Source: a virus. Taken from it: DNA of 32,625 nt. Position numbers and translations under genes: made by a program. The DNA lies in IMG/VR virus record IMGVR_UViG_3300028920_001070, positions 1 through 32,625 of that record; one strand, written 5' to 3'. The notes under the pieces are model-generated. The model saw only the letters and a program-made list of their open reading frames with translations. It did not search any database and was not told the origin of the DNA. Shown one piece after another: positions 1 to 32,625 of this stretch (position 1 is its first letter; the number at the start of each line of letters is the position of its first letter).

Positions 1-2
1 CT

Positions 3-146
3 GTTTATATTTCAGATGATGAGCTGCTCGAAAAAATAAAAGCGACAGCTGAAAAAGATAGTAGATCTGTTAGTTTTATTATCACTGAAATATTAAAAAA
101 ACATTTTGAGGGAGGAAAAAATGGATCTGAACAAAAAAGCAGCTAA
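3..146 (+). CDS. Ribbon-helix-helix DNA-binding protein, C-terminal part (5' end outside window)
   Basis: An open frame enters from the left edge and stops at TAA 144-146. The 47 visible residues read like the end of an Arc/CopG ribbon-helix-helix protein: a short strand (VYIS) is followed by DDELLEKIKATAEKD, then a SVSFIITEILKKHF helix. That family binds operators as dimers, so this may be a small phage regulator. Its end overlaps the next gene by 26 bases, and its last codons contain that gene's GGGAGG ribosome site. The start is not in the window. The family call rests on pattern only. Confidence 0.5.
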   Translation, partial: VYISDDELLEKIKATAEKDSRSVSFIITEILKKHFEGGKNGSEQKSS

Positions 147-792
147 AAAGAGTAGAGCTCACACAGTTTACAAGAACGCTGCCGGGACTCGTGTGCCTGG
201 CTGTACTACTATTACCGGAGTGATGGATAAGGCCGCACTGGTCCCCTGGGCCAATAAGCTCGGCCTGCAGGGAATTGAGGTCGGCAAGTATGTGGACGAA
301 TTAGCAACAATCGGGACACTGGCTCACTACATGATAGAATGTCATTTGAAGGGAGAAAAGCCTGACCTGGATGCCTACTCTAAGGACCAGATCGACACTG
401 CTGAAAATGGATATCTGAAGTTTCTGGAATGGCAGAAGGAAGTAGGCTTTGAGGCCAGGCTCATAGAGCAGCAGATGGTATCTGAAAAGCACCAGTTTGG
501 CGGCACTATAGATGCCTACGGTGTAATGAAAAAGCAGGGCGATAAGAAGATCCTCTGTGATATTAAGACCTGCAAGGCCGTCTATGATGATCATTTTACT
601 CAGGTGGCTGGATATGACCTGCTGCTACTTGAGCACGGCTATGAAGTAGATGAGGTCCATATTATCCGTGTAGGTCGCTCCGAGGATGAGGGATTTGAGG
701 ATAAGGTCTGCCATAAGCTGGATCTACATGTAAAGCGCTTTCTTATCTGCCGGGACCTGTATGAAGTTAATAAGGAAATTAAAAGGAAATAA
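121..792 (+). CDS. PD-(D/E)XK family nuclease (RecB/Cas4-like exonuclease)
   Basis: This 223-residue protein has the ordered marks of a PD-(D/E)XK exonuclease. H69 lies in GTLAHY, E116 and GGTID (127-131) supply acidic residues, DIKT (147-150) is the core D-x-K motif, and Q161 with Y165 match the QxxxY helix of RecB-like nucleases. Such phage enzymes resect DNA ends to give single strands for recombination. ATG 121 is chosen over an upstream in-frame TTG at 106 because a GAGGGAGG ribosome site ends just before it. The neighbours downstream are a putative annealing protein and SSB, which fits a recombination or replication-repair operon. The exact subfamily is uncertain. Confidence 0.8.
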   Translation: MDLNKKAAKKSRAHTVYKNAAGTRVPGCTTITGVMDKAALVPWANKLGLQGIEVGKYVDELATIGTLAHYMIECHLKGEKPDLDAYSKDQIDTAENGYLKFLEWQKEVGFEARLIEQQMVSEKHQFGGTIDAYGVMKKQGDKKILCDIKTCKAVYDDHFTQVAGYDLLLLEHGYEVDEVHIIRVGRSEDEGFEDKVCHKLDLHVKRFLICRDLYEVNKEIKRK

Positions 793-794
793 CC

Positions 795-1553
795 ATGAAA
801 AAGAATACTGAGCAAGTTGTCAAAGAGGGACTGACAAAGATCAAGGCTGCACTGGCTGAGCCCATTGGTGATCCCACTGATCCCCGGAAGGCCGTAGCTG
901 TCAAGCCTGCAGCTCCGGTTATTACTCCGGACTCTGCTATAGGCTTTATCCAGGAGCGGAAAATTATTCTCAAGAGCATACTGGACCAGGATGATATACA
1001 GCAGATCCAGGGCCGTGATTTTAAGAAAAAGTCCTACTGGCGCAAGCTGGGAGAGGTCTATAATGTATCTCTCCAGCTCATAAAGGAATGGAAGGAAGGT
1101 GACGGCCAGTCATTTACCTATTTTTTCGTATACCGGGCTGTAATGCAGAACGGTATCTATGCAGACGGGACCGGAGCCTGCAGCAATACCGAGAAGGGCA
1201 TGAAGCGCTCTATACACGATACCAGGGCCACCGCGGAGACAAGGGCAAAGAATAGGTCTATCAGCGATCTCCTGAGCTTTGGTGAGGTTTCTGCCGAGGA
1301 GGTCAATGATATTAACGGATATGGTCAAAAGTCCTCACCAGCGAGCTCTACGCGCGTCTCAAAGAAATCTGTAATAGATGAGTTCACTAAGCTGCTGCTG
1401 GGAGTGAAGTTTCCTGCAAAATACCAGGCTCAAAAGGATGCTATTATGGACTTTTATGATAATATCGAAAAGCATAGCATTTCCACTATACAGGATTATA
1501 TGGTAAAATTACAGCGTGCTATTAACATGATCAATAAGGAGAGTAAAGAATGA
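795..1553 (+). CDS. Putative phage recombination/ssDNA-annealing-associated protein
   Basis: This 252-residue protein has a conserved core at about residues 72-180. It contains KKSYWRKLGEVYNV, a region with YRAVMQNG and GTGACSNTEKG, then HDTRATAETRAKNRSISDLL and GEVSAEEV. I recognise this core from uncharacterised phage and archaeal proteins that sit next to nucleases and SSB. The N-terminal 45 residues are low complexity, rich in Ala, Pro and Lys, and the C-terminal 60 residues look helical. It follows the exonuclease by 2 bases and overlaps SSB by ATGA. That position is the usual place for a single-strand annealing partner, so this role is inferred from context and has not been shown by a known fold. 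Confidence 0.5.
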   Translation: MKKNTEQVVKEGLTKIKAALAEPIGDPTDPRKAVAVKPAAPVITPDSAIGFIQERKIILKSILDQDDIQQIQGRDFKKKSYWRKLGEVYNVSLQLIKEWKEGDGQSFTYFFVYRAVMQNGIYADGTGACSNTEKGMKRSIHDTRATAETRAKNRSISDLLSFGEVSAEEVNDINGYGQKSSPASSTRVSKKSVIDEFTKLLLGVKFPAKYQAQKDAIMDFYDNIEKHSISTIQDYMVKLQRAINMINKESKE

Positions 1554-1951
1554 ACACAGTAATTATCACTAAGTGCAATCTCACTAAGGACCCGGAGCTG
1601 AAGTATACCAGCTCTCAGAAGGCTGTATGTAATTTCAGTATAGCAGATAATCACGGCTATGGTGAAAATAAACAGACCAGCTTCTTCAATGTGGTGGCCT
1701 GGAATAAGCTGGCCGAAATGGTCTGTCAGTATCTCAAGAAAGGATCCGGAGTGAATATCTATGGTAGACTGCAGCAGCGGTCCTATGAGAACAAGGAAGG
1801 ACAGGTGAGACAGGTAGTAGAGGTCATAGCGAATAACATAGAGTTTCTGGAGAAAAAGTCTGGAGCACCTACTGGAGAGCCTGTTCGTGACGTGAATGAG
1901 CCGCCTGCAAACAATGAGGATCCGGCCCTGGACTTCCCGGATTTCGGGTGA
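1550..1951 (+). CDS. ssb: Single-stranded DNA-binding protein
   Basis: This is a 133-residue OB-fold SSB. It opens with a typical first strand (MNTVIITKCNLTKDPELKYT), followed by VCNFSIADN, TSFFNVVAWNKLAEMVCQYL, KGSGVNIYGRLQQRSYE and VEVIANNIEFL. These are the landmarks of bacterial and phage SSBs. A disordered Pro/Glu/Asn tail ends in acidic DFPDFG, where bacterial SSBs end in DDIPF and bind partner proteins. The tail here is related in character but is not the classical tip. SSB covers single strands during phage replication and recombination. It overlaps the preceding gene by four bases (ATGA), so the two are probably co-translated. Confidence 0.93.
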   Translation: MNTVIITKCNLTKDPELKYTSSQKAVCNFSIADNHGYGENKQTSFFNVVAWNKLAEMVCQYLKKGSGVNIYGRLQQRSYENKEGQVRQVVEVIANNIEFLEKKSGAPTGEPVRDVNEPPANNEDPALDFPDFG

Positions 1952-1955
1952 TACC

Positions 1956-2132
1956 ATGCTGAAGGGAGTATCTGGATTTTTAAAACAGATGTTTAATAAC
2001 AAAAAGCTGGATAATATCCTATCTGCCAAGGATGAGCCTGTGAAGAAGGTCCGGGATGATTACCCTCACCGGAAGCGGAACAGGAGAAGGAATAAGCTGG
2101 CCAGGCTAGCAAGGAGAAGGAATCGTGTATAG
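1956..2132 (+). CDS. Small arginine-rich basic protein, unknown function
   Basis: The 58-residue protein starts at ATG 1956, four bases after the SSB stop. Its first half is amphipathic (MLKGVSGFLKQMFNN). Its second half is very basic (KRNRRRNKLARLARRRNRV), suggesting nucleic-acid contact. No known domain is recognised. The upstream ribosome site is poor, so translation may depend on coupling to ssb. It overlaps the next gene by eight bases. Confidence 0.55.
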   Translation: MLKGVSGFLKQMFNNKKLDNILSAKDEPVKKVRDDYPHRKRNRRRNKLARLARRRNRV

Positions 2133-2349
2133 TGGAGCTGTGAAGGACTGCTATAATCATGCCCAGTACTATGCTCAGAGATCTGCCGGGATCAAGCCTA
2201 AGAAGGGGCATATATATCAGCTATTCGATAACCTGGACACGGCCTGGAAGGAGCTGCAGAAGCTCAAGGAAGCTGAGATGATCCGGGAGGTAGATACAGC
2301 CCTTTGGGTAGAGAAGGAGCTGGGCATTAAAGGAGAGGTATTAACATGA
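2125..2349 (+). CDS. Small helical protein, unknown function
   Basis: The 74-residue protein starts at GTG 2125, with AAGGAGAAGG (2111-2120) as its ribosome site inside the end of the previous gene. It is predicted to be helical and charged throughout (for example LDTAWKELQKLKEAEMIREVD), with no cysteine pair or signal. I do not recognise a family. It is tightly packed between small genes in the recombination operon, overlapping both neighbours. Confidence 0.6.
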   Translation: MYSGAVKDCYNHAQYYAQRSAGIKPKKGHIYQLFDNLDTAWKELQKLKEAEMIREVDTALWVEKELGIKGEVLT

Positions 2350-2462
2350 TACAGAATGTAATGAGCGCTATAGTAATAATGTGGGCTGGCAGCATGGTAT
2401 TTGTCGGTGTATGCCTGCTAAAGATAATATTTGAGCTTGAAGAGCTGAGGAGACGTAAATGA
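2346..2462 (+). CDS. Small single-pass membrane protein
   Basis: This is a 38-residue gene starting at ATG 2346, which overlaps the previous stop as ATGA. The ribosome site GGAGAGG lies at 2331-2337. Residues 7-27 (SAIVIMWAGSMVFVGVCLLKI) form one hydrophobic span, followed by an acidic and basic tail (FELEELRRRK). Short phage membrane proteins of this sort may be holin-like or superinfection proteins, but nothing here decides the role. Confidence 0.55.
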   Translation: MIQNVMSAIVIMWAGSMVFVGVCLLKIIFELEELRRRK

Positions 2463-2590
2463 AGCTGACACTGAAGATCCTCATCTGGCTTATAACGGCT
2501 CCCCTGGTGATCCCAATGCTGTTGCTGCTTTTCAGCTGGGGTCTGGCCCGGAGCTTTTATAATCTTCTGGTCGGCACGATATGGAGTTGA
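2459..2590 (+). CDS. Small hydrophobic membrane protein
   Basis: The 43-residue gene starts at ATG 2459, overlapping the previous stop as ATGA. One long hydrophobic stretch covers about residues 5-29 (LKILIWLITAPLVIPMLLLL), followed by a shorter amphipathic end. It is the last gene of the left operon, and its TGA stop lies inside the -35 box of the next promoter. The function is unknown. Two consecutive tiny membrane proteins could form a holin-type pair, but this is a guess. Confidence 0.55.
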   Translation: MKLTLKILIWLITAPLVIPMLLLLFSWGLARSFYNLLVGTIWS

Positions 2591-2615
2591 CACTATATTG
2601 ATTATAGTGTATAAT
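2587..2615 (+). promoter_or_regulatory. Consensus sigma-70 promoter
   Basis: TTGACA at 2587-2592 and TATAAT at 2610-2615 are separated by exactly 17 bases, a perfect match to the sigma-70 consensus. The start of transcription should be near 2622. The -35 box contains the TGA stop of the preceding 43-residue gene. It would drive the structured leader, the CAU tRNA, the HNH gene and the replication gene. Confidence 0.85.
2590..2610. promoter_or_regulatory. Operator-like palindrome inside the promoter spacer
   Basis: ACACTATA (2590-2597), a five-base centre, and TATAGTGT (2603-2610) form a perfect 8-bp inverted repeat. It fills the spacer and touches both the -35 and -10 boxes. A dimeric repressor bound here would block RNA polymerase. 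The ribbon-helix-helix protein at the left edge or an unseen repressor could be the ligand, but that is an inference. Confidence 0.6.
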
Positions 2616-2631
2616 CTATTCAGTTGAGAAA

Positions 2632-2673
2632 GCCCCTGCTGCTGGCTGGTCAGCACATAGACCGTGCAGGGGC
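2632..2673 (+). other. Leader hairpin 1 (8-bp GC-rich stem)
   Basis: GCCCCTGC (2632-2639) pairs perfectly with GCAGGGGC (2666-2673). The 26-base interior can form a further small GCTG/CAGC stem. It would lie about ten bases from the predicted 5' end of the transcript from the 2587 promoter. No T-run follows, so a simple intrinsic terminator is unlikely. It may be a 5' stabilising structure or part of a small RNA. Confidence 0.5.
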
Positions 2674-2719
2674 CTAATTACTGAGAACAGTATGAGCATT
2701 TCCTTTTCTATTTAATTGC

Positions 2720-2784
2720 TGCAAACGGTGGCCGGGTCAACTGCCAGTCGCTCAGCTGGTTCCCTCAGCCCGGTCGCCTTTGCA
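2720..2784 (+). other. Leader hairpin 2 (long imperfect stem before the tRNA)
   Basis: TGCAAA (2720-2725) pairs with TTTGCA (2779-2784), and after one bulged C, GGTGGCCGGG (2727-2736) pairs with CCCGGTCGCC (2769-2778). That gives 16 pairs, two of them G-T. The 32-base loop holds CAACTGCCAG and CAGCTGG segments that can pair further. The structure ends eight bases before the tRNA, so it may guide tRNA processing or act as a separate small RNA. Confidence 0.5.
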
Positions 2785-2791
2785 TATATAG

Positions 2792-2863
2792 TGCCGGTTA
2801 GTTTAGTAGTAAAACACGAGCCTCATAAGCTCGGAGTCGGAGGTGCAATTCCTTCACCGGCTA
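2792..2863 (+). tRNA. tRNA with CAU anticodon (Met or lysidine-type Ile2)
   Basis: A full cloverleaf of 72 bases is visible. The acceptor runs 2792-2798 with 2856-2862, the D stem is GTTT/AAAC, the anticodon stem is CGAGC/GCTCG around loop CTCATAA, the variable loop is five bases, and the T stem is GGAGG/CCTTC. The discriminator is A2863 and CCA is not encoded. The first acceptor pair is a T-T mismatch. An initiator identity is unlikely because the anticodon stem lacks the three G-C pairs of tRNA-fMet. AUA codons are very common in this phage, so tRNA-Ile2 (CAU modified to read AUA) is attractive, but elongator Met cannot be excluded. The D loop AGTAGTA lacks the usual GG. Confidence 0.85.
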
Positions 2864-2886
2864 ATTGTAAAATCGGGAGGTAATAC

Positions 2887-3348
2887 ATGAAATATATTGA
2901 AAAGTTAAAAGATCCAAGGTGGCAGAAAAAACGTCTTGAGATACTTTCAAGAGATCAGTGGACCTGTCAAAATTGTCATTCTACAGAAGATACTCTGGCT
3001 GTACATCATTTAATCTATAATAAAGGATATGATCCCTGGGATTATAATGACAGTGATTTAGTTACTTTATGTGAATCCTGTCATGATCACGAAAGCAAAA
3101 ATATTGCTGTGGCAGCTGAGCATCTTATCAATGCTGTTAAAAGATCTGGATTTTTGTCTGATGATATAAATATATTGGCTAAGGGGTTTTCTGCATTTAC
3201 CATGAAACATGCTCCTCATGTGGCTGCTGAGGTATTGCAATATACACTTGGTAATAATAAAATAATTGATGAGCTATATAAAGAATTCTTTGATCATTTA
3301 AAGAAGAAAATGGAAGGTATGAGGAGGGCTGAGATTGAAGAAAAATAA
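2887..3348 (+). CDS. HNH endonuclease
   Basis: This is a 153-residue HNH nuclease. The N-terminal half shows the zinc-binding and catalytic pattern in order: WTCQNCHS (Cys pair near 27-30), AVHHLIYN (catalytic His), then DLVTLCESCHDHES (second Cys pair and last His). Phage HNH enzymes of this type can be homing endonucleases or partners of the terminase. Here the gene sits just after the tRNA and before the replication gene, so a freestanding mobile nuclease is more likely. GGGAGG precedes ATG 2887. The gene is more AT-rich than its neighbours. The C-terminal 80 residues are helical and not recognised. Confidence 0.85.
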   Translation: MKYIEKLKDPRWQKKRLEILSRDQWTCQNCHSTEDTLAVHHLIYNKGYDPWDYNDSDLVTLCESCHDHESKNIAVAAEHLINAVKRSGFLSDDINILAKGFSAFTMKHAPHVAAEVLQYTLGNNKIIDELYKEFFDHLKKKMEGMRRAEIEEK

Positions 3349-4045
3349 GAAGCTGATATTGCCTAATTATACACAGGTCCCCAATTTATTCCTAGATAAT
3401 TTATATCAATTTGAGGGATCCGAGGTCAAAGTATTTCTGGCTATATGCAGGAAAACAATAGGCTGGCACAAAGTATCGGACCGGATCAGCTACAGCCAGC
3501 TTAATAAGATCACCGGGCTCAGCACCAATGGGCTTAAAAATGCTATTGATCGCCTGGTGAATGAGGGACTTATTACTCAAAAAATGACAAAAAACGGCTA
3601 TATTTATGATATAAGTGTGTCACTGAGTGATAGGGCTGTGTCACTGAGTGATACAGATAGGGTGTCACTGAGTGATAGTACAAAAGAAAGTATTAAAAAA
3701 ATTAATATAAAAGAAAAGCATATATATTATAATTTTGATATGGTATTATTAACAGAGAAGGAACATGATACTCTTATAAAAAAATATGGAGAGAAAAGCA
3801 CTAAGCTAATAATAGAGAAACTGCACTATGCTAAGCTCTCTAAAGGATACCAGTATAAATCAGACTATGGCGCATTGAATAGCTGGGTAATAAAGGATAC
3901 AGGGATCAAAGAGGTCATTCCGGTAGATGCTGCTGAATCTACTAAAAAAAAGAAGCAGGCTGATATTATACGCATAATGAAGGATAATGGAGTAGACTGG
4001 CCTGAAGCTGTTAAGCTCTATAAGGACCAATGTGAAAAACGCTAG
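3335..4045 (+). CDS. Phage replication initiator, O-protein-like
   Basis: The 236-residue protein has an N-terminal winged helix of the phage replication protein O type. Residues about 10-90 include NYTQVPNLFLDNL, RKTIGWHKVSDRISYSQLNK and TGLSTNGLKNAIDRLVNEG. A linker at residues 95-115 carries three VSLSD repeats, which are the translation of DNA repeats. A C-terminal domain (about 138-190) contains LLTEKEHDTL and YKSDYGALNSWVI, and it recurs in the protein at 13541. Lambda O-type proteins bind iterons lying inside their own gene and recruit the helicase. The start is TTG 3335, supported by GAGGAGGG at 3321-3328. It overlaps the HNH gene by 14 bases. Confidence 0.8.
   Translation: MKKNKKLILPNYTQVPNLFLDNLYQFEGSEVKVFLAICRKTIGWHKVSDRISYSQLNKITGLSTNGLKNAIDRLVNEGLITQKMTKNGYIYDISVSLSDRAVSLSDTDRVSLSDSTKESIKKINIKEKHIYYNFDMVLLTEKEHDTLIKKYGEKSTKLIIEKLHYAKLSKGYQYKSDYGALNSWVIKDTGIKEVIPVDAAESTKKKKQADIIRIMKDNGVDWPEAVKLYKDQCEKR
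3617..3677 (+). repeat. Three iteron-like direct repeats, candidate replication origin
   Basis: GTGTCACTGAGTGATA occurs three times with no mismatch, at 3617-3632, 3638-3653 and 3662-3677. Each copy holds the perfect palindrome TCACT-G-AGTGA. Spacings of 21 and 24 bases place the copies on nearly the same helix face. An AT-rich stretch follows at 3678-3750. This is the layout of a lambda-type origin inside the initiator gene. Confidence 0.65.
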
Positions 4046-4241
4046 ACTCTGCAAGTGTGATACCATAGATGAGCAATACTGCCCGGACTGCAGCGAGAAG
4101 CGTAGCTGTCCTTTCCGGGAGCTGTTGATGTACTGCCAGGAAGCTCTGAAGTGGTACAATGATCACCTGGAGCGCAGGATGTTTTATGAGCTTTTTATGT
4201 TTACAGATAAAGGAGTATTGAGTGAAGCAAATAATAATTGA
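4032..4241 (+). CDS. Small cysteine-rich protein, possible zinc binding
   Basis: The 69-residue protein starts at GTG 4032 with AAGGA ten bases upstream, overlapping the end of the replication gene. Its N-terminus has CKCDTIDEQYCPDCSEKRSC, which offers two or three Cys pairs for a zinc ribbon, followed by a helical and aromatic tail (YCQEALKWYNDHL). No family is recognised. It belongs to a run of small zinc-type proteins downstream of the replication gene. Confidence 0.6.
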   Translation: MKNARLCKCDTIDEQYCPDCSEKRSCPFRELLMYCQEALKWYNDHLERRMFYELFMFTDKGVLSEANNN

Positions 4242-4428
4242 TGCAGCCCAGGCTAAAAAGAAGGAGCTTAAGTCTGAGATCCGGAGTGAGAGAGATAAGC
4301 TATGGGAGATCAATGCCAAGCTGCCGCACCACTTGATCATTCGGAGAGAGAATATAATAAAAAACATAGAGCGCCTGGAGAGAGAGCTTGCCCAAGAGAG
4401 AGAAGCAATAAAGGAGTTTAGTAAATGA
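4222..4428 (+). CDS. Small coiled-coil protein
   Basis: This 68-residue protein starts at GTG 4222 with AGGAG at 4211-4215. Almost the whole length is a charged helix likely to form a coiled coil (AKKKELKSEIRSERDKLWEI and NIERLERELAQEREAIKEF). It overlaps the genes on both sides. It may be a small structural or adaptor protein; no specific family can be given. Confidence 0.6.
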   Translation: MKQIIIDAAQAKKKELKSEIRSERDKLWEINAKLPHHLIIRRENIIKNIERLERELAQEREAIKEFSK

Positions 4429-4907
4429 AAATACCAGCACAGAAGGCACTAATGGAGAAGCTGACCGGGTACATGGAGACAGCTATAGTCTACTTCCAGA
4501 ATAACCATATTAAGCAGCCACTGCCGGATATACTCAGATACCTGGTCAATAACTTTATGAACATACTACTGGAGCACAAGGGATCCGGCAGGAGCAATCC
4601 AGAGAACAGCTTTTACTGGGCCGGGTTCCTGACTTACCTGGAGAGCAATACTCCGGACCTATGGCTGCATAATTTTAACAAGGCTATGGGCCTGAGCCTG
4701 TCCCGGATCCCTGCTAAGGTCTGGCATGAAATGCTAAAAGAGCAGTTTGATGTTCCCAGCACCAGCTTCAGTGACATGGATGATGGCCAGCAGTTTACTA
4801 CTTACTTCGGGCTCTGTAAGAAGTTTGTAGCTGAGAACGTGCTGCACTGTGGGATCCATGAGCTGGATATGGCTATAAATAATGAATATGACTGCAGGAG
4901 GAAATGA
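4425..4907 (+). CDS. Phage protein of unknown function
   Basis: A 160-residue soluble protein starts at ATG 4425, overlapping the previous stop as ATGA. It is mainly helical, with several aromatic patches (YFQNNHIKQPLPDILRYLVN, FYWAGFLTYLE, VWHEMLKEQF). No catalytic motif, cysteine pattern or membrane segment stands out. It sits between the replication gene and the DNA methyltransferase, in a block where all genes overlap by a few bases, so it is probably expressed early with replication functions. Confidence 0.6.
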   Translation: MKIPAQKALMEKLTGYMETAIVYFQNNHIKQPLPDILRYLVNNFMNILLEHKGSGRSNPENSFYWAGFLTYLESNTPDLWLHNFNKAMGLSLSRIPAKVWHEMLKEQFDVPSTSFSDMDDGQQFTTYFGLCKKFVAENVLHCGIHELDMAINNEYDCRRK

Positions 4908-5179
4908 TGGAGGACAGCGACCTTTTTTTAGAAGCTCTGAAAAAGAATATATCTAAGTCTATAGATAAGACTGCTGAGAAGTGGCAGGTAGATATGGCTT
5001 TCTACGATCTGCAAGTGAAGTATAGGAGATTGAGCACCGGATTTCAGATCCTGGCAGAGAATACAATGATAAACTTTGAGGAGAATTACTGCGGATATTG
5101 TGGCCGGATCACTAACTATTACCATAGAGAAGGAGAGATGCACTTGTGTGCTGAATGTCATGGAAAACTACGAAAATAA
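4904..5179 (+). CDS. Small zinc-finger protein, unknown function
   Basis: The protein of 91 residues starts at ATG 4904 (a second ATG follows at once), with GGAGGA just upstream. The first 60 residues are helical. The C-terminus holds CGYCG and then CAEC about 19 residues later, with two histidines nearby, which is a typical four-Cys zinc ribbon. It may bind DNA or a replication partner. It overlaps both neighbours by a few bases. Confidence 0.65.
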   Translation: MMEDSDLFLEALKKNISKSIDKTAEKWQVDMAFYDLQVKYRRLSTGFQILAENTMINFEENYCGYCGRITNYYHREGEMHLCAECHGKLRK

Positions 5180-5528
5180 GTTTAATTATATCTATAACAG
5201 GCAGCGGGGATATTGTCTGCGCTGCATGGACTTTGGGAATGTGATGAAGAACGTATACTACTCAAAAACACTTATACACTTAAATATATGGTCCGGCTAT
5301 GAGTTTAACCGGATGACAGAATTTCAGCACCGCTGCCATAATACTAAGTGGAGGAGAAAAGCCTTTCCGCTGTTTATAGATAGCATGTTCAACCTGGTGG
5401 GATATTGTAATAAGTGCAATACCAATGATACCAGCTCGCTGAAGATCACTGATGAGAAGGCTGCCAGGTATGAGAGATTTCTGGAGAGACATCCGCAAAT
5501 AGCAAGGTTTGTAAATGGAATATATTAA
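5160..5528 (+). CDS. Small protein with two Cys pairs, unknown function
   Basis: This 122-residue protein starts at ATG 5160, inside the end of the previous gene. A Cys pair near the N-terminus (GYCLRCMDFG) and another near residue 84 (YCNKCNTND) could hold one zinc ion. FQHRCHNTKWRRKAFPLFID lies between them and resembles the basic middle of HNH-like or restriction-related zinc folds, but no HNH histidine pair is clear. The C-terminus (AARYERFLERHPQIARFV) is a helix. The function is unknown. Confidence 0.55.
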   Translation: MENYENKFNYIYNRQRGYCLRCMDFGNVMKNVYYSKTLIHLNIWSGYEFNRMTEFQHRCHNTKWRRKAFPLFIDSMFNLVGYCNKCNTNDTSSLKITDEKAARYERFLERHPQIARFVNGIY

Positions 5529-6234
5529 TCAGATAATCCACGGAGACTGCCTTGAGGTCATGCAGGACATACCAGATAAAAGTATTGATTTAGTTTTGAC
5601 TGACCCTCCTTATAATTTTGAAGTAAAAGGTGGAGCATTTAATAAAAATAATAAATCTACTAAAAGGAAATATTTGTCTGAGTTAGTAGATTTAAAATGT
5701 GACATATTTAATCCTATTGATATTATTAATTCATTAAAAAGAGTAATGAAGAAGTTTAATGCGGTATTTTTTTGCAATAAGTTTTTATTAGATAAATATA
5801 TTATTATTGCTAGAGAAAATAATTTTATATTTGATGTTCATATTATTGGTAAAAATAACCCTCCGCCTTTTAATAATAATCAATATTTAAATGATATTGA
5901 GTTTATTTTTATAATGCGTGAAAATGGATGCTATTTTAATATGAATACCGATTATAATAATTACCGCAAAATAATTATGGTTAATTGTGTCCAAAAAAAT
6001 ATACATCCTGCACAAAAAAATAAAAATATATTAATAAAATATATAAATGTATTGTCCAAAAAAGGAGACACAATACTTGACCCATTCGCAGGAAGTGGAA
6101 CAACAGCAGTAGCATGTTATGAGACTAACAGGAAATATATCTGTATTGAAAAAGAGGAGAAGTATGTTAATATTGCTAAAAAGCGATTGTCTGATAAAAT
6201 GGACTGTTATAGTTTATTAGATGGCGAGTATTGA
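5515..6234 (+). CDS. DNA adenine/cytosine-N4 methyltransferase, beta-type order
   Basis: This 239-residue protein has the catalytic motif DPPY at residues 30-33 (after IIHGDCLEVMQDIPDKSIDL) and the SAM-binding motif FAGSGTT near residue 190. The order motif IV before motif I, with a variable target region between, fits beta-class amino-methyltransferases. It should methylate phage DNA and guard it against host restriction. The ends match the enzyme at 18702 closely, while the middle is different and unusually AT-rich, as if the recognition domain had been exchanged. It overlaps the upstream gene by 14 bases. No restriction enzyme partner is visible, so it is probably a solitary methyltransferase. 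Its TGA stop lies in the -35 box of the 6231 promoter. Confidence 0.88.
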   Translation: MEYINQIIHGDCLEVMQDIPDKSIDLVLTDPPYNFEVKGGAFNKNNKSTKRKYLSELVDLKCDIFNPIDIINSLKRVMKKFNAVFFCNKFLLDKYIIIARENNFIFDVHIIGKNNPPPFNNNQYLNDIEFIFIMRENGCYFNMNTDYNNYRKIIMVNCVQKNIHPAQKNKNILIKYINVLSKKGDTILDPFAGSGTTAVACYETNRKYICIEKEEKYVNIAKKRLSDKMDCYSLLDGEY

Positions 6235-6259
6235 CATTTTTAACGATATGAGATATAAT
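6231..6259 (+). promoter_or_regulatory. Consensus sigma-70 promoter
   Basis: TTGACA (6231-6236) and TATAAT (6254-6259) are separated by exactly 17 bases. The -35 box includes the methyltransferase stop TGA (6232-6234). The expected start of transcription (about 6265-6268) falls on the ATG at 6266, so the first gene may be translated from a leaderless message. It would serve the lysozyme-like gene and the first glycan island. Confidence 0.8.
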
Positions 6260-6265
6260 TATTTA

Positions 6266-6937
6266 ATGAGAAAAGATAGGCAAATATACAAGAAAAGAGC
6301 CACATGGGAAGCTAAAGTCTGCCTTATCCTTCTTATATTTATATCACTTCTGCTGCTCTCCAATATGCTCCGGGGCCAGGAATATCTGATCTCTGACTAT
6401 GACTTCACTAACCAGGACTATACCTTCCAGCGTGTATATAGGTTTGTTAGGTCATATAAGCAGTGTGACCTCAGTTATAGTGATGTAGAGAAGGTTGTCC
6501 GTTTCTGCCATATATATACTGTTAATCCGGTCCTGGTGATTGCCAAGATGCAGATGGAGAGTGATATTATATTCCGCAATACTACGAATAAATCACTGTC
6601 TTATTTAAAATACCGGGCTATGGCCTACGGTATGATACACCACTTTGATCGGGACGGCAAGCGGTTCTGTAAATATGGCGGATATGATTACCAGGTCTAT
6701 TTTGCTATTAAGACTTTGCGGAAACATTTTGACCAGTGGGATAATAATACCTGGACCACTGTGACGGATCTGAAACGTAACATAATGACTGACAATGCTG
6801 CCAGCCATGCGCTGTATAGATATACTCCGTTCTACGGTGTGCATGATACATATAACTGGGGAATGGATGTTATGGGGAATGAGCAGTTTGTAATATTATT
6901 TAACAAGTTTAAGTCTGACTGGGAGGGAATCAGATGA
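6266..6937 (+). CDS. Membrane-anchored lysozyme/transglycosylase-like protein
   Basis: From ATG 6266 the protein has 223 residues. A basic N-terminus is followed by one membrane span (AKVCLILLIFISLLLLSNML, about 15-34) and an outer domain. That domain contains VNPVLVIAKMQMESDIIF, which has the helix and glutamate pattern of lytic transglycosylases and glucosaminidases, and then AYGMIHHFD and YQVYFAIKTLRKHF. It probably cuts peptidoglycan during lysis or entry. In-frame ATGs also occur at 6221 and 6248, and none of the three has a good ribosome site. 6266 is chosen because the promoter lies inside the longer versions. The protein at 14688 is a better-conserved relative in architecture. The exact enzyme class is uncertain. 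Confidence 0.65.
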   Translation: MRKDRQIYKKRATWEAKVCLILLIFISLLLLSNMLRGQEYLISDYDFTNQDYTFQRVYRFVRSYKQCDLSYSDVEKVVRFCHIYTVNPVLVIAKMQMESDIIFRNTTNKSLSYLKYRAMAYGMIHHFDRDGKRFCKYGGYDYQVYFAIKTLRKHFDQWDNNTWTTVTDLKRNIMTDNAASHALYRYTPFYGVHDTYNWGMDVMGNEQFVILFNKFKSDWEGIR

Positions 6938-7014
6938 TCCAGGAATATATTGCCATAATGTGTGTAATAGCTATTGCACTGATAGTAATTACAGCGAGCA
7001 CTAAAGTAAAGTGA
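6934..7014 (+). CDS. 26-residue membrane peptide
   Basis: The tiny gene starts at ATG 6934, overlapping the previous stop as ATGA, with GGGAGGG at 6921-6927. Its product is almost entirely one hydrophobic span (EYIAIMCVIAIALIVITA) with a basic end. The next gene overlaps its stop. Its place directly after a cell-wall enzyme would suit a holin or a lysis regulator, but size alone gives no proof. Confidence 0.45.
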   Translation: MIQEYIAIMCVIAIALIVITASTKVK

Positions 7015-7583
7015 AGTATATATCATACTACACTATGAATACTCCGTATGAGTGTGATGCTGGCAGACTGGAGATGAGCTTTCTTAATCACAATTTGGAC
7101 TTCTGCATATACCGTGTACAAAACTTTCGTAGCTGGGAGAAAAACTGCCAGTATAAGGCCAAGGTGATCCGGGGAGCTCTGGATGACTTTAAGTGCCCAG
7201 TGGTCTATACAGACATAGACTCTGAGGTCCTGAAGGATCCTGTGCTATTCAACGGCCTGGACTGTGACTTTGCTAGCGGATATATCAAATATACCAAAGA
7301 TATGCCGACCAGGCGCTGCAGCGGTCTGCTATCCGGGACTATGTTTTTTAATTATAATCAGAAGGCCCTGGATCTCCTGGACCGCTGGATAGAAAAGAAT
7401 GAGACTAATTATGAATGGGACCAGAGGAATCTGGAGCATGTACTGGATAAGCGGAAGCTGGATCACTATAAGCTCCCGGACTGTTACTGCAAGATATTCG
7501 ACAGCAAGTGGCAGAAGTGTGATGATCCCGTGATATTGCATCACCAGAAAAGCAGAATATACAAGAGGGTAATAAATGGATAA
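7011..7583 (+). CDS. Nucleotide-diphospho-sugar transferase-like glycosyltransferase
   Basis: The 190-residue protein starts at GTG 7011. Residues 63-77 read PVVYTDIDSEVLKDP, with a D-x-D motif (D68, D70) that binds the metal and sugar nucleotide in GT-A enzymes. SGLLSGTMFFNYNQKALDLL and YEWDQRNLEHVL follow, which are the usual marks of the nucleotide-diphospho-sugar transferase family. It is the first glycosyltransferase of the island and overlaps the genes on both sides. The donor and acceptor sugars cannot be read from the sequence. TTG or ATG alternatives near the start do not change the domain. Confidence 0.75.
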   Translation: MKYISYYTMNTPYECDAGRLEMSFLNHNLDFCIYRVQNFRSWEKNCQYKAKVIRGALDDFKCPVVYTDIDSEVLKDPVLFNGLDCDFASGYIKYTKDMPTRRCSGLLSGTMFFNYNQKALDLLDRWIEKNETNYEWDQRNLEHVLDKRKLDHYKLPDCYCKIFDSKWQKCDDPVILHHQKSRIYKRVING

Positions 7584-8226
7584 ATCAGTAAGTATTGTGA
7601 TCCCGTCTATAAAACCGGACTGTAAAGAGCAAATAAAAGAAATACTCGGATGTAAGTATGGTATCCCTGTGGAAGTGTTCTCAGTGAATAAGCAACAGTC
7701 TGCTGCTACTAACCGTAATGCGTGTATTGACAAGGCTAAGCACGATAAAATAATAATGTGTGATGACGATATAACCGGATACTTTGATCTATGGGCTGAC
7801 TACATGCAGGCTCACTTCTATATTGCAGACTACAGCATTTTATCTGTCCGGCCTATAAGGGCAGACGGATCTTTGTGTCCGCACCTGGGAGATAATAATG
7901 GGCAGCTGGATGATAAGGAGCCTATAGTCCGGGCTTTGCATACAGACCGGACCGGGCTTAATCTCTGTGGCTCAGCAACAATAATGTTTAACCGGAAGGA
8001 TGGTATCCGTTTTGACGAGGGATACAAGGGCGGAGGATGCTATGAGGATACGGATTTCTGTATGCAGTATAAAAAAAAGTGGCCAGATCGGGATATTATG
8101 ATTTGTAATGATGTGAAGCTAATACACAATATGGAGCGTAAGGGCAGAGAGACAATGCCAGGGACTTATGATAATCATAATCATAATCGGGGATATTTTG
8201 CAGAAAAGTGGGGTATTGAGCTATGA
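7576..8226 (+). CDS. GT2-like glycosyltransferase
   Basis: This 216-residue protein is a small GT-A glycosyltransferase. It starts SVSIVIPSIKPD and has SAATNRNACIDKA followed by IIMCDDDITGYF, where D63-D65 form the D-x-D motif. Later IRFDEGYKGGGCYEDTDFC carries the ED motif that usually supplies the catalytic base. The protein at 18055 is a clear paralog, with DDDITGF at the same residue numbers, IRFDEEY and YEDTDF, and a similar histidine-rich end. The two differ strongly in codon use. It overlaps the next gene by four bases. The sugar specificity is unknown. Confidence 0.85.
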   Translation: MDKSVSIVIPSIKPDCKEQIKEILGCKYGIPVEVFSVNKQQSAATNRNACIDKAKHDKIIMCDDDITGYFDLWADYMQAHFYIADYSILSVRPIRADGSLCPHLGDNNGQLDDKEPIVRALHTDRTGLNLCGSATIMFNRKDGIRFDEGYKGGGCYEDTDFCMQYKKKWPDRDIMICNDVKLIHNMERKGRETMPGTYDNHNHNRGYFAEKWGIEL

Positions 8227-9071
8227 AAATCGGTGTATATCACAACTGTTCAGATAAGATAACTGGCTGCTGGAAAGTAACTTGGAATCTTATAAATGGT
8301 TTAAAGGAGCTCGGAGTGGAAGTCATAGAGAACGGCCGGGGAGATTATAATGGAGTGATCCAGGACTGCTTTGACAGATACAGTGTGCCTGGTAATGCTC
8401 TCATAGGTCCGGAGATATTTGTGCTGCCGACTGAGAAGTCTGGCCTGCTGGCTACATTTAAAAACTGGGTGCAGCCGAGCAAATGGGTTATAGAATATCA
8501 AAAGCAATTTGCAGAGACTAGAGATAATAATATGTATGCGTGGCCCGTTGGTGTGGATACTGAGCGTTTCAATGATAAAAACCGCAGGCCAAAATATGAC
8601 TGTTTTATTTATTTAAAATCCGTGACCAGGCGCAATGAAAATGTAAGGCTGGAGGATATAGAGAGCTATCTGAAGCGCTACAAATACACGTATAAAATCA
8701 TAAAATATGGAGACTACTCAGAGCCGGAGTTTATGGACCTGGTTAATCGCTGCATGTTTGGGATATGGTTTGTAGGGAGTGAGAGCCAGAACATAGCACT
8801 GCTGGAGTGCCTGGCTATGGGTTGCCCGGTATATGTGATAGATCAGAATATGTTTTATTATAAGGACTTTACTTTCAAGGGATGTAGCTCGGCGCCATAT
8901 TTCGATTATAGATGCGGAGTGAAGCGGCCTGACTTTGCAGATATTGAGAGATTTGCTGCTGACATAGATAAGTATAAGCCGAGGGAGTATGTGACTGATA
9001 ATCATACACTTGCCAGGGGAGCTCAGAAGTATCTGGATATATTGGAGAAACATGAACGTATTAATATTTAG
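8223..9071 (+). CDS. GT-B (GT4-like) glycosyltransferase
   Basis: This is a 282-residue GT-B protein. The N-terminal domain has MKIGVYHNCSDKITGCWKVT and a helix LINGLKELGVEVIENG. AWPVGVDTERF (about 107-117) is the hinge seen in GT4 enzymes. The C-terminal domain has SESQNIALLECLAMGCPVYV (about 187-206), with the glutamate pattern that binds the nucleotide sugar. It is shorter than typical 350-400 residue members. It probably adds a sugar from a nucleotide donor to a glycan at the inner membrane. It overlaps its upstream neighbour as ATGA. Confidence 0.8.
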   Translation: MKIGVYHNCSDKITGCWKVTWNLINGLKELGVEVIENGRGDYNGVIQDCFDRYSVPGNALIGPEIFVLPTEKSGLLATFKNWVQPSKWVIEYQKQFAETRDNNMYAWPVGVDTERFNDKNRRPKYDCFIYLKSVTRRNENVRLEDIESYLKRYKYTYKIIKYGDYSEPEFMDLVNRCMFGIWFVGSESQNIALLECLAMGCPVYVIDQNMFYYKDFTFKGCSSAPYFDYRCGVKRPDFADIERFAADIDKYKPREYVTDNHTLARGAQKYLDILEKHERINI

Positions 9072-9855
9072 TAAGGATCGGCCTATGCAGCTGGACTATC
9101 TGCTGCGCACCATGAGGGATAATTTCCCACTTATAGGCAGGCCAATGGTTTTATACAAGGCCAGTTGTGAGGATAACAAGGCTGGATATACGCTACTGGA
9201 AAGGATGCGCTTTGATGAAGCGAACATCTATGAGGAGCAGGATTTTAATATCAATACTAGGAATTTGGTGGACTGTTTTCGTAAAGATCTCTGCATGTTC
9301 TTGTGTGATGATAATGTGTTCATAAACAGGCTGGAGCTCCAGGAGATGCTGGATCTCAGCTCCCTGCTGGAGAAGAATGAGGATATACACAGCCTGAGCC
9401 TACGGATGCACCCAAAGGTCACTTATTGCTATCCGGCTAAAAAGGAGATGAAGCAGCCTGATTATGATATTATCACAGGATATTATAATTACATGAGGTG
9501 GGATTGGACTAAGGCCGAGGATCAGCATACATGCTGGGGCTATCCTATGGCGATCAATACTCATATATACCGGACCAATGATATAAAAGAGATCATAGAG
9601 AGGGGAGCTTTTAATAATGTCAATTCGTTGGAATCTCATATTAATCGCAATAGGTGGAAGGATAAGCCGCTGATGATCTCTCCGCTGCGGCCTATAATAT
9701 TTGATGTATGCAATAACTACGTAAAAGATGGAGAGTGCGGAGATGAGTGTCTTACAAGGAAATGGCTGGATGGATACCAGATAAAGAACATCACCAATAT
9801 ACCAGATAACGCCTGTCATGGTGTTGTCAATTTAAACCTGGAGAAAAGAAAATGA
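9052..9855 (+). CDS. GT-A fold glycosyltransferase-like protein
   Basis: From ATG 9052 (GGAG at 9044-9047) the protein has 267 residues. It opens with MNVLIFSKDRPMQLDYLLRT, a typical first strand and helix of a GT-A enzyme. LCMFLCDDNVF (D86-D87) fills the D-x-D position. Residues about 148-165 (YMRWDWTKAEDQHTCWGYPM) and a long C-terminal part are distinctive. I recall similar proteins only as uncharacterised glycosyltransferases in phages and bacteria. It overlaps the previous gene by 20 bases. Confidence 0.65.
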   Translation: MNVLIFSKDRPMQLDYLLRTMRDNFPLIGRPMVLYKASCEDNKAGYTLLERMRFDEANIYEEQDFNINTRNLVDCFRKDLCMFLCDDNVFINRLELQEMLDLSSLLEKNEDIHSLSLRMHPKVTYCYPAKKEMKQPDYDIITGYYNYMRWDWTKAEDQHTCWGYPMAINTHIYRTNDIKEIIERGAFNNVNSLESHINRNRWKDKPLMISPLRPIIFDVCNNYVKDGECGDECLTRKWLDGYQIKNITNIPDNACHGVVNLNLEKRK

Positions 9856-10382
9856 TGGGATTTGACTTAAAAAAATATTTTCTGAGCGGGATATTTATAG
9901 AGACCGGGACCGAACATGGTAATGGAGTGAGGAGAGCCCTGGATGCTGGATATACAGAGATACACAGTGTGGAGCTTGCGCCTAATTTTTACCGGGGATG
10001 TATAGATCTTTACTGGAATGATGATAACGTTCATTTGTACTGTGGCAGCAGCCTGGACTTTCTGCCTATTATCATGAAGCACGTACAAAAGCCAGCTACT
10101 ATCTGGCTGGATGCTCATGTGGATAATAACTATATTCAGACTGATATAAAGTGTCCGCTGATACAGGAGCTTGAGATAATCGGAGCTGTGGGCAATCAGA
10201 CTGAGATAAAAGACCATACGATCCTCATAGATGACAGGCGGCTATTCGGCCAGGAAGGTGACTGGGGAAAGAATATATCTGAGGATGAGGTTATAAGCAA
10301 GCTGATGGAAGTGAATCACAAATACACTATAAAATATGAGAATGGGATCGAGGAGAATGATATTATAGTGGCGGCATATTAA
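9852..10382 (+). CDS. SAM-dependent methyltransferase-like protein
   Basis: This 176-residue protein has the pattern of a class I methyltransferase. IFIETGTEHGNGVRRALD (14-31) supplies the SAM-binding loop, IHSVELAPNFYRGC the acidic end of strand two, VHLYCGSSLDFLP the next motif, and ATIWLDAHVDNN the catalytic strand. The order suggests a small-molecule or sugar methyltransferase and not a DNA enzyme. Its place in the glycan island supports methylation of a sugar or glycan end. It overlaps the preceding gene as ATGATG and is followed directly by the next gene. Confidence 0.6.
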   Translation: MMGFDLKKYFLSGIFIETGTEHGNGVRRALDAGYTEIHSVELAPNFYRGCIDLYWNDDNVHLYCGSSLDFLPIIMKHVQKPATIWLDAHVDNNYIQTDIKCPLIQELEIIGAVGNQTEIKDHTILIDDRRLFGQEGDWGKNISEDEVISKLMEVNHKYTIKYENGIEENDIIVAAY

Positions 10383-11036
10383 ATGCAGATAAAAGAGCTA
10401 AATAAGATACAGCACAGAGAGCGACTTCTGATCCTGGGGCATGGTCCCAGTGTGGATAAGCTGCTCCGGGATGTCAGTGCTTACAGAGCTCAGGATATTG
10501 ATGTCATGAGCTTAAATGACTGGTATAATATGTCTATTGACGCTATAGACTTCCAGGTATGCACCAATATCAGCAGCGGTATATATCCCACGTATAAAGA
10601 GAACATCCGGGCCGATACTACTTATTTCTGGGCCAGGGAGTTTGTGCCTGAAGGATACACTGACGGCCTAGAGGCTGACTATTTCTTATACCAGTGGCAT
10701 GATGGCGGCTTTGATCTTACTAAGGCATTTGAGGAGAAGTATCATAGCAGGGTATCAATAGGAGACAGCACTATAATAGTTTGTCTGCTGCTGGCTACAC
10801 TAATGGAGTATAAGCGGATATATTATATCGGAGTGGAGCTGGATGCCAGGCTAGGCTATGGCAGCCGCAAGGGAGAGCTGAAAATAGAGGAGGAGAAGCC
10901 AGAGGATAAGGTCCGGCTAATGGACTACTACAGGCCGAAGATCCTCAATGATATACAGATCTTAAAGAACGCGGCACCTATGCCTATAGTGGATATGACA
11001 CACATGAGCTATGAGGATATAAGGAAAATACTGTGA
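10383..11036 (+). CDS. Sialyltransferase-like (GT42/DUF115-type) Rossmann protein
   Basis: The protein has 217 residues and begins with RLLILGHGPSVDKL (G19-S23 = GHGPS), matching the GxGPS loop of GT42 sialyltransferases and of DUF115 proteins. MSLNDWYNM follows, then SIGDSTIIVCLLLATLMEYK and RIYYIGVELD, which match the conserved helix and the YKEIYLxGxD-like strand of that superfamily. GT42 enzymes transfer sialic acid from CMP donors. The gene directly precedes a formyltransferase and a CMP-sugar synthetase, so a transferase for a CMP-activated nonulosonic acid is plausible. The choice between GT42 and DUF115 needs a profile search. Confidence 0.6.
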   Translation: MQIKELNKIQHRERLLILGHGPSVDKLLRDVSAYRAQDIDVMSLNDWYNMSIDAIDFQVCTNISSGIYPTYKENIRADTTYFWAREFVPEGYTDGLEADYFLYQWHDGGFDLTKAFEEKYHSRVSIGDSTIIVCLLLATLMEYKRIYYIGVELDARLGYGSRKGELKIEEEKPEDKVRLMDYYRPKILNDIQILKNAAPMPIVDMTHMSYEDIRKIL

Positions 11037-11686
11037 ATATTCTTTCTATGTGCAAGGTAGGGAATAAATACGCTGATGAGGCGCTGGAATATCTGGCTAA
11101 AAACTGTGAAGTGGATGTGATTAAAAGTGATAGAAATATATATCTGGATAATTTAAAGTGGCGGTATGATTATATAATATCTTTTCTTTATCCGCATGTT
11201 ATAAACAAAGATGTTTTATGCAGGGCAGAGAAGGGAGCTATCAATTTTCATCCGGGATCTCCTGACTATCCAGGGATCGGCTGTACTAATTTTGCTATAT
11301 ACAACGGAGCTGATAAGTTTGGAGTCACTTGTCATTATATGAATGAGCAGCCGGATACCGGGGATATAATAGACGTACGATATTTTATGATGAATAATGA
11401 AACGGTGTTGAGCTTAACTAATAAATGTTATGCTTATATGCTGGCCCAGTTTTATGACATGATAGATATTATATTACAGGGGAAGGATCTACCTATCTTT
11501 CCGGAGAAATGGACTCGTAAGCCATATATCCGGAGAGAGCTTAATGAGCTGTGCGTTATAACCAGCTACATGGACAAGGATGAGGTGAGCAGAAGGATCC
11601 TGGCCACTGAGTATCCGAGCAAGCCAGGTGCATATATCAATATACATGGTGAAAGATTTGAGTATAACCGGAGGATAAAAGTATGA
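11033..11686 (+). CDS. Formyltransferase (sugar N-formyltransferase-like)
   Basis: This 217-residue protein has the catalytic core of 10-formyl-tetrahydrofolate formyltransferases. INFHPGSPDYPGIGCTNFAI has N71 and H73, and FGVTCHYMNEQPDTGDIID has D108. These are the Asn-His-Asp triad positions. It lacks the long C-terminal tRNA-binding domain of methionyl-tRNA formyltransferase, so sugar N-formylation is more likely. The start is GTG 11033, overlapping the previous stop. Next to a CMP-sugar synthetase it may formylate an amino sugar in the same pathway. Confidence 0.8.
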   Translation: MNILSMCKVGNKYADEALEYLAKNCEVDVIKSDRNIYLDNLKWRYDYIISFLYPHVINKDVLCRAEKGAINFHPGSPDYPGIGCTNFAIYNGADKFGVTCHYMNEQPDTGDIIDVRYFMMNNETVLSLTNKCYAYMLAQFYDMIDIILQGKDLPIFPEKWTRKPYIRRELNELCVITSYMDKDEVSRRILATEYPSKPGAYINIHGERFEYNRRIKV

Positions 11687-12327
11687 CAGCCCTGGTACTG
11701 GCAAGATCTAACAGTGAGCGCTGCCCTAAGAAGCTGATCCGGCCTTTCTGGAAGCTCTATCCGCTTATAGAGATCAGCCTGCAGATATACCGTCATATAG
11801 GCTATGAGGTCTATGTATGCGGAGATAAGCTAATAAACCATATAGCCGAGGAGATGAGATTTCCTACGATCACCAGGGACAGAGAGAGCCTGTCAGGAGA
11901 GAGCTTCAGCCAGGTATATAATTTCCTGGATAAGATAAACGACAATGACATAATGATCCTCAATCCCTGCTTTCCGCTGATCCAGCCCGGCACTATAGAA
12001 GCTGTAGCTGATGAATACCTGGATAATGATTTTCTGAGCTTAATAACCGTGAAGGAGATCCGGAACGTGGTATACTTCAAAAACCTGGCAATGAATGAGG
12101 GGGGAGTGAAAAGCAATAGCAAATACTGTGATCCGGTATTTGAAGCAGCTCCAGCTGTGCAGATATTCAAAAAGAAAATCGCTATGGATATAGGATACCC
12201 TTATATGTTTACCAGGAATGATCCCTACTTATATCCTATAGGGATGTTGGAGGGGACTGATGTGAATACCGAGGATGATTTTAAGGTGGCCAAGGTGCTA
12301 TATAATGAGTTTAAGGGGGAAGAATGA
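11683..12327 (+). CDS. CMP-sugar (acylneuraminate-type) cytidylyltransferase
   Basis: The 214-residue protein opens with LVLARSNSERCPKKLIRPF, matching the nucleotide-binding motif of CMP-nonulosonate and CMP-Kdo synthetases (pattern ARxGSkrxPxKN). MILNPCFPLIQPGTIEAVAD corresponds to the LQPTSPLR strand, and GTDVNTEDDFKVAKVLY matches the final DIDTEEDLxxA motif. It should join CTP to an acidic sugar and release pyrophosphate. No nonulosonate synthase is visible here, so the sugar would come from the host or from genes outside the window. It overlaps the formyltransferase as ATGA. SpsF-type spore coat enzymes share the fold and are an alternative. Confidence 0.75.
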   Translation: MTALVLARSNSERCPKKLIRPFWKLYPLIEISLQIYRHIGYEVYVCGDKLINHIAEEMRFPTITRDRESLSGESFSQVYNFLDKINDNDIMILNPCFPLIQPGTIEAVADEYLDNDFLSLITVKEIRNVVYFKNLAMNEGGVKSNSKYCDPVFEAAPAVQIFKKKIAMDIGYPYMFTRNDPYLYPIGMLEGTDVNTEDDFKVAKVLYNEFKGEE

Positions 12328-12343
12328 TACAGGAGCAGAGTAA

Positions 12344-12700
12344 ATGAGTTGGAGAGATGATTATGAGAATACTAAAAGTGTATGGTGGTATGAAAAAAAC
12401 CTTGATGAACTGGAAGCAGAGAATAAAAAACTTAGGGAGATAGTTATGGCTGTTGAAACAAAGTACCCAAATGAAACTAGGCATGAAACAGCACTGCGAT
12501 ATATAAAAGAACGTGAAAACAGACCATATGGTACAGCAAAAAATAATGACACACTTTTAGCAGATATAAAAAAGATAAAGGAGGATAATATGCCAAGAGG
12601 AAAGAACAGAGGAGCTTGTGGTGGTACACCAAGAAAGGATGGTTCAGGTGGAGGAAAAGGAAACAGGGGTACTAGCCGACAGCCGAAGAAAAAGAAATAA
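12344..12700 (+). CDS. Small charged protein, apparently fused to a Gly/Lys-rich peptide
   Basis: This 118-residue frame has two parts. Residues 1-80 are helical and charged (LDELEAENKKLREIVMAVE) and end in LADIKKI, the tail shared with the other small genes here. Residues 83-118 start at an internal ATG 12590 with its own AAAGGAGGA site and read MPRGKNRGACGG followed by Gly, Lys and Arg repeats, ending QPKKKK. The second part resembles small glycine-rich MPRG peptides. The upstream gene may have lost its stop, or the 36-residue peptide may be made separately from 12590. The function is unknown. Confidence 0.55.
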   Translation: MSWRDDYENTKSVWWYEKNLDELEAENKKLREIVMAVETKYPNETRHETALRYIKERENRPYGTAKNNDTLLADIKKIKEDNMPRGKNRGACGGTPRKDGSGGGKGNRGTSRQPKKKK

Positions 12701-12739
12701 GGGTAACCCTTATGATGGAGTGGGGGGTATTATCCCCCC
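12698..12739 (+). other. Two consecutive hairpins between small genes
   Basis: TAAGGG (12698-12703) pairs with CCCTTA (12707-12712) across the stop codon of the previous gene. Then six G (12722-12727), TATTAT, and six C (12734-12739) form a second stem. There is no T-run after either, so termination is doubtful. They may slow ribosome or nuclease progress between cassettes. Confidence 0.4.
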
Positions 12740-12760
12740 CGCTTCAAAGGAGCAGAGTAA

Positions 12761-13027
12761 ATGAGTATAGAAAGCATATTTGAGGAACTTGAAAATATTA
12801 CAATGAATAATGATTATGTTTGCGACAAAATATCAGAATGTAAAAATGCTTATACCGAACTAGAAACCAAGCTGACCAATAAAGACAAAGCCTTACAGCT
12901 TGCACTTGATACGTTGGAATGGTATGGTGATAATGATTTAAGTGGAGATGAAAGATTTTATGATGATGGACAAAAAGCACGTCAATTTTTAGCAGATATA
13001 AAAAAGATACAGGAGCAGAGTAAATGA
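12761..13027 (+). CDS. Small acidic helical phage protein
   Basis: The gene encodes 88 residues from ATG 12761, preceded by the repeated AGGAGCAGAG ribosome site. It is helical and acidic (IESIFEELENITMNNDYVC), with a middle segment KDKALQLALDTLEWYGD like many small phage proteins of unknown role. It ends in FLADIKKIQEQSK. The tail is shared with both neighbouring cassettes. No function can be assigned. Confidence 0.6.
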   Translation: MSIESIFEELENITMNNDYVCDKISECKNAYTELETKLTNKDKALQLALDTLEWYGDNDLSGDERFYDDGQKARQFLADIKKIQEQSK

Positions 13028-13233
13028 AAAAAATAGTTTGTGATATTTGTGGAAATGATATTAATTTTAAAAACTTTGGAAGGAAAAATCAAGTATATGA
13101 ATATAATGGATATAGAGTAATTATAAAAGCAGGTATCAAGTAAGATGCATATATCGGTAGTCATGATATATGTGGTGATTGTATAATAAAGATAATTAAA
13201 GCAGATATAAAAAAGATACAGGGGGAAACATGA
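13024..13233 (+). pseudogene. Zinc-ribbon small gene interrupted by an in-frame stop
   Basis: From ATG 13024 the frame reads MKKIVCDICGNDIN and continues 39 codons to TAA at 13141-13143. After this stop the same frame stays open for 29 codons (DAYIGSHDICGDCII) and ends in ADIKKIQGET, the shared cassette tail. Two CxxC pairs, CDIC and CGDC, would form one zinc ribbon only if the stop were absent. A single nonsense mutation explains this best. The first 39 residues alone carry half a zinc site. Readthrough is possible but unsupported. Confidence 0.6.
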
Positions 13234-13322
13234 TATTTGAAAAAGCTTGCACAATTACAGCATTAATTATTATATGGATCATTATCTTCGGTTCGATTTA
13301 CTTGCTTGAAAAAAAAGCTTGA
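13230..13322 (+). CDS. 30-residue membrane peptide
   Basis: The gene starts at ATG 13230 with GGGGGAA just upstream and overlaps the previous stop as ATGA. Its product is one hydrophobic helix (ITALIIIWIIIFGSIYLL) with a basic tail. It closes the small-gene array, and its TGA lies inside the -35 box of the 13319 promoter. Its role is unknown. Confidence 0.45.
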   Translation: MIFEKACTITALIIIWIIIFGSIYLLEKKA

Positions 13323-13347
13323 CAATTAAAAAAAATAAGATTATAAT
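13319..13347 (+). promoter_or_regulatory. Consensus sigma-70 promoter for the right module
   Basis: TTGACA (13319-13324) and TATAAT (13342-13347) are 17 bases apart, a perfect consensus. The -35 box contains the stop of the 30-residue membrane peptide. The expected start is near 13354, leaving a 187-base structured leader before the gene at 13541. Confidence 0.87.
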
Positions 13348-13357
13348 AATATTAATT

Positions 13358-13495
13358 CGGGAAAAGAATGTGAAACAAATAGTCTTTTTTAATTACATCC
13401 TCAATGAAGGGGTTGCCCCTTGAATATACCTCATCAGTATTCATGTTCCTTTTCCCGGAAATTTGGGCAATCCCTTTATTCAGGAAGTAATTAAA
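13358..13495 (+). ncRNA. Structured leader: 31-position stem with possible pseudoknot
   Basis: Bases 13388-13418 pair with 13465-13495 over 31 positions: 29 pairs (two G-T) and two mismatches. The 46-base loop contains TGAATA (13421-13426) and TATTCA (13438-13443), which form an inner stem. CGGGAAAAG (13358-13366), near the 5' end of the transcript, can pair perfectly with CTTTTCCCG (13449-13457) in the loop, giving a pseudoknot. AAGGGG/CCCCTT (13407-13420) can form an alternative local hairpin that would compete with the long stem. No T-run follows. It may be a regulatory leader, a protein-binding site or a replication structure. The stem is also an inverted repeat in DNA. Confidence 0.6.
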
Positions 13496-13540
13496 TGAAT
13501 TATTGTGAAAAAAAATATTTCGATTCTATAAAAGGGAAAA

Positions 13541-14299
13541 ATGGCAAAATATAGACATATACAAACATTATTTTGGAATGATCCTGAAATGCTTGAAATG
13601 ACACCGGAAGATAAATATTTTTATTTATTTTTATTAACCAATCCCCAAACAACGCAATGCGGAATTTATGAAATCAGCAAAAAACAGATGGAATATTATA
13701 CCGGATATAATCGGGAAACAATTCAAAAATTATTAAAAAGATGGATCGATTATAATAAAATAAAATACAGCGAAAAAACAAAAGAAATTGCTATAAAAAA
13801 TTGGTTAAAATATAATAATTCTGAATCCCCAAAAGTGAAAAATTGCATTGAAGAAGAATTAAAAAAGGTAAAAGATAGATCATTAATAGACTATATAAAC
13901 AGTATAGATACTGTATATATAGACTCGGGGGAAAAAGAAAAAGAAAAAGAAAAAGAAAAAGAAAAGAAAAAGAAAAAGAAAAGCGATTCAAAAATAGAAT
14001 ATCGTGATAATATTTTATTAACTGAAAAAGAATATAATACTTTATTAATAAAATATGGTAAATCAAATATAAATAAAATATTTGATAAATTATCCTTTTA
14101 TAAACTAGCACATGGAAAACAATATAAATCCGATTATGGCGCAATTAATCAATGGGTTATTGAATCTTTAAAAATTGAACCATTAACACCTATTGATCAG
14201 GAACAGCAAAAGAAAAAAAAACTTGAAATAAAAATACAAAAAATAATGATTGAAAAGGGAATATCATATGCCGATGCGCATAACATGTTAATAAAATGA
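13541..14299 (+). CDS. Phage replication-type protein (second copy of the replication gene class)
   Basis: The 252-residue protein has an N-terminal helical DNA-binding region (FWNDPEMLEMTPEDKYFYLF, CGIYEISKKQMEYYTG, ETIQKLLKRWIDYNKI) typical of phage replisome organisers. Residues about 131-148 are a Lys/Glu run from DNA repeats. The C-terminal domain has LLTEKEYNTLLIKYG and QYKSDYGAINQWVI, clearly homologous to the end of the protein at 3335. The N-terminal domains differ. It starts at ATG 13541 after AAGGG and is first in the operon driven from 13319. The existence of two such genes in one window suggests two replication modules. Confidence 0.7.
   Translation: MAKYRHIQTLFWNDPEMLEMTPEDKYFYLFLLTNPQTTQCGIYEISKKQMEYYTGYNRETIQKLLKRWIDYNKIKYSEKTKEIAIKNWLKYNNSESPKVKNCIEEELKKVKDRSLIDYINSIDTVYIDSGEKEKEKEKEKEKKKKKKSDSKIEYRDNILLTEKEYNTLLIKYGKSNINKIFDKLSFYKLAHGKQYKSDYGAINQWVIESLKIEPLTPIDQEQQKKKKLEIKIQKIMIEKGISYADAHNMLIK
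13931..13984 (+). repeat. GAAAAA hexamer tract inside the second replication gene
   Basis: Ten G residues at spacings of 6,6,6,6,6,5,6,6,5 create an uninterrupted polypurine run of GAAAAA units. Whole hexamers keep the reading frame; the two five-base units shift the translated pattern from EK to KK. The tract sits between the N- and C-terminal domains, the same place as the iterons in the 3335 gene. It may be a slippage site or an unusual origin element. Confidence 0.6.
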
Positions 14300-14697
14300 A
14301 AAAACAAACAATGGATGAAATCTTTTATCATGAAACCCGCAAGGTTCCGGATATAAAAAAGTGCGAATACTGTGAACTTGAATCCCCGCATGATCCGCAT
14401 GAAATATTCTGCGGGCATGGGATCCGGGAAATTTCAATTGAATATAAATTGATTGTATTTGTATGCAGAAAATGTCATGATTTATTACAGCATGGTTATA
14501 AAACCGAAGATGAAAAAAGAGATCAACAACGTAAATGTTTTAAAATTTTGGGGATCCCGCAAATGTATATCCCGGTATATCACATTATTAATAAAAATAA
14601 ATCCGATTGGGATGATACTGATTATATGATAATGAAATCTGTTAAAAGTATTATTAATAAAAAACGGTCAAAAATTGATTATATATTATGCAAATAA
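14296..14697 (+). CDS. HNH-like phage protein
   Basis: This 133-residue protein shows a zinc pattern typical of HNH-related phage proteins: KKCEYCELESPHDPHEIF, then GHGIREISIEYKLIVFVC, RKCHDLLQHGY and EKRDQQRKCFKILG. The ordered CxxC, HxxF, RxxS, CxxCH and Q motifs resemble phage HNH or DUF968-like proteins that act in recombination. The catalytic His is less clear than in the 2887 protein, so activity is uncertain. It overlaps the replication gene as ATGA. Confidence 0.55.
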   Translation: MKKQTMDEIFYHETRKVPDIKKCEYCELESPHDPHEIFCGHGIREISIEYKLIVFVCRKCHDLLQHGYKTEDEKRDQQRKCFKILGIPQMYIPVYHIINKNKSDWDDTDYMIMKSVKSIINKKRSKIDYILCK

Positions 14698-15917
14698 ATA
14701 TTGATAAAATATTAAAGCCCTGGTATTTTACAGGATTTAGCGTATTATTAACAATACTTGTTTTTATTATGTTTATTTCAATCAGATCAAATTATCGGGA
14801 TGATCTTAAAGATATCAGATCCGAAGATAAATATTTCAGGGGAAGGATTGCGGAATATGTTGTTATACCGGAACGGGAAAAGCTTTTAAAATATACCGAT
14901 TATTATTATAAACTGATTGGGTGGTATGGGGAAAAAGTTCAATCCGGAAGGGGGATGAACAAATATCAAAAAACTGATTTTGTATTATATGCATACAATT
15001 ACGAAAAATGGATCGGTTTACCGCATTTTTATTTTATAAGCAAAGCAAAAATTGAATCAAGTTTTAATCCAAAAGCAACCGGAGCATTGGGGGAAGTAGG
15101 ATTATTTCAGCATATGCCCACCGCCGATGTTATTGGAACCGCATATATGGAATTAAATAACCTTCGCATTAATCAACCTTGGCTTGCCCGTAAACTTGAA
15201 TTTATTTTTAATTCGGAACAGGATTTAACGGATCCGATTAATGCCTTGAAGGTTGAAGCATTGCTTTCATCATATTACAAGCGGAAGTTTAATAATGAAT
15301 TAATATATTGGGTTTCCGCTGTTCATTGGGGGGAAGGAAGAATTGCAAAATTATATCGGGATAAATTAATGCCGATTTATAAACATTTTAATTTTACAAG
15401 CAGGGAAACAGCGGAAAAATATTCCCGATCCCCTTTAATGTATTATTATGTATGGGCGGAACATTATCATGCCTTTATGAATTTTCGCAAGGATGTGAAT
15501 GTTGATAAAGGTTGGATTGATATATACAAATCCGAATGCAGTAAACAAGAAAAACTATTTATCGAAGGATATAAATTTTTTCAAAAGGGAATGAATTATC
15601 ATGATCAGATAAAAAAGGAAATGGAAGATGTTAAAAAGCTTGAATTAAAATATTACGATTTGATAAAAAAAGGTGACAAGGAATATAAAAAACTATTAAA
15701 GCTGATGAAGCAGGGCAAATTTAAAAACATAGCAAAGGAAATCTTTATTCCCGGAAGGATCTTTTTTAATCAAATCTTGGATGAAATATCCCGGGAATCG
15801 AAGGAAAACAACAGGCGGTTTATTGCATTTATTCAATTATTTATTATAATAATAATTGGGTTTTTAACAGGATTTGGAGTATATTGCATTATTAAAAAAA
15901 TACTTAAAAGGATATGA
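14688..15917 (+). CDS. Membrane-anchored lytic transglycosylase
   Basis: The 409-residue protein has an N-terminal membrane span (FTGFSVLLTILVFIMFISI, about 14-32). A lytic transglycosylase domain follows, with KAKIESSFNPKATGALGEVG (E123 as catalytic acid) and LFQHMP (139-144). VSAVHWGEGRIAKLY and a conserved Tyr-rich segment YSRSPLMYYYVWAEHYHAF complete the domain. Then come a coiled-coil region (about 280-350) and a C-terminal membrane span (FIQLFIIIIIGFLTGFGVYC). The enzyme cleaves peptidoglycan between MurNAc and GlcNAc. Spans at both ends are unusual for a phage endolysin and might give membrane-tethered control of lysis. It overlaps the previous gene by 10 bases. Confidence 0.82.
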   Translation: MQINIDKILKPWYFTGFSVLLTILVFIMFISIRSNYRDDLKDIRSEDKYFRGRIAEYVVIPEREKLLKYTDYYYKLIGWYGEKVQSGRGMNKYQKTDFVLYAYNYEKWIGLPHFYFISKAKIESSFNPKATGALGEVGLFQHMPTADVIGTAYMELNNLRINQPWLARKLEFIFNSEQDLTDPINALKVEALLSSYYKRKFNNELIYWVSAVHWGEGRIAKLYRDKLMPIYKHFNFTSRETAEKYSRSPLMYYYVWAEHYHAFMNFRKDVNVDKGWIDIYKSECSKQEKLFIEGYKFFQKGMNYHDQIKKEMEDVKKLELKYYDLIKKGDKEYKKLLKLMKQGKFKNIAKEIFIPGRIFFNQILDEISRESKENNRRFIAFIQLFIIIIIGFLTGFGVYCIIKKILKRI

Positions 15918-15918
15918 A

Positions 15919-16071
15919 ATGAAAAATTTTGTTTATTTAATTTTATTTTTATCAATTATTGCAACCGCTGTTTTCATTTTTGCTACTTATAAAAAGGTAT
16001 TAAAGATCGAACAGCAAGGAAACAGGATTGAAAACCAAACGGGTAAATTAAATTATCTATTGCCCGAATGA
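15919..16071 (+). CDS. Small membrane protein with helical tail (holin/spanin-like)
   Basis: The gene has 50 residues from ATG 15919, with AAAAGGAT just upstream. Residues 2-22 are a membrane span (KNFVYLILFLSIIATAVFIFA), followed by a charged helix (KVLKIEQQGNRIENQTG). This layout resembles the inner-membrane part of a spanin or a small holin. It directly follows the transglycosylase gene, so a lysis role is likely, but no outer-membrane lipoprotein partner is seen. Confidence 0.55.
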   Translation: MKNFVYLILFLSIIATAVFIFATYKKVLKIEQQGNRIENQTGKLNYLLPE

Positions 16072-16085
16072 AAAAGGATAATTAA

Positions 16086-16424
16086 ATGATTATTGCAATT
16101 GATTTTGATGGAACAATTGTTGAACAGGAATTTCCGAACATTGGAGCAATAAAGAAAAACGCAAAAGAAGTAATTAATAAATTGCATGAAGATGGGCATT
16201 ATATAATTATATGGACATGCCGTTATACAAATTCTGATTTACGATCAATGATACAATTTTTAATTGAAAACGACATTTGGTATGATTCAATAAATAATAA
16301 TTGCGATAATTTATCATTTGTACCGCATCCAAAAATATACGCTGATGTTTACATTGATGATCATAATCTTGGCGGGGTTCCTGATTGGTATGAAATATCT
16401 AAAATTATATGTAAAATGACATGA
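16086..16424 (+). CDS. HAD-superfamily phosphatase-like protein
   Basis: A 112-residue HAD-fold protein. IAIDFDGTIVEQEF places the catalytic motif DFDGT at residues 6-10. IIIWTCRYTNSDL gives motif II (T near 46), and PKIYADVYIDDHNLGG gives the late acidic motif (DD). Small phage HAD proteins of this form act as nucleotidases or sugar phosphatases. Placed between lysis and glycan genes, it may dephosphorylate a sugar intermediate. The family is clear, but the substrate is not. Confidence 0.85.
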   Translation: MIIAIDFDGTIVEQEFPNIGAIKKNAKEVINKLHEDGHYIIIWTCRYTNSDLRSMIQFLIENDIWYDSINNNCDNLSFVPHPKIYADVYIDDHNLGGVPDWYEISKIICKMT

Positions 16425-16531
16425 ATTACGAAATATTAAGATTATCAACGGGAAAGCTACAATTTGAAATATCTAAAAAACATTGGGTTATAAAAATATA
16501 TTTTAAAATATGGAATTATTTTAATAAATGA
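16421..16531 (+). CDS. 36-residue protein of unknown function
   Basis: The short gene begins at ATG 16421, overlapping the HAD stop, and ends with TGA overlapping the next ATG. Its product is basic and aromatic (KKHWVIKIYFKIWNYFNK). The double ATGA coupling supports a real translated gene linking its neighbours. No function or domain is recognised. Confidence 0.45.
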   Translation: MNYEILRLSTGKLQFEISKKHWVIKIYFKIWNYFNK

Positions 16532-17235
16532 AATATTCTGAAGTAACATTAACAATTACAACATCAAAGCGATTCAATCTGTTTAAAAAAAGCATTATGT
16601 CATTTTATGATAGATGCAAAGATTGGGATTTAATAAAAAATATTATAATTGTTGATGATGCATCAAGCAAAACAGATATTGAAAACATGAAGCAATTATT
16701 ATCCGGTATAAAAAAAGATATACTTTTTATATGCAAGGATAATCCGGATCATGTTCAATCGTTAAATATTTTATTTGACAAGGTAAAAACCGATTATGTA
16801 TTTCATCTTGAAGATGATTGGAATTTCATTCAGCATGGAAATTTTATCCGGGAAGGATTTGAAATAATGGCGGATAATGATAAAATAAAAACGGTTATTA
16901 TGCGGAACTGGATCAAACAGGGAAACAAGGATTTTCACCGTTGCAAAACAAAAACCGGGCTTGAATATCATATACATCATTATAATTTTAAAAAACACAT
17001 CCCCGGGGAACTGAATACATATCCCGGATACAGCTTGAATCCTTCATTGCAAAATATGAAACATATAAAAGATATAATCGGCAAGTTTACAAGAACAATC
17101 AATTTTGAATTACAATTTGCTTTAAGATACTGCAACATCGGAACCGGATTTTTAACCGCAATGATGGCGAATGATTATTGTGAACATATCGGCACAAATA
17201 TAAATGCGTATGCATTGAATAATACGAAACCATGA
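16528..17235 (+). CDS. GT-A glycosyltransferase-like protein
   Basis: The 235-residue protein starts with VTLTITTSKRFNLFKKSIMS, like GT2-type enzymes, and has NIIIVDDASS (VDD near 42) and YVFHLEDDWNF, where E95-D97 form the acidic metal-binding motif. GYSLNPSLQNMKH follows near the middle. The protein at 19504 aligns along its whole length (TTSKRF, SEDDWNF, LTLNPSL, EHTGT), so the two are a paralog pair. It overlaps both neighbours as ATGA. Its sugar donor is unknown. Confidence 0.75.
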   Translation: MKYSEVTLTITTSKRFNLFKKSIMSFYDRCKDWDLIKNIIIVDDASSKTDIENMKQLLSGIKKDILFICKDNPDHVQSLNILFDKVKTDYVFHLEDDWNFIQHGNFIREGFEIMADNDKIKTVIMRNWIKQGNKDFHRCKTKTGLEYHIHHYNFKKHIPGELNTYPGYSLNPSLQNMKHIKDIIGKFTRTINFELQFALRYCNIGTGFLTAMMANDYCEHIGTNINAYALNNTKP

Positions 17236-17798
17236 AAAAATATAATATAATATATGCTGATCCGCCTTGGCGTTATAATGACAAATTAGGATGTGATAAT
17301 GCAAAAATGGGAGCAGTTGAAAATCATTATAATACGATGACATTAAAAGATATATGTAATTTAAAGATTCAAGATATATGCGCGGATGATTGTGTTTTAT
17401 TTTTATGGGTTACGATGCCCTTATTAAATATATCATTTGATGTGATTAAATCATGGGGGTTTATATATAAAACATGTGCTTTTACTTGGATTAAATTGAA
17501 TCCGAAAAGCAAAACAATTTTCAAAGGCATTGGGCGTTGGGTTCAAGGAAATGCGGAATTAATTTTGTTAGCAACAAAAGGAAAACCGAAAAGAATAACA
17601 AAGTCGATGGGGCAAGTCGTGATGGCGGAAAGGGGGAAGCATTCAGTTAAGCCGGATATTTTTAAAGATAAAATAACACAATTGATGGGGGATATACCTC
17701 GCATTGAATTATTTGCCCGCCCTTGGTCAGAATTGCAAAATAAATATGAAGGTTGGGATGTATGGGGGAATGAAGTTGAATCTGATATTAAATTATGA
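17232..17798 (+). CDS. MT-A70-family adenine-N6 methyltransferase
   Basis: This 188-residue protein is a compact MT-A70 member. YNIIYADPPWRYND places DPPW at residues 10-13. NHYNTMTLKDICNL and VLFLWVTMPLLNISFDVIKS match the family core, and RWVQGNAELILLATKG and KPDIFKDKITQLMG complete it. ELFARPWSELQNKYEGWDVWG is the usual C-terminal end. Family members methylate adenine N6 in DNA or RNA. In a phage the natural role is DNA protection. It sits inside the glycan island, overlapping the upstream GT. Confidence 0.9.
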   Translation: MKKYNIIYADPPWRYNDKLGCDNAKMGAVENHYNTMTLKDICNLKIQDICADDCVLFLWVTMPLLNISFDVIKSWGFIYKTCAFTWIKLNPKSKTIFKGIGRWVQGNAELILLATKGKPKRITKSMGQVVMAERGKHSVKPDIFKDKITQLMGDIPRIELFARPWSELQNKYEGWDVWGNEVESDIKL

Positions 17799-17809
17799 AG
17801 GATTAAATT

Positions 17810-18055
17810 ATGCAGATAGAAAAATATGAAACACAGCCGATTAAAGTAGTTTGTCATTGCGAAAAATGCGAAGAAGGATATATGAACGCAACGGGAAGAA
17901 CCCGCAAGGTTATATCAAAAATTGTTCATTTACATAAATGCAATCGATGCGGTATATTTGCGGAACTTGATTCATCGTTTCCGAAATTGGAATTCCCGAA
18001 GGGCAAGCGGATCCCTGATGAAGAAGAAAATACAATAAATCCGGAAAATAACTGA
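17810..18055 (+). CDS. Small zinc-ribbon protein
   Basis: The 81-residue protein starts at ATG 17810. VVCHCEKCEEGYMNATG has two or three Cys for one half of a zinc site, and HKCNRCGIFAEL the other half about 30 residues later. The tail is acidic and disordered (IPDEEENTINPENN). It resembles small phage zinc-ribbon proteins of unknown function. Its stop overlaps the next start. Confidence 0.65.
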   Translation: MQIEKYETQPIKVVCHCEKCEEGYMNATGRTRKVISKIVHLHKCNRCGIFAELDSSFPKLEFPKGKRIPDEEENTINPENN

Positions 18056-18717
18056 TGATTATACCTGATATCTGTATTCCAACAAATAAAAAAAGATCTG
18101 AAATTGATGATCTTATAAAAGATATAAAAGCAAACACCCCGGAATTCAACCGGATCATTGCATCTTGTCAACCGTTATCAGCATCGAAAAATCGGAATTA
18201 CTGTTTATCATTTGCAAATTCTGATATCATTGTCATGATGGATGACGATATTACAGGATTTTATCCTGGTTGGTTAACGAACTTTATACATCCCATGTTG
18301 GAAGATCCATTAATTATTATTTGTTCCGCCCGATTGCTTGATAAAAACCGTAAACGAATTAACAATATGGGGATGATCGGCGGATCCGGGGAATTGCAGG
18401 AAATCCCCGCTTCCTTTAATCACAAAGGAACAGGATATAAAAGAGTTACAACGGCTTGCATTGCAATCCGCAAAAATCATATTCGATTTGATGAAGAATA
18501 TATTAAATCCGGTTATGAAGATACGGATTTTATGAATCAGATTTCCCGGGCGTTCCCGGCAAGCAAATTTATTGTTAATAACAATTGCGAATTGATACAT
18601 TTGAATCATATGCAGGGGCAAGATGATCGGGAAGCATGGCAACATAATCACGATCATTATTGTAAAAAATGGGAATTTGATACGGTTGCGAAGGATCAAA
18701 AATGCTGGGCGAAATGA
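18055..18717 (+). CDS. GT2-like glycosyltransferase (paralog of the 7576 gene)
   Basis: The 220-residue protein has IIPDICIPTNKKRSE, SASKNRNYCLSFA and IIVMMDDDITGFYPGW, with D63-D65 as the D-x-D motif at the same positions as in the 7576 protein. IRFDEEYIKSGYEDTDFMNQ contains the ED catalytic motif. The final WQHNHDHYCKKWEF also matches the ending of the paralog. Its codons follow the AT-rich right-half style, so the pair diverged in different settings and is not a recent copy. Confidence 0.85.
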   Translation: MIIPDICIPTNKKRSEIDDLIKDIKANTPEFNRIIASCQPLSASKNRNYCLSFANSDIIVMMDDDITGFYPGWLTNFIHPMLEDPLIIICSARLLDKNRKRINNMGMIGGSGELQEIPASFNHKGTGYKRVTTACIAIRKNHIRFDEEYIKSGYEDTDFMNQISRAFPASKFIVNNNCELIHLNHMQGQDDREAWQHNHDHYCKKWEFDTVAKDQKCWAK

Positions 18718-19481
18718 TGAATCAGATCATTGAAGGTGATTGCCTGGATGTTATGAAGGATATTCCGGATAAAAGCATAGATATGATATTATGCGATTTG
18801 CCTTATGGCACTACAGCCTGTTCATGGGATGTTGTTATTCCTTTTGATTTATTATGGGAACAGTATAAAAGAATAGTTAAGGATAATGCTTGTATATGTT
18901 TATTTGGAAGTCAGCCATTTACAACGGATTTGATAATGAGCAATAGAAAAATGTTTAAGTATGAAATAATATGGTGTAAGGAAAGGGGACAGGATTTTAT
19001 CAATGCAAAAAAAAGACCATTAAAAGCACATGAAAATATATTGATATTCGGAAATAAAATAAAATACAATCCTATTATGGAAAAAGCAAAAAGGGAAAAT
19101 ATTAGGAAGGTATCTGATTTAAATCAACCATCAGAAGTATATGGCATTAATAAAAAAGCTAGTAAAGACTACGACATAGAAAAGCGTTATCCGAAAAGCT
19201 ATATACAATATTCAAGTGGTAGGGCAAGAGACAAAGAACACTCCGCACAAAAACCAGTTAAGCTATTTGAATACCTTATAAAAACATACACCAATGAAAA
19301 TGATATTGTATTAGATAACTGTGCAGGATCAGGAACTACAGCTATTGCCTGTTATGAAACTAACAGAAAATATATATGCATAGAAAAGGAAAAAAAATAT
19401 TGCAACATTGCCCGGAAGCGATTGCAAGAAAAAAAGGATTGTTATGGATTATTACATAACGAACAAATGGCAACCTTGTAA
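18702..19481 (+). CDS. DNA methyltransferase (paralog of the 5515 gene)
   Basis: The 259-residue protein has IIEGDCLDVMKDIPDKSIDM followed by DLPY (32-35), then GSQPFTTDLIMSNRKMFKYE and KKRPLKAHENILIFGN. AGSGTTAIACYETNRKYICI lies near residue 208. The motif order is beta class, and DLPY replaces DPPY as in a known phage subgroup. It should modify phage DNA. The start could also be ATG 18714 or 18717; 18702 has AAGGAT six bases upstream. The first 30 and last 50 residues are close to the 5515 enzyme, with an unrelated target region between. It overlaps the GT upstream by 16 bases. Confidence 0.88.
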   Translation: MLGEMMNQIIEGDCLDVMKDIPDKSIDMILCDLPYGTTACSWDVVIPFDLLWEQYKRIVKDNACICLFGSQPFTTDLIMSNRKMFKYEIIWCKERGQDFINAKKRPLKAHENILIFGNKIKYNPIMEKAKRENIRKVSDLNQPSEVYGINKKASKDYDIEKRYPKSYIQYSSGRARDKEHSAQKPVKLFEYLIKTYTNENDIVLDNCAGSGTTAIACYETNRKYICIEKEKKYCNIARKRLQEKKDCYGLLHNEQMATL

Positions 19482-19503
19482 AATAAAGATGGAAAGTTTT
19501 AAA

Positions 19504-20196
19504 ATGAAATATCCTTCAATAACCTTTACTTGCACAACATCAAAACGATTTGACCTATATGTTCAAATGATGATATCGTTTTTTTATTCATGCCTTGACA
19601 TGGATTTGATTGAAAATTATATAATCGTTGACGATGGAAGCCCGATAAATGAAATACACGAAATGGGAAGATTATTCCCAAAAACAAATGTAATCAAGAA
19701 TACAAAAGGCGGTCAATTAAACAGTATTAAAATGATCCTTGATTGCGTTGATACTGAATATATGTTTCATTCAGAAGATGATTGGAACTTTTTGATTCAA
19801 GATCATTATATCCGCAAGGGATTTGATATCATGCATACGGATTCTAGGATTAAACAGGTAACGTTGCGATTTTGGGAATGCATGTATATCAATGATGATG
19901 GGCTTGAATATCGCATGCATAATTATTCCCCGATGGACATCAAGGAAGATTATGATATAATTAAATATTCTGATTGTAATTATGGCGGATTGACATTGAA
20001 TCCTTCATTGATTCATGTTCCAACATTTAAAGAATGTATGAAAAACGTTCATCAAGAAAACAGCGAATCAAGAATTTGGGATAAAAAACTTTCAATGAAT
20101 TATTGGAATGCAGGATATAAAAGGGCAAATCTGAACGATGAATATATTGAACATACCGGAACATATGATTCAAGATATCCCAGGATAAACGCATGA
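19504..20196 (+). CDS. GT-A glycosyltransferase-like protein (paralog of the 16528 gene)
   Basis: From ATG 19504 (GGAAAG upstream) the protein has 230 residues. MKYPSITFTCTTSKRFDLYV matches the start of the 16528 protein, and NYIIVDDGSP and YMFHSEDDWNFL carry the acidic motifs. GGLTLNPSLIH and EYIEHTGTYDSRYPR match the paralog further on. Longer in-frame starts at 19408, 19444 and 19489 overlap the methyltransferase and do not align, so 19504 is preferred. The specificity is unknown. Confidence 0.75.
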   Translation: MKYPSITFTCTTSKRFDLYVQMMISFFYSCLDMDLIENYIIVDDGSPINEIHEMGRLFPKTNVIKNTKGGQLNSIKMILDCVDTEYMFHSEDDWNFLIQDHYIRKGFDIMHTDSRIKQVTLRFWECMYINDDGLEYRMHNYSPMDIKEDYDIIKYSDCNYGGLTLNPSLIHVPTFKECMKNVHQENSESRIWDKKLSMNYWNAGYKRANLNDEYIEHTGTYDSRYPRINA

Positions 20197-20681
20197 AAAA
20201 AATAAAATTATCACAAAATCAATTTGCATTAGTTGATGATGAAGATTTTGAAAAATTAAATAATAGGAAATGGAGTGCGAAATTTGATAATCATACAAAT
20301 AAATTTTATGCATATGGGCATCTTGATAAAAAGAATAATTATAAATCTATTTTAATGCATCGTTTTATAATGGGGTTCCCTACAAATAAACAAATAGATC
20401 ACATAAATAAAGATACACTTGATAACAGAAAAATTAATTTAAGAATTGTAACAAATGCGCAAAATCAAGCTAATCGATGGAAAAACAAAAAGTGTTCATC
20501 AAAATATAAAGGAGTTATTTATCTTTCAAAAATTAATAAGTGGTATTCAAGAATATGTTTTGCTAAAAAATCATATAATATAGGTATTTTTAATTCTGAA
20601 GAAGAAGCCGGGCTTGCATATAATAAAAAAGCAAAAGAATTATTTGGAGAATACGCTTGTTTAAATAAAATAAAGGTGTGA
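20193..20681 (+). CDS. HNH homing endonuclease with AP2-like domain
   Basis: This 162-residue protein has the order of a freestanding phage homing nuclease. LMHRFIMGFPTNKQIDHINK and DTLDNRKINLRIVTNAQNQA form the HNH core with the two key histidines and the closing Asn. An AP2-like DNA-binding domain follows (YKGVIYLSKINKWYSRICF, NIGIFNSEEEAGLAYNKKAK). Such enzymes cut intron-less or unoccupied copies of their site and spread with the DNA around them. It lies inside the glycan island between a GT and a radical SAM gene, overlapping the GT stop as ATGA. Confidence 0.9.
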   Translation: MKKIKLSQNQFALVDDEDFEKLNNRKWSAKFDNHTNKFYAYGHLDKKNNYKSILMHRFIMGFPTNKQIDHINKDTLDNRKINLRIVTNAQNQANRWKNKKCSSKYKGVIYLSKINKWYSRICFAKKSYNIGIFNSEEEAGLAYNKKAKELFGEYACLNKIKV

Positions 20682-20684
20682 TAT

Positions 20685-21635
20685 ATGTTCAAAAATAATT
20701 ATATTAGTGAGATTGAATTAAATACCTGTAATTTATGTAATGCATCATGCATCATATGTTCTGAACCGCATGGATGCGATAATGATCGGTATATGGAACC
20801 CGAAGTATTTTATACACTATTAAAACAATTAAAAGATGTTGAAACAAATATAATTCAAACTTCCGGTTTAGGTGAAACCTTTATGAACCCGCATTTCCTT
20901 GAATATGTTCATGAACTTCACAAAGCTTTTCCGAAAACCCCGAAATGGATTTACAACAATTTTTCTATATTCACCCCGGATTTAATCAACACCGTATTGA
21001 ATAACAAATACTTTGAAAAGATCCATACAAGGATTGATTCGCTTGACAGTTATATTTTTCAAATGTCATCAAATTTAAGATATAGTGAAGTATTTGAAAA
21101 CCTTGATTATTTTTTATCCGTTAATGAAACAACCCCGCTTGTTATTTTATATAACAACATAAAAGATTATTATAATCGTTGTAAATCCGTAACGGGTAAA
21201 AGACCGATCCGGGATCGTTTTACGGATGCAGATCTTGAAAATGTTCCGGATGAACAGCAAGCAATCACAAATTATGTAAAAAGTAAAGCGAAACGCCCGG
21301 AACTTGTTACGGTATGCAGGATCAATCATGGTTTATGGGGCGAACGTTATCGGAACGATATACAGCATAATCCGGATTATCCTTGCCCGAAAATAGAAGT
21401 GATAAAAAAAGTATGTTGGATTTATCCTAACGGGGATATTGGAATGTGCTGTTATGAAGATCGGCAATCCCCTGAATTTTCACTTGGGAACATTACGATT
21501 GAACATATTCTTGATATATTTTACGGCGAAAAGCGGAAGAAGGCGATTGAAAATATTAAAAATAATGTTTATAGAATTTATCCTTGCAACAATCCCAGGT
21601 TGTGCGGGTTCGGCGATGGAGTAGAATCGAAATGA
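20685..21635 (+). CDS. Radical SAM protein with SPASM-like C-terminus
   Basis: The 316-residue protein opens with EIELNTCNLCNASCIICSEP; C18, C22 and C25 form the CxxxCxxC cluster motif of radical SAM enzymes. TSGLGETFMNPHF matches the GGE-like SAM-binding strand, with Leu-Gly replacing the usual Gly-Gly. The C-terminal region has CPKIEVIKKVCWIYPNGDIG, then MCCYED and SLGNITIEHILDIF, typical of a SPASM domain with extra iron-sulfur sites. It begins after AAGGTG. The substrate is unknown; within this island a sugar or small molecule, or a peptide, is possible. Confidence 0.85.
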   Translation: MFKNNYISEIELNTCNLCNASCIICSEPHGCDNDRYMEPEVFYTLLKQLKDVETNIIQTSGLGETFMNPHFLEYVHELHKAFPKTPKWIYNNFSIFTPDLINTVLNNKYFEKIHTRIDSLDSYIFQMSSNLRYSEVFENLDYFLSVNETTPLVILYNNIKDYYNRCKSVTGKRPIRDRFTDADLENVPDEQQAITNYVKSKAKRPELVTVCRINHGLWGERYRNDIQHNPDYPCPKIEVIKKVCWIYPNGDIGMCCYEDRQSPEFSLGNITIEHILDIFYGEKRKKAIENIKNNVYRIYPCNNPRLCGFGDGVESK

Positions 21636-22186
21636 TCAATCCCGATGTATTTTTGATCCATTTTTCAAAAGGAAACACAACGTTCGGGGATGCGCAAATA
21701 TTACATAAATTCGCAGAAAATAGATCTTTAAAAGTTGAAATCGGTACAGCATACGGAATCGGGGCAATGATCCTTTCAATTCATGGCGGAACAGTTTACA
21801 CGATTGATAATCATACATTTTATTCTGATTATAAAAAGCCGAAAATAAAACATAAAATAATAAAAGATTATCTTGATTTTTTTACAAGCGGAAGGATAAA
21901 ATCAATTATTCAAGATAGCGTAAAAGCATCGGAATCATTTGACGATGAAACAATTGAATTATTATATATCGATGGCGGGCATTCATATAAGCAAGTAAAA
22001 GCAGATTTTGAAGCATGGTTTCCGAAGGTCAAAACTGATGCGGTTATAATATTTCATGATGTATGTTTCGATTGCCCCGGGGTTAATCGTTTTTATAAAC
22101 GGTATTTGAAGAAGCTGAAAACGATCCGGGAACTTGTTCAAAAATCAGAATTTGAAACTTCAATCAAAGTATTTGTAAAGGGGTAA
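21632..22186 (+). CDS. Class I SAM-dependent methyltransferase
   Basis: From ATG 21632, overlapping the radical SAM stop, the protein has 184 residues. VEIGTAYGIGAMILSIHG is the SAM-binding loop, VYTIDNHTF the acidic strand, and LLYIDGGHSYKQVKADFEAW and DAVIIFHDV are typical of the Methyltransf_24 group (cephalosporin hydroxylase-like). Members methylate small molecules and sugars. Its placement between radical SAM and GT genes supports a role in modifying a glycan. The gene is in the AT-rich right-half codon style. Confidence 0.82.
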   Translation: MINPDVFLIHFSKGNTTFGDAQILHKFAENRSLKVEIGTAYGIGAMILSIHGGTVYTIDNHTFYSDYKKPKIKHKIIKDYLDFFTSGRIKSIIQDSVKASESFDDETIELLYIDGGHSYKQVKADFEAWFPKVKTDAVIIFHDVCFDCPGVNRFYKRYLKKLKTIRELVQKSEFETSIKVFVKG

Positions 22187-22187
22187 A

Positions 22188-22985
22188 ATGAAAATAATTG
22201 CATTATATAAAGTATGGAGCGGTCACGAATTATTACAAGCATCCGTTGAATCAATTTATAATCATGTTGATAAAATTGTTATATTAACCTCAAATGTTTC
22301 CTGGATCGGCGGGAAAGATAATCCATCAATCCCCGTTATTGAAACATTAATCGGCAAAAAATATCCGGGCAATAAAATCATTCATATAAACTATGATGAA
22401 CCGAATCAAGTGAAGCATTGCATGTATGCTTATCGTTATATACAAAACAATTTTGATTGTGATTATATAATGCTGATTGATTCCGATGAATTATGGGATA
22501 CGAATTCATTAAAATATGCAAAGCAATATATACAGCAGGGCCCGCAATGCAAAGCATACCGAACATCAATTTTTACATATATTAAAAGCCCCTTTTATCG
22601 TATTGAACCCCCGGAACCATTAAAGCCCGTATGTTTTATAAAACCCGATCTTCCGGATATGGGGCTTGAACCGCGCGGATGTGCTATAAAACCATATAAA
22701 ATAATTAATGAAGTATATTATCATCATTTCGTATTTGTGCGGGAACATTTCAACAATGTACTGGAAAAGCTGATTCAATCGCATGTATCCGAAAAGCAAC
22801 CATATGAAAATATGGCTGATTGGATCCCGAATGTATGGAATAAAATGCCATTATGCCGAAGGAATTTTCATCCCGCAATCGGATTCGGTACGCATTGGAA
22901 ATCGATTAAACAAGTAAAGCTTGAAGATCTTCCGGAAGTATTGCATCATAACCGCTTCCCGAATATATTAAAATGGGGCAAATAA
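22188..22985 (+). CDS. GT2-like glycosyltransferase
   Basis: The protein has 265 residues. MKIIALYKVWSGHELLQASV and IVILTSNVSWIG give the first strands, and DYIMLIDSDELWD places D98-x-D100 as the D-x-D motif. Later HHFVFVREHFNNVLEKL and VLHHNRFPNILKWG complete a form seen in uncharacterised GT2-type enzymes. It is likely to transfer a sugar from a nucleotide donor, with both substrates unknown. It follows the methyltransferase by one base. Confidence 0.78.
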   Translation: MKIIALYKVWSGHELLQASVESIYNHVDKIVILTSNVSWIGGKDNPSIPVIETLIGKKYPGNKIIHINYDEPNQVKHCMYAYRYIQNNFDCDYIMLIDSDELWDTNSLKYAKQYIQQGPQCKAYRTSIFTYIKSPFYRIEPPEPLKPVCFIKPDLPDMGLEPRGCAIKPYKIINEVYYHHFVFVREHFNNVLEKLIQSHVSEKQPYENMADWIPNVWNKMPLCRRNFHPAIGFGTHWKSIKQVKLEDLPEVLHHNRFPNILKWGK

Positions 22986-22989
22986 TTTA

Positions 22990-23610
22990 ATGAATTGGAT
23001 TAATAAATTAAAACAAGATTTGAAAATTAAATTGATTGGGATGCAAAAGGAAAATATTTGTTTCGTATTGATCCCAAAAAATGCGCATTTATCAATGCAA
23101 TACACCTTAGAAAATCAAGGATTCAAAAGGGGTTTTATTAAAAATATATCCGGGAAAATGAAATATTCTGCAATCATCCGGGATCCCGTCAGCAAATGGG
23201 CAACGGGATTTGCAACATATTTGACTAATTGCGTTAATAATAAAGTAATAACGGAATATAATGCATATAAAATATTTAATAGTTGGGGTTGTATAGATTA
23301 TATTTTTAAAATTATTGAATTTGATATCCATACGGTCAAGCAACGATCAATTATAAATCAATTCGTTAATCAGGATATAAAATTATTTGATATTAAAAAC
23401 CTTGATCCGTTAATTAAATATTTTAATGAAAACGGGGTAAATATAACCGGAATTGATACGGCGCATATAACTGAAAACTTTGATCATGAAGGATTCCATT
23501 ATAAAATATATAAAATTATTAATGAATTCCTGTTTTCGCATCAAGCATATTGCGATTTAATAAAACAATATTATTCTAATGATTTAAAATTATATAAGGG
23601 GTTACAATGA
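22990..23610 (+). CDS. Sulfotransferase-like protein
   Basis: The 206-residue protein has the two PAPS-binding elements of carbohydrate sulfotransferases. ICFVLIPKNAHLSMQYTL (IPKNAHLS at 28-35) matches the 5'-phosphosulfate loop, and AIIRDPVSKWATGF (R64-D65-P66) matches the 3'-phosphate motif. FDIHTVKQRSIINQF follows, like the DxHxxxQ segment of the Sulfotransfer_2 group. It would add sulfate to a sugar. No PAPS-making gene is seen, so the host must supply the donor. It overlaps the next gene by four bases. Confidence 0.7.
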   Translation: MNWINKLKQDLKIKLIGMQKENICFVLIPKNAHLSMQYTLENQGFKRGFIKNISGKMKYSAIIRDPVSKWATGFATYLTNCVNNKVITEYNAYKIFNSWGCIDYIFKIIEFDIHTVKQRSIINQFVNQDIKLFDIKNLDPLIKYFNENGVNITGIDTAHITENFDHEGFHYKIYKIINEFLFSHQAYCDLIKQYYSNDLKLYKGLQ

Positions 23611-24602
23611 GTCCGGAACCAACAAAAAGATTTGTTATTGAACCATCGCTTGAATGTAATATTAAATGCAAATTTTGTTATCATTTGCATCGGTTCGATG
23701 AATGGCGCAATACCAGGAAATCACTTGATGAAATGAAAACGATTATTGATCAAGGAAAAGAGCGGGGAAATAATTACATGGATATCACAGGCGGGGAGCC
23801 GTCAATATATCCCTATATAACCGATTTGATTCAATACGGATTATCAAAAGGAATCAAAGCTTGTATAATAACCAATGGGATCATTGGCAAGGAAAAAGCG
23901 CAACAATTACTTGATGCGGGCATTGATGATTTTCTTGTTTCCCGGCATGGGTTATCGGAAACGCATAATCATATCACAAATTCAAATCATGCATATGATA
24001 TTCAATTAAAGTTCCTTGATTATATAAAGCAATTTATGCAATTCCGGTTTAATTGCGTTATTAATCAATTTAATCAATTTGAACTGGTTTCAATGATAAA
24101 AGAATTGATTCCTTATAAGCCCAAAATTGTTAATTTTATCAATTTCAATCCGCATCATGAATGGAAAAATAAAGAATTAAAAGCATCGGAAGTGGTTGCC
24201 GATCTTGTAAAGGTCGAACCATATTTGAATGAAGCAATTGATCTTCTTGAAGATGAAGGCATCGGGGTAAACGTTAGATATTATCCCATGTGCCGGATCA
24301 TGGAACAGCATCGCAAATATATCTGCAATGATCTTCATGTTATGTTCGATCCATATGAATGGGATTATTCAACAACGCCGAAAACATACGATAAATATAA
24401 AGCATGGGGCGTTGCAACATCAAATGCGAATGAAGAAAAAAGCAATCCTTGCTGTTTATGTGATTTACAAGATATATGCGGGGGGATCAACAAGCATTTT
24501 CACAGGATATCAAATCGATTGCATGGGGAACAATGCTTGATTCAGCGGATTGATCCCATTATACACCGAAAAGATTTTATGTATTATCGGCGGGATATAT
24601 GA
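23607..24602 (+). CDS. Radical SAM enzyme
   Basis: The protein has 331 residues. EPSLECNIKCKFCYHLH contains C17, C21 and C24 as the CxxxCxxC cluster, and YMDITGGEPSIYPY has the GGEP motif at 62-65. IKACIITNGIIG and FLVSRHGLSETHNHI follow the radical SAM barrel pattern. A late cysteine set (NPCCLCDLQDICGGINKHF and EQCL) suggests an additional iron-sulfur cluster. It has a good match to the fold but no specific family. It is the last member of the right-hand modification island, before the packaging genes. Confidence 0.87.
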   Translation: MSPEPTKRFVIEPSLECNIKCKFCYHLHRFDEWRNTRKSLDEMKTIIDQGKERGNNYMDITGGEPSIYPYITDLIQYGLSKGIKACIITNGIIGKEKAQQLLDAGIDDFLVSRHGLSETHNHITNSNHAYDIQLKFLDYIKQFMQFRFNCVINQFNQFELVSMIKELIPYKPKIVNFINFNPHHEWKNKELKASEVVADLVKVEPYLNEAIDLLEDEGIGVNVRYYPMCRIMEQHRKYICNDLHVMFDPYEWDYSTTPKTYDKYKAWGVATSNANEEKSNPCCLCDLQDICGGINKHFHRISNRLHGEQCLIQRIDPIIHRKDFMYYRRDI

Positions 24603-24898
24603 ATGAAATGATCAAAGTTCAATATGAAGGGGCAAACGGGCATGAAGTATGTTTCGATGATACAAAATTAATATTTAATCATAAAGATATAAAAGAAGTT
24701 CCCGCTTCCGTTGGGCAATTTTTATTGCATAGATATCCGGAAAACTTTCAATCAGCGAATTTAAAAGGGAAGCTTTTTCGATTAATTAAAGATAAAATCA
24801 AAGGGGGTTCCGATGGCATTCAAGAACCAAAAGAAGAAGAAAAAATCCAAAAAAACAAGGTAACAAAAAAGAAAATCACCCGAAAAAAAAGGGGATAA
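24599..24898 (+). CDS. Small basic phage protein upstream of terminase genes
   Basis: The 99-residue protein starts at ATG 24599, overlapping the radical SAM stop, or possibly at 24608. Residues 1-67 are a small domain (IKVQYEGANGHEVCFDDTKL, EVPASVGQFLLHRYPENFQS) of a type found in phage head or connector regions. The tail is Lys and Glu rich and ends KVTKKKITRKKRG. Location at the head of the packaging genes suggests a structural or assembly role. The family is not certain. Confidence 0.5.
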   Translation: MNEMIKVQYEGANGHEVCFDDTKLIFNHKDIKEVPASVGQFLLHRYPENFQSANLKGKLFRLIKDKIKGGSDGIQEPKEEEKIQKNKVTKKKITRKKRG

Positions 24899-24907
24899 AA
24901 AGACGAT

Positions 24908-25279
24908 ATGCCCTCAAGTGAAACATATTTCCGAAAAGGTCGAAAAAAGACAGGCGGAAGGAAAAAGGGAAGCCCCAACAAAATAAAAATCAACAAGGTT
25001 GTTAGTCAAAACGATGTTCGGGATATATTTCAAACGATCGTTAATTTTATCACCCCGAAGGATTTATATAATTTTTATAACAAATTAAAAAAATCCCCAT
25101 ATTTGATGATACAATTCTTGAAGATGTTATCCCCCGCAGATATTCGCATCTTTTTTCCGCAATTGCCCGATAATAATAACATTGATTATACAAAATTAAA
25201 TCAGCAAGAATTAAATCAATTATTAAAATTACTTGACAAGGCACAAAATAAAGATGTTATCACAATTGAATCTGAATAA
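24908..25279 (+). CDS. Candidate terminase small subunit
   Basis: The 123-residue protein starts with a basic GRKKTGGRKKGSPNKIKINK segment typical of DNA-binding phage proteins, and continues with helices (NDVRDIFQTIVNF, PKDLYNFYNKLKKS, NQQELNQLLKLLDKAQ). It lies directly before the large terminase gene, overlapping it by 26 bases, which is the normal place for the small subunit that recognises the packaging site. The call depends on position and size; no clear helix-turn-helix motif is visible. Confidence 0.5.
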   Translation: MPSSETYFRKGRKKTGGRKKGSPNKIKINKVVSQNDVRDIFQTIVNFITPKDLYNFYNKLKKSPYLMIQFLKMLSPADIRIFFPQLPDNNNIDYTKLNQQELNQLLKLLDKAQNKDVITIESE

Positions 25280-26762
25280 TTTCGTTGCCCCGGATCCGTT
25301 GAAGATCCGCGCGGAACTTGCAAAAAGATCCCTTTATAATTTCATCATTCAAACATGGTATAAAAAAACAGATCCATTTATTGATTCATGGCATATTCGG
25401 GATATATGTTCCCGGATGGATCAGGCAATCAAAAGATTCCGGAACGGTGAAAGTTCATATATTATTTTAACGTTACCGCCCCGGCATAGCAAATCGCAGA
25501 TTGTTTCCCGGGCGTTCCCGGCATATTTTAAAGGAATATTTCAGGAATCGGAAATAATCGTTACTTCATATGCTTCAAATCTTGTTACAAAGTTTTCAAA
25601 AGATACAAGGGATAAAATCGTTCAAGGTGAAGTTTTCAAAGCAATGTATCCTGATTTACGGATATCCCGGAATTCTGCATCGGTTACGGAATGGGGATTT
25701 GAAAAGCAATATGATAATGATTGGAAGGAACTTGAAGGCGGGTTTCAATACGCCGGGATCCTGGGGGGATTAACCGGAAAAGGTTATCACTTGGGAATCG
25801 CCGATGATCTTTTAAAAGGAAGGGAAGAAGCAGAATCCGAAACAATCCGGGTGAAAGTATGGGATGAATTCATTGATTCATTTTTAACAAGATCCGCCCC
25901 GGTTTCAATAACGATCATCATTCAAACAAGATGGCACATTGACGATATAACGGGAAGGATTAAAAACCGCATGAACAGGAATCACCCGGATTATGATCGG
26001 AACTTCCCGCGATTTGAATTGATCAATTATCCCGCCGAAGATAATAAGTATAAAAAACAACCAGGCAATAAAAAAAGTAAATACCTTTTCATAAATCGTT
26101 ATAATGAGGATTGGTATAAAGCAAGAAAATCAACAATGTCAGAATATGCCTATGCATCATTAATGATGTGTGATCCTGTTTTAAAAGGCGGGAATATTTT
26201 CAAAGTTGATAATATTCAGAAAATCCCGATGATCGGATTCCCGATAAATTTAAAATGGATCCGGGCATGGGATCTTGCATCAAGCGAAAAGGAACGTATC
26301 AACAATGATCCCGATTATACCGTTGGGGTTTTAATGGCGGTAACAACCGAACGGATAAAAAATATCCCATTGCGGAAGATATACATCCGGGATATGATAC
26401 GGATCCGGGCGGAAGCAACAGCAAGGAATAAAATCATTATTGATACAGCCGTAAAAGATGGCGAAGATGTGAATGTTGCCGTTGAAGCATACGGCTCATA
26501 TAAAGATGCATATACGCAAATCAAGGATTTACTTTTGGGGATCCGGATTGTTCATAAAGTAACAACATCCGGGGATAAATTAGTTCGGGCAACCCCGCAA
26601 GAATCAATAATTGAATCGAAGAACTTTTATATTTTAGATGCCAATTGGAATAAAGATCTTATAAAAGAATATACAAATTTTCCTTCCGGGGATCATGATG
26701 ATATTGTTGATTCTGTATCAACGGGATATCATTGCATCACAAAGGTTGCTATAATAAAATGA
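25254..26762 (+). CDS. terL: Terminase large subunit
   Basis: From ATG 25254 the protein has 502 residues. The N-terminal ATPase shows LTLPPRHSKSQIVSRAFPA (Walker A variant, 74-81) and KGYHLGIADDLLKG (Walker B, D184-D185). TIIIQTRWHIDDITGRI is the coupling motif region. The C-terminal nuclease begins with RAWDLASSEK, carrying its first catalytic aspartate, followed by VNVAVEAYGSYKDAYTQIKD and DHDDIVDSVSTGYH, the last with metal-binding residues. It cuts and pumps DNA into the head through the portal. A TTG at 25233 is an alternative start but lacks a ribosome site. The small subunit candidate is upstream. Confidence 0.95.
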   Translation: MLSQLNLNNFVAPDPLKIRAELAKRSLYNFIIQTWYKKTDPFIDSWHIRDICSRMDQAIKRFRNGESSYIILTLPPRHSKSQIVSRAFPAYFKGIFQESEIIVTSYASNLVTKFSKDTRDKIVQGEVFKAMYPDLRISRNSASVTEWGFEKQYDNDWKELEGGFQYAGILGGLTGKGYHLGIADDLLKGREEAESETIRVKVWDEFIDSFLTRSAPVSITIIIQTRWHIDDITGRIKNRMNRNHPDYDRNFPRFELINYPAEDNKYKKQPGNKKSKYLFINRYNEDWYKARKSTMSEYAYASLMMCDPVLKGGNIFKVDNIQKIPMIGFPINLKWIRAWDLASSEKERINNDPDYTVGVLMAVTTERIKNIPLRKIYIRDMIRIRAEATARNKIIIDTAVKDGEDVNVAVEAYGSYKDAYTQIKDLLLGIRIVHKVTTSGDKLVRATPQESIIESKNFYILDANWNKDLIKEYTNFPSGDHDDIVDSVSTGYHCITKVAIIK

Positions 26763-27004
26763 AAAAACAATCAGATCATAAAGCGTATTTTGAAAAAGCA
26801 GTTAAAACATGCAAGGATAATAAAACAACATCAACAACATGGTTTCATAATTTTACAACAGCATATCAAAAGATTTTATTTGAAAACAAGGAATTGAAAA
26901 TAATTGTCGATCATATGGTAAAAGGAAAATCATTGTCCGTTATTGCTTTTACATATAAAGTGAAATCTGAAGATATTATCAAGATTATAGAAAAATATAT
27001 TTAA
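26759..27004 (+). CDS. Small helical protein after terminase, unknown function
   Basis: From ATG 26759, overlapping the terminase stop as ATGA, the protein has 81 residues. The N-terminal part is charged and helical (DHKAYFEKAVKTCKDNKTTS). The C-terminal part (MVKGKSLSVIAFTYKVKSED) resembles a short helix-turn-helix region (GKSLSVIAFTYKV). A DNA-binding or assembly role is possible, but none is established. Confidence 0.5.
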   Translation: MKKQSDHKAYFEKAVKTCKDNKTTSTTWFHNFTTAYQKILFENKELKIIVDHMVKGKSLSVIAFTYKVKSEDIIKIIEKYI

Positions 27005-27014
27005 AGGAAATATA

Positions 27015-27170
27015 ATGTCAGGGAAAACAGAAAAAAGATCAAGAAGGGCGTTCCGAAAAAATACGTTAATATTACGGCGCGAAATGTTTCGTATAATATC
27101 GCAACAATCGTTTTTTTATCGATTGCGATTTGCAATAAGTATTATTTTTAATCGATTGCCGTTGGATTAA
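27015..27170 (+). CDS. Small basic protein, unknown function
   Basis: A 51-residue gene starts at ATG 27015 with AAAGGA at 27003-27008. The product is Arg-rich (KRSRRAFRKNTLILRREMFR) and ends in an amphipathic hydrophobic helix (FAISIIFNRLPLD). The gene lies between the terminase operon and the 27180 promoter. Its DNA contains repeated and inverted ATCGATTG or CAATCG motifs near 27105-27160. Whether the protein is made is uncertain. Confidence 0.45.
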   Translation: MSGKTEKRSRRAFRKNTLILRREMFRIISQQSFFYRLRFAISIIFNRLPLD

Positions 27171-27179
27171 AAAAAATAC

Positions 27180-27208
27180 TTGACAAATCTAAAATATATG
27201 ATTATAAT
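27180..27208 (+). promoter_or_regulatory. Consensus sigma-70 promoter for the head operon
   Basis: TTGACA (27180-27185) and TATAAT (27203-27208) are separated by 17 bases, again a perfect match. The preceding gene ends at 27170, so this is the only one of the four promoters whose -35 box does not overlap a stop codon. Start near 27215 leaves about 60 bases before the portal gene. Confidence 0.87.
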
Positions 27209-27277
27209 TAATACAATTATTCCTTCCGTTGCCAATACGTTAATTGAGTAAAGGAAAATTGATGCATTGGAAATCAT

Positions 27278-28771
27278 TTGCCGGAAACTATTAATAAACT
27301 AGTTCAAGAAGCTTTACAGCAATTACATGTATCTTCCGAAAACACCCGCAAATCTGATATCGAAGATCGCCTTGATTATTATTATGATAATTATAAGCAT
27401 TTAATTGATTCTGAATTATCAGATCAATTCGTTTCCCAAAACTACGATAATATAAATTTAATGATTGATGATTCAATCAATCTTGTTAAATATGTGATTG
27501 ATGAAATATCAACGGTATATCATAAACCCGCCGAACGCAAGCTTGACAACGAATCGGATGCGAAAGAAGGGAAAAATCAACGATATTTTAATATAATCAA
27601 TAAGATCAAACTTGATCTGATTATGGACAAAAGCAATAAATTAACCAATGTATGCAATGAAGTTGCCCTTGTTGCGCAACCCCGCAATGGCATTGTTGAA
27701 GTTGATTTAATGACGCCGGATATGTTCAGCGTAATTCAAAACAAGGATGATCCGAAAAAGATTGATGCATTTATTTATGAAGTTGATTTAACGGATTCAG
27801 AATCAAGCATGGGCGTTGTTTTAATTTCCGGAAGGAATACAACGCTTGATAGGCATTTTGTATATTATGATGTAATTGGGAATCATTTCAAGTTCGATAT
27901 AAATTATCATATTATCAGCAATCCGGAAAACCCGGATAATGAAAATCCTTTCAAGGATTCTGAAGGGAATTATATAATCCCCGCTGTAATATGCCATAAA
28001 TCATATTTAGAAAATGCTGTATTTGATACAACAAGCGGGAACGGATTATTTTCAGCTACAAAACAAATCGGGGTTATCGCATCGTTATTTAATTATTATT
28101 TAAAGAATGCATCACATAAACAACCAGTAATTACAGGATCCGCGGATGTTAAAATTCCTGATAATCAGATATTGGATCCCCTAACGGTTTTAAAAATCAT
28201 TGGCGAAAATGCCAATTTTGATTTGAAGGATTTTCAAGGGGATCTTGAACAGTTTAATCAACAAATCGAAAACAAAGCGGAACGTATATTGAACCAGGAA
28301 GGATTATCCCTTGCGGATTTTAAAAAATCAGCGGTACCGGAATCAGGTTTCAAGCTTGAATTAAAACGGGAACCATTGCAGAAAAAGCGGGATGAACAAA
28401 TTAAATTTTGGCGCATTTATGAAAACGATCTTTTTATTATTATGCGAATAGTTAATAATACAATGTATCCTTCCGATAAAATAAGCGAAACCGCAATTTT
28501 CAGTGTTAATTTTCAAGAACTTGTTGCGAAGGTTTCCCCGGAAGAACAAAGAAAAAATGATGAATATCGTTTATCGAAAAATATGGTTAATATTCTTGAT
28601 TTAATGATCCGGGATGATCCTGATTTGAATGAAGAATCCGCCCGGGAAAAATACGAAAATAATAAAAAGATAAATGATGAATTAAATGCAAACACAGCGA
28701 TTGAAACAAATCTTGATAATAAATTTCAGCAAATCAATAATGAAGGCGCAACGCAAGGGGCAACATCGTGA
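27278..28771 (+). CDS. Portal protein
   Basis: The protein has 497 residues from TTG 27278. It has the acidic N-terminal helices (DRLDYYYDNYKHLIDSE) and long helical core of SPP1-like portals (DSINLVKYVIDEISTVYHKP, TKQIGVIASLFNYYLKNASH), and ends in a disordered Gln, Asn and Thr-rich tail. The position between terminase and Mu F-like head protein agrees. Portals form the twelve-fold ring through which DNA enters the head. The start is problematic: an ATG at 27262 has an ideal AAAGGA site but lies in the other frame and stops after ten codons. A frame stop at 27260 limits upward extension. The domain identity is inferred from pattern and context. Confidence 0.8.
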   Translation: MPETINKLVQEALQQLHVSSENTRKSDIEDRLDYYYDNYKHLIDSELSDQFVSQNYDNINLMIDDSINLVKYVIDEISTVYHKPAERKLDNESDAKEGKNQRYFNIINKIKLDLIMDKSNKLTNVCNEVALVAQPRNGIVEVDLMTPDMFSVIQNKDDPKKIDAFIYEVDLTDSESSMGVVLISGRNTTLDRHFVYYDVIGNHFKFDINYHIISNPENPDNENPFKDSEGNYIIPAVICHKSYLENAVFDTTSGNGLFSATKQIGVIASLFNYYLKNASHKQPVITGSADVKIPDNQILDPLTVLKIIGENANFDLKDFQGDLEQFNQQIENKAERILNQEGLSLADFKKSAVPESGFKLELKREPLQKKRDEQIKFWRIYENDLFIIMRIVNNTMYPSDKISETAIFSVNFQELVAKVSPEEQRKNDEYRLSKNMVNILDLMIRDDPDLNEESAREKYENNKKINDELNANTAIETNLDNKFQQINNEGATQGATS

Positions 28772-29628
28772 GCGAATGGAATGAACTTCAAAAAGTAAAG
28801 CGCAATCAAAATAAAATAATTGATTCCGATGTTGAATTATTCACAAATCGGGTGAAAAAAGTTCTTGACGATGTAAATACAAGTATAACCGTTATGATTC
28901 AAGATTATATGCAAACGAATAAATTAAAAGCGGTTAATTTTGAAATGCTTCTTGAACGCAAGGCGCAATTGGATCGCATTTTAATTGATACAGGATATTT
29001 CAATGCAGTTGATGATCTTATATTAAAGGAAACTGATATCCTTGATACGGTTCAAAGGCAATACAAAGTATTTGATTATGATGTAAAGTTCCTTGATCCT
29101 TCACAGATTGCATTAAAAGAATTGCAGAAAAATTCCGTTGTTACGTTCCAGGATATCGGAAGGAAGGCAACGAATCAAATATATCAAGGATTATATACAA
29201 CATTATTATCGGATGTTCCATTTGATGAAGCTGTTTCCGGGTTACGTCAAGTAATTGAAAAAACAGATCTTCAAAAATACGCGGGAACATATGCAAATAC
29301 TGCATATATGGAATTCATCCGAACAGCACATGCAACAACGGCGGAGCAAACAGGTTGGAAGCGGTTTCAATTCGTGGGACCGATTGATGGGAAGGTTTCG
29401 CATGAATATTGTTTTTTATATATTGGGAAGATATTAACAAAAGCCGAAATTGATAAAACAGATAATAATCAATTGCCGAACCCGTTTATCACCGGGGGCG
29501 GATATAATTGCCGTCATTTATGGCAAAATGTTCCGGATGATTATAAACTTACAAAAGAAGAACAATCCGGGATTGATCGTCAATTAAAGATTGTCGAAGA
29601 ACAGAAAAAGGAAAAGAAGGTTGCATGA
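28768..29628 (+). CDS. Head morphogenesis protein (Mu F / SPP1 gp7-like)
   Basis: The 286-residue protein starts at GTG 28768, overlapping the portal stop. The helical N-terminal region is followed by the typical end of the phage Mu F family: ANTAYMEFIRTAHATTAEQT, then KRFQFVGPIDGKVSHEYCFL and TGGGYNCRHLWQNVP. These contain the conserved Cys and His residues of the family, which usually bind near the portal inside the head and may enter the cell with the DNA. The gene order portal then Mu F protein is standard. Confidence 0.88.
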   Translation: MSEWNELQKVKRNQNKIIDSDVELFTNRVKKVLDDVNTSITVMIQDYMQTNKLKAVNFEMLLERKAQLDRILIDTGYFNAVDDLILKETDILDTVQRQYKVFDYDVKFLDPSQIALKELQKNSVVTFQDIGRKATNQIYQGLYTTLLSDVPFDEAVSGLRQVIEKTDLQKYAGTYANTAYMEFIRTAHATTAEQTGWKRFQFVGPIDGKVSHEYCFLYIGKILTKAEIDKTDNNQLPNPFITGGGYNCRHLWQNVPDDYKLTKEEQSGIDRQLKIVEEQKKEKKVA

Positions 29629-30062
29629 AGATTGTTATAAAATCTGATTTTAAAAAGAAGATCCCCTTTAAGCAACGGCAACCCGTATTGAATAAAATTG
29701 GCGTATATTTATCCGGAAGCATCAAGCGAAGAACTGAATTCAAAAATGTTGATCCGCAGGGCAAGCCGTTCAAGGCGTATTCAAAAAAATATGCTGATTA
29801 TAAAAACAGGGAAGGCGGATCCGGAAGTATTGTAAATTTGAAATCTGTTCTTCCTGTCAGTTCTCATATGGTTAATTCTGTTAATGTCGTGAATGTCAAT
29901 AATAATTTTGTTGAAGTAGGCGTTACGGGATTTAATGAAGATAAAGCTTTATACAATGAAGCGATGGGGCGGGAATTTTTGGGAATCAGTAAAGAAGATG
30001 ATAAAAAAATTGATCAGATTTTAGATAAATATATTACGGATGAATTAAATAAAAAATTATAA
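29625..30062 (+). CDS. Virion morphogenesis/tail completion-like protein
   Basis: The 145-residue protein matches the phage virion morphogenesis group (Mu gpG-like) in pattern. It has GSIKRRTEFKNVDPQGKPFK, then YSKKYADYKNREGGSGSIV, a hydrophobic strand pair (NFVEVGVTGFNEDKALYNEA), and GREFLGISKEDDKKIDQILD near the C-terminus. REFLG followed by a charged helix is characteristic. These proteins act in joining head and tail. It overlaps the preceding gene as ATGA. Confidence 0.7.
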   Translation: MKIVIKSDFKKKIPFKQRQPVLNKIGVYLSGSIKRRTEFKNVDPQGKPFKAYSKKYADYKNREGGSGSIVNLKSVLPVSSHMVNSVNVVNVNNNFVEVGVTGFNEDKALYNEAMGREFLGISKEDDKKIDQILDKYITDELNKKL

Positions 30063-30072
30063 GGGGCTTCAA

Positions 30073-30246
30073 ATGGCAGAAAAAAAATCAGTATCATTTC
30101 GGAAAGTAAAAAACGGTTATATCGTAAGGCTTGACATTGAAAAAAATACTTCAAAGGGATATGATTATAAGACTGAAGAATATGTTGCATCAAAGCCGAA
30201 GGAAGCAACCGAATTAATGAATTCATTAATCGGCAATGTTAAATAA
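30073..30246 (+). CDS. Small phage protein, unknown function
   Basis: The 57-residue gene starts at ATG 30073 with AAGGGG upstream. Its product has a short beta-rich part (SVSFRKVKNGYIVRLDIEKN) followed by YKTEEYVASKPKEATELMNS and a small helix. Similar small proteins are common between head completion and scaffold genes, with no known role. Its size and ribosome site support translation. Confidence 0.6.
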   Translation: MAEKKSVSFRKVKNGYIVRLDIEKNTSKGYDYKTEEYVASKPKEATELMNSLIGNVK

Positions 30247-30256
30247 AAGGCAATAC

Positions 30257-30268
30257 CACCGCCAGGTG
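30257..30268 (+). promoter_or_regulatory. Small hairpin before the scaffold gene (copy 1)
   Basis: CACC (30257-30260), GCCA, and GGTG (30265-30268) form a four-base stem and loop, followed by TAAAA and the scaffold ribosome site. A related hairpin with compensating bases lies before the capsid gene at 30968. Repetition suggests a shared leader element, but the stem is short. Confidence 0.4.
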
Positions 30269-30286
30269 TAAAAAGGAGTATATAAC

Positions 30287-30949
30287 ATGAATATGAATTT
30301 TTTTAGAATGTTTTTTGAAAAAGATGATGGCGCATCCGCAGGGGGCGCAACACAGATTCAAGATCCCCCCGCGCAACAGCAACCGCCAAAAGAGCCGGAG
30401 CCCCCCGCCGATGATGGAAAAGGGAAAATTCCATATGAGCGATTTAAGGAAGTAAATGAAAAAAAGAATCAAGCCGAACAGGAACTTGCAAGAATGAAAC
30501 AACAACAGGAAGATGCAGAAAAAAAGAAGCTTGAAGAACAAGGCAAGTTTCAGGATCTTGCTAAAAAAGCTGAAAAGGAAAAGAATGAAGCAATCGAAAA
30601 GGCACAAAAAGCCGAAGCAGAAAAAAATCAAAAGGCAATTGAATTCGAAATCGGGCTTGAAGCAAAAAACGAAGGCATTGCAGATGTAAAGGATGCTGTT
30701 AAATTAATTGATTTAAAAGATATAACCGTCAATGATGATGGAACAATTTCAGGGGTAAAGGAAGCAGTAACAAATTTGAAAAAGGAAAAACCATATTTGT
30801 TTAATAGCAAAGCCCCCGGGGTTCATACAGATCATGCGAAAAGCCCTAACGGCATGACAAAAGAAGAACTTTTAAAAGATCCGGTTTCATTAACAAAATT
30901 AAAACAAACGGATCCCGCTGAATATAAGCGGATTATGGGCAAAAAGTAA
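30287..30949 (+). CDS. Scaffolding protein
   Basis: The 220-residue protein has a Pro, Gln and Ala-rich N-terminal region, then KIPYERFKEVNEKKNQAEQE and a long coiled coil (about 48-125) typical of phage scaffolding proteins. The second half has AIEFEIGLEAKNEGIADVKD and VKLIDLKDITVNDDGTISGV and ends in basic KRIMGKK. Scaffolds guide head shell assembly and are then lost. The next gene is the capsid, which is the usual order. AAGGAG precedes ATG 30287. Confidence 0.85.
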   Translation: MNMNFFRMFFEKDDGASAGGATQIQDPPAQQQPPKEPEPPADDGKGKIPYERFKEVNEKKNQAEQELARMKQQQEDAEKKKLEEQGKFQDLAKKAEKEKNEAIEKAQKAEAEKNQKAIEFEIGLEAKNEGIADVKDAVKLIDLKDITVNDDGTISGVKEAVTNLKKEKPYLFNSKAPGVHTDHAKSPNGMTKEELLKDPVSLTKLKQTDPAEYKRIMGKK

Positions 30950-30967
30950 ATAATAAATATTGTCAAG

Positions 30968-30979
30968 CATCGCCGGATG
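30968..30979 (+). promoter_or_regulatory. Small hairpin before the capsid gene (copy 2)
   Basis: CATC (30968-30971), GCCG, and GATG (30976-30979) form a stem that corresponds to the copy at 30257. The third pair changes from C-G to T-A on both arms, and both copies are followed by TAAAA and an AGGA. A possible -35-like TTGACA lies downstream at 30995 without a matching -10, so this is listed only as a leader element. Confidence 0.4.
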
Positions 30980-31041
30980 TAAAATAGGATTAAATTGACA
31001 CAATGTTTATTTTAATAATTTTACATTTCGGAGGATTTACA

Positions 31042-32088
31042 ATGAAAATTTTTTCAATTCTTTTATTCGCAATCGGTATTCTTGCCGGGTTGCAAGATCC
31101 GAAAGGATTCGGATTATGTTTAATTGCAGGGATAATTGATCCTGAAGTATTGGGCGATATCGTACAAGATAAACTTGCAAATATGCTTCTTGGGATTCCC
31201 GATCTTGATTCAACAGATGAATTCCCGATCGGAACCCCCGGCACCTCTTGGGAAGTTCCTGTTAATGATCTTTTACCTGCATTTACAAGGAATGGGGAAG
31301 GCGTTACGCTTGTCCCGCAGAATTTAACACAATCAAGATATAAAATGGTTGTTCAGCGTTCAGGGCAAGCATACAGGGAACAGCGGATTGATAATCTTGT
31401 TACAGGCGATGCAAACAAATCAACATTGAATTTGGGAACAAGGATTGCTGAAAGGGCGCGGGATTATATAGTTCAATCAAGATTTTGGATTCTTGAAGGT
31501 GCGATTCCTTCATCAAATCGCAGATCAGCATTGGGGACTAATTTAACAACCGCCGAAATCGGAGCAGGGAAGGCATTAATCGGTGATAAATCATCTATGT
31601 TAAAATATGCATTAATGCATTCAAAAACATTTGAAGATCTGAATAATGCGGGCGCAATTGTATATCAAACAATGGCAAATGTTCTTGATCCGGGTTCGGG
31701 TTATTCATCAAGAATTAATCTTGGCGATACACCCCCGGCAAATTCAGTTCCAACGGTTCGCGGTTTAATTTGTGTTGTATCCGATTATTGCACAACAGTT
31801 GCGGGAACGCCTACGCAGTACGCGACATATTTATTAGGTCAAGGGGCAATGGGAATGTATTTTCAACAGCAGTTAAAAGTTGATGAAGATCAGGAACTTT
31901 TAATTGATGGCGGATACAAATATTTTGTTCCTAACGTTGATTTTGTTTTATGCTTGCATGGAACATCATACAACGAAGCATCAAATCCGCAAAGTTATAC
32001 GCAGGTAAATTTACAAAATACTGCAAATTATGCGCAGGTTTTTTCAAGTGCGAAAAATATTCTTGCGGTTCGTTTACAGCATAATTAG
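31042..32088 (+). CDS. Major capsid protein (HK97-like)
   Basis: The protein is 348 residues from ATG 31042, preceded by an ideal GGAGG. It has IIDPEVLGDIVQDKLANMLL, then FPIGTPGTSWEVPVNDLLPA and an extended loop-like region, RIAERARDYIVQSRFWILEG, SMLKYALMHSKTFEDLNNAG and a beta-rich end with VRGLICVVSDYCTT. This is the order of HK97-fold phage capsid proteins. Residues 2-17 (KIFSILLFAIGILAGL) form an unexpected hydrophobic N-terminus. An in-frame ATG at 31003 would add 13 residues but has a poorer ribosome site. A terminator follows. Confidence 0.85.
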   Translation: MKIFSILLFAIGILAGLQDPKGFGLCLIAGIIDPEVLGDIVQDKLANMLLGIPDLDSTDEFPIGTPGTSWEVPVNDLLPAFTRNGEGVTLVPQNLTQSRYKMVVQRSGQAYREQRIDNLVTGDANKSTLNLGTRIAERARDYIVQSRFWILEGAIPSSNRRSALGTNLTTAEIGAGKALIGDKSSMLKYALMHSKTFEDLNNAGAIVYQTMANVLDPGSGYSSRINLGDTPPANSVPTVRGLICVVSDYCTTVAGTPTQYATYLLGQGAMGMYFQQQLKVDEDQELLIDGGYKYFVPNVDFVLCLHGTSYNEASNPQSYTQVNLQNTANYAQVFSSAKNILAVRLQHN

Positions 32089-32100
32089 TTTAATTATTAA

Positions 32101-32130
32101 AGGGGGGGCAAATGCCCCCCTTGTTTTTAT
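32101..32130 (+). terminator. Intrinsic terminator after the capsid gene
   Basis: GGGGGGCA (32103-32110), AA, and TGCCCCCC (32113-32120) form an eight-base GC-rich stem, followed by TTGTTTTTAT and more T residues. It begins 13 bases after the capsid stop and would end or limit the highly expressed head operon. Read-through would supply the genes beyond. Confidence 0.9.
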
Positions 32131-32152
32131 TTTATTATTATAAGGATAAATT

Positions 32153-32512
32153 ATGGAAGTAGGAATAACAGGCGGTCAAACAGTTCCCGCAAGGAAAAAA
32201 ACAGTAATTGCAAATGTAAAAAGCGATACAGTAAATTTGATAGAAGGTAAAATTGACGGCAAGCGAAAAACAATGTTCGAATTGCCAAAATGTGATAAAA
32301 AATATTATAAAAAAAGTTTAGACGGTAAAAAAATCATAGAAATGACAGCAGAAGAAAAAGCAATAAAAGATCAGGAAATTCAGGATCAAGTTGATGCTAT
32401 AACAAAAGAACAATTAATTATTGCGAAACAAAATGAATTATTAAGACAACAAGCGATTAATGAATTAATATCAGAAAACAAATTAAATGCAGATGGATCA
32501 TTAAAAAAATAA
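32153..32512 (+). CDS. Charged phage protein, unknown function
   Basis: The 119-residue protein starts at ATG 32153 with AAGGAT upstream. The N-terminal part is basic and beta-rich (VPARKKTVIANVKSDTVNLI), the middle has YYKKSLDGKKIIEMTAEEKA, and the C-terminal half is a long charged helix (KDQEIQDQVDAITKEQLIIA). Position directly after the capsid gene suggests a head-associated or head-tail protein. No family is recognised. Confidence 0.6.
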   Translation: MEVGITGGQTVPARKKTVIANVKSDTVNLIEGKIDGKRKTMFELPKCDKKYYKKSLDGKKIIEMTAEEKAIKDQEIQDQVDAITKEQLIIAKQNELLRQQAINELISENKLNADGSLKK

Positions 32513-32513
32513 T

Positions 32514-32625
32514 ATGAGTATACAATTATTATTTCCATTTGACAATGCAAGCAATTATCAATTTGATACAAATAAAATTGTAGTTTCAGGCGGGAAAGTT
32601 TCATTGAAAATTGTTGATTTTCCTG
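32514..32625 (+). CDS. Start of a structural-region protein (3' end outside window)
   Basis: An ATG at 32514 follows the previous stop by one base and opens a frame that runs off the window. The first 37 residues (MSIQLLFPFDNASNYQFDTN, then KIVVSGGKVSLKIVDFP) look beta-rich, as in phage tail or decoration proteins with lectin-like domains. Too little is visible to assign a role. Confidence 0.55.
   Translation, partial: MSIQLLFPFDNASNYQFDTNKIVVSGGKVSLKIVDFP

Follow-up and report, generated by a model that had tools for sequence, protein, structure and literature searches.

We found that the O-like initiator gene of this phage carries, with a probability of about 90% in our estimate, a lambda-type replication origin inside its own coding sequence. 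The window, that is, the whole stretch of viral DNA analysed here, comprises 32,625 nucleotides, and the putative origin lies between its positions 3617 and 3749. This interpretation was drawn from the family and domain order of the encoded protein, from repeats that exceed both chance and what the protein would explain, from the relatives, from a boundary element after the last repeat and from a fixed geometry. In its arrangement, the locus follows the known lambda type, of which the window phage is a new example.

Table 1. Positions of the initiator gene, its domains and the elements of the putative origin in the window.
Feature	Position	Strand	Remarks
O-like replication initiator gene	3335..4045	+	236 aa; TTG start, AGGAGG-like site upstream
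N-terminal winged-helix domain, presumed origin-binding	3368..3610	+	residues 12-92, the PF04492 match
Iteron 1, GTGTCACTGAGTGATAG	3617..3633	+	
Iteron 2, GTGTCACTGAGTGATAC	3638..3654	+	17-bp dyad, one mismatch
Iteron 3, GTGTCACTGAGTGATAG	3662..3678	+	adjoins boundary element; dyad centre 8 bp before element, as in relatives
Boundary element, GTACAAAAGAAAGTATTAAAAAA	3678..3700	+	window form of the family-wide ACACAAAAGA-ACTAT-AAAA motif
AT-rich stretch, putative DNA unwinding element	3680..3749	+	corresponds to the AT-rich part within ori-lambda
C-terminal helical domain, presumed helicase- or loader-binding	3737..4009	+	PHROG replisome organizer, 6.7e-12; model

The product of the initiator gene matched the Pfam family Phage_rep_O (PF04492; E=1.5e-12, 48.3 bits against a cut-off of 28.7) and the PHROGs family replication initiation O-like (2.3e-19). 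Its AlphaFold model, which was built on 23 aligned sequences, was confident over most of residues 20-93, and the winged helix ended at residue 93. Residues 97-128 had low model confidence and were predicted to form a disordered linker. The iterons code for residues ~95-115, where this linker begins. Pfam, PHROGs and the disordered linker of the model thus agreed with the earlier note, which had placed the repeats between the two domains of an O-like protein. A sequence search of the PDB with the same protein returned generic winged-helix regulators only. A fold search returned winged-helix PDB entries and, weakly, DnaD, all with E >= 0.001. The C-terminal domain was shared with a second initiator of the record (13541-14299), at 45% identity over 91 aa. 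In the genes that directly follow the O gene, neither PHROGs nor Pfam gave a match to a P/DnaC-like loader or a helicase, and the locus was not classed as a lambda O-P replication module, which would have one beside O.

Three exact copies of GTGTCACTGAGTGATA were found at 3617-3632, 3638-3653 and 3662-3677, with spacings of 21 and 24 bases, and each of them holds the exact 11-base palindrome TCACTGAGTGA, just as the earlier note had described. This sequence is absent elsewhere in the 32,625-base record. With up to three mismatches, 0.07 matches were expected by chance, and the fourth match (3639, minus strand) proved to be the dyad partner of copy 2. Together with the next base, each copy forms a 17-bp imperfect dyad, in which copy 2 (GTGTCA-CTGAG-TGATAC) pairs at 7/8 positions and copies 1 and 3 at 6/8. 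Dyad symmetry is weak evidence by itself, as 5.6% of the synonymous codings of VSLSDT pair as well as copy 2. The agreement of all 15 VSLSD codons across the three copies had a probability of ~1e-5 under phage codon usage, and no 12-mer occurred three times in any version when the window O gene was shuffled synonymously 2000 times. The repeats are followed by an AT-rich stretch, as had been claimed before: the 70 bases at 3680-3749 are 87% AT, and only 0.3% of the 70-mers in the window are as AT-rich. Among the points against the origin are the low number of iterons, only three, and the poorer dyad symmetry of copies 1 and 3 relative to copy 2. Cumulative GC skew rises throughout the record, has no turning point at the locus and lends no support to an origin there; this measure was uninformative because the genes lie on one strand.

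In most O genes, the last iteron is directly followed by ACACAAAAGA, then by ACTAT and then by further A-rich sequence. Of 102 distinct O genes from phages of distant hosts, lambda included, 93 had the ACACAAAAGA-ACTAT-AAAA motif next to the last iteron. The exact sequence ACAAAAGA was present, in two frames, in 31 of 69 genes, compared with 7.7 (sd 2.2, max 14) in synonymous shuffles. Among the 93 genes, the element was read in three phases (66/26/1). On the N-domain tree, it needs 9 frame changes, of which at least 4-5 were forced by well-supported branches of a tree with only 83 columns. As the motif and the tree use sequences related by descent, the gene counts are not independent, and the frame switches are the safest count. 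We also scanned viral contigs with the bare 16-mer, using neither protein nor iteron as input. Among the matches listed, 32 of 47 distinct contexts were in O genes, where the element stood directly 3′ of the last iteron, and three more were in truncated O genes. The 93 genes include 52 cases of a second CAAAA 13-15 bases beyond the element. When a 23-column motif was trained without the window and its nearest relative (L028), window position 3678 ranked first of ~65,000 positions, scoring 17.1 versus 9.4 for the next; by the first 12 columns alone, it ranked only 11th. When the window O gene was recoded synonymously 1000 times, 20 of the versions scored as high for the element, so the element in the window is by itself suggestive, and its strength comes from the family.

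The position of the dyad relative to this element was also shared. In the 93 genes, 8 bp separate the dyad centre from the element that follows it, and arm positions ±3 to 7 were paired in 54-70% of genes compared with a background of 24%, the 5-bp centre being little paired. At least 5/6 arm pairs were formed in 47% of genes near the element versus 5% at control positions; iteron 3 of the window forms 4/6. The iteron sequences themselves vary, for example GTCACC-AAAAC-GGTGAC, TTAGCC-AAGTC-AGCTAA, ATCCCA-GAAAA-TGGGAT and TTACCC-GAATC-AGGTAA, with TCCCTC-AAAAC-GAGGGA in lambda. The shared 17-bp geometry would fit dimers of one domain fold whose base recognition changes.

The ACACAAAAGA-type element is probably the site where opening starts. 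It may be read as a single strand by O or by the helicase loader, and this is the least certain step of the mechanism. We tentatively propose, at somewhat less than even odds, that O-family origins combine variable, phage-specific 17-bp dyads with a nearly invariant opening element (ACACAAAAGA-ACTAT-AAAA, with a second A-tract 13-15 bases on), which O or the helicase loader would read single-stranded. This element would be the phage equivalent of the DnaA-trio of bacteria, and the window would be one instance of the design. It is also conceivable, though rather unlikely, that the element persists because phages exchange initiator halves at this short stretch of homology, and that it is no replication signal. 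Lambdoid phages are modular, and the element sits between variable halves, with the N-domain and iterons on one side and many types of C-domain on the other. However, it is conserved across very distant hosts, between which recombination should be seldom, and neither its fixed distance from the dyad centre nor the second CAAAA 13-15 bases on favours such a role. Moreover, in ori-lambda it covers the beginning of the AT-rich part, which is known to open (PMC5043065). This alternative concerns the element only.

The AT-rich part of ori-lambda is 38 bp long (PMC3349717); it contains the element, and repeats in it are mentioned in a review (PMC10797057). In the literature searched, we found neither the sequence of the element nor its sharing across distant O-family phages; older papers on lambdoid origins (Grosschedl and Hobom 1979; Moore et al. 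1979) may describe it within lambdoid coliphages. The element, being conserved independently of frame and at a constant distance from the last iteron, offers a defined target for mutation and a defined ligand for single-strand binding. Origins in uncultured phages could also be located by a simple rule: 17-bp dyads in the O linker, then ACACAAAAGA.

We compared the locus with known systems. The lambda O gene with ori-lambda (NC_001416, 38686-39585) likewise has dyad iterons 20-24 bp apart between two initiator domains, an AT-rich stretch directly 3′ of them and a ACACAAAAGA-type element right after the last iteron; in lambda (lambda-dv), the stretch corresponding to the element is ACACAAAAGACACTAT. 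Lambda differs in its iterons, which are four in number, 18 bp long, of another sequence and spread over three frames at spacings of 20, 24 and 23, in its C-terminal domain and in the P gene downstream of O, none being recognised in the window. In the Stx phages P27 and 933W, too, the O gene contains a lambda-type origin made up of iterons and an AT-rich part, but there are six iterons, of lambda type (PMC7466680). In these phages, synonymous mutations in the iterons abolish plasmid establishment, and the O proteins bind AT-rich single strands (PMC7466680). The iteron plasmids RK2, F and R6K resemble the window in that an initiator on repeats opens an adjoining AT-rich element. However, their repeats are direct and bound by monomers (PMC5043065), and their initiators belong to another family. 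An origin of the RK2/F/R6K Rep type was rejected for the window, which has an O-type N-domain and intragenic dyad iterons.

A further alternative is that the repeats are operators for control of the operon by its own O-like protein or by a repressor, with replication starting elsewhere. Such a role gains something from the second initiator in the record and from the generic two-iteron pattern GTGTCA-N5-TGAYA, whose 21 loci were mostly outside O-like genes, where operators are one possibility. Nevertheless, we consider it very unlikely for the window, as the sites are in the middle of the gene, far from its start, they occupy the same location in the relatives and in lambda, where their function is known, and an AT-rich element follows at a fixed distance.

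All three copies in the window are in one reading frame, so the frame cannot show selection at the DNA level from the window alone; the relatives do. An alignment search with the N-domain gave 305 viral stretches, of which 80 were kept, and 31 genomic loci, a sample biased toward phages with recognisable N-domains. Spirochaetes, Patescibacteria, Planctomycetota and many Gammaproteobacteria are represented. Among 53 dereplicated O genes, lambda included, the linker repeats beat all 30 synonymous shuffles in 41; in the other 12, they did not exceed every shuffle. In lambda, which served as a positive control, the repeat test recovered the annotated iterons, in three different phases. The repeats were read in more than one frame in 33 of the 41 genes with significant linker repeats. 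These two counts support the lambda-type placement of the origin that the earlier note had proposed.

The nearest relative found (L028, IMGVR_UViG_3300026184_000080) is one of the 33. Its N-domain is ~50% identical (52% over 79 N-domain columns), and it has three iterons of the type GTATCA-N5-TGATAC (GTGTCA-N5-TGATAC in the window), followed by TACAAAAGAAAG. The first of them is read as ..YQKVIE.. and the other two as VSxSD. Besides the frame of the first iteron, L028 differs from the window in the spacer, in one arm base and in the C-terminal half. No confirmed relatives emerged when viral contigs were scanned with a single protein of the window, either the O protein or the terminase, and a protein search of phage records with the O protein gave matches to the N-domain or the N-domain and linker only. 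The window phage has no close relative in the collections searched.

Across the relatives, the DNA repeats of the linker were kept, and the linker protein and its reading frame varied. Relatives that keep the linker protein and lose the repeats had been named beforehand as a case against the iteron-type origin; we looked for them and found the opposite. Because relatives keep the repeats while protein and frame change, we infer that selection acts on the repeat DNA and that the VSLSD peptide is a by-product, a suggestion of the earlier note with which the shuffles of the window gene also agree. The contrary view, that VSLSD is a useful flexible repeat selected as protein and that the DNA identity comes from recent tandem duplication of a short segment, accords with the single frame, the spacings in multiples of 3 and the perfect identity of the window copies, but has hardly any chance of being right, as the spacers between the copies differ, the linker protein is not conserved and the mixed frames of 33/41 relatives, the nearest included, contradict it.

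If the O gene contains the origin, dimers of the N-terminal domain would bind each 17-bp dyad. The bound copies would bend and twist the DNA, and the adjacent AT-rich element would open (3680-3749, by analogy with lambda and the Stx phages). The C-terminal domain would then bring the host helicase, directly or via a loader, onto the exposed strand. Helicase recruitment would probably go through this domain because no P or DnaC relative was recognised adjoining the O gene, and the DnaD-like C-domain may replace a separate loader. The linker peptide with its VSLSD repeats would arise as a by-product of the binding sites in its coding DNA and need only be flexible. In lambda, O on the iterons opens the adjoining AT-rich part, and O, P and DnaB all bind single strands; the review that describes this has 'still an open question' in its title with regard to DNA opening by lambda O (PMC5043065). 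No structure of O bound to iterons has been solved (PMC10797057).

Linker iterons were also seen with other initiator-like proteins. Three of the 21 loci with the two-iteron pattern (L008, L023 and L024) encode other initiator-like HTH proteins with linker iterons and without the ACACAAAAGA element. In L024 (2030-2143), linker repeats of the GTGTCAGNNACTGACA kind occur in two frames of one gene and accordingly encode VSVTD or CQPLT. In L008 and L023, GTGTCA-N5-TGAYAC repeats are followed by a different common stretch, TATATAAGGAAGA, which is perhaps the corresponding element of another initiator class. Three contigs of one Spirochaetes MAG (JAGOCL01; L108, L109 and L110) have related O-like genes with linker repeats, and, judging from these sequences, the bin holds several related phages or plasmids.

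The N-terminal domain of the second initiator is unrelated to that of the O-like protein (replisome organizer/DnaD-like PHROGs), and its linker has a purine-rich run of AAAGAA-type hexamers (~13924-13990) in place of iterons. Near 12.5-13 kb, the GC content drops from ~42% to ~30% and codon use changes sharply, with CTG making up 0.43 of Leu codons in the first part versus 0.20 overall. Each of the two parts of the record has its own initiator, DNA methylase-like gene (5515 and 18702) and HNH-like gene, besides glycosyltransferase-like genes. The genome may be mosaic or the assembly chimeric. Given this possibility and a second initiator without such iterons, the putative origin in the O gene need not be the sole one. 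According to the ORF translations, the regions 7011-12327 and 16528-24602 are, given the size of the phage record, unusually rich in glycosyltransferase-, methyltransferase- and radical-SAM-like genes.

Follow-up and report, generated by a model that had tools for sequence, protein, structure and literature searches.

The viral record analysed here (IMGVR_UViG_3300028920_001070; the window is its whole stretch of 32,625 nt) carries, between a consensus promoter and a replisome organizer gene, a 187-nt segment (13354–13540) whose main stem, termed P2, is real and lies well above chance. A second helix, termed P1, interleaves with P2. We propose, with moderate confidence, that the segment is a cis-acting 5′ leader that would be transcribed, refold co-transcriptionally and so control or stabilise the replication transcript. 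More generally, the leader is probably a local control element, a function that we infer from its architecture and position. Left and right parts below refer to the two sides of a composition break at ~13.23 kb.

Table 1 Features of the leader and its surroundings
Feature	Position	Strand	Evidence
Sigma-70 type consensus promoter, TTGACA-17-TATAAT	13319–13347	+	12/12 matches; transcript start expected at ~13354
P1 5′ strand (pseudoknot or alternative helix)	13356–13376	+	RNAduplex with the loop
P2 5′ arm	13388–13418	+	Inverted repeat I1; fold z −7.7; p ~2e-5
Small GC hairpin, AAGGGG-UUG-CCCCUU	~13407–13421	+	Sequence; folds of partial transcripts
Hairpin P3 (7 pairs), within the P2 loop	13422–13443	+	Minimum-free-energy fold
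P1 3′ strand, inside the P2 loop; bulges 13439 and 13449	13437–13459	+	RNAduplex
P2 3′ arm	13465–13495	+	Inverted repeat; fold; shuffle statistics
Replisome organizer/DnaD-like helicase loader gene, first behind the leader	13541–14299	+	phrog_6251 E 1.5e-57; phrog_1701 E 1.9e-37

The main stem stands well above chance

The initial annotation had described a 31-position stem with two mismatches around a 46-base loop, and recomputing the coordinates and the pairing gave the same architecture. P2 comprises 27 Watson–Crick pairs, two G–U wobbles (G13406/U13477 and G13412/U13471) and two mismatches (A13397/A13486 and C13402/C13481), closing a loop of 46 nt. Its ungapped inverted-repeat score of 28.6 was by far the highest in the record, where the second-ranking repeat of the right part reached 17.0 and the top one of the left part 16.6. 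Dinucleotide shuffling of the right part, repeated 60 times, gave scores of at most 22.7, and the Gumbel p for P2 was ~2e-5 for the whole right part. Folded as RNA, the 108 nt of the plus strand yielded −43.7 kcal/mol (z −7.7), a value equalled by none of 200 shuffles, compared with −39.2 (z −5.8) for the minus strand, and the fold of the whole 187-nt leader reached −51.0 (z −4.0).

A second helix interleaves with the main stem

RNAduplex paired the 5′ end of the expected transcript with the P2 loop in a 21-pair helix interrupted by two single-base bulges (−23.4 kcal/mol). The earlier suggestion of a pseudoknot through nine complementary bases thus holds for the exact complement, 13358–13366 with 13449–13457, and for the possibility of a pseudoknot, whereas the helix itself is predicted to extend to 21 pairs and not 9. 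A helix as good arose in 11 of 20,000 double shuffles and at 8 of 2,680 positions of the same geometry in the right part, p values (~0.0005 to 0.003) that are somewhat flattering, as P1 was tested after it had been noticed. P1 contains three G–U pairs and P2 two, and all five are pairs on the plus strand and A–C oppositions on the other. This one-sidedness, with a probability of 1/32 if transitions are strand-neutral, is no more than a hint of pairing as RNA.

The 11 single-stranded nucleotides connecting P1 with P2 (13377–13387) would have to span the whole 31-position stem, for which they look too short by an estimate from A-form geometry. P1 and P2 are for this reason probably alternatives, or else P2 would be limited to its inner 16 pairs while P1 formed in full. 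The smaller GC hairpin that had been said to compete with the main stem was indeed present in the folds of transcripts ending between ~13420 and 13470. When the loop was paired with the ribosome-binding site, the result was no better than in shuffles (2152/4000), which does not support an anti-Shine–Dalgarno switch through the loop.

Folds of growing transcripts predict an exchange of helices

Computed as equilibrium values at each length, not as kinetics, the folds of growing transcripts changed from the 21-pair helix enclosing the small hairpin at an end of 13460 (−27.9), through a state in which the inner part of P2 prevailed at 13480 (−35.3), to the entire P2 at 13490 (−44.4). The folding order P1 then P2 is accordingly a thermodynamic prediction. 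In the mechanism that we propose, RNA polymerase would start near 13354, so that the right-hand phage's early replication transcript would begin with the leader. The first ~107 nt would fold into P1, which would keep the 5′ end base-paired and enclose the small GC hairpin. Once the 3′ arm of P2 emerged, P2 would form and displace P1 wholly or partly. Such refolding would most likely control either the passage of polymerase, as a polymerase-modifying or attenuating leader, or the decay of the message, by way of a protective or RNase III-processed 5′ end, and its net effect would be to set the level of the replisome organizer.

The leader shares the composition of the right-hand phage

The two sides of the record differ strongly in composition. 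Tetranucleotide correlations corrected for base composition were 0.87 within the left and 0.92–0.96 within the right part, but only 0.06–0.23 between them, and dinucleotide distances were 71 (left–left), 58–84 (right–right) and 231–275 (left–right). The CpG observed/expected ratio was ~0.5–0.6 on the left versus 1.2–1.4 on the right, and GGCC was counted 48 times over the 13.3 kb of the left part versus once over the 19.3 kb of the right (13300–32625), a strong avoidance suggestive of a restriction system that cuts GGCC in the host of the right-hand phage. Each part has its own replication initiator, RepO-like on the left (3335–4045; Pfam PF04492) and DnaD-like on the right. Both parts also contain unusual sugar and modification genes (5515–12327 and 16086–24602), with glycosyl-, cytidylyl- and formyltransferase-like types, DNA methylases and radical SAM proteins.

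Leave-one-out scores per 100 nt placed 12344–12700 on the left side (−11.3), were intermediate for 13025–13228 (−0.3), and assigned 13231–13323 (+14.2), 13324–13540 (+10.5) and the stem (+15.9) to the right. A 23-nt repeat occurs at 12991–13013 and 13200–13222, and directly after its second copy comes the break, at ~13222–13231, ~100 nt 5′ of the promoter and ~160 nt 5′ of the stem. The intermediate segment 13025–13228 is a CxxC...CxxC open reading frame, open except for one in-frame TAA (13142–13144). As the compositions to the left and right of ~13.23 kb are incompatible, two unrelated phages have probably been joined in this contig, either as a chimera or by a very recent fusion, an origin that would explain the break better than one long-established genome does. 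The initial annotation had located the leader at the junction of two modules; by composition, promoter and hairpin belong wholly to the right-hand phage, the break lying upstream of both and separating two mutually alien compositions. The break warns against treating the record as a single genome that holds two replication modules.

So abrupt a break might itself suggest that the stem arose by chance or as unusual sequence at a point of misassembly, the explanation that we consider the most improbable of all. The break lies well 5′ of a stem with a right-like score, and chance is opposed by the p of ~2e-5. Artefactual inverted duplications, moreover, are expected to be near-identical, and not 87% complementary as here.

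Promoter, downstream gene and lack of a terminator-like site

The leader is flanked as had been proposed, by a perfect promoter just upstream and a replication gene downstream (Table 1). Altogether, four perfect TTGACA-17-TATAAT promoters occur in the record, at 2587, 6231, 13319 and 27180; behind that at 2587 come a GC hairpin and, further on, tRNA-Met. Within the right part, the second such promoter, at 27180, lies upstream of a 497-aa open reading frame between the terminase and head genes, the terminase, scaffold and major head genes being located at 25–32 kb. It has the extended motif CTTGACAA..GATTATAATnAATAnnAATT in common with the promoter at 13319, and no fold comparable to the 13354–13540 leader was found behind it. 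A possible 17-codon leader open reading frame, from GTG at 13370 to TGA at 13423, overlaps the 5′ arm of P2 and is without a clear ribosome-binding site.

The view that the structure is neither a standard terminator nor a recognised riboswitch was borne out. We found no terminator-like site on either strand of 12800–14200, the stem being followed by UGAAUUAUUG. A search of Rfam 15 at the gathering score identified only a tRNA (2792–2863) in the record, and sub-threshold matches to the leader were at chance level. The strong promoter and a compact fold of ~140 nt would also be in keeping with a separate trans-acting small RNA made from the 13319 promoter. We regard this as very unlikely, since no terminator lies behind the fold and the gene begins 46 nt past P2 in the same direction.

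The leader is an orphan among the records searched

A blastn search with 13300–13560 against phages and plasmids returned as best matches only the AT-rich promoter or chance similarity. Among viral contigs we identified 57 relatives of the replisome organizer, and upstream of 33 distantly related replisome-organizer loci the top inverted repeat scored 15.1 versus 28.6 here, with no comparable hairpin. A covariance search with a model built from the segment had been proposed; run with this single sequence, it revealed no relatives in 33 viral records or in 391 genomes, which represent one bacterial class and maybe not that of the host. Scanning for the stem pattern gave four matches in viral contigs, coding or unrelated palindromes attributable to chance, and two in genome contigs, an intergenic repeat palindrome and a terminator-like hairpin. 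Searches of the viral contigs with the terminase, the head protein, RepO and the two proteins flanking the junction returned no close relatives; the right-hand phage has none in the public viral set. By these comparisons the leader is an orphan, a homologue being absent among the viral, phage/plasmid and genome records searched, from which very near records may be missing.

Absence from relatives is also what a degenerate miniature mobile element that landed by chance behind the promoter would produce, and 108 bp with 31-bp inverted ends of 87% complementarity do resemble a decayed non-autonomous element. We nevertheless judge this origin decidedly unlikely. The record holds no second copy of the stem, matches to the inner arms in viral contigs were due to chance and none in genome contigs was relevant. 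No target-site duplication is visible at the stem ends (no direct repeat at 13387/13496). The composition agrees with that of the right-hand phage, and leader sequence beyond the repeat pairs with the loop inside it, which would not be expected of an insertion. A mobile-element origin, which the initial annotation had named among the findings that would overturn its reading, hence drew no support from further copies or duplicated target sites.

A putative origin lies inside the replisome organizer gene

In 47 distinct relatives, the replisome organizer contains an EKEK linker coded almost only as (AAAAAG)n, in which all 258 glutamate codons were GAA (GAG 0) and 250 of 258 lysine codons were AAA (AAG 8). 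Outside the linker, the same genes used GAA 815 and GAG 296 times, and AAA 967 and AAG 364 times (73% GAA, 73% AAA). The loci of the relatives were partly picked by the EKEKEKEK peptide pattern, a choice that selects the linker and not its codons. The linker is preceded by a G-run and short repeats (GATACGT, GATACCGTAT, ATAGACT) and lies in the first 400–600 nt of the gene, up to ~840, in the relatives L002–L056; in the record itself, linker and preceding repeats occupy ~13890–13985. From this codon pattern it is likely that a replication origin with an unwinding repeat is embedded in the coding sequence of this gene family.

Such a putative origin inside the gene weakens a DNA-level role of the upstream stem. 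Protein sites are commonly near-perfect inverted repeats, and this one immediately precedes the gene for a protein of the origin-binding type, so that it could act as DNA, whether bound by the replisome organizer or a regulator, as a cruciform for either of them, or as part of an origin. Given that the origin of the family appears to be in the gene, that the upstream hairpin is absent from relatives, and that the one-strand G–U pairs, like the second, interleaved helix, are more readily explained at the RNA level, we consider such a role unlikely.

Discussion

The interpretation as a cis-acting, refolding leader draws together several lines of evidence. P1 and P2 each exceed chance, G–U pairs occur on the plus (transcribed) strand only and the reverse strand folds worse, and the predicted fold changes from P1 to P2 as the transcript grows. 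The perfect promoter is located directly 5′ and the first gene directly 3′ with no notable coding between, and composition assigns promoter, leader and gene to one genome. On the opposite side, the lack of a homologue entails a lack of covariation, such a structure is missing both behind the second perfect promoter of this phage and at the 33 related replisome-organizer loci, and the strand bias of the five G–U pairs amounts to 1/32 only. From the promoter to the gene there is no terminator to be controlled, and the final fold does not clearly occlude the ribosome-binding site. Should the refolding prove real, the leader would be a timing device that works without protein on a phage replication operon. 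A further reading, which we judge quite unlikely, sees in it a novel type of phage leader RNA, in which the P1-to-P2 exchange would time the passage of polymerase into the replication gene, and hence transcription across the putative in-gene origin. At present there is one orphan structured leader, real and strong, for which we infer the function.

Among known systems, RNase III-processed or stabilising leader hairpins of the T7 type are long, imperfect, mismatched duplexes near the 5′ end of early messages. The present leader resembles them in exactly this respect; unlike it, they need no second interleaved helix. Its strand order (P1 5′, P2 5′, hairpin, P1 3′, P2 3′) is that of HDV-like ribozymes, whereas P4 and an Rfam match are missing, and the 5–8 nt between the 3′ strands of P1 and P2 offer no candidate for an HDV-type catalytic cytosine (13460–13464 is AATTT).

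The HK022 put RNA is ~70 nt long and forms two stem-loops with a triplex in the first stem (PMC9378689). Like put, the leader is a structured RNA that closely follows an early phage promoter and would be expected to act on the transcribing polymerase, whereas the description of put (PMC9378689) and the predicted architecture here, one 108-nt stem with a long interleaved helix, set the two apart. The operator of T4 gene 32 is a pseudoknot of ~28 nt followed by UUAAA/UAAA repeats, to which the gene product binds (PMC535899). The T4/RB69 gene 32 leader operator likewise places a pseudoknot in the leader before the gene for a phage replication protein; here, in contrast, the helices are far longer, the gene encodes a replisome organizer and not an SSB, and 13496–13540 contains no UUAAA/UAAA repeat series of the T4 gene 32 type. 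By the features tested, the leader is a member of neither group, and by analogy it would work most like promoter-proximal phage leaders such as HK022 put and the gene 32 operator.

Follow-up and report, generated by a model that had tools for sequence, protein, structure and literature searches.

The window analysed here, a stretch of viral DNA 32,625 nucleotides long, raises the question of whether two radical SAM enzymes that lie among genes for sugar, methyl and sulfate transfer belong to one pathway and, if so, what that pathway would make. The features concerned are collected in Table 1. All ORFs named in the original prediction are present, every one on the plus strand, and it placed them correctly between lysis and packaging genes: with flanking genes called by Pfam and PHROGs, the core is preceded by a lytic transglycosylase (14688) and followed by TerL (25233), scaffold (30287) and major capsid (31003) genes. 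One gene, an HNH+AP2 endonuclease, was absent from its list. We define the glycan core as the interval 16528-24602 minus the MT-A70, N6_N4 methylase and HNH genes, with the HAD gene before it also left out. Gene overlaps occur within the core of the window, and the stop of rSAM2 shares four bases with the start of the 99-aa ORF that follows.

Table 1. Positions, strand and supporting matches of the features discussed in the text.
Feature	Position	Strand	Match or remark
First modification island, pair in cassette families	7011..8226	+	7011 + 7576
HAD protein	16086	+	PF08282; BT0820-like
GTb, first copy (19408 family), GT2-type	16528..17235	+	Glycos_transf_2 21.7 bits (cut-off 23.3)
MT-A70	17232	+	90 bits
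GTa, GT2 glycosyltransferase	18055..18717	+	Glycos_transf_2 (PF00535) 29.7 bits (above cut-off 23.3)
N6_N4 DNA methylase	18702	+	111 bits
GTb, second copy, GT2-like	19408..20196	+	39.7% to L004 5371, 40.6% to L032 8653
HNH+AP2 homing-type endonuclease	20193-20681		
rSAM1, radical SAM/SPASM enzyme	20685..21635	+	SPASM PF13186 28.4 bits (cut-off 21.5)
Methyltransf_24 (MT24), TylF-like, small-molecule O-methyltransferase type	21632..22186	+	63.9 bits (cut-off 26.3)
GTc, GT2-like, D-S-D motif	22188..22985	+	weak Pfam GT match
Sulfotransferase-like protein	22990..23610	+	motif level only: PKxAxxS...IRDPVxxW...YxxDLxLY
rSAM2, radical SAM enzyme, predicted auxiliary 4Fe-4S cluster	23607..24602	+	Radical_SAM 68.9 bits
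99-aa ORF	24599..24898	+	leads into packaging genes; no PHROG match

We took rSAM1 alone as bait in two rounds of search and obtained seven dereplicated phage contigs that carry it. All seven also carry rSAM2 and the GTa (18055) and GTc (22188) families, and among the phage contigs found rSAM1 occurs only together with rSAM2. A Methyltransf_24 domain is present in 5/7 and a sulfotransferase likewise in five; the latter are of three different types, which suggests that sulfation is a selected step. From the other direction, GTa is found in 10 of the 12 phage contigs with a close rSAM2. Relatives of rSAM2 in cassette-bearing phages share 39-56% identity, and GTc relatives 35-46%; relatives of the first GTb copy (16528) occur in contigs L004, L032, L034 and L047. 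Single-sequence scans of viral contigs for rSAM1 and GTc gave no matches, and it was alignment-based scans that recovered these relatives. The isolated phages searched hold no relative of rSAM1 or GTa and only remote ones of rSAM2 (Campylobacter phages, about 26%); remote rSAM2 relatives (25-29%) lie in radical-SAM-rich islands of large phages and in CP220/CPt10. The window itself has further members of the cassette families in its first modification island: 7576 belongs to GTa as a paralogue of 18055, and 7011 is nucleotide-sugar transferase-like, with 36% identity to a gene (L005 11002) directly after rSAM2 in contig L005.

A gene set that recurs in this way in independent phage contigs is more than chance. 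The original prediction had grouped the two radical SAM genes with glycosyl-, methyl- and sulfotransferase genes, and had named independent occurrence as what would speak against this; the co-occurrence bears the grouping out for the core. The interval 16086-24602 as a single pathway was rejected, since the other cassettes contain no relative of HAD, MT-A70, N6_N4 methylase or HNH; counting the first three in the proposed island pathway is not supported. All four resemble accessory and anti-restriction genes that stand apart from the core. That such independent genes sit among or beside the core is what one would expect if the whole were unrelated accessory genes brought together by chance, but for the core this explanation is contradicted by the recurrence of the unit in every rSAM1 contig, by gene fusions and by correlated divergence, and we regard it as highly improbable. 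rSAM1, rSAM2, GTa and GTc have concordant distance matrices (r 0.88-0.94, Mantel p 0.0008-0.002), an agreement that rests largely on two close pairs: without the closest pair r is 0.54-0.83 (p 0.006-0.053), and with both dropped p is 0.075-0.125. As for fusions, rSAM2 is joined to GTa in four Deltaproteobacteria contigs (listed under L026-L030) and to a GT2 domain in phage L006, and GTc is joined to MT24 in L005, L039, L046 and L047.

What would the two radical SAM enzymes act on? By its CX3CX2C motif (C17, C21, C24) and its score against PF04055 (Radical_SAM, cut-off 29.5 bits), rSAM2 is assigned to the radical SAM superfamily. Its extra cysteines, C229 and a CX2CX5C motif (C282, C285, C291), are invariant in 26/26 relatives, and it has no match to PF13186 (SPASM). 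The AlphaFold model (pLDDT 91) reaches Z values of up to 19.6 against radical SAM folds. BlsE comes out as the best PDB match both in VIA-align and in the profile search; BlsE, viperin and the peptide maturase SuiB are tied within 1 Z as fold matches, so the fold search gives no means of telling a sugar substrate from another kind. A BlsE-type decarboxylase was rejected, as TIGR04466 scores 59 bits against an equivalog cut-off of 400 and the two are related in fold only. For rSAM1, the PF04055 score of 26.1 bits is just under the cut-off, and the CX3CX2C motif together with the SPASM match assigns it to the same superfamily; this motif and C234, C255, C301 and C307 are invariant across the seven rSAM1 sequences. 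SPASM enzymes often act on peptides, and the best solved-structure match of rSAM1 is the peptide-modifying enzyme YydG, a weak one (E 0.015).

These matches bear on two other readings of the locus. The radical SAM enzymes could act directly on amino acid residues of a virion protein or small peptide, in the manner of SPASM maturases, with the glycosyl-, methyl- and sulfotransferases acting on the same polypeptide, as the SPASM domain and YydG match of rSAM1 and the high place of SuiB and SkfB in the fold search with rSAM2 would allow. However, among ORFs of at least 60 aa no conserved small ORF, such as the precursor peptide gene of a RiPP maturation cluster, lies beside rSAM1 or rSAM2, and the fusion partners of rSAM2 are glycosyltransferases, not peptide-binding domains; we consider this reading improbable. 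Alternatively, the pathway could hypermodify phage DNA bases, giving a sugar-modified nucleotide that evades restriction. The nucleotide-acting enzymes viperin and MoaA are among the best fold matches of rSAM2, phage glycosyltransferases can glycosylate DNA, and the window carries DNA methyltransferases and MT-A70. Yet the cassette occurs elsewhere without the DNA methyltransferases, and the scanned window proteins, from a contig that is a fragment, include no homologue of thymidylate synthase/hydroxymethylase or dNMP kinase. We know of no O-methyl and sulfate decoration of DNA bases, and base hypermodification seems to us very unlikely.

The transferases of the core can be assigned with differing strength. 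Pfam backs the original calls of HAD, MT-A70, DNA methyltransferase, small-molecule methyltransferase and both radical SAM enzymes (rSAM1 by SPASM), and MT24 has a PDB match (6g7d, E=1.2e-5). Four genes had been called GT-type: 18055 is classed as a GT2 glycosyltransferase by its PF00535 score, and the case is weaker for the other three, with 16528 just below the cut-off, 22188 a weak match and 19408 without any Pfam match of its own. Relatives lend these some weight, in that the L047 relative of 22188 is above the Glycos_transf_2 cut-off (25.1 bits) and the L004 relative of 19408 just below it (21.8 bits); the true start of the 19408 ORF is likely ATG 19504, by alignment with L032. The sulfotransferase-like call at 22990 stands on its motifs and is without a library match: we found none in Pfam (even at E 5), NCBIfam or PDB sequences, and AlphaFold on two sequences gave a fold too poor to use (pLDDT 42). 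The PAPS-binding-like motifs are conserved in part with L004, where a 32% identical protein (9385) mostly keeps PKxAxxS and IRDPVxxW. Pfam-confirmed sulfotransferases occur in the L032/L034 and L047 cassettes (PF13469/PF00685 in L032 and L047); we treat 22990 as a candidate sulfotransferase.

Our preferred reading, to which we give about an even chance, is a phage-borne cytoplasmic glycan cassette that combines radical-SAM chemistry with O-methylation and sulfation and has a virion protein as its target. The original prediction left open a glycan, a peptide or a nucleotide as product; a glycan is the best supported of the three because of the rSAM2-GT and MT24-GT fusions, the flagellin neighbourhood described below and the position in structural operons. 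We infer the substrate, product and target of the pathway, and the order of its steps, as follows. GTa, GTb and GTc would assemble a short sugar chain inside the infected cell, which MT24 would O-methylate and 22990 may sulfate with host PAPS. rSAM2 and the SPASM-bearing rSAM1 would use SAM-derived radicals to alter a sugar carbon beyond the reach of ordinary enzymes, by dehydrogenation, epimerisation, deoxygenation or decarboxylation, either on a nucleotide sugar or on a sugar already transferred. The acceptor would most likely be a virion protein, for example a capsid, decoration or head-tail protein.

The placement of the cassettes is consistent with such an acceptor. They occur in several uncultured phage backbones without detectable relatedness, usually surrounded by genes for terminase, capsid and head-tail proteins. 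In L005 the cassette separates the major head protein from the head-tail adaptor, in L004 it lies between TerL and portal, in L032, L034, L039, L044, L045 and L006 it follows a head protein, and in the window it precedes TerL; PHROGs supplied the calls of head, portal and adaptor genes in L004, L005, L006, L032 and L045. Two observations count against this reading: the rSAM2 genes of L002 and L047 are distant from obvious structural genes, and in the window the genes from the portal on may form a transcription unit of their own, to judge from a strong promoter-like site at 27180-27208. The cassette might instead remodel a host surface glycan (LPS, capsule or flagellar) during infection and so block superinfecting competitor phages. 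Pelagimyophage islands rich in glycosyltransferases have been read as surface-modifying, and radical SAM cassettes occur there (PMC7029224); in large phages, islands that carry remote relatives of rSAM2 also contain genes resembling NDP-sugar epimerase, DegT and amidinotransferase and are close to tail-fibre-like genes, and the bacterial rSAM2-GTa fusions sit in surface or flagellar glycan loci. Against this, the cassette glycosyltransferases and their neighbours include no flippase, carrier gene, lipid-carrier glycosyltransferase or protein with a clear transmembrane stretch, and repeated placement among capsid and head-tail genes implies late expression, when a surface change helps least. 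Surface remodelling is rather unlikely in our view. A Gtr-type seroconversion cassette was rejected for want of a GtrA/GtrB Pfam match and of a clear transmembrane stretch in the same proteins.

The glycan reading extends, more tentatively, to bacteria. Flagellin genes are common neighbours of flagellin glycosylation genes, and at only one of the four bacterial fusion loci (L026) the fusion adjoins flagellin (PF00669/PF00700) and FlaG-, FliD- and FliS-like genes. A scan of the Desulfobacterota group found a close rSAM2-GTa fusion in 1/297 genomes, the one already known, and four more distant relatives, one of them beside a gene that by inspection is sulfotransferase-like. It is possible, though we would put it below an even chance, that a mobile cassette builds a radical-SAM-dependent sulfated and methylated glycan on virions and that the same rSAM-GT pair serves in flagellin glycosylation. 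If true, this would open a new branch of protein glycosylation, one that relies on radical chemistry to alter the sugar, and the flagellin link suggests that one mechanism may serve virions and flagella alike. To our knowledge, glycosylated virions have been demonstrated for only a handful of phages. In the open literature searched, nothing joins radical SAM, flagellin, a glycosylation island and glycosyltransferases, and the cassette points to a virion sugar chemistry not described there; the rSAM2-GTa fusions offer a concrete enzyme pair for purification.

How does the cassette compare with known systems? With glycosyltransferase and methyltransferase genes inside a structural block, its layout is that of the Corndog/Che8 kind. 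In Corndog, a Cluster O mycobacteriophage and the only precedent to which a literature search on sulfotransferases and phage structural genes led, gp35-gp38 place an O-methyltransferase and glycosyltransferases between portal and protease within the virion structural operon, and its authors proposed capsid modification; unlike the cassette, gp35-gp38 have no reported radical SAM enzyme or sulfotransferase (PMC4351075). Phage-encoded glycosyltransferases of Che8 and Rita are thought to decorate major capsid proteins (Freeman et al. 2023 via PMC11256854). According to that secondary account, those glycans are reported by experiment, whereas that of the cassette is predicted; in the relative Maravista it puts the glycosyltransferases close to the end of the genome, and it mentions no radical SAM enzyme or sulfotransferase. 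Phage islands with radical SAM genes are also known from the host-recognition clusters of pelagimyophages (PMC7029224) and from Campylobacter phages CP220/CPt10 (PMC2853527), but these are large phages with many radical SAM paralogues, outside the head gene block and without the GTa/GTc/rSAM1 set. BlsE (cytosylglucuronate decarboxylase, PDB 7vob), a radical SAM enzyme whose substrate is a sugar-nucleoside, is the best match of rSAM2 by profile and by fold; identity is about 22%, the sequence match is limited to the N-terminal core, and the NVRYxPxC and D(P/I)Y(E/D)W signatures and the C-terminal cysteine pattern are particular to rSAM2. The Deltaproteobacteria rSAM2-GT2-TPR fusions (L026-L029) differ in being cellular genes, fused and in several cases with a TPR tail, but they unite the same rSAM2 and GTa families in one protein.

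The genes that the original prediction grouped into a second modification island are all present between a lytic transglycosylase gene and the terminase genes, and the right end of the window, a viral record of 32,625 bases, carries terminase, scaffold and major capsid genes. Their Pfam families are HAD, GT2, MT-A70, N6_N4 methylase, radical SAM with SPASM (rSAM1), Methyltransf_24 and a second radical SAM (rSAM2). Two glycosyltransferase (GT) calls, 22188 and 19408, are weak and are strengthened by the matches of their relatives; the sulfotransferase-like call at 22990 is based on a motif only. We use 'core' for 16528-24602 minus the MT-A70, N6_N4 methylase and HNH genes.

Features of the window and of related contigs (L-numbers), with the genes flanking each cassette
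Feature	Coordinates	Context
Replication initiators	3335-4045; 13541-14299	
N6_N4 DNA methyltransferases	5515-6234; 18702-19481	
First island	7011-12327	
Formyltransferase and cytidylyltransferase	11033-12327	
GC step	12000-14000	
Lytic transglycosylase	14688-15917	
HNH+AP2 gene	20193-20681	absent from the originally predicted list
rSAM1	20685-21635	
Methyltransf_24	21632-22186	
Sulfotransferase-like	22990-23610	
rSAM2	23607-24602	
Sigma-70 promoter	27180-27208	
Window cassette		directly before terminase genes
L004 cassette		TerL-like gene on one side, portal (phrog_156) on the other
L005 cassette		flanked by major head protein (phrog_617) and head-tail adaptor (phrog_442)
L032 cassette		head protein (phrog_771/phrog_264) before, small head-tail-like genes after
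L034 cassette		layout as in L032
L045, L006 cassettes		downstream of major head protein
L044, L039 cassettes		downstream of homologues of the L005 head protein gene
L046 cassette		after tape-measure-like gene (sequence reading)
rSAM1 with insertion, L034; L036	5762-7774; 9998-12010	
Intein-like insertions, L004; L005	3-2804; 1-2880	
Bacterial rSAM2 relative, L059	74-2361	

With rSAM2 and two relatives as query we find 23 viral loci, and further loci come from rSAM1 scans and from a scan with a closer rSAM2 set; because the scans back-translate conserved peptides, remote members are under-counted. Close rSAM2 (36% identity or more) occurs in 12 dereplicated phage contigs: the window, L002, L004, L005, L006, L032 (of which L042 is a truncated relative), the L034-L037 group, L039, L044, L045, L046 and L047. 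Family HMMs made from window sequences and those of related contigs detect rSAM1 in 7 of these 12 (window, L004, L005, L032, L034 group, L039, L047), and all seven also carry rSAM2, GTa (the 18055-type GT2) and GTc (the 22188-type GT2-like enzyme). GTa is present in 10 of the 12 and Methyltransf_24 in 9, its place in L032 being occupied by a different methyltransferase, Methyltransf_23. Sulfotransferases of three types (motif-level in window/L004, PF13469 in L032/L034, PF00685 in L047) occur in five contigs, every one rSAM1-bearing. Adjacent cassette genes mostly overlap by a few bases. The core thus defined forms a conserved cassette.

When pairwise identities are compared across the seven contigs, the matrices for rSAM1, rSAM2, GTa and GTc correlate with r of 0.88-0.94 (exact Mantel p 0.0008-0.0022). 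Without the closest pair the values are r 0.54-0.83 and p 0.006-0.053, and without both close pairs p is 0.075-0.125, the contigs then being too few. In the stretches compared, no shared structural proteins outside the cassette were detected between seven backbone units (window; L004; L005/L039/L044/L045; L032/L034; L006; L046; L047), so the cassette either has spread from one backbone to another or is ancient. Its position next to structural genes has two exceptions, L002 and L047.

In L034-L037, an intein-like stretch of about 350 residues is inserted into rSAM1 at the SPASM cysteine pair; it starts C-VEDTEVF and ends SSN before C-YADHQ, and the near relative in L032 is without it. By sequence reading, terminase-like and portal-like proteins of L004 and L005 also have intein-like insertions. 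A remote rSAM2 relative sits in each of five large-phage islands (L007, L008, L010, L014, L015), which pack numerous radical SAM genes into 20 kb and also hold NDP-sugar epimerase-, DegT-, deacetylase-, transketolase- and amidinotransferase-like genes (sequence reading).

Fusions also join these families. GTc is fused to Methyltransf_24 in L005, L039, L046 and L047, and rSAM2 to a GT2-like domain in phage L006. An rSAM2-GTa fusion occurs in four Deltaproteobacteria contigs (L026-L029), and L030 contains the end of one of this type. In L026 the fused domains are followed by TPR repeats; upstream lie a flagellin (PF00669, PF00700) and, by sequence reading, FlaG-, FliD- and FliS-like genes, then a methyltransferase-TPR-like protein, and the next gene downstream starts with a radical SAM/SPASM-like domain of weak similarity to rSAM1 (22 bits). 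Bacterial contig L059 carries a more remote rSAM2 relative, which directly adjoins a sulfotransferase-like gene, as in the phage pairing.

Besides its CX3CX2C motif, rSAM2 has four cysteines (C229, C282, C285, C291) invariant in 26/26 relatives, which predicts one auxiliary 4Fe-4S cluster. Its AlphaFold model is good (pLDDT 91), and the top VIA-align match is the sugar-nucleoside decarboxylase BlsE (7vob; Z 19.6, rmsd 3.6, 256 residues), tied with viperin (Z 19.2) and SuiB (Z 19.1). BlsE also comes first in a profile search (E 4e-24, profile positions 17-173 only). This likeness in fold and profile is compatible with sugar chemistry without proving it.

The best supported reading is that the GTs would build a glycan in the cytoplasm, which would be O-methylated and sulfated and have a sugar altered by a radical SAM enzyme. 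We find no clear membrane proteins in the cassettes, which counts against O-antigen conversion. DNA is a less likely target, given that no base-modifying genes were found among the scanned proteins of the window, which is a fragment.

The first island may feed the same glycan as the cassette, since it has two families in common with it and places a formyltransferase beside a cytidylyltransferase that weakly resembles PseF, an enzyme of pseudaminic acid synthesis; from sequence, this pair may belong to a pathway for an N-formyl amino-sugar or a nonulosonate. GC falls steeply from about 0.44 on the left (first island) to 0.26-0.35 on the right (cassette), which suggests a mosaic junction. The two replication initiators differ in their N-terminal domains (Phage_rep_O vs DnaD/DnaA-like) and have a C-terminal segment in common (LLTEKE..., YKSDYGA...W), and the two N6_N4 methyltransferases are related and very alike at both ends. 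A perfect sigma-70 consensus promoter (TTGACA, 17, TATAAT) lies immediately upstream of the presumed portal gene.

GT islands of phages, the glycosylation of virions and phage islands rich in radical SAM genes have each been described (PMC4351075, PMC11256854, PMC7029224, PMC2853527). We found no recurring set of rSAM1, rSAM2, GTa, GTc and methyltransferase, often with sulfotransferase, within structural gene blocks in the openly licensed literature, and no isolate with this gene union in the phage collection searched. Virion proteins are the favoured acceptor, given the structural-operon position and the precedent of phage Corndog, in which an O-methyltransferase and GTs likewise lie in the structural operon, between portal and protease, and for which the authors propose capsid modification (PMC4351075).
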